From positions 1-26,760 of IMG/VR virus record IMGVR_UViG_3300020197_000131: 26,760 nucleotides of DNA. One strand, written 5' to 3'. Shown here in pieces: positions 1-26,760 of this stretch (positions within the stretch are counted from its first letter, which is position 1; the number at the start of each line of letters is the position of its first letter). The DNA comes from a virus. The translations under genes were made by a program, and so were the position numbers. The notes under the pieces are model-generated. The model was given only the letters and a program-made list of their open reading frames with translations, searched no databases and was not told the DNA's origin.

Positions 1-142
1 GAAAATCTCGCACGTAGCCTTACTCTATTTTCTTAGATAGTTAGTATAATTAGATGGTTGGCTCAAGCGGAGCACTGCCGGAGAAATGGCGGACTGCTGC
101 CGTTTCCGGAGGGGGAGGGGGGATTTGCGACATCTGCAATTT

Positions 143-185
143 CAACCCTGATATAGAACGATTAGATCGGTCTATATCAGGGTTG
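143..185. repeat. Long near-perfect palindrome (hairpin)
   Basis: A 15-base arm (143-157) is the exact reverse complement of 171-185. The 13-base loop holds a further 4-bp stem (CGAT 159-162 with ATCG 166-169). It lies just beyond the stop of the leftward gene 196-534, so it could end that transcript, but neither strand has a T-run after the stem. A protein-binding or replication-related palindrome is equally possible. Confidence 0.6.
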
Positions 186-195
186 CATCACGTAA

Positions 196-534
196 TCACT
201 CGCTCCGCATCGCCAATTCTGCTACGGAACGTTTGGTTTCAGGCGCTTTGCGCATGTCATTTAGCAGCATCATGGTGTGCCGAGGACGACGGTAGTATGT
301 CTTGCGACGCCTGATTGTGTTGCACTTGTCGTACACACTCACGTACTGGTTGTAGATCGCTTGGAGTTCAAGCGCTCCAGCCTTTGACGGCTCAAGCATC
401 ATGCTGCCGCCGTCACGGCGGTTCAATTCGATAGGCTCAACCGCCCATCTATTGTAGCTGCCGTGCACATGCTGTGAACCTAGACGCTTAGCCTTTTCGG
501 CCAAGAGGGCAACCGGTCCTTTAGACTTGCTCAT
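196..534 (-). CDS. Small basic protein of unknown function, leftward
   Basis: A 112-residue ORF that I do not recognise. The product is Arg/Lys-rich, with a cluster RRRKTYYRRPRH in the C-terminal half, so nucleic-acid binding is a reasonable guess only. The start is supported by GCGGAGTGATTATCC directly before the ATG, which gives a GGAG Shine-Dalgarno 9 bases upstream and matches one arm of the dyad found before many genes here. It is transcribed away from the rest of the early genes. Its upstream side is occupied by a 13-bp palindrome and a minus-strand TATAAA that could be a -10 element. It could encode a regulator, but nothing in the sequence proves this. Confidence 0.6.
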   Translation of the reverse strand: MSKSKGPVALLAEKAKRLGSQHVHGSYNRWAVEPIELNRRDGGSMMLEPSKAGALELQAIYNQYVSVYDKCNTIRRRKTYYRRPRHTMMLLNDMRKAPETKRSVAELAMRSE

Positions 535-540
535 GGATAA

Positions 541-554
541 TCACTCCGCGTTTA
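541..554. promoter_or_regulatory. Degenerate copy of the repeated dyad
   Basis: TCACTCCGCGTTTA matches the TCACTCCGGAGTTA version of the repeated operator-like dyad at 11 of 14 positions. On the minus strand its good arm, GGAGTGA, is the Shine-Dalgarno of the gene starting at 534. Confidence 0.4.
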
Positions 555-559
555 TAATT

Positions 560-593
560 CTAGGCCGCGCGACGTTTCCATCGCGCGGCCTAG
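560..593. repeat. Perfect 13-bp GC-rich inverted repeat
   Basis: Arms 560-572 (CTAGGCCGCGCGA) and 581-593 are exact reverse complements around an 8-base loop. It sits about 25 bp upstream of the leftward gene at 534. There is no T-run, so a classical terminator is unlikely. A protein binding site, origin element or 5' UTR structure are alternatives. Confidence 0.65.
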
Positions 594-605
594 CTATTCA
601 CTCTT

Positions 606-636
606 CCGTCGTTGCAGGTCCTTACTGCGACGACGG
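606..636 (+). repeat. 12-bp stem-loop
   Basis: CCGTCGTTGCAG (606-617) pairs with CTGCGACGACGG (625-636), with one T:G wobble, around a 7-base loop. The related repeat at 973-999 keeps CCGTC and pairs it with a nearer GACGG, giving a shorter 5-bp stem. Confidence 0.5.
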
Positions 637-831
637 CCCTGCCGTTCCTAGCGGCTCGGAATTTTTAGCTCCGGCACGTGACGGGAACGACCCGTTTCAG
701 TGCCTATGCCTCCTAGCCTTTCCACCAGCGCTGGTATGCGGCCCGATCTAACGCTATCGCGTAACGATTGGCGCATTTGCTTCCCATGAGGTTCGCAATG
801 GATCATACTCTCGACTGCCTATGCAGGTCCT

Positions 832-885
832 TACTGCCAAGGCGAGCGGGGCTTTATCTACTGCCAAGGCGAGCGGGGCTTTATC
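832..885 (+). repeat. Perfect tandem repeat, 2 x 27 bp
   Basis: Units 832-858 and 859-885 are identical, each starting TACTGCCAAGG and ending GGCTTTATC. They lie in the gene-poor region. Only two units are present and there is no spacer, so this is not a CRISPR array. Confidence 0.85.
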
Positions 886-1541
886 ATCCGCCCTAATCTA
901 CCCTCGATCCATGTCAGGTCTACTTTTTCGTATCCGCGGCCTAACTCGACGGAAATCTGGATGGTATAGGGGAGCTATTCACTCTTCCGTCGTCGCAGGA
1001 CGGTTTGCCCATTGTATTCAACTAGCACCATGGCGATCAGGTTCCCCCGTCCGAATTTATCGGGCAAAACCTGTTAACGTCGAAGCCTACGGCCCGTTCG
1101 CGTTATCCTTTTGAAACCTTGGGTCGCCTTGAGAAACGGTATAGGCTCGCGCCACTAAACACGTTTCGCACTCGTTTCCCGCAATCTCGTTTCAACAAAG
1201 CTTACGCCGATTTATGTGCTTCGCACTCGCACAGTGTCACGGCCCCATTGGCTTTGTCGGTAACGGTCTACCGCCGATTTGTTCCACGCTTTCCATGGCA
1301 ACGGCGCTTGCGCATGTGGCGCTTGCTACCTTGCCAGCCTAGTGCAATCCGTTCTAATCGCGTGCGGCGTCATCCGACGTGCGCTGCGATACGTTAAGGG
1401 TCTTACATGCCGTTAAGGCGATGCCCGATTGCTTAGTCCATAGCACCAATCGCCGCGCCGTATGCAGGGAAACGGTATAGGCTCACGCCACTAAACGCGC
1501 GTCCCTCATTATCCTTAGGCTAGAACGGCATGGCGGCGTGA

Positions 1542-1555
1542 TCACTCTGGAGTGA
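1542..1555. promoter_or_regulatory. Repeated dyad, TCACTCTGGAGTGA
   Basis: First full copy of the operator-like dyad. It lies about 100 bp upstream of the promoter at 1658 and is not next to any start codon. This is one of the copies whose position fits DNA binding rather than ribosome binding. The same 14-mer recurs at 15876, and its reverse complement at 12181 and 18235. Confidence 0.7.
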
Positions 1556-1657
1556 CAATCGAAGGGAGGCCGGGCCTAATGGCCTGACGGGTGGCGGGTG
1601 GGGGGCCGGTTTCGGTGTTCGTGAAACCCCTAAGCCAAGAAAATCGAAGTACCCCCC

Positions 1658-1686
1658 TTGACACCCCTAAAAGAATGTGTTATAAA
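1658..1686 (+). promoter_or_regulatory. Strong sigma70-type promoter for the rightward early genes
   Basis: TTGACA at 1658-1663, a 17-base spacer, and TATAAA at 1681-1686, with an extended -10 TGT just before it. The predicted transcript starts near 1693, giving a leader of roughly 20 bases before the ATG at 1716. It would drive the packed gene set 1716-5082. It is the best promoter match I found in the window. Confidence 0.8.
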
Positions 1687-1715
1687 AAATTACAAGAAAA
1701 ATTCTGGAAAAACAA

Positions 1716-2297
1716 ATGGACGAGTACAAACTACAGTACACGCTGGAAGCCCCGCCCCGAATACCCGGCCTCTACGCCTTGAAGAACATGGTCGCCGGGA
1801 TGATTTTCATCGAGGCCACAAAAAATCTCTACGCCCGATTTGCGACGTGGCAATCCGCGCTGAACAGGAACAGCCCGCAACTTTTCCCCGAGGGAATGGA
1901 GCCATATACCCGCAACCCAGCCGACTGGCGGTTTATTGTAATACACGAGGAAGAAGGAATTGCCCCTCAGAAACTTTGTGAAATGGAGAAGCAGGCCATC
2001 GCCAAGATCATGGCGCAACAGCCTGACAAGCTCATGAATGCATATTTCACACGTGGTGAACGTGCCTCCCGTCCGCCCCGTGCCCCCCGTACAACACCCA
2101 GTCCAGCCGCACGGTCTACCATAACCGACGCCAACGGTACCGTCATGACCTACAAACAAGTAGCCGCAGCACTCAATTTGCGTATAGGTACAGTGAAGCA
2201 GAAGCTGCACGACTTGCGCAAACGCGGCGTGAACACCATGACCCTAGAAGAGTTCGCGAAGCCGCTTGGTCCGTCTGGTCGCCCGCCCAAACATTGA
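1716..2297 (+). CDS. Degenerate GIY-YIG nuclease-like protein with C-terminal HTH
   Basis: 193 residues. Residues 18-45 fit a GIY-YIG core: GLY (18-20), then MIFIEAT at 29-35 where families have YIG, then NLYARF with the expected Arg at 41. A Glu-rich helix (E89, E91) follows where the family's metal-binding Glu usually lies. The second Tyr is replaced by Phe (F31) and the Gly of YIG by Glu, so catalysis is uncertain. After a Pro/Arg/Thr-rich linker (about 115-133), residues 145-185 resemble the small HTH modules attached to homing endonucleases (TYKQVAAALNLRIGTVKQKL). It is first in the early gene set, directly behind a strong promoter. It may be a homing-type endonuclease or a DNA-binding derivative turned regulator; the fold is likelier than activity. 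Confidence 0.65.
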   Translation: MDEYKLQYTLEAPPRIPGLYALKNMVAGMIFIEATKNLYARFATWQSALNRNSPQLFPEGMEPYTRNPADWRFIVIHEEEGIAPQKLCEMEKQAIAKIMAQQPDKLMNAYFTRGERASRPPRAPRTTPSPAARSTITDANGTVMTYKQVAAALNLRIGTVKQKLHDLRKRGVNTMTLEEFAKPLGPSGRPPKH

Positions 2298-2322
2298 CAA
2301 CCCCAGCCACCTGTTGTACAAC
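2294..2322 (+). promoter_or_regulatory. Possible secondary promoter
   Basis: TTGACA at 2294-2299 overlaps the preceding stop codon. A 17-base spacer leads to TACAAC at 2317-2322, which matches the -10 consensus at only four of six positions. If active, the transcript would begin within a few bases of the ATG at 2332 and be almost leaderless, which would fit that gene's lack of a Shine-Dalgarno. Confidence 0.35.
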
Positions 2323-2331
2323 CGTGCAATC

Positions 2332-2592
2332 ATGTCAGCAGTAATCCCCCGCCGCAAGGCCACGGAGCCGGTCAGGCCCAGCCATCTCCCCACTGCGGTC
2401 GAGCAGCGGCTGAACCGGCGTGTGTTGCCGAGCGACACGCTGGAGGACTGGCAGGTTAAGCGGCTGGAGCGCATTGGCGTGGACAAGGACTATCTGGACA
2501 CGCTCACCCCCGATGTCGTGGTCGTGCGTGCCGACCTGCCAGACGAGCCAATCCCGGAAACAAGGGTGAAAACATGGAAGCCGAGCACTTGA
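2332..2592 (+). CDS. Small early protein, unknown function
   Basis: 86 residues from the ATG at 2332. I do not recognise the family. It is rich in Arg and Pro in the first half and acidic near the end. No clear Shine-Dalgarno precedes the ATG, so this start is a choice. A TTG at 2266 would add 22 residues but would overlap the previous gene by about 30 bases. The 3' end overlaps the next gene by 19 bases, in keeping with the packed operon and possible translational coupling. Confidence 0.6.
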   Translation: MSAVIPRRKATEPVRPSHLPTAVEQRLNRRVLPSDTLEDWQVKRLERIGVDKDYLDTLTPDVVVVRADLPDEPIPETRVKTWKPST

Positions 2593-2921
2593 ACAATAAC
2601 GCTCCCGGCGATAACGTCAGTAAAGACGTGCTGCGGCGACGCAACGCCGAGCAGGCTGCCTACATCGAGCGCGTCAACGAGCAACTGAAGGTGGTCCAGC
2701 GCATTGCCATCCTCGCCGTCGCCAAGTTGGGGGGCACCATGCGCATCAAGGAGGCTGACTGGGACAGTGCAGCCGGGGCCGATATGCAGTGGCGCACGGT
2801 GCGCCTGCCAAGCTTCGCCCCGGAGATACACGTGGCGTGCACCTTGCAGGGCGAGTTCCTGAACACGCCTGACACGCCCCCGGAAACGCCCGAAACGCCC
2901 GTGTCGGGTAGTGTGAACTAA
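2574..2921 (+). CDS. Small early protein with N-terminal helical segment
   Basis: 115 residues of unknown function. Residues about 18-55 look like an amphipathic helix or short coiled coil (VLRRRNAEQAAYIERVNEQL). A short beta-rich part follows, then a Thr/Pro-rich tail of PDTPPETPETP type. The ATG lies inside the end of the preceding gene behind GGGTGA, a fair ribosome binding site. The protein looks like the small helical accessory proteins common in phage early operons, but I cannot assign a role. Confidence 0.6.
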   Translation: MEAEHLNNNAPGDNVSKDVLRRRNAEQAAYIERVNEQLKVVQRIAILAVAKLGGTMRIKEADWDSAAGADMQWRTVRLPSFAPEIHVACTLQGEFLNTPDTPPETPETPVSGSVN

Positions 2922-2929
2922 CCCCAAAC

Positions 2930-2943
2930 TAACTTTGGAGTGA
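2930..2943. promoter_or_regulatory. Repeated dyad, TAACTTTGGAGTGA, with embedded RBS
   Basis: Differs from the TAACTCCGGAGTGA copies at two positions in the left arm. GGAG at 2937-2940 is the Shine-Dalgarno for the ATG at 2947, with a 6-base spacing. The module GGAGTGACAAATG is identical to those before 3755 and 21403. Confidence 0.6.
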
Positions 2944-2946
2944 CAA

Positions 2947-3294
2947 ATGCAGAGGCGTGACTACAGCAAGATGTCGCCAAACCCCGGCGACATACAGAAC
3001 CGGATGAAGCCGCCAACCAAGGAGAGCACGATGGTGCAGCACGATACCAGCAATCCCGGTGACCCGGAGAAATTTGACCCAAACACACCGCCGCCCGGTG
3101 CCTCGATCATGCCGAACAGCGGCAATCCGGGTTCCCCCCACCCGGTTCCGCCAGACGGGCAGCCAGAACTTCCATTTGAAGACACGCCGCAGACCCCGAT
3201 GGAGGGGTATCCACCGGAGCTTCCGCCCGGTGGCGTCGTCACCGATGCCCCACTTGACGAGATGCGTCCACCGGAGCCACCGGAGACGGCATAG
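2947..3294 (+). CDS. Proline-rich, probably disordered small protein
   Basis: 115 residues dominated by Pro, Gly, Asn, Asp and Glu, with repeated NPG, PPG and PPE motifs from end to end and no predicted hydrophobic core. It is probably largely disordered. No family is recognised. The start is well supported by the dyad-borne GGAG 6 bases upstream. Its coding sequence has long antisense open frames that are by-products of the skewed composition. It could be a structural spacer, an interaction tail or a host-interaction factor; there is no evidence to choose among these. Confidence 0.55.
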   Translation: MQRRDYSKMSPNPGDIQNRMKPPTKESTMVQHDTSNPGDPEKFDPNTPPPGASIMPNSGNPGSPHPVPPDGQPELPFEDTPQTPMEGYPPELPPGGVVTDAPLDEMRPPEPPETA

Positions 3295-3349
3295 CCCTCC
3301 CGGAGCAGCCCGAGCAGGCAGGTGCTCTAGGAGCGCCCGGAGGGCCGCG

Positions 3350-3378
3350 CACCCGGAGGGCTGTTACCCCTCCGGGTG
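3350..3378 (+). terminator. GC-rich stem-loop, possible terminator or attenuator
   Basis: CACCCGGAGGG (3350-3360) pairs perfectly with CCCTCCGGGTG (3368-3378) around a 7-base loop. It lies in the 119-base gap between the genes ending at 3294 and starting at 3414. The stem is strong, but only TTGC follows it, so factor-independent termination is doubtful. Two more CCCGGAG-type words just upstream could form alternative pairings, which would suit an attenuator. Confidence 0.4.
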
Positions 3379-3413
3379 TTGCACATACCCAAACCGTAGA
3401 ACAAGCGGTAGCC

Positions 3414-3734
3414 ATGCAAGCTTATCTCAAGGCGGCACATGACTGGGTGGTGGTCACGCTTGGCTTCAAGCGCGTCGCCCTGATCGACTTCACCCCGCCC
3501 GACAGCATGATCCGGGAGGTGTCGCCCGGTCTGTACGCCCGGCCCAACGGTGCCATCAAGACCGAGGTCGTCCTGTGGTTCAACCTGCGGAGCCGGTTCA
3601 GGCTGCTGTTTTCCGGCAAGGTGCACGTGGTCACGGTGGTGTGGGTGAACGACCCGGTGGTGGCAGCGGGGGACAGCATTTCGTGGGGGGTTTTGCCACC
3701 GTTCGACCCGCTGGACCCCAAGCTCAAGGTCTGA
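3414..3734 (+). CDS. Small phage protein with hydrophobic beta segment
   Basis: 106 residues. The middle (about 60-80) carries LRSRFRLLFSGKVHVVTVVW, a basic-hydrophobic stretch like those in many unassigned phage proteins of this size. It might be a peripheral membrane or beta-strand segment and is not a classical transmembrane helix. The ribosome binding site (GCGGTAGCC before the ATG) is weak, and the gene follows a strong stem-loop, so expression may depend on read-through. It belongs to the run of small genes that contains the anti-defence candidates. Function unknown. Confidence 0.6.
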   Translation: MQAYLKAAHDWVVVTLGFKRVALIDFTPPDSMIREVSPGLYARPNGAIKTEVVLWFNLRSRFRLLFSGKVHVVTVVWVNDPVVAAGDSISWGVLPPFDPLDPKLKV

Positions 3735-3737
3735 ATA

Positions 3738-3751
3738 TAACTCCGGAGTGA
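3738..3751. promoter_or_regulatory. Repeated dyad, TAACTCCGGAGTGA, with embedded RBS
   Basis: Same 14-mer as at 20134 and 21386, and the reverse complement of the copy at 22814. GGAG is 6 bases before the ATG at 3755, and the 20 bases 3738-3757 (through the ATG) are the same as at 21386-21405. Confidence 0.75.
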
Positions 3752-3754
3752 CAA

Positions 3755-4000
3755 ATGGGACTTGCAAGGGACGAACTTGACTTGGTGAAGGAAGGCAAGA
3801 GCATCCTCAACCGGTGCAAGCCGGACGAGCCGGTGTTCATACTGCGGGCGAAGGACCTGCTGGCCCCGGCTATGGTGGAGTTGTGGATCGCGGCGGGTAT
3901 TGCGTTCGGGGTGGAGCAGGAAAAGGTCGAAGCGGCCAAATTCCTCGCCAAGCAGATGCGTATCTGGAGGGAAACCAACAACCCCAAGCTGCCCGACTAG
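3755..4000 (+). CDS. Small conserved-type phage protein
   Basis: 81 residues, mainly helical. The segment DEPVFILRAKDLLAPAMVELW followed by a helix of KVEAAKFLAKQMRIW type resembles small phage proteins I associate with the same gene neighbourhoods as DUF2829, where PIFVLRAKD-like motifs recur. No function is established to my knowledge. The start has an excellent dyad-borne Shine-Dalgarno. The position directly before the Acb2-like gene makes it a candidate for a further host-interaction or anti-defence protein, but that is guilt by association. Confidence 0.65.
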   Translation: MGLARDELDLVKEGKSILNRCKPDEPVFILRAKDLLAPAMVELWIAAGIAFGVEQEKVEAAKFLAKQMRIWRETNNPKLPD

Positions 4001-4010
4001 GAGGGGCGAT

Positions 4011-4220
4011 ATGTTCACCGACGAGGAAATCAAGCTTGATCCGGTCCTCAAGTATTTCAGCTTCGCGCACCTGAAGTATCCGTTGTTGCACATCAGTAAG
4101 GAACACGCCGTGTTGGCGAAGTTCATCATCGACAACACGCCGCGCAACCCGGAGCGCACCGTCGCCCTGCGCAAGCTGCTTGAGGCCAAGGACGCGGCGG
4201 TTCGCGCCGCACTGGGGTAG
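4011..4220 (+). CDS. Acb2-like cyclic-nucleotide sponge (Acb2/Tad1 hairpin family), putative
   Basis: 69 residues. After a short acidic start, residues 15-69 follow the pattern of the small helical-hairpin family that includes Acb2: an aromatic/His entry (YFSFAHL), a first helix ending LAKFIIDNTP (35-44), the turn RNPERT (45-50), and a second helix VALRKLLEAKDAAVRAAL (51-68). Known Acb2 proteins form compact hexamers that soak up cyclic di- and trinucleotide messengers and so block CBASS; relatives also bind Thoeris-type signals. The start follows GGAGG at good spacing. The location two genes before a Tad2 homologue supports an anti-defence role. The similarity is judged by eye. Ligand-binding residues are not confirmed, and many hairpin-family members are uncharacterised. 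Confidence 0.65.
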   Translation: MFTDEEIKLDPVLKYFSFAHLKYPLLHISKEHAVLAKFIIDNTPRNPERTVALRKLLEAKDAAVRAALG

Positions 4221-4237
4221 CCCCGGAGAAAAGAGCG

Positions 4238-4600
4238 ATGTCGGACGAAAACTTCAAGGATCACCCGGAGGTGGTGGCGGTGGCGGTACTGAGCACTGGG
4301 GGGTGGGGTGCTGCTGGGGCAGCCCCCGAAAACTTCAAGGACCACCCGCAGTCAATCGGTGAGCGCCGCAGCGAGGACGCTGGGAACGGTGCGTTGTGGA
4401 CGCCGCGCGAAGCGATGATCCACGTGCTGCGCCTGATCGACAGCGGGGAGATCAAGCCGGAGGCGCTGGTCGTGTGCTGGTCGGAAAGCGACGACAAGCC
4501 GGGGGTGAAAACCACCAAGTTCCGTGCGTCGGCACCCGACCCGGTTACGTCTGTTGGTCTGCTTACCATGATCGCCCAAAAGATGGTGGGCGTGGCTTAA
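4238..4600 (+). CDS. Unknown protein between two anti-defence candidates
   Basis: 120 residues. The N-terminal part contains the motif ENFKDHP twice (residues about 4-10 and 31-37), separated by a Gly/Ala/Val-rich stretch, as if a short segment was duplicated. The folded part is probably residues about 52-120, starting LWTPREAMIHVLRLIDSG and ending with the helix VGLLTMIAQKMV. The start has GGAGAAAAG upstream. I do not recognise the family. It lies between the Acb2-like gene and the Tad2 gene, so a third defence-related function is worth considering without being shown. Confidence 0.6.
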   Translation: MSDENFKDHPEVVAVAVLSTGGWGAAGAAPENFKDHPQSIGERRSEDAGNGALWTPREAMIHVLRLIDSGEIKPEALVVCWSESDDKPGVKTTKFRASAPDPVTSVGLLTMIAQKMVGVA

Positions 4601-4612
4601 CAGGAGAGGAAC

Positions 4613-4834
4613 ATGAACGGCTTTGGATGGGCGATCCGGCGTATGGAGGACGGTGGCAAGGTTACCCGCGCCGGGTGGAACGGCAAGAACATGTGGCTGG
4701 CGATCATGAAGCCCGGTATTGGTAGCGACATGACCTTACCCTACATTTTCATGTGCACCGGGACCGGCGACAGCGTGCCGTGGCTGGCGTCGCAGACAGA
4801 CATGCTGGCGACCGACTGGGGGGAAGTGATATGA
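4613..4834 (+). CDS. tad2: Tad2-like anti-Thoeris sponge (DUF2829)
   Basis: 73 residues matching the DUF2829 pattern over the full length. Residues 4-20 (FGWAIRRMEDGGKVTRA) are the first helix and turn. GWNGKNMWL (21-29) is the signature strand, LPYIFM (42-47) the middle strand, and PWLASQTDMLATDW (56-69) the signature C-terminal segment. Tad2 proteins of this family assemble into small oligomers that bind the Thoeris signal gcADPR, and some also bind cyclic dinucleotides, thus preventing effector activation in infected cells. The start follows AGGAGAGG. The last codons overlap the next ATG (ATGA), implying translational coupling. Family assignment is confident; which messenger this one binds is not known. 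Confidence 0.85.
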   Translation: MNGFGWAIRRMEDGGKVTRAGWNGKNMWLAIMKPGIGSDMTLPYIFMCTGTGDSVPWLASQTDMLATDWGEVI

Positions 4835-5082
4835 TCTACCTGACGATGCTGGTGAGTGACCTGCCGGTGGTTCCGCTGGAGACTGATGCCCAGCGGATTT
4901 ACGTGCGGATCGAGCAGGGGGTGCCGGACGGGTTCCGGGACTTCACCGTCGAGCAGATGGTGACTTACTTCTCCAGCGTGCGGGAGGTGATCGAGCAGGA
5001 CCTGAACGCTATGTCCACGCCGATACCGGTGGAGCCTGCCGAGCCACAGGGTTCCGTTGTGAGCCAATCCGGCGAGCAATGA
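4831..5082 (+). CDS. Small acidic protein, last gene of the early set
   Basis: 83 residues. The start ATG overlaps the preceding stop (ATGA), so I prefer it to an upstream in-frame start at 4753. The N-terminal part is beta-like and hydrophobic (MIYLTMLVSDLPVVPL). A helical region (DFTVEQMVTYFSSVREVIEQ) and a Pro/Glu/Ser tail follow. No family is recognised. The 3' end overlaps the end of the convergent terminase gene by 74 bases, so the two transcripts must overlap antisense unless something outside my recognition stops them. Confidence 0.6.
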   Translation: MIYLTMLVSDLPVVPLETDAQRIYVRIEQGVPDGFRDFTVEQMVTYFSSVREVIEQDLNAMSTPIPVEPAEPQGSVVSQSGEQ

Positions 5083-6469
5083 ACTGTGTCTGCTGACCGC
5101 CCAGAGCAGCCAGACAGGCGTATTGCAGCGCGTCTGCGGGGTGACTGTGTTCATCTTTCTCTGGAAGAGGCTTACGCCTACCGTCTCGGGTTTTCGCGAA
5201 CTTATAGCCGCCAGATAAAGCACGTACCAATTTGGGGCACCTTGAGCCGTCGATCAAAATCGCGGCTTCTCCGCCGCGCTGTTCGAGGAACCACGTCTCG
5301 CAAGCGCGAAGCCGTGCGTCAACATCGTTTGTGGGCGCGGGGAATGCGTCGAACCCGTTCCGTTTGAGCAGATCGAAGCTGGTTTCCTCGTATAGCGACG
5401 ACTTGGCGATACCGGCAGGGTCACCGACGATGGCCTTGGTGTGGGCACGGTAGCGGTCACTGGTCAGTAGTGGCCGCAGTGCCGTCTGGATGTGTTTCTC
5501 CAGACCGATATTTTCGGCTGGTACTTCTCCAAGCACCAGCAATTGCCCTTTATGGTTGGGTTGGCAGATGATCGACCATGGATCGCGGCCAAAGTCCTGT
5601 CCGATAAGCAGAAAATGCCCCGGAGCGGGCCAAAGTTCCGGTTTCACGTGAAACGATTTAACGAAACTGTCTCTGAAGACAGCCATTCCGGCAGGATCGT
5701 CGCCAAAAAGTGCGTGGACGTAGCGTTTCACCCAGTTCTGGTTGATCGAACCGCTGGCCAGCTTTTCGTAATACTTCCGGCCTTGGGCAACTCGCTCCGG
5801 ATCATTGAAAGGCAGTGCGAGTGTAGCGGGGTTCTGGTTCAGCCAGTTGAGGTTTTCGGCTTCCGGGGTCAAACCACCGGGCTGGTAGTACATCGCCCAG
5901 TCTTCCGGTGTAGCGACCTCCATGAAATTGTACCAGTCCGAGCCTTCTTCCGGAAAGTTGGTGTCTGCGATCACTCCCTTCCACGTGCAGCCGCCCAGTT
6001 TGGGGCCGGGGAAGCGTCCGCAGCGCCCGCTGAGCGGGTCGATCAGGGACAGGTCGATTTCGATGCACTCGTTTATCCACGTCCCTGTTAATTGCGAGGA
6101 TAACAGTCGCCGCTGGTCGTCAACGTTCTCCAGAGGGATCATCAGCCACTCGGAGCGCACGTCCCCGAAAGTGACGAAAATCGTGTGTTCTGTGACCTTG
6201 TATTGGCAAATTCCGCGCAGACCTTGCAAAATGTCCTTCAAAACTGTCTCGCGAAGCTGTTTCAGCGTTTGACGGACAATTGCGAACCGGGTGTACCGGT
6301 AGCCATCGGGGGCTTTTTCCTGATTGCAGGCCCTGCGAAGCAACTCAAAAATGCAGGCCAGTGTCTTGCCGCTACCAACTGGACCGGCGATCAGCCGTCC
6401 GAACGCCTCACTGTTCATGAACCGCGAGCAGGTCGGGCTGGCCTCGTACTCGATCTTGATGTCATCCAC
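5009..6469 (-). CDS. terL: Terminase large subunit
   Basis: 486 residues, normal length for a large terminase. It is the ATP-driven motor and nuclease that packages DNA through the portal. Walker A is GPVGSGKT (29-36) and the Walker B-like segment is TWINE (130-134). The C-terminal nuclease domain starts around LIGQDFGRDP (about 290) with its metal-binding Asp, and ends with HSHPADALQYACLA (441-454), whose Asp446 is typical of the RuvC-like fold. The start is GTG at 6469; the in-frame ATG alternatives lie deeper. It is preceded by the dyad with GGAG 9 bases upstream. It follows the small subunit gene with a 6-base gap. It is encoded opposite to all other head genes and is convergent with the early set. 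Confidence 0.95.
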   Translation of the reverse strand: MDDIKIEYEASPTCSRFMNSEAFGRLIAGPVGSGKTLACIFELLRRACNQEKAPDGYRYTRFAIVRQTLKQLRETVLKDILQGLRGICQYKVTEHTIFVTFGDVRSEWLMIPLENVDDQRRLLSSQLTGTWINECIEIDLSLIDPLSGRCGRFPGPKLGGCTWKGVIADTNFPEEGSDWYNFMEVATPEDWAMYYQPGGLTPEAENLNWLNQNPATLALPFNDPERVAQGRKYYEKLASGSINQNWVKRYVHALFGDDPAGMAVFRDSFVKSFHVKPELWPAPGHFLLIGQDFGRDPWSIICQPNHKGQLLVLGEVPAENIGLEKHIQTALRPLLTSDRYRAHTKAIVGDPAGIAKSSLYEETSFDLLKRNGFDAFPAPTNDVDARLRACETWFLEQRGGEAAILIDGSRCPKLVRALSGGYKFAKTRDGRRKPLPEKDEHSHPADALQYACLAALGGQQTQFIARRIGSQRNPVARQAPPVSAWT

Positions 6470-6475
6470 GATTTA

Positions 6476-6489
6476 TCACTCCGAAGTGA
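6476..6489. promoter_or_regulatory. Repeated dyad, TCACTTCGGAGTGA on the minus strand
   Basis: Read leftward it spans the end of the terS gene, whose TGA stop (6478-6476) is the last three bases of the dyad, and it provides GGAG for the GTG start of terL. The same 14-mer in the opposite orientation precedes the gene at 25199. Confidence 0.75.
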
Positions 6490-7045
6490 CTACTTCCTCA
6501 AAAAACTCAAACGCGTCGGCGGTCGGGTTCGGGGCGAACTCTTCCTCCCAGTCGAAGTCGATCACATCAGGATCGCTTTCCTGAAGCACCTCCTGCTCAA
6601 TGACTTGTGCGTCGCCGTCATACCCGACGTTCGTCTCACCGATCTTGATGTTGATGGTGACCCTTCCGGCAATGTCGCCAATCACCTTCTCCTGTGCTTC
6701 GAGGCCGGAGAACTTGCCCAGCAGCTTGATCAGTTCGTTCTTGTTCGAGAAACTTTCATTGGTGCTGTGCAGCAGCTTATAGCCTTCTTCAAGCCATTCT
6801 TCGATCAGCGTTGCCGACTTGAGGCGGATACGGGTGTTGGTGTTCGTGGCTGAATGCCAGTTCTGGCGCTCGGTTTCCACAAGCTCCTTGAATCGGGGCC
6901 ACTCCTGAAGCTGGTCCCAGACCTCTTCGGTGATCTGGTATCGGGCTAGGATATCCGCGATGGGGTAGTGGTCGATTGCCACCTCACGGGCAAGCTTGAC
7001 CACGTTGATATCCCGCCCTAAGTCTAGGGGTGCGATGGCATTCAT
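6476..7045 (-). CDS. terS: Terminase small subunit, putative
   Basis: 189 residues. Residues about 10-55 look like an HTH-type DNA-binding segment (LAREVAIDHYPIADILARYQITEEVWDQL). A long helical middle (about 60-115) is typical of the oligomerisation region, and the tail is strongly acidic (DPDVIDFDWEEEF and on). This order and size suit small terminases that recognise the packaging site and hand DNA to the large subunit. Position immediately upstream of terL on the same strand is the main support. AGGTG sits upstream of the ATG, and a minus-strand promoter lies about 40 bases further up. Confidence 0.75.
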   Translation of the reverse strand: MNAIAPLDLGRDINVVKLAREVAIDHYPIADILARYQITEEVWDQLQEWPRFKELVETERQNWHSATNTNTRIRLKSATLIEEWLEEGYKLLHSTNESFSNKNELIKLLGKFSGLEAQEKVIGDIAGRVTINIKIGETNVGYDGDAQVIEQEVLQESDPDVIDFDWEEEFAPNPTADAFEFFEEVVTSE

Positions 7046-7055
7046 GGTACACCTA

Positions 7056-7084
7056 TTGACAGGTGGCTAAAATAGTGCTATCCC
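7056..7084 (+). promoter_or_regulatory. Promoter candidate for the portal/head genes
   Basis: TTGACA at 7056-7061, a 17-base spacer, and TATCCC at 7079-7084, preceded by TGC as an extended -10. The perfect -35 and extended -10 offset a weak -10 hexamer. The predicted start is about 30 bases before the portal ATG. It overlaps the divergent terS promoter region. Confidence 0.5.
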
Positions 7085-7085
7085 T

Positions 7086-7114
7086 AGTGTACCCCAATCC
7101 TGTCCACGCGTCAA
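7086..7114 (-). promoter_or_regulatory. Promoter for the terminase genes (leftward)
   Basis: On the minus strand: TTGACG (7114-7109), exactly 17 bases, then TACACT (7091-7086). Each hexamer matches the sigma70 consensus at four or more positions. It points at the terS ATG at 7045. With the rightward candidate at 7056-7084 it makes a compact divergent promoter region of only 76 bases between genes. Confidence 0.6.
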
Positions 7115-7121
7115 ATCAGGC

Positions 7122-9272
7122 ATGATCGAAGCGATCCCGACCACTGTCTCGACGCATCCAACGCGCCCCGCACTGCGCGTGATTGGAGGCACGGCCCTCT
7201 CCCAGATGTACGATGAACGGGACCGTGCCGAGGCTGAACGCAAGAAGCGCGATGCCGTCGTGAACGACCCGGTTATGACTGACCTGTCGTCATACGTCGG
7301 CACTCAATATGAAATTTTCGCTAACCACCGCACAACGAACGCTGGCTGGGCCAATAGGCTGTTATCGGCGCTTCGGACCTTCAACGGTCAGTACGATGGT
7401 GCTAAACTGGCAGCGATACGCCAGTTCGGCGGCAGTGAAGTCTACCCCCGCATAATCGCGATGAAATGTCGCGGAGCCACGTCCCTGCTCAGAGACGTGT
7501 ACCTGTCATCGGAGCGGGCTTGGGGGATTGCGCCCCCGGCTGACCCCGATGTACCGGTTGAAATCCAGCAAGCTATCCAGCAGCTTGTCATAATGGAAAT
7601 CACCAAGCTGGCACAGGCAGGCCAGCCGGTGGACCAGTCGGCGGCGCGGTCGCGAGCCAGCAACCTGTTCTTGGCGGCGCGGGAGGCCGAGAAGGTCAAC
7701 GCCAAGCGGCGGGCCAAGCTGACTGAAGAGAAGATCGAGGAAATCTTCGTGGAAGGGGGCCTGTACACCGCCCTCTCCGAGTTTCTGGTCGATCTACCGC
7801 TGTTCCCGTTCGCCTGCATCAAGGGGCCGGAAGTGCGGGTGGTCCCGCAGGTGCGGTTTATGAACGGAACCGCACAGGTGACCCAGCAGCCGAAGCTGTT
7901 CTGGTATCGGGTTTCCCCGTTCGACCTGTACTGGACGCCGGGGGCGTCAAGCATCGAGCAGGCTGACGTGATCGAGCGCGGCAGGATTACCCGCGCCGAA
8001 CTCAACGACTGTCTCGACCTTCCCGGCTACAAACAGGAGGCTGTGAGGGGTGTTCTGGATGAATACGGGGCGGGGGGCATAGCTGACGACTGGGACTACA
8101 CCGACACGGAGCGGGCGCTGTTCGAGAACCGCGAGAACCCGCGCTGGAACCGTTCGGGCATGATGAACACCATGCGGTTCACCGGGAACATCCAAGGCAA
8201 GATGCTCTTGGACTACGGCATGGACGACCCGGCCATCGTCGCGGACCCGCTTCGGGACTTCAAAGTGGAACTTTGGAAGATTGGACGCTGGGTGATCAAG
8301 TGCCAGTTGATCCCCAGCCCCCGGCAGCGGCATCCCTATTTCATAACTTCGTTCGAGAAAGTACCGGGAACGCCTGTAGGGAACGGCCTCCCGGATATCC
8401 TGTCGGACATTGAGGAAACCGCAGCAGCCACCCTGCGGGCGCTCGTCAACAACATGAGCATCGCGTCTGGTCCGCAAGTGGTCGTCATGGACGACCGGTT
8501 GGCCCCCGGCGAGAACGGTGAGCAGCTATACCCGTGGAAACGCTGGCACGTGAACAGCGACCCCGTGGGCAACAGCAACTCCCAGCCCCCGATATCGTTC
8601 TTCAACCCGCAGAGCAACGCGCAGGAGCTTCTGGGCGTCTATCAGTCGCTCAACGCAATGGCTGACGATCTGTCTGCCATCCCGAAGTACATGGCCGGGC
8701 AGGGCATGGGCAGCGGTGCTGGACGCACATCGTCTGGTCTTGCCATGCTCATGAACAACGCCGCGAAGATACTCCAGACGGTTGCGGCGAATATCGACCG
8801 GGATATCTTTGAGCAGCTACTGTACTCGCTGTTCGACATGCTGATGCTGACCGACAAGGAAGGTCTGCTGCTTGGTGACGAGAACGTTCAGGTGAAGGGT
8901 GTCAGCGTCGCCATCCAGAAGGAAACCGAGCGGGTACGCCAGCTTGAGTTCATGCAGATCACACAGAACCCGGTTGACGCCCAGATCATCGGTGTTCCGG
9001 GTCGTGCGAGCCTGCTTAGGGCGGTCAGCAGCAACATCGGACTGGACGGCGAAAACATTGTTCCCACGGCTGAAGCCATCGAGCAGCAAATGTTCGCGCA
9101 GGCTCAGCAGGCAGCGGCGGCGCAGGCCCAGACACCGGCAGCCCGTGCCGACGAAAAATCGAGGGCGCTGGACGCACAGGGGCAGGCACCGCCCAGTCCC
9201 GCGCAGCCAGCCCAGCAGCAACCACAAGCGCAACCGAGCGAGCAGCCACGTGCTGACACGGTAGGGTCATAG
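7122..9272 (+). CDS. Portal protein
   Basis: 716 residues, the size expected for a large podovirus-type portal, the dodecameric ring through which DNA enters and leaves the head. The core (about residues 60-620) has the usual order: an N-terminal helical part with VYPRIIAMKCRGATSLLRD, a central wing with LFWYRVSPFDLYWTPGASS and the basic/aromatic strands around YFITSFEKVPGTPVGNGLPDIL, and the conserved-type helix ALVNNMSIASGPQVVV. SAIPKYMAGQGMGSGAGRTSSGLAMLMN follows around 522-550. The C-terminal ~90 residues are Gln/Ala/Pro-rich and likely disordered. The start has only a weak ribosome binding site. It is the first head gene behind the divergent promoter. Confidence 0.85.
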   Translation: MIEAIPTTVSTHPTRPALRVIGGTALSQMYDERDRAEAERKKRDAVVNDPVMTDLSSYVGTQYEIFANHRTTNAGWANRLLSALRTFNGQYDGAKLAAIRQFGGSEVYPRIIAMKCRGATSLLRDVYLSSERAWGIAPPADPDVPVEIQQAIQQLVIMEITKLAQAGQPVDQSAARSRASNLFLAAREAEKVNAKRRAKLTEEKIEEIFVEGGLYTALSEFLVDLPLFPFACIKGPEVRVVPQVRFMNGTAQVTQQPKLFWYRVSPFDLYWTPGASSIEQADVIERGRITRAELNDCLDLPGYKQEAVRGVLDEYGAGGIADDWDYTDTERALFENRENPRWNRSGMMNTMRFTGNIQGKMLLDYGMDDPAIVADPLRDFKVELWKIGRWVIKCQLIPSPRQRHPYFITSFEKVPGTPVGNGLPDILSDIEETAAATLRALVNNMSIASGPQVVVMDDRLAPGENGEQLYPWKRWHVNSDPVGNSNSQPPISFFNPQSNAQELLGVYQSLNAMADDLSAIPKYMAGQGMGSGAGRTSSGLAMLMNNAAKILQTVAANIDRDIFEQLLYSLFDMLMLTDKEGLLLGDENVQVKGVSVAIQKETERVRQLEFMQITQNPVDAQIIGVPGRASLLRAVSSNIGLDGENIVPTAEAIEQQMFAQAQQAAAAQAQTPAARADEKSRALDAQGQAPPSPAQPAQQQPQAQPSEQPRADTVGS

Positions 9273-9287
9273 CAACAGGAGACAACC

Positions 9288-9455
9288 ATGCCGCTTTTGC
9301 TTGACAATGAGGACGTGGCGCACACTTTCGTCAGTTCCACGGTGCTGACTACGGTCGTGACCGTTGCCAACTACACCATCGCGGATCATGACGTTCAGGT
9401 CACCGATCTGCTGGGCCGCTCCAGCGCAACGAAGACACTGGCGATTACCGCGTAG
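9288..9455 (+). CDS. Small virion-region protein of 55 residues
   Basis: An ORF of 55 codons, beginning MPLLLDNEDVAHTF and ending SSATKTLAITA. ACAGGAGAC at 9275-9283 is a very good Shine-Dalgarno 5-8 bases before the ATG, and the gene fills the gap behind the portal. It is Thr/Val-rich and probably forms beta strands. Family not recognised. The position between portal and scaffold suggests a small head component or decoration protein, which is inference. Confidence 0.65.
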   Translation: MPLLLDNEDVAHTFVSSTVLTTVVTVANYTIADHDVQVTDLLGRSSATKTLAITA

Positions 9456-9514
9456 TGTACCCGCCGATCTACGCGGGGGAAGTTCTGAAGCAACCGGAAG
9501 AGAGGACTTTGGTC

Positions 9515-9715
9515 ATGAAGGGTAAGAGCAAGAACCGCAGTTCGCCCACGTTCGCCAAGGGCGGCGGTAATTCTATGGTTGGACAGCAGCACGCAGGCCC
9601 GCAGAAGCCGGGCACTACGGCGCACGACATCTCTGGCAGCGGCGGCAAGTGGGCGTCCGGTGGGCGCGGTTGCATGGTCGGCAAGCAGTCGGCGGCACCG
9701 GCCAAGCCCGCCTAA
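9515..9715 (+). CDS. Small basic Gly/Lys-rich protein of 66 residues
   Basis: The ATG at 9515 follows AGAGAGGAC at suitable spacing. A GTG at 9455 in the same frame would extend it by 20 residues but lacks support beyond its overlap with the preceding stop. The product is basic and Gly-rich, with two similar segments (GGNSMVGQQHAGPQKP and GGRGCMVGKQSAAPAKP), suggesting an internal duplication. No recognised domain. It may be a DNA-associated or packaged head protein given its charge and location, but this is speculative. Its stop is immediately followed by the repeated dyad. Confidence 0.6.
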   Translation: MKGKSKNRSSPTFAKGGGNSMVGQQHAGPQKPGTTAHDISGSGGKWASGGRGCMVGKQSAAPAKPA

Positions 9716-9729
9716 TCACTCTGGGGTGA
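9716..9729. promoter_or_regulatory. Repeated dyad, TCACTCTGGGGTGA, with embedded RBS
   Basis: One-base variant of the 1542/15876 version. It begins directly after the TAA of the preceding gene and supplies GGGG 5 bases before the ATG at 9732. The flanks extend the symmetry (TAA before, TAAT after). Confidence 0.7.
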
Positions 9730-9731
9730 TA

Positions 9732-10013
9732 ATGGCGGAACAGGTCAAAGCGGAAGAAAGGCTCGCGCGGTTCGTGGCGGGCCTTTCCCCCCACATGCAA
9801 GTCGAGTTGTGGAACGCTTTGCAGGGATACCACGAACAGTTCTACAACGAGTTGGTCGCAGCATCAGGTGAACAGCTTCCGAGGTCACAGGGCAAGGTGC
9901 AGGCCATTGAGGTTATCAACACGACAATCCGGCACTGCCGGGATATCGTGGAGCGTGTAGACAGAAGGCGGATGGCAAGTTCCCCGCCAAACAATGGGCA
10001 GAAAGTCATATGA
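9732..10013 (+). CDS. Small helical protein upstream of scaffold
   Basis: 93 residues from the ATG after the dyad. A longer frame opens upstream at 9579 but overlaps the preceding gene without a ribosome binding site. The sequence is helix-rich (RLARFVAGLSPHMQVELWNAL and on) with a basic C-terminus. The stop TGA overlaps the start of the scaffold gene (ATGA), indicating translational coupling with head assembly genes. Family not recognised; a head-assembly accessory role is inferred from context only. Confidence 0.65.
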   Translation: MAEQVKAEERLARFVAGLSPHMQVELWNALQGYHEQFYNELVAASGEQLPRSQGKVQAIEVINTTIRHCRDIVERVDRRRMASSPPNNGQKVI

Positions 10014-11107
10014 GTTCTGGTGGGCAGGCCCCGATTGACACGAACGTCGTCATTCCGCGTGGCGTGAAAGCTGCGTCCGAGCGTTCTGAAGCTATTCACA
10101 AGCAGGCGTACAGCACGGGTGAGGCCGCGCCTCCCCAGAACGGCGCTACGCCTCCGCCAGTGGCCGCTACGCCCCCGCCAGCGCCGTCCCCGCCAGCGCC
10201 GCCCCCGGTGGCCGCTACGCCCCCACAGCCACCGCCTGCTCCTGTACCGCCCCCGGAGACAGCGGAGGACTGGAAGCACCGTTACACGTCGTTGAAAGGT
10301 CGTTTCGACCAGCAGGCTGGCCAGCTTGCCAACGCCAACACCCGGCTGACAAGTCTCGAAACGCTCGTGGCTGGCTTGCAGGCACCCAGACAGCCAGCGC
10401 CACAGCCCGCCCCACAGCGCCGCACCAAACGTCTCACTGACGAGGATGTGAAAGAGTACGGCGAGGACTTGATCAAGGTCGTGCAGAAGGCGGCGCTGGA
10501 TGTCGTCGAGCCTGTGCTTGACCAGCGGGTGACTGGCCTGCGCACGGAAGTGCAAGGCAAGATCGACACGGTTGCTGCAAAGGCGACCAGTGCCGAGCGT
10601 GAGAGTGCCAACAGCGCCCACCAGCGTCTGCTGGACTATCTGGACAAGAACCTGAACACTTGGAGGCAGATCAACCATCATCCCAAGTTCCACACGTGGC
10701 TCTCCTTGACAGACCCACTGAGTGGTGCTATACGTAAGAACCTGTTGAACGATGCAGTCGCCAGAGGCGATGCCTCCCGAGCACTGACGTTCTACAAGGC
10801 GTTTCTAGCTGAAGAAGGTGTACCGGCCCCTGCAAACGGCAATGGTCAACTACAGCCCCCACCCACTCCCCCAGCGGGTAATGGCAACGGAACTGGAATT
10901 GACCTTGCATCGTTGGCGGCACCGGGCAGACCGGCAGCATCGGGCACAGCCCCCACGGCCCCCGACAGTGGTAGCGGTGAAATAATCACTCGCGCTCAAA
11001 TCTCTACTTTCTACGCCAACAAGAACCGTGGGATGTACTCGCCTGAAGAGGCGGCGAGGCTCGAAGCGGAAGTCTTCAAGGCAGGCAGAGAAGGGCGCGT
11101 TCGTTAA
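10010..11107 (+). CDS. Capsid scaffolding protein, putative
   Basis: 365 residues immediately before the major capsid gene. Residues 41-82 are almost pure Pro/Ala repeats. Residues 84-123 form a likely coiled coil (HRYTSLKGRFDQQAGQLANA). The central region about 185-270 carries a helical pattern seen in podovirus scaffold proteins: LNTWRQINHHPKFHTWLSL, then RGDASRALTFYKAFLAEEG. A second Pro/Gly linker precedes a short helical C-terminus (ARLEAEVFKAGREGRVR), where many scaffolds bind the coat. Order portal, scaffold, coat is the strongest support. It would direct prohead assembly and be removed before packaging. Confidence 0.75.
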   Translation: MSSGGQAPIDTNVVIPRGVKAASERSEAIHKQAYSTGEAAPPQNGATPPPVAATPPPAPSPPAPPPVAATPPQPPPAPVPPPETAEDWKHRYTSLKGRFDQQAGQLANANTRLTSLETLVAGLQAPRQPAPQPAPQRRTKRLTDEDVKEYGEDLIKVVQKAALDVVEPVLDQRVTGLRTEVQGKIDTVAAKATSAERESANSAHQRLLDYLDKNLNTWRQINHHPKFHTWLSLTDPLSGAIRKNLLNDAVARGDASRALTFYKAFLAEEGVPAPANGNGQLQPPPTPPAGNGNGTGIDLASLAAPGRPAASGTAPTAPDSGSGEIITRAQISTFYANKNRGMYSPEEAARLEAEVFKAGREGRVR

Positions 11108-11128
11108 CTCTCGGAATGGGGACTGAAA

Positions 11129-12124
11129 ATGGCCTTTGGCGTCGCAACAGGGGGTACGACCCCTCCGATTTGGCCTACCGGTTCGTCCGGTAACGGCCTC
11201 TCAGCAGCCGGGTTCATCCCGGAAATCTGGTCTGGGAAACTCATTGAAAAGTTCTACCACTCCACCGTCCTCGGCGCGATCAGCAATACCGACTACGAGG
11301 GCGAGATCAGGAACTACGGCGACAAGGTGATCATCCGCACCAAGCCGACGATCACCATCAACGACTATCTTGCAGATGGCCTGCTCGCCGTTCAGCGGCC
11401 CGCTGGCAACTTCGTGGAACTCAACATCGACAAGGCGAAATACTTCAACACGGCGCTCGACGACGTGATGGAGAAGCAGTCGGATATCAACAATCTGTCT
11501 CTCTGGGCGGACGACGCTGCGGAGCAGATGAAGATCAAGATCGACACCGACGTGCTCCTTGGAATGCTCACTGCTTGTGCGTCGGCCAACCGTGGCACAA
11601 CGGCGGGCGCAATCTCGGCGGATGTCAATCTCGGCGTCACGAGCACCCCACTTGCGGTGGTTCCTCGGTCGCCGGGGGTTGGCGAAGTCGAAATCGTGGA
11701 CGTTCTCCTTCGTCTCGGACAGGTCCTCGACGAACAGAACATCCCCGAGAGCGGCAGGTGGGCGATCCTTCCGGCGTGGGCCGGGACCATGATCAAGATG
11801 TCCGAGATGCGGCAGGTGTACCTCACTGGCGACAGTGTGACCATGCTGCGCAACGGGCGTCTCGGCATGATCGACCGCTTCACCATCTACATCAGCAACC
11901 TGCTCCCGAAGGGACCGATCACCGGCCCTCCGGCGCTGGCGGCTGGTGAGTGGGTCATCTACGCGGGGCACCCCCACGGGCTGACCTTCGCGAGCCAGAT
12001 GACCAACGTCGAGACGATGCGCTCGGAGATGTCGTTCGCGAACCTTCTTCGCGGGCTTCAGGTCTACGGGTGGAAAATTCTCGACAGCATTGCTCTCGCA
12101 CAGGCCGTCGTCACCAAGGCGTAG
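11129..12124 (+). CDS. Major capsid protein
   Basis: 331 residues. The sequence has features typical of podovirus coat proteins with an HK97-like fold: an N-terminal arm with FIPEIWSGKLIEKFYHSTVL, a strand-rich part IRNYGDKVIIRTKPTITIND, the helix WADDAAEQMKIKIDTDVLLGM, and the C-terminal domain RWAILPAWAGTMIKMSEMRQ then IYISNLLPKG and YAGHPHGLTFASQMTNVET. Codon use is strongly biased to C/G-ending codons, as expected for the most abundant virion protein. GGGGAC upstream is an acceptable ribosome binding site. It follows the scaffold gene by 21 bases. Confidence 0.85.
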   Translation: MAFGVATGGTTPPIWPTGSSGNGLSAAGFIPEIWSGKLIEKFYHSTVLGAISNTDYEGEIRNYGDKVIIRTKPTITINDYLADGLLAVQRPAGNFVELNIDKAKYFNTALDDVMEKQSDINNLSLWADDAAEQMKIKIDTDVLLGMLTACASANRGTTAGAISADVNLGVTSTPLAVVPRSPGVGEVEIVDVLLRLGQVLDEQNIPESGRWAILPAWAGTMIKMSEMRQVYLTGDSVTMLRNGRLGMIDRFTIYISNLLPKGPITGPPALAAGEWVIYAGHPHGLTFASQMTNVETMRSEMSFANLLRGLQVYGWKILDSIALAQAVVTKA

Positions 12125-12148
12125 CATCACTGACGCCTATGGGGCAGG

Positions 12149-12178
12149 GGGAGTGGTGGTTCACTCACCGGCACTCCC
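12149..12178 (+). terminator. Stem-loop after the coat gene, possible attenuator
   Basis: GGGAGTG (12149-12155) pairs with CACTCCC (12172-12178), with a shorter GTG/CAC pairing inside the loop. It lies in the 85-base gap behind the major capsid gene. No T-run follows. The arms contain the half-site words GAGTG and CACTC of the repeated dyad, so it may also be a degenerate second operator next to 12181. Confidence 0.35.
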
Positions 12179-12180
12179 TC

Positions 12181-12194
12181 TCACTCCAGAGTGA
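12181..12194. promoter_or_regulatory. Repeated dyad, TCACTCCAGAGTGA
   Basis: Reverse complement of the 1542/15876 version and identical to the intragenic copy at 18235. It lies 16 bases before the ATG at 12210, which has its own Shine-Dalgarno (GAGGGCGG), so here the dyad is not needed for ribosome binding. Confidence 0.75.
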
Positions 12195-12209
12195 TTATTC
12201 GAGGGCGGC

Positions 12210-12587
12210 ATGGCGAACGCGCTGGACACAGTTGCGGATTACGTGCAGCAGGCACGGGTGCTCCTTCAGGACACCTATGGGCCTGCTTACCGCTATGCAT
12301 CCATCGACATAGTGATGGCATTGAACCTTGGGCTGATGCGGGCGCGTCAGCTTCGAGCCGATTTGTTCATTCTCACCGATGGCGTGGTCCCGTATTTTAA
12401 TCAGGAAAATGCCTCACCTGTGCCGTTTGAAGTGATGTATCGGCAAGGGCTGCTCAACTGGATCATAGGGCAGATCGAACTCCGCGACGCTGAAGGTAGC
12501 CAAGATGACCGGGCTGCTGCCTTGCAGAACGCCTTCGTCGCCCAGCTTACTGCCGGTAATGTCGATGTGAACGCTGGAGGCGGGTAA
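12210..12587 (+). CDS. Head-tail adaptor candidate
   Basis: 125 residues, mostly helical, starting MANALDTVADYVQQARVLLQD. The pattern of a four-helix small protein directly behind the coat gene (DTYGPAYRYASIDIVMALNL and LNWIIGQIELRDAEG) matches a family of phage adaptor proteins that join portal and tail. The start follows GAGGGCGG. Its stop overlaps the next ATG by one base (TAATG). Assignment rests on position and helical pattern rather than a diagnostic motif. Confidence 0.6.
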   Translation: MANALDTVADYVQQARVLLQDTYGPAYRYASIDIVMALNLGLMRARQLRADLFILTDGVVPYFNQENASPVPFEVMYRQGLLNWIIGQIELRDAEGSQDDRAAALQNAFVAQLTAGNVDVNAGGG

Positions 12588-13201
12588 TGGACTACATCAC
12601 CCGGATCATGGCGAACGCACGTACCAGACTGACTGGAGTGGTTGACGACGCACTCCGTATGGGGCTGTTCGAGGCAGTAGACGAATTTTGCCGTGAGACA
12701 GACATATGGCAGGAAGATATTGCGTTCGACACGGTGACGTACACTCCTGATCTGGTCTACGATCTGGTCCCGACCGAAGGGACGATACTTCGGCTTATTG
12801 CGCTTAAAGTAACTGGGCAGACAGGTTCTCTGAATGGCACAATGCGCGTTCCGGGTGAGCTAAAGATAAGCTCAATGTTGAACGCTGATGTCAACGTGAC
12901 CGCTACTGTCAGTCTGTCTCCAATCGACCCGGTAGAGGTTGGTAGTGAATTTCCTGTGATTGACGCGTGGATTTGGCAGCGGCACTTTACTGCGCTGACT
13001 GACGGGTTGATTATGAAAATGGCGTCGCAAGTGGACAAGCCCTACACCAGTGGTACGCTTGTTGAGTACCATGGCAGGCGGTTCCGCAATGCGATTGGTG
13101 TGGCCCGTGCCGACAACATCAAAGCCAACTTGGCTGATGGGCAGGCGTGGCAGTTCCCTGACTTTGCCGCGCAACGTAACTCAAGCACTCAGGTAACCTG
13201 A
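12587..13201 (+). CDS. Second head-tail connector or tail accessory protein
   Basis: 204 residues. The N-terminus is helical (MDYITRIMANARTRLTGVVDDALRMGLFEAVDEFCRETDIW). A beta-rich middle (LVYDLVPTEGTILRLIALKV, and on) and a C-terminal helical part (WIWQRHFTALTDGLIMKMASQ) follow. This architecture, helical arm with an inserted beta domain, recurs in podovirus tail-tube or gatekeeper proteins placed between adaptor and fibre genes. Ribosome binding uses GGAGGCGGG at the end of the preceding gene. Start and stop overlap both neighbours by one base, so the genes 12210-14811 are probably coupled. Confidence 0.6.
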   Translation: MDYITRIMANARTRLTGVVDDALRMGLFEAVDEFCRETDIWQEDIAFDTVTYTPDLVYDLVPTEGTILRLIALKVTGQTGSLNGTMRVPGELKISSMLNADVNVTATVSLSPIDPVEVGSEFPVIDAWIWQRHFTALTDGLIMKMASQVDKPYTSGTLVEYHGRRFRNAIGVARADNIKANLADGQAWQFPDFAAQRNSSTQVT

Positions 13202-14811
13202 TGGCTCTGCAAATCACCCATTCGTTCCAAAGCCCAAAACTGGATGGGCCGGACCCGACCGTGGTCCGTCCGTCCAACTGGAACGCCAATCATACGATTG
13301 CCGGTACTGGTTTCTTTGTTGCCGGTATGGTCATCGACTGGCTTGGGCATACTACGCCCGCTGATTTTCTTGAGTGCTACGGGCAGTCAGTAGCAGCAGC
13401 TTCATACCCGACCTTGTTTCAGAACTTAGTCAAATCCGATACGGTTACCTTCACTATTTCGTCACCGGGAGTGGTGAACTGGACTAGCCACGGGTTAGTG
13501 GTCAACTCCAAGGTTAAGTTCCGGAAGAACGGTGTGGCGACTTTCCCGACTGGGATCACGGAAAACGTTGACTACTACATCATTTCAGCAGGTTTTTCAG
13601 CGTCGGCTTTTCAGATTTCCGCAACGGCGGGTGGGGCTGCGATAAACTTCACTGGCAGTCAGTCTGGTGTTTTCACCGGGGTTAACGCTCAGTACGGTGT
13701 GTCAACTGACTTGTTGACGTTCACTGTACCTGATCTGCGTGGCCGGGTGACGGCTGGGCTTGACACCATGGGTGGCTCCGCTGCCAGTCGTCTGACTAGC
13801 CCACTGAACGGTGCCGTGCTTGGCAATTCTGGTGGTGCACAGACACATACGCTGGTAGTGTCGGAATTGGCAACACACCAACACAACAACCATCCACCGA
13901 CTGCGGCTGGCAGTGCGACTACTGTAAGCGTAACAGTTGACAACGGTGGTGGGTTTACCCCGGCTGGTTCTATAAGTAGTAACGGTGGGTTTACTCCAAC
14001 CGGCACGTTGAGCAGCAACGGCGAACACACCCCGGCTGGTTCACTAAGCAGCGATGGGGCGCATACTCCGGCTGGCTCAATTGGATCGGAGGCGGCGCAT
14101 ACTCATAGCATCGACCCGCCACCGACGGCAACGTCAGCGGCAGGGGCTGCGGCGGCACACACTCACCCCATCCCTGTGCTCAGTGGTACGGCTCAGTCTG
14201 ATGGCCTTCATACCCACCCGCATACACTTTACGCTTCTTCTGATGGTTCACACTCGCATCATTTTTCAGGTGACACAAGCGACACCACTTCTGGCGGCGG
14301 CAATCTGGACCGCATTGTCCGTCTTACAAACAGCGACACAGGTGAGCAGGACAAGGTGACTTCGACTGGTGGCAGCCATACACATGACTTGGCCGGTGCC
14401 ATTTCCAATAGTGGATCACATACCCACACCGTTTCTACAGGTGCGTCCAATACCAATTCGGGTGGTAGCCTTCTCGACCATACGCACACTGTGAACATTA
14501 GTTCGTTCACGAGTGCTGCTGGCAGTTCACATACGCATACTTGGACCGGCACCGCCGTACCGGCGCACACCCACACTTTCACCGGCACCGCCGTACCAGC
14601 GCACACCCACACTTTCACTGGTGACGCTGTGTCGGCGCATAGCCATACATTCACCGGTACGCCAGTTTCAGCACACACGCACACCGCAAGTGCGTCTGGT
14701 ACTGTGACTTCAACGATGGCCGACTTCTTGAGTGATGCCGCTGGTAGTGACGGGGCGCACAATAACTTGCAGCCGACATTTATCACTCGGAAGTTAGTAT
14801 ACGTGGGGTAG
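13201..14811 (+). CDS. Tail collar-domain protein with His-rich repeats
   Basis: 536 residues. Residues about 35-75 match the phage tail collar domain (GMVIDWLGHTTPADFLECYG, then a Tyr-Pro-Thr-Leu-Phe segment). It is interrupted by a ~90-residue beta-rich insert before VPDLRGRVTAGLDTMGG. Residues about 240-300 hold four 12-13-residue repeats of the GFTPAGSISSNG type. The next ~200 residues contain a dozen HTH or HSH tripeptides, often as AHTHTFTGT. The C-terminus ends like other collar proteins (HNNLQPTF, then LVYVG). His-x-His motifs in long tail fibre tips of T4 type bind metal ions, so this may be a metal-stabilised receptor-binding tip. It lies directly before the endolysin. Confidence 0.75.
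   Translation: MALQITHSFQSPKLDGPDPTVVRPSNWNANHTIAGTGFFVAGMVIDWLGHTTPADFLECYGQSVAAASYPTLFQNLVKSDTVTFTISSPGVVNWTSHGLVVNSKVKFRKNGVATFPTGITENVDYYIISAGFSASAFQISATAGGAAINFTGSQSGVFTGVNAQYGVSTDLLTFTVPDLRGRVTAGLDTMGGSAASRLTSPLNGAVLGNSGGAQTHTLVVSELATHQHNNHPPTAAGSATTVSVTVDNGGGFTPAGSISSNGGFTPTGTLSSNGEHTPAGSLSSDGAHTPAGSIGSEAAHTHSIDPPPTATSAAGAAAAHTHPIPVLSGTAQSDGLHTHPHTLYASSDGSHSHHFSGDTSDTTSGGGNLDRIVRLTNSDTGEQDKVTSTGGSHTHDLAGAISNSGSHTHTVSTGASNTNSGGSLLDHTHTVNISSFTSAAGSSHTHTWTGTAVPAHTHTFTGTAVPAHTHTFTGDAVSAHSHTFTGTPVSAHTHTASASGTVTSTMADFLSDAAGSDGAHNNLQPTFITRKLVYVG
14783..14796. promoter_or_regulatory. Weak copy of the repeated dyad
   Basis: TCACTCGGAAGTTA, which read on the minus strand differs from TAACTCCGGAGTGA at two positions. 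It lies inside the 3' end of the collar gene, 20 bases before the endolysin ATG. It could be chance. Confidence 0.3.
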
Positions 14812-14815
14812 CTAC

Positions 14816-15508
14816 ATGAACCTGACACCGACAGATTTCCAGAACTTGCTCATGGACAACGGCTTCCCGTTGCCCAAGTTTGGCGCGGATGGACACTGGG
14901 GAACTGAGACGAGCAACGCCATACAGGCGTGGTTCCGTGCTGAAACCGATCTTCTAAACGCAAACGCTCCTGCGTTGCCAAACAGCAGCGGCATTGTTCC
15001 GGCTGACTGGATGCCGGATTGCACTATGGACCGGGTGATCATCCACTGGACAGCCGGGGCCTACGTTGCCAGTGAGAACGACCGTGAGCACTACCACATC
15101 CTCGTTGATGGCAATGGCGATCTGGTCAAGGGCAAGTACCCGATCACTGCCAACGTCTCGACTTCGGATGGCGACGGGTACGCCGCTCATACCAGAAACG
15201 CCAACACCCGGTCTATCGGCATCGCAGTTTGTGCGATGGCCGGGGCGGTTGAAAGTCCGTTCAATCCCGGTCAGTACCCAATGACGCAGGAGCAGTGGCA
15301 GACGCTGGCGCAGGTCGCCGCTGACCTCTGTCGCAGATATTTAATCCCGATAGGCCCGAGAACTGTGCTTAGCCATGGCGAGGTGCAGGGTACGCTTGGC
15401 ATAGCACAGTCAGGCAAGTGGGATGTCAACAAGCTTCCGTGGGACCCACAGGCTAACCCTATGCTGGTCAACGACTGGTTTCGCCAAGAAGTCGTTGGGA
15501 GGCTTTAG
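14816..15508 (+). CDS. N-acetylmuramoyl-L-alanine amidase (endolysin)
   Basis: 230 residues. Residues 1-45 form a peptidoglycan-binding-like segment (FQNLLMDNGFPLPKFGADGH, then a Thr-rich helix with IQAWF). The amidase_2 domain runs about 70-215. It shows the zinc ligands expected for this family: His77 in VIIHWTAG, His187 in VLSHGEV, and Asp203 in SGKWDVNKLPWDP. It cleaves the amide bond between N-acetylmuramic acid and L-alanine, for lysis at the end of infection. No signal peptide is visible, so export would need a holin, which I do not recognise here. The stop overlaps the next start (TAGTG). Confidence 0.85.
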   Translation: MNLTPTDFQNLLMDNGFPLPKFGADGHWGTETSNAIQAWFRAETDLLNANAPALPNSSGIVPADWMPDCTMDRVIIHWTAGAYVASENDREHYHILVDGNGDLVKGKYPITANVSTSDGDGYAAHTRNANTRSIGIAVCAMAGAVESPFNPGQYPMTQEQWQTLAQVAADLCRRYLIPIGPRTVLSHGEVQGTLGIAQSGKWDVNKLPWDPQANPMLVNDWFRQEVVGRL

Positions 15509-15660
15509 TGCCGAAGAAGTACGAGGAAATTCGTGACAGCCTCAAGCGTCGGGGTGCGTCCGATACTGAGGCTAAGCGGATTGCTGCTGCTACCTACAAC
15601 AAGCAGCGTAAACCGGGTCAGCGCCCTGTGACGGGCAAACACAAGAAGGAGAAACGGTAA
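15508..15660 (+). CDS. Small basic protein of 50 residues
   Basis: GTG start overlapping the endolysin stop; 50 codons ending at TAA 15658-15660. The sequence begins (V)PKKYEEIRDSLKRRGASD, has KRIAAATYNKQR in the middle and ends KHKKEKR. The K-R-x-G-x-S-D-x-x-A-x-x-I-A-A-A-x-x-N pattern is common to tiny basic proteins in phages and plasmids whose function is unsettled. Its stop overlaps the next ATG (TAATG), so it sits in a coupled run from the endolysin to 15875. Confidence 0.65.
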   Translation: MPKKYEEIRDSLKRRGASDTEAKRIAAATYNKQRKPGQRPVTGKHKKEKR

Positions 15661-15875
15661 TGGCATCGAAAGCACACAAGGTCGTTGAGCCGGCTGAGCC
15701 GGTAGGGCCAGCGAAGACGCTAGCCGAGGCCCGCGCCCAGCAGGCGGCGGAGAACGCGGCTTTCGCGGCGACGAACGCCGCGCTCATAGCCGAGGTTGAA
15801 GCTCGCGTGGACGCCGAGCCGAAACCCAGCAAGCGCACCGAAGCCGAGATGGCTCGCGGCAGCGGCAAGAAATAA
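15660..15875 (+). CDS. Small Ala/Glu-rich protein
   Basis: 71 residues, GAAGGAG at 15645-15651 upstream. Very rich in Ala, Glu and Lys, with a long predicted helix (residues about 17-50, AEARAQQAAENAAFAATNAA). Low complexity, no recognised family. Its TAA is directly followed by the repeated dyad. A role as small structural helix or virion core peptide is possible, but nothing supports a specific one. Confidence 0.6.
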   Translation: MASKAHKVVEPAEPVGPAKTLAEARAQQAAENAAFAATNAALIAEVEARVDAEPKPSKRTEAEMARGSGKK

Positions 15876-15889
15876 TCACTCTGGAGTGA
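15876..15889. promoter_or_regulatory. Repeated dyad, TCACTCTGGAGTGA, with embedded RBS
   Basis: Same 14-mer as 1542. It begins on the base after the TAA stop of the previous gene, and its GGAG is 6 bases before the ATG at 15893. Confidence 0.75.
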
Positions 15890-15892
15890 GAT

Positions 15893-16234
15893 ATGGCTGA
15901 AGTAAAACGAGTAGCGAAGACCGCCGAGGCCGGTGGAATAACCAACGTGGCTCCCGCTGATCCGGCCATTACGATCACGGAAGTCAAGCCCAAGCCGATG
16001 GTCGAAGGAATGGAAGTGGGCGACTACGTTCCCTCTGCTGAAGACTTGGCGCGGCTTGCCAAGAACAGCGCCGCTCCGTTTGCAGGGCAGGCGGAACCGC
16101 CCCCGGAAGTCCCTCATACATCCACGCTGATTGCTCCGTCTAGGGCCAAGCAGACCATGGCTGAAATGGAGCGCGGCAGGGTGATTGTGGAAGAGAGGAC
16201 CAAGCTCCGGGAAAGGCAGCTTGCTGGAGGGTAG
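15893..16234 (+). CDS. Unknown protein upstream of the hub gene
   Basis: 113 residues. The first 60 are polar with Val/Ile strands. The last 45 are a charged helix (SRAKQTMAEMERGRVIVEER and on). No family is recognised. The start uses the dyad-borne Shine-Dalgarno and the stop abuts the start of the next gene (TAGATG), so it is probably co-translated with the hub-like protein and may be a tail assembly partner. Confidence 0.6.
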   Translation: MAEVKRVAKTAEAGGITNVAPADPAITITEVKPKPMVEGMEVGDYVPSAEDLARLAKNSAAPFAGQAEPPPEVPHTSTLIAPSRAKQTMAEMERGRVIVEERTKLRERQLAGG

Positions 16235-17989
16235 ATGACCGTATGGAAGGTGCAGGGCTTTGGAGGGATGGTTCCGGCATTAGACCCACGTCTTTTGCCG
16301 GATACTGCTGCTATGTACGCGCAGAACTGCCTACTCAAACCGGGCAGTATCGGTCCATTACCAGAACCTGAAGCCTTGCACACTTTGGGGGTCGGGGCGT
16401 CGTTCGCCTACAGGCTTCCAGCTTCCTACGCTGATGCGTCCTTTCTGTACGGTAGCACGTACATGGAGTTTAATGACCCGGATATGATGGTGATCCGGGC
16501 ACCGGTCGTGGACGATCAGTATGACCGGTATTACTTCGTTTCCCCCCAAGAACCGCCAAAGTACAATACTAGGGCGCGGATCGACGCTTCCCAGCCAGCA
16601 TGGCTGCTCGGTGTTCCTGCTCCCAGTGTGGCCCCGATTGTAAACTCGTCTGGTGGCGTGTCTTCCACACTGGAAACGCGGAGTTACGTTTATACGTGGG
16701 TTACCGATTACGGTGAAGAAGGCCCACCAAGCCCCAGCACGGAGCATACCGACAAGATCGACGCTTCGCCGTGGGTGATTACCTGTGCGTTGCCTACTGC
16801 GGATGACATGGGGGTTGATCGAAACCTGACTAAGCTGCGGATTTACCGCACAGTGACAACTGCGGAAGGCAGTGCTGCGTTCTATCTTGTCACTGAACTA
16901 ACTCTCCCCACTGTAATTTTCAATGACACGCTTAGCAGTGCTGTAGTGTCGTTGAACCCGCAATTGGAAAGCACGCAGTGGGCGGGGCCACCATCAGACT
17001 TGTCAGGTTGGATACTAGCCCCGAACGGCTTCATTGTGGGCTGGCGTGGTACACAGTTTGCCGAGATATGGTTCAGCGAACCGTATCGCCCCCATGCGTG
17101 GCCTGCTGAATACACGTTGGTAGTGGAGTACCCGATTGTCGGGATGGGCATAAGCAATCAGACTATTGTTTGTTGCACAGAGGCTTACCCTGTCAGTTTG
17201 CAGGGTGTCCACCCGCATTACATGGAAGTCAACAAGCTTGTGAACCACGAGCCGTGCATGGCGCGTGGCAGCATTCTAAGTGGGCCGGAAGGTGTGTTCT
17301 ACGCTTCCCCGAACGGACTGGTGCTGGTCACCCCCGGTCTGGCCGAGAACATAACCAAAGGCATCATCGGCAAGCGGGACTGGAACGGACTGGTCAAAGT
17401 ACCAAGGTTGCGAGCAGCGCGGCTGGGTACGGCGTACTTTGCTTACGGTTCTGTCCAGATCGGTGTGTTTCAGGACGATGCTTTCCAGATTGACGCGTTT
17501 GCTACAGAAGACGTTACCGGTGCCCTCACAGGGGTTGTGATTGACCCGACTTCTGACCGGGTGTCGTTTTCTATGTTGCGGCAGGATACGCCGGTTGATA
17601 ATTGCTACAATGACCCATGGTCAGGTGAGGTAATTCTAATATCTGATGGTGAGGTGCAGTGGCTCGATATTGTTACTGAGAATGTTACCTACCAGTCATA
17701 TCTGTGGAAGTCCAAGATTTGGCAAAACTCTTATGAACGCAACGCGGCGGCGTGTAAAGTGTACTGGGACACCGCTGTTGGCTTATCCGAGAACCCAGTG
17801 GCTATGAACCCAAATCCGAACGAGATAAGGTTCTACGTCAAGGGTGGGAACTACCTTCAGGACACGCTTATTCTCACACGTCCACTGGAGGTGCCGGGCG
17901 AGTTGATAAGGCTTCCTTCTGGAGGCTTCCTTCTGGCGGGAAGTACGACTATATCAGATTTGAAATTGAAAGCACCTACCGTATTTTGA
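16235..17989 (+). CDS. Tail hub-like protein, C-terminus apparently frameshifted
   Basis: 584 residues as read. It is beta-rich, with repeated blade-like segments (SYVYTWVTDYGEEGPPSPST; WILAPNGFIVGWRGTQFAEI; GVFYASPNGLVLVTPG). This recalls the beta-propeller hub and stopper proteins of podoviruses such as P22 gp10, which close the tail after packaging. The end looks wrong. After ELIRLPSGG the frame continues into 20 unlikely residues and stops. Positions 17909-17922 and 17923-17936 are an exact 14-bp tandem duplication. With one copy removed, the reading passes through GGKYDYIRFEIESTYRILSV and ends at TAG 18031-18033, 12 bases before the next ATG. The ancestral gene therefore probably ran to 18033. 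Ribosome binding site GGAGGG. Confidence 0.8.
   Translation: MTVWKVQGFGGMVPALDPRLLPDTAAMYAQNCLLKPGSIGPLPEPEALHTLGVGASFAYRLPASYADASFLYGSTYMEFNDPDMMVIRAPVVDDQYDRYYFVSPQEPPKYNTRARIDASQPAWLLGVPAPSVAPIVNSSGGVSSTLETRSYVYTWVTDYGEEGPPSPSTEHTDKIDASPWVITCALPTADDMGVDRNLTKLRIYRTVTTAEGSAAFYLVTELTLPTVIFNDTLSSAVVSLNPQLESTQWAGPPSDLSGWILAPNGFIVGWRGTQFAEIWFSEPYRPHAWPAEYTLVVEYPIVGMGISNQTIVCCTEAYPVSLQGVHPHYMEVNKLVNHEPCMARGSILSGPEGVFYASPNGLVLVTPGLAENITKGIIGKRDWNGLVKVPRLRAARLGTAYFAYGSVQIGVFQDDAFQIDAFATEDVTGALTGVVIDPTSDRVSFSMLRQDTPVDNCYNDPWSGEVILISDGEVQWLDIVTENVTYQSYLWKSKIWQNSYERNAAACKVYWDTAVGLSENPVAMNPNPNEIRFYVKGGNYLQDTLILTRPLEVPGELIRLPSGGFLLAGSTTISDLKLKAPTVF
17909..17936 (+). repeat. Frame-breaking 14-bp tandem duplication
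   Basis: AGGCTTCCTTCTGG occurs twice with no gap. Fourteen bases shift the frame by two. Removing one unit restores a plausible C-terminus in the hub-like gene. Confidence 0.9.
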
Positions 17990-18045
17990 GTGTTCAGTTC
18001 GCTACTACGGTGAAGGAACTGGATGCTGCGTAGTAGGGAAACGTC

Positions 18046-19815
18046 ATGACACAAGACCCCAAACTAAGGGCCATTCCCTACCCGCAACCGACGCTGACCA
18101 GCATTCATGAGGCTGTGCTGGCGTTGAAGGTTAATGTTGAACAATTGGCTGGAATGCGCGGCCACGATATTGGCCGGTCAATACGGCATGAAGAATTTCA
18201 TGACGCGATTGATCCAATTCTCAGGGAGTTAATATCACTCCAGAGTGAGATTGACGGCATCGTTATCAGTCCACCAATGGCGGCGGCATCAACTACTGAA
18301 GTTCTGAATGGTGTCGAGACTAACAAGGCAGTCACCCCTGATGCACTAGCTGCACTATGGGAAAAGGGTGCTGACGTTGCCAGCGCTGCTACGATTTCGC
18401 TGGGCGAAGGTGGCTACTTCGTCATTACTGGCACCGCGACCATCACCGATATTGACTTCGCTACCCCTAAGAATGGGCGGTATGCGTGGCTGCGCTTTGC
18501 CGATGTGCTCACGCTTACACATAACGCTACCACTTTGGTTCTACCGAGCGGCGCAAATATCACCACGGCTGCTGGTGACCATGCACTTGTTGTGCAGGAT
18601 AATAGCGACAACGTATATGTGGCAGGCTACATCCGTGCCGATGGGCGGGCATTGACTGCCCCGGTTGTAGCCAGCACTACTGATGTTCTGACTGGCACCG
18701 ATGCAGTCAAGCCCGCGACCTCAGACGCACTAGCTGCACTATGGGAAAAGGGTGCTGACGTTGCCAGCGCTGCTACGATTTCGCTGGGCGAAGGTGGCTA
18801 CTTCGTCATTACTGGCACCGCGACCATCACCGATATTGACTTCGCTACCCCTAAGAATGGGCGGTATGCGTGGCTGCGCTTTGCCGATGTGCTCACGCTT
18901 ACACATAACGCTACCACTTTGGTTCTACCGAGCGGCGCAAATATCACCACGGCTGCTGGTGACCATGCACTTGTTGTGCAGGATAATAGCGACAACGTAT
19001 ATGTGGCAGGCTACATCCGTGCCGATGGGCGGGCATTGACTGCCCCGGTTGTAGCCAGCACTACTGATGTTCTGACTGGCACCGATGCAGTCAAGCCCGC
19101 GACCTCAGACGCACTGGCGGCGCTGTGGGAGAAGGGGTCGAATGTCGCGTCTGCGGGCACTGTGGCGCTCGGCGAGGGCGGGTTCTTCCACATCACCGGC
19201 ACGACGACGATCACTGACATCGACTTCGCGACGGCGAAGGACGGCCGGTTTGCGTGGGTGATTTTCGATGGCGCGTTGACGTTGACGCACAACGCAACGA
19301 CGTTGATTCTACCGGGGGGCGCGGACATCACGACTGCGGCGAACGATCGTGCTCTGTTCATTCAGGACGCCTCCGACAACGTTATTTGCTTGGTCTACGT
19401 CCCGGCAGCCGGCGTGTCGTCTGCGTGGCAAACCATCCTCGCACAGACGACCCCGACCGGCACCTATACCCCGACGCTGACGAACACGACGAACCTTGAC
19501 GCGAGCACGGCCTACACAACACCGTATGTCAGGATTGGAGATCGTGTGATCGTCTCTATTACTTGGGATGCGAACGCGACGGCGGCGGCTGGCACAGGTA
19601 CAGTCATGGGGGTAAGCTTGCCTATAGCGTCAAACTTCATCGCAACGGGTGACTGTCAAGGTGCAGGGGCGATGAACACAGCGGCGGGTTCGGCTGCATA
19701 TACTGGTGTCATAGTAGGAGCCGACGCAGCAAATAATCGTGCGACATTTACCTGGCGATCCGGGTCAACGGCCAACACAAACGGGGCCGGCATTTTCATG
19801 TATCAGGTGCTCTGA
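18046..19815 (+). CDS. Tail fibre protein with repeated modules
   Basis: 589 residues. An N-terminal attachment part (about 1-80) includes a helix (IHEAVLALKVNVEQLAG). Three ~128-residue modules follow, each opening with DALAALWEKG after an ASTT(E/D)VL(N/T)G linker typical of tail fibre repeats. The first two modules are identical even in DNA. The third is diverged. The C-terminal ~125 residues (GTYTPTLTN, then YVRIGDRVIVSITW and LPIASNF) match a widespread fibre-tip domain that ends FMYQVL here. The product is likely a trimeric receptor-binding or side fibre. AGGGAAA precedes the ATG. Its stop overlaps the next gene's ATG (TGATG). Module number may vary by recombination. Confidence 0.8.
   Translation: MTQDPKLRAIPYPQPTLTSIHEAVLALKVNVEQLAGMRGHDIGRSIRHEEFHDAIDPILRELISLQSEIDGIVISPPMAAASTTEVLNGVETNKAVTPDALAALWEKGADVASAATISLGEGGYFVITGTATITDIDFATPKNGRYAWLRFADVLTLTHNATTLVLPSGANITTAAGDHALVVQDNSDNVYVAGYIRADGRALTAPVVASTTDVLTGTDAVKPATSDALAALWEKGADVASAATISLGEGGYFVITGTATITDIDFATPKNGRYAWLRFADVLTLTHNATTLVLPSGANITTAAGDHALVVQDNSDNVYVAGYIRADGRALTAPVVASTTDVLTGTDAVKPATSDALAALWEKGSNVASAGTVALGEGGFFHITGTTTITDIDFATAKDGRFAWVIFDGALTLTHNATTLILPGGADITTAANDRALFIQDASDNVICLVYVPAAGVSSAWQTILAQTTPTGTYTPTLTNTTNLDASTAYTTPYVRIGDRVIVSITWDANATAAAGTGTVMGVSLPIASNFIATGDCQGAGAMNTAAGSAAYTGVIVGADAANNRATFTWRSGSTANTNGAGIFMYQVL
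18235..18248. promoter_or_regulatory. Repeated dyad inside the fibre gene, TCACTCCAGAGTGA
   Basis: Identical to the copy at 12181, but wholly inside a coding sequence, where it encodes part of ISLQSE. No start codon follows, so a ribosome-binding role can be excluded here. Confidence 0.65.
18343..19110 (+). repeat. Perfect tandem duplication, 2 x 384 bp
   Basis: Positions 18343-18726 and 18727-19110 appear identical base for base, 128 codons each, in frame. The third module from 19111 is similar in protein but clearly different in DNA. Confidence 0.9.
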
Positions 19816-20147
19816 TGGCCGCGCTTGCCGGGCTCCTTGATGAATGGGTTCAGCGGGAAGATGGCCGCTGGCACCGCCCAGACCATCCAGAGGATGGGGT
19901 TATCACGCTTCGCGAAGGTCTCACGTTCAACGACTACTACGCCAAACGCGCCGAGCCGGAACCTTTGCCACCGCCCGGTCCCATTCGTGCCGAACTCGAC
20001 GCGCTCAAGGCGCGGCTCGACGCTGTTGAGACGAAGGCAGAATCCTTAACCGCATCCGTCGTAGAACTCGAGGCCAAGGCGGCCGACGTCGCGCCGGAGC
20101 CGGAGGCAAAACTTGAACCAGAGCCATTAGTAATAACTCCGGAGTGA
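19815..20147 (+). CDS. Small coiled-coil protein, possible fibre partner
   Basis: 110 residues. The N-terminal half (LLDEWVQREDGRWHRPDHPE, then TFNDYYAKR) looks like a small folded module. Residues about 57-90 form a heptad-type coiled coil (IRAELDALKARLDAVETKAE). The C-terminus is Glu/Pro-rich. It overlaps the fibre gene by one base and is therefore likely coupled to it, as are many fibre chaperones or fibre-tip partners, though no chaperone motif is recognised. Its last codons (ITPE and TGA) are encoded by the repeated dyad. Confidence 0.65.
   Translation: MAALAGLLDEWVQREDGRWHRPDHPEDGVITLREGLTFNDYYAKRAEPEPLPPPGPIRAELDALKARLDAVETKAESLTASVVELEAKAADVAPEPEAKLEPEPLVITPE
20134..20147. promoter_or_regulatory. 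Repeated dyad, TAACTCCGGAGTGA, abutting a promoter
   Basis: Ends two bases before the -35 box of the promoter at 20150, a classic operator position. The nearest following ATG is 60 bases away, so it is not a ribosome binding site. The TGA stop of the preceding gene is its last three bases. Confidence 0.8.
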
Positions 20148-20149
20148 TA

Positions 20150-20178
20150 TTGACTTTCTATCGCTGGTAGTGTAATAC
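20150..20178 (+). promoter_or_regulatory. Sigma70-type promoter for the ejection-protein genes
   Basis: TTGACT (20150-20155), exactly 17 bases, TAATAC (20173-20178). The predicted transcript starts near 20185, leaving about 20 bases before the ATG at 20207. With the dyad two bases upstream of the -35 it forms the clearest regulator-promoter pairing in the window. Confidence 0.7.
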
Positions 20179-20206
20179 AGCATGTCCCCCAAAATCGGTA
20201 GGCACC

Positions 20207-21388
20207 ATGGCTAACTTCAACTTCAAGGGTCCGAAGCGCCAGAGCGAACGGCTCTCCAACCGTGCTTGGCAGCTTCTGAACCAAAACGCTAGGTGGGCGC
20301 GTAGGCAGAACCGCAGGAACTGGCGGCGCAACAGGCCGATCATCAGGAACATGAAGGAACTGATGAACGACCAGATTGCCAATGCTGAAGAGACAGGGCA
20401 GCGATACCGCGACGTTTATGTCCCATACGAAGACAAGTACATGGGGCAGATCGAGGGCTACCAAGGGAAGGTTGACGATTTCGCCAGCGAGGTCGCCCGG
20501 CTCAAGCAGGAGGCGCGGGATTACGGCGGCGAGGCCAACAAGGACTTCATGGTCGGGCGGGCGCAGTCGTCCGTTGGCCAGAACTTCGAGAAGATGCGCG
20601 AGAATGCCCTGATGACGCTCGAAAGCCGTGGCATCAACCCCGCTGCCACACGCTACGCCGGGCTGGACTACGGGGTGCGTACCGCCGAGGCGGCTGCCAA
20701 GGCGGCGGCTGGCACCGAGATGGGGTTGAGTGTTGACGAGACTTCCCGCAAAATGTTCCAAGACGCACTGAACCGCGAGGTGCAGGCGCTGGGGCTGAAC
20801 GCCAACGTGATGGGAATGCGCAAGGGTATGGTGGACATTGGTCGCACCTACCCGGCGCTGGAACTGGAGCAGCAGTCTGGTGCGTTGCAGTCCGGTCAGG
20901 GTGCGATGGGTGGGCAGTTGGCGACTTCCGATCAAGGGCTGAAACTCAGGTCAAGCCCCAACGACTTCATGCGGACTATGAACGAGAGCATCGCTACATG
21001 GGCGGACACGCTCAACAAGGAGGCGACAGCCGAACTGGAGCAGCAGAAGATCGACGCCGCCAGCAGTTCCGGTATCGGCGGTATCGTCGGCGCGGTTGCT
21101 CCGTTCGTTCAGAAGTTCATACCCGGCTTCGCGGAAGGTGGCGAGGTGACGCCAGACATGTCCCCATCTGCGGGTGCTATCCCGGATGACGTGACCGCTA
21201 AGGTGGACACCGGGGAGTTCATATTCCCCGAACAGGCAGTTCGCTTCTACGGCACCGACAAGCTTCAGAAGATGGTGGACAGGGTGGCTCCAGCATCGGT
21301 CGAAGCGGCGATACCGGAAGAGGTGATGGGTTTCCAAGGTCCGCCCCAACTTCAGCCACCCCAGTCGCAGCGTATGCCGATAATCTAA
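20207..21388 (+). CDS. Internal virion / ejection protein
   Basis: 393 residues. The N-terminus is very basic (RQNRRNWRRNRPIIRN around residues 30-45), followed by a long helical region (about 45-290) rich in Ala, Gln and Glu. Near the C-terminus is a segment often found in phage internal or tail proteins: FAEGGEVTPDMSPSAGAIPD, then KVDTGEFIFPEQAVRFYGTD. It is likely packed in the head or tail and released at DNA entry. Ribosome binding site weak (GGTAGG). It is the first gene behind the 20150 promoter and its TAA stop coincides with the first bases of the next dyad. Confidence 0.7.
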   Translation: MANFNFKGPKRQSERLSNRAWQLLNQNARWARRQNRRNWRRNRPIIRNMKELMNDQIANAEETGQRYRDVYVPYEDKYMGQIEGYQGKVDDFASEVARLKQEARDYGGEANKDFMVGRAQSSVGQNFEKMRENALMTLESRGINPAATRYAGLDYGVRTAEAAAKAAAGTEMGLSVDETSRKMFQDALNREVQALGLNANVMGMRKGMVDIGRTYPALELEQQSGALQSGQGAMGGQLATSDQGLKLRSSPNDFMRTMNESIATWADTLNKEATAELEQQKIDAASSSGIGGIVGAVAPFVQKFIPGFAEGGEVTPDMSPSAGAIPDDVTAKVDTGEFIFPEQAVRFYGTDKLQKMVDRVAPASVEAAIPEEVMGFQGPPQLQPPQSQRMPII

Positions 21389-21399
21389 CTCCGGAGTGA
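21386..21399. promoter_or_regulatory. Repeated dyad, TAACTCCGGAGTGA, with embedded RBS
   Basis: Starts with the TAA stop of the preceding gene and provides GGAG 6 bases before the ATG at 21403. The 20 bases to the ATG match those at 3738-3757. Confidence 0.8.
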
Positions 21400-21402
21400 C
21401 AA

Positions 21403-21825
21403 ATGCCTACCGACGCCGCGAAACGGGATTACAATGTTGCGTACCGTGCTAAAGCAGCTAGCAAAATAGCTGCCCGTGCGTCGGCGAAGAAGTGGAAAGA
21501 AAACAACCCAGACAAGGCACGGAATGTCTGGCTGAACTGGAAATATGGAATTAGCATAAATGATTACTATCAGCTTCTTGAGAAGCAAGGCGGGTGTTGC
21601 GCTGTTTGTCGTTGTGACAAACCATTAGGTTTGCACGGCAGGTCATTGAAGTGGTGGTGTGTGGACCACGATCATACCACTAACCAAGTACGTGGTTTGC
21701 TTTGTTCTCCGTGCAACGTGCTTGTGGGACGCATGGAACAGTCGGGTGCTGATGTTGTAGTGTATGCGAGGCAGTATATTACAAACGGCGGGCGCGGCCC
21801 GGTCATGCTGAAACTTGTGGCATAG
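21403..21825 (+). CDS. HNH / endonuclease VII-type nuclease
   Basis: 140 residues. After a Lys/Arg/Ala-rich start (helical, about 5-45), the nuclease domain covers 48-120. It has the zinc-binding pairs CAVC (66-69) and CSPC (101-104), the metal/His motif DHDH (88-91), and the GLLCSPCN signature of the recombination endonuclease VII family. Such enzymes cut branched DNA in phage recombination and packaging, but free-standing versions also act as homing endonucleases. Base use is AT-richer than in neighbouring genes, and it interrupts two virion genes, so mobility is plausible. It carries the same dyad/RBS module as its neighbours. Confidence 0.85.
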   Translation: MPTDAAKRDYNVAYRAKAASKIAARASAKKWKENNPDKARNVWLNWKYGISINDYYQLLEKQGGCCAVCRCDKPLGLHGRSLKWWCVDHDHTTNQVRGLLCSPCNVLVGRMEQSGADVVVYARQYITNGGRGPVMLKLVA

Positions 21826-21834
21826 GAGGCTGCT

Positions 21835-24800
21835 GTGGGGTTTGCCCAAGAAATTCGTGACTTCGTTGCGGCCTACGACGCTGTTGCTGGGCGATTGCAG
21901 GGCGACGAGGCGCTGGACATTCGGCGGATGGAAGCCGACAGTCAGCGCAATTACCGTGACTGGCTGATGGGGGCGCAGGGCCGCGAAGAGGACGCCTTGG
22001 TGGGGTACGCTGAAACTGGCAACCCGCTGGCTCCGTTCGACGTGGATCGCGCCCCGCCGACTGGTGGTGCTGGGCGTATGTCTATGTCAAGCGGTGGATT
22101 GACTGGCGATGAGGTCGCCAATCTCACATCCTACATAACGACAGCGGCGAACGCTCGTGGCATTGATCCCAACATTGCCCTTAGAGTAGCGCGGGCAGAA
22201 GGACTTAAAGAGGGGGTGTGGCAGTCTAACTTGAGTGGTAGCTACACTGAGGGTGGCAGGGAAGCGTCTTATGGGCCGTACCAGCTTTACATGGGTGGCG
22301 GTCTGGGTAATGTGTTCATGAAGGCTGGTCACGGTGATCCCCGTGATAAGTCTACAGTGTACAAGCAGATAGACTTTGCGCTCGATGAAGCAGCCCGTGG
22401 GGGGTGGACGCCGTTTCACGGTGCAGCAGATAACGGGATTGGAAGGTGGGCTGGACTGAAGGGTGCTCGTCCCATTGGTGTGTCAGGGCAAGTGGCTGAG
22501 CTTGCGGCGAACGTGGAGCCTGTTTCTTCTACAGGCAACGCGACTGTGGACGCTATGCTGGAAGACAGTTTCGGAAACACTGACGCTGATTATTTGCAGT
22601 GGCAGAAGGACCGGGCAATCCCGCAAGGCGATGCCGCTAACGATTACCTTGGTCCCGAAGGCGATGCCGCTAACGACTACCTTGTTGCCGAAGGTAAGGA
22701 CGTAGACGCGCTGACAGGCCCCGGCGACGCCTCGGAGTACGACGTAACCGGCAAGGACGACTTGCTGACTGATGCCGGTATCACGCTGGCTGGTTCCGAA
22801 GTGCCGGAAATTGTCACTCCGGAGTTAAAAGGCGTTGAGCCGGTATCACTTGAACCAGCGGTGCCCGAAGAAATCAACGCGATGGGCTTCGACCCGCTCC
22901 CGCAGCGGTCGGGCCATACTGACCGAGTGTCTGCGGCTGGCTATGATGGTGAGGTGTTCGCATCGATTGACGCGCCACTCGACCGCAGCATGCTCCCGCG
23001 CATACTTTACTTCGGGCGGAAAGTATTCGGGGCAGGGGGAGGCGGAGCCATTGACACTGGCGACGGCGATGCCGGTGCCACTGCCATGGACGCGGGTGTC
23101 GGCCACGCTGATATCACCTTGGTGGAGCGTATAGAAAACGCTATCGAGAAGCGGTTCCCCGGCATTTCACAGGACCAGAAGACGTTGCGGGTCCTGTCTA
23201 CCATCTGGAACTGGAACATCCGAAAGGGCAAGGACCCCGTAGGGGCGGCGTTCGGAATCTACCAGCTTTACAAGAAGATGTTCAACGACCTGACGGAGCT
23301 AGCCAAGCTCGACATTGGGGATGGCAACTTCACCGAGGGTTTCGAGAAGTTCGCGGAAGCCTACTCGCTGATCCCTGACGGCGAGGTGATGACCATCAAC
23401 CAGAACCCCAATGGTACGTACAACGTCGTCACCACGACCGAGGACGGCCAGACGGAGGTACAGGTCGATCTTGACGCCAAGGAAATCGTGTCTGGTATCA
23501 TGGGGATTACCCCTGACCAGTTCGACAAGCTGGTGGAAGCCAAGTTCATCAAGCCAGAAGATGCGCCGAGCACGCTGTCCGGCTCGTTAGAGCTTTACCG
23601 TGAAAGGTCCGGTGCTATACCGGAGAGGCCGGGGGCCGACGCTATTCCGGCTCCAGAGGACGAGGGTGCGATACCGGCTGGTTCGCTGGAGGGAGAGGAA
23701 GGCATACAGGTGGCATCGGCTGATCCTAATGCCCCGGTGCCGACGACTGCTACGCCGCAACCACGATCCGTGACGATCCGTCCGAAGCCGGACGCAGTGC
23801 CGCCCCCCATGTCAAGGCAAGAGTTCGAAGACTTAATTGTGAACATCCCCAAGGAAGACGCTGCTATTATCACTGAAATATGGAAGCAGGACTGGGAACG
23901 GTACAACGACTACATCGAGACGCTTCCGACGTTGCAGGATATTGCAGCCCAAGAGGCATACAATAAGTTCTTTGCCAATTACGTCAAGGAGCCGCCAGAC
24001 GAGTTCATTGCGCCGACAAAGTACGGTGCCTTCATTGGCGGGGTTGATGTGACTTCGGAAAGCGGCAAGCGTGCCGCCGACACTATGCGCGCCATGATCG
24101 ACGCGCATAATGCGCGGGTCACACAGATCAAGGAAGCGGAGGCTGGATATATTAGTGCCGATGTCCGTGACAGAATGATCGGTGCTATTCCTAAGGAAGT
24201 GGAGAGGTACGAGCCTGACCAGCCGCTTCCGGATCCGGGCTGGGATTCGACTGCCAAGCCAACTGATGTGACTGGTGGCACACCGATTGAGGCTCGGATA
24301 TTGACGCGCCCGCTTAATGAAGCAGCGGCGTTGTCACAGGAACACTACGCCGCTGTTGGAACTGCTTACGACAACTATAACACTCGCGCTAAAGAATGGA
24401 ACGAAAAGCTTGGCAGCCGTGCGCCGCTCCTTACACCTGACCAACAGATGGAGGCAAAGGTCGCTATTGACGCGGCGTATGATACTTACGTCGGCAGCGA
24501 CATGGAGCCGGGAGAATTTACTGCCGGGTTTGAGAACGCAGAACCAGAAGTGAGGGAGGCAGCGGAGTACATTACGAGATATGGCGGTGGCGCGGCTGGT
24601 CTGGTCAAGGACACTGCTATGGCTATGATGAACATACCTGAAAACCGTAACATGGGAATGTCGCCAGAAACGGCTTTGCAGAACGCTCATGATGTGCTGT
24701 TGTTTGTTGCCAGCGGCAAAATGTATGACGAGAGTTTGTTTAAGGCTACTCGTGTGAAGCCTAGCGAAAACATGCCCGCTGGCATTGTCAAAGTGGAAAA

Positions 24801-25149
24801 CCTGATCAACCCGAAGGAGCCGCCGTTCTACATGCCCGAAACCAGCTTCGTGGCGCTTGACGCCGTTCGGCAAGGGTTGGCCAACCAGTGGTTCGATGAG
24901 AAATGGCAGGGCACGCTAGACAGGGCTGCACGTTCATACGAGGGCTTTACCGACGCCATGGCCAGAGGCGAGCGTGCCATCAAGGATCAGCAGCGAATGA
25001 ACGAAATTGACCAGTTTCTTCCGAGCCAATGGCTTTCCGACACGGCGAAAGAAGTGCAGCGCCGCGAGGTCGAGCGGGCGCAGTCGACTAACCCGCTGTA
25101 TTACCACGGTGCTGGTGAGTTCAACCCGATACCACTTCTTGAGGAATAG
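21835..25149 (+). CDS. Large virion protein with muramidase/transglycosylase-like domain
   Basis: 1104 residues from GTG at 21835, with AGGAGG 5 bases upstream. Residues about 90-215 form a lysozyme-like domain: IDPNIALRVARAEGL carries the likely catalytic Glu, followed by ASYGPYQLYMGGGLGNVF, the substrate-groove motif of phage-associated transglycosylases, and GWTPFHGAADNGIGRW. This would open peptidoglycan during DNA entry. Short repeats (GDAANDYL) follow near 265-285. The remaining ~800 residues are helical, acidic and Pro-interrupted, as in ejected internal proteins, with no other domain recognised. Position with the two other ejection-type genes supports virion location. Confidence 0.75.
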   Translation: MGFAQEIRDFVAAYDAVAGRLQGDEALDIRRMEADSQRNYRDWLMGAQGREEDALVGYAETGNPLAPFDVDRAPPTGGAGRMSMSSGGLTGDEVANLTSYITTAANARGIDPNIALRVARAEGLKEGVWQSNLSGSYTEGGREASYGPYQLYMGGGLGNVFMKAGHGDPRDKSTVYKQIDFALDEAARGGWTPFHGAADNGIGRWAGLKGARPIGVSGQVAELAANVEPVSSTGNATVDAMLEDSFGNTDADYLQWQKDRAIPQGDAANDYLGPEGDAANDYLVAEGKDVDALTGPGDASEYDVTGKDDLLTDAGITLAGSEVPEIVTPELKGVEPVSLEPAVPEEINAMGFDPLPQRSGHTDRVSAAGYDGEVFASIDAPLDRSMLPRILYFGRKVFGAGGGGAIDTGDGDAGATAMDAGVGHADITLVERIENAIEKRFPGISQDQKTLRVLSTIWNWNIRKGKDPVGAAFGIYQLYKKMFNDLTELAKLDIGDGNFTEGFEKFAEAYSLIPDGEVMTINQNPNGTYNVVTTTEDGQTEVQVDLDAKEIVSGIMGITPDQFDKLVEAKFIKPEDAPSTLSGSLELYRERSGAIPERPGADAIPAPEDEGAIPAGSLEGEEGIQVASADPNAPVPTTATPQPRSVTIRPKPDAVPPPMSRQEFEDLIVNIPKEDAAIITEIWKQDWERYNDYIETLPTLQDIAAQEAYNKFFANYVKEPPDEFIAPTKYGAFIGGVDVTSESGKRAADTMRAMIDAHNARVTQIKEAEAGYISADVRDRMIGAIPKEVERYEPDQPLPDPGWDSTAKPTDVTGGTPIEARILTRPLNEAAALSQEHYAAVGTAYDNYNTRAKEWNEKLGSRAPLLTPDQQMEAKVAIDAAYDTYVGSDMEPGEFTAGFENAEPEVREAAEYITRYGGGAAGLVKDTAMAMMNIPENRNMGMSPETALQNAHDVLLFVASGKMYDESLFKATRVKPSENMPAGIVKVENLINPKEPPFYMPETSFVALDAVRQGLANQWFDEKWQGTLDRAARSYEGFTDAMARGERAIKDQQRMNEIDQFLPSQWLSDTAKEVQRREVERAQSTNPLYYHGAGEFNPIPLLEE
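22625..22690 (+). repeat. Tandem repeat, 2 x 33 bp, in the large virion gene
   Basis: Units 22625-22657 and 22658-22690 agree at 30 of 33 positions and encode GDAANDYL(G/V)(P/A)E twice. In frame. Confidence 0.8.
22814..22827. promoter_or_regulatory. Repeated dyad inside the large virion gene, TCACTCCGGAGTTA
   Basis: Exact reverse complement of the 3738/20134/21386 version, lying within coding sequence (encodes VTPEL). No start codon follows. Confidence 0.6.
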
Positions 25150-25180
25150 TAAGCCATTAGTGGCTATAACGCAGGAATAA

Positions 25181-25194
25181 TCACTTCGGAGTGA
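25181..25194. promoter_or_regulatory. Repeated dyad, TCACTTCGGAGTGA, with embedded RBS
   Basis: Same 14-mer as the minus-strand copy before terL. GGAG is 7 bases before the ATG at 25199. Confidence 0.75.
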
Positions 25195-25198
25195 TATC

Positions 25199-26760
25199 AT
25201 GGGGATGCGGCACAGTTTGGGTTGGGTTGAACTGCGGCACAGTTTGGGTTGGGTTGAACCCGGTCTTGAGCCTAAGACTACCAGCCCGTTTTGGGGTACG
25301 GCTGAAGCTGGCGTGCACAATGCCCTCCAGATGATGTCTGGTTTTGGCTACGCCCTGTCCAACCGGATGGGCGACGAGGGAATGCGCACGTTCTTTCAGC
25401 GGGCCAGCGAAGCTGAAGGGCGGTATTCCGAAGAGGCAATCGGTGAAACGCCTCTGTGGAACCAGCAGTACGTCAATGAACCGCTGACAATGGACAACCT
25501 CTCATGGGGGAGGTTCTGGACCAAGCAGTGGTTGAACGCGCCTACACTGGTTGGGCAAGCCGTTTTTGCGTACTTTGGTGGCATACCTGCCGCTATAGCA
25601 TACGGCGGTGCGATGACGACTGGCGAAGCCATGACGCCGATCATCGCTACGTTTGCCAACCTTACGGACGAAGAGGTGCTGTCGAACCCGGCAGCCAAGG
25701 AGTTTGTCGATCAAGGCATGGCACCGTCTGAGGTGCGGCAGGCGCTGGTCGATAAGGCAATTGGTCTGAGCGACGTGCTTTCGTTCGGTGCTGGCGCGGT
25801 CTTGGGCCGGTTTGCTCCTGAGACGCTTATCGGTCGGGCATTAGCCGGGACCGGTGCAAAGACTGGTTTAGGCAGGATTACTGGCGGTGTTTTTGGCGCT
25901 GGTGCTGGCTTCGGCGTAGAAGCAACTGAAGGTGCTGTCCCGGCTATTGCACAGAACTTGGCGTCGGAGCGGACTTACGGCGCGGTTCCTGAAACCAGCG
26001 TCGGACAGGCGATGTTCGAGGAAGGCATTCTTGGTGCTGGTCCCGGCGCAGTTGCTGGTGTTCTTTCTGGTGGCAAGGCCAACCCAAGCTGGGAGACTGT
26101 GCAGCCGGGTGCGCCTGACATTAACGAGCAGGCAGCGATCAGCGACCAAGGCTGGTTACTGTTGAACATCTTGGCGGCGCGGGAGGCCGCGGCGCGGGAG
26201 GCCACGGTCGTTCAAGAAGACGTGACCGACGCCGAGGTGACTGGGGAGACTGCTGCCCTGATCACGCCGAGACAGGCGGGACCTGTTAGTCTCGTTCCAG
26301 CCCTCCGCGCGGCAACTCGCGCTTCCAACATCAAGGGGATGGAGGGACAACTAGAACCCGACCCGATCGCGCAGAGCGTGTTGAAAGCCGAGCCGGGCGC
26401 ATTCGCGTCGATCGATAGGTTCATTCGCGACAACGGCATTACGTCCCTTAAACCGCTTTCCGGTGGCGCATCGAGCGTCATTCTGGACGCCGGTGACAAG
26501 GTCGTGCGCGTCGGCCAGGGCGAAATCCTGCCGCGGCATGCGTCTCCGCTGGTGCTCAAGCCGATCGCTACCGCCAACCACGGCGGCGTTCGCGTCGAAA
26601 TCCTCCCGAAGGTCGAGACGCGGGGCATCACTCAGCGCGACGTCGAGGCCATGCAGTCGCTTCTCGCAAAGGAGGGACTGGATTGGAGCGACGCCGGTAC
26701 GGACAATCTCGGGCGGCTACCGGATGGCTCGCTGACGATCTTGGACGGTGAGGTAAAGGC
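25199..26760 (+). CDS. Partial ejection-type protein with kinase-like segment
   Basis: Open to the right edge; 520 residues visible. The start ATG follows the dyad-borne GGAG. Residues 3-20 repeat RHSLGWVE twice. Residues about 117-140 are hydrophobic (AVFAYFGGIPAAIAYGGAM), and about 190-260 is Gly/Ala-rich with helical hydrophobic runs, as in proteins that insert into the host membrane during DNA entry. From about residue 400 the composition changes. LSGGASSVILDAGDKVVRVG (about 420-439) resembles a kinase/APH glycine loop and following strand. DWSDAGTDNLGRLPDGSLTI (495-514) resembles a catalytic loop (D..xDN) followed by LDG in place of a DFG-like motif. If real, a kinase-fold effector is fused to an ejection protein. 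The C-terminus is missing. Confidence 0.7.
   Translation, partial: MGMRHSLGWVELRHSLGWVEPGLEPKTTSPFWGTAEAGVHNALQMMSGFGYALSNRMGDEGMRTFFQRASEAEGRYSEEAIGETPLWNQQYVNEPLTMDNLSWGRFWTKQWLNAPTLVGQAVFAYFGGIPAAIAYGGAMTTGEAMTPIIATFANLTDEEVLSNPAAKEFVDQGMAPSEVRQALVDKAIGLSDVLSFGAGAVLGRFAPETLIGRALAGTGAKTGLGRITGGVFGAGAGFGVEATEGAVPAIAQNLASERTYGAVPETSVGQAMFEEGILGAGPGAVAGVLSGGKANPSWETVQPGAPDINEQAAISDQGWLLLNILAAREAAAREATVVQEDVTDAEVTGETAALITPRQAGPVSLVPALRAATRASNIKGMEGQLEPDPIAQSVLKAEPGAFASIDRFIRDNGITSLKPLSGGASSVILDAGDKVVRVGQGEILPRHASPLVLKPIATANHGGVRVEILPKVETRGITQRDVEAMQSLLAKEGLDWSDAGTDNLGRLPDGSLTILDGEVK
25206..25258 (+). repeat. Tandem repeat at the N-terminus (27-bp period)
   Basis: Copies 25206-25231 and 25233-25258 are identical over 26 bases, separated by one base, giving a 9-residue in-frame duplication. 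Confidence 0.85.
26174..26203 (+). repeat. Perfect tandem repeat, 2 x 15 bp
   Basis: GCGGCGCGGGAGGCC occurs twice in direct succession, encoding AAREA twice. In frame. Confidence 0.9.

Follow-up and report, generated by a model that had tools for sequence, protein, structure and literature searches.

Does a short tandem repeat near the 3' end of a phage tail gene mark a reversible switch, a damaged gene, or a fault in the assembled sequence? The question arises in a 26,760-bp viral contig (IMGVR_UViG_3300020197_000131, here called the window), in which the 14-bp unit AGGCTTCCTTCTGG is present twice, exact and head to tail. The second copy shifts the reading frame, and the ORF stops at 17989, 53 bases beyond that copy, instead of at 18033. 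With one unit the frame runs through GGKYDYIRFEIESTYRILSVQFATTVKELDAA to a TAG, leaving 12 bases to the next ATG (18046), versus 56 bases with two units. The doubling, the frame shift and the two gap lengths had been claimed in the original prediction, and its coordinates and arithmetic were confirmed. The features of the locus are:

16235-17989, plus strand: tail nozzle (hub) protein gene in its contig form, 584 aa, the final 21 residues off the family frame
17909-17922, plus strand: first 14-bp unit
17923-17936, plus strand: second 14-bp unit; a single unit in the otherwise identical contig IMGVR_UViG_3300020193_000180
17937-18033, plus strand: rest of the family C-terminus, in the other frame (two beta strands and a short helix), with the TAG at 18031-18033

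The doubling is not a chance event, since 100 first-order shuffles produced no exact tandem doubling with units of 12-39 bp.

Sequence profiles and a modelled structure show the predicted product to be a podoviral tail nozzle/hub protein with the fold of GP4 (8jov), T7 gp12 and P22 gp10; the earlier label "tail hub-like" was therefore a fair guess. A sequence search with the one-unit protein hits PDB 8jov, which is one chain of the GP4 portal-tail complex. When 34 relatives are combined in a profile, the match to this chain covers its full length and takes in the C-terminus (E 8.7e-204). Modelling of the one-unit protein with AlphaFold2 on an alignment of 34 sequences gave a mean pLDDT of 86.2; this model supersedes a poor one from a shallow alignment (mean pLDDT 41.6). 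The nozzle fold extends along the whole modelled chain. The best solved match is 8jov (Z 33.0, 460 residues, rmsd 3.0): residues 2-594 of the model align to 2-577 of chain A, the Ralstonia phage GP4 nozzle ("virion-associated phage protein"), with ~23% identity over the structural alignment. 8jov contains no duplication; its entry comprises six chains, and nozzles of this type are expected in six copies below the portal/adaptor of the virion. The nozzle-hub chains of T7 gp12 and P22 gp10 share the fold (Z ~16-19) at only ~10% identity, T7 gp12 having longer insertions. The gene also matches PHROG 511, the internal virion/virion-associated protein of Bcep22-like podoviruses (E 1.5e-94, residues 1-562), and the homologue from Rhizobium phage RHph_TM3_14A is 42% identical to it. 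A Pfam search with the nozzle protein returned no family, and megablast against phage records returned no near relative.

Comparison with this family shows that the working gene has one 14-bp unit and encodes a protein of ~594 aa. The family tail, RLPxG...E...V..I..A.T..EL, is carried by the one-unit sequence only. Tails of this type occur in three phage relatives (RHph_TM3_14A and two IMG/VR contigs) and in almost every complete relative from 43 bacterial-genome loci; the few relatives that do not have it apparently carry broken or cut-off frames. In a profile of 36 relatives, the alignment of the one-unit protein extends to position 535 of 536 (492.7 bits), whereas that of the two-unit protein breaks off at the repeat, after position 505 (468.2 bits). 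The lost end includes the nearly invariant E590, which at least 90% of the relatives share. It is predicted to form two strands and a short helix (block pLDDT 85-93), and it aligns with the terminal part of the solved GP4 nozzle. In this contig the second unit exchanges the final predicted strands of the fold and its C-terminal helix for 21 unrelated residues. The PHROG 511 homologues examined keep the full C-terminus, unlike the two-unit ORF of the contig. The original prediction had judged the two-unit C-terminus unlikely and named homologues ending as at the 17989 stop as evidence to the contrary; no such tail was found among the three phage relatives and 43 bacterial-genome loci. It is highly improbable that the phage really makes the two-unit protein and that its shorter C-terminus is functional: the 584-aa ORF still spans the propeller-like body of the fold, but its final 21 residues match no family member and the relatives have the one-unit tail. 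In the relatives, moreover, a few bases at most separate the nozzle stop from the start of the next gene. This is the layout that one unit gives here, in line with the earlier view that the one-unit stop suits a compact genome.

An independent assembly of the same phage bears directly on the second unit. The sister contig (3300020193_000180, 19,877 bp) from Lake Tanganyika matches window positions 196-20108 and contains one 14-bp unit and an intact 594-aa frame. Its sample belongs to a set of 24 Lake Tanganyika metagenomes, for which 2x150 Illumina reads were assembled with metaSPAdes (PMC8245535). Wrongful collapse of the repeat in the sister contig is unlikely because 2x150 reads easily span a 14- or 28-base array. 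The near-identity of the two sequences suggests that the window is likely from the same lake. Over ~19.9 kb they differ at three places only, by three indels and one SNP. Besides the 14-bp unit, the differences are:

832-885, no strand: exact tandem doubling of 27 bp in non-coding DNA; single copy in the sister contig
9446-9447, no strand: CGATT doubled and one base changed in the sister contig

Divergence driven by point mutation gives the reverse, more SNPs than indels, and the balance seen here would be unusual for naturally diverged sequences. As a control, two contigs of one related phage differ by 2 SNPs and no indels over 17.56 kb. In the small ORF at 9288-9455, the CGATT doubling and base change of the sister contig shift the frame and alter the end of the ORF. 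Because the sister contig itself has this doubling, discrepancies of the indel type are present in both assemblies.

Exact tandem doublings are also unusually frequent in the window. Four with units of 12-99 bp occur in its 26.8 kb. By contrast, 114 kb of related phage DNA has none; this total is made up of 94.6 kb of loci from related phages (units 10-99 bp), whose independent length is less than the sum because they partly overlap, and of the 19.9-kb sister contig. Three were found in 218 kb of prophage-bearing genome loci. Only the doubling at 17909 had been listed in the original prediction. In addition to the doublings at 17909 and 832, the window contains:

25206-25259, no strand: exact tandem doubling of 27 bp, in frame near the start of the ORF at 25199, beyond the coverage of the sister contig
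26174-26203: exact doubling of 15 bp

The doubling at 25206-25259 encodes RHSLGWVEL RHSLGWVEP and possibly has the same origin as the 14-bp doubling; the stretch is in no viral contig, and a search for relatives of the ORF at 25199 found none.

Since an otherwise identical contig lacks the 14-bp doubling, the doubling most likely stems from faulty assembly or from a damaging mutation rather than from a switch. Judging from these sequence comparisons, the second unit is probably an assembly or consensus artefact, although the division of weight between artefact and mutation is a matter of judgement. The second unit would then be absent from the phage population and would have been added while the contig was built. 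One possible route is the joining of two contig ends with a 14-base overlap that was left unmerged; another is a chimeric read where coverage was thin. The 27-bp exact doubling at 832 would have the same kind of origin. A failed overlap merge as the exact type of artefact is a conjecture, and a literature search for papers naming such an artefact gave no direct match.

Real tandem duplications do arise in phages, which counts against an artefact, and a single duplication event leaves exact doublings. A recent duplication that inactivates or weakens the nozzle gene, present in a defective genome or in a minor variant taken as the consensus, is thus the second reading to be weighed. The two-unit sequence forms a fairly stable predicted hairpin (z about -2), and since a hairpin formed from the 14-bp array could promote a real template switch, a real duplication retains some plausibility. 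Both contigs agree even on the 384-bp repeat of the next gene, which indicates that neither assembly is grossly poor. Yet the duplication is missing from the otherwise identical sister contig, the differences comprise three indels and a lone SNP, several doublings occur within one contig, and a phage without the C-terminal strands of its nozzle is not expected as the majority form. On balance a real inactivating duplication is unlikely, though it carries appreciable weight.

The third option of the original prediction, a reversible phase-variation switch acting by slippage, by which the nozzle protein would be turned on and off or given a different C-terminus, has in its favor that databases hold both the one-unit and the two-unit version in otherwise identical DNA. 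Each form was seen once, in separate assemblies. Several observations stand against a switch: i) the array has two units only, with no microhomology beyond the unit; ii) the relatives do not keep the repeat tract, their frames read straight through, and the related phage loci contain no tandem doubling; iii) when 2.9 million viral contigs, a set that may leave out records near the window's own, were scanned for a pattern allowing either form, the only match was the one-unit sister contig; and iv) the altered end belongs to the nozzle fold, so that a structural element is lost. Rescue by -1 ribosomal frameshifting was considered and rejected, as the overlap has no canonical X XXY YYZ heptamer; the only candidates in it are GGG and TTT triplets, which are weak. 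When slippage occurs between short repeats, additional matching sequence usually remains at the flanks. The doublings in the window match over exactly the unit length, with no extra flanking homology, and this counts weakly against slippage, the cases being few and such boundaries arising fairly often by chance. A switch is therefore barely credible, and together with a functional variant it takes a very small share of the probability. It is very doubtful that both forms truly coexist in the lake population, with a fraction of genomes making a nozzle whose C-terminus is altered. Among the three options first offered, assembly error is thus favored, mutation comes next, and the slippage switch is unsupported.

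The original observation was correct, and what it describes is an ordinary nozzle gene spoiled in one contig, not a candidate switch. Seen in a single contig, a structural gene of a phage can in this way wrongly appear to be a pseudogene or to contain a "switch"; comparing the contig with an independently assembled one of the same phage reveals the error. For annotation, the ORF at 16235-17989 should be taken as a truncated version of a normal nozzle gene; the remaining exact doublings of the contig are also suspect.

Other repeats were noted in the window. A 16-bp palindrome resembling ATCACTCCGGAGTGAT occurs in 11 copies where 0.05 are expected:

1541, 3737, 6475, 9715, 12180, 15875, 18234, 20133, 21385, 22813 and 25180: copies of the 16-bp palindrome

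About seven copies lie directly upstream of a start codon, the right arm holding the ribosome-binding-site GGAG, and the sister contig retains seven; the more distant relatives checked have none. Two of three copies fold as a hairpin, and the palindrome may be a regulatory hairpin or operator. The next gene, which is fibre-like, contains at 18343-19382 two to three copies of the 384-bp unit, two of them 98% alike; this repeat region has the same length in the sister contig. A long stretch with no convincing gene, at 540-1720, carries dispersed repeats, namely a 40-nt family at 596, 805 and 977 and a 31-nt pair at 1133 and 1469.
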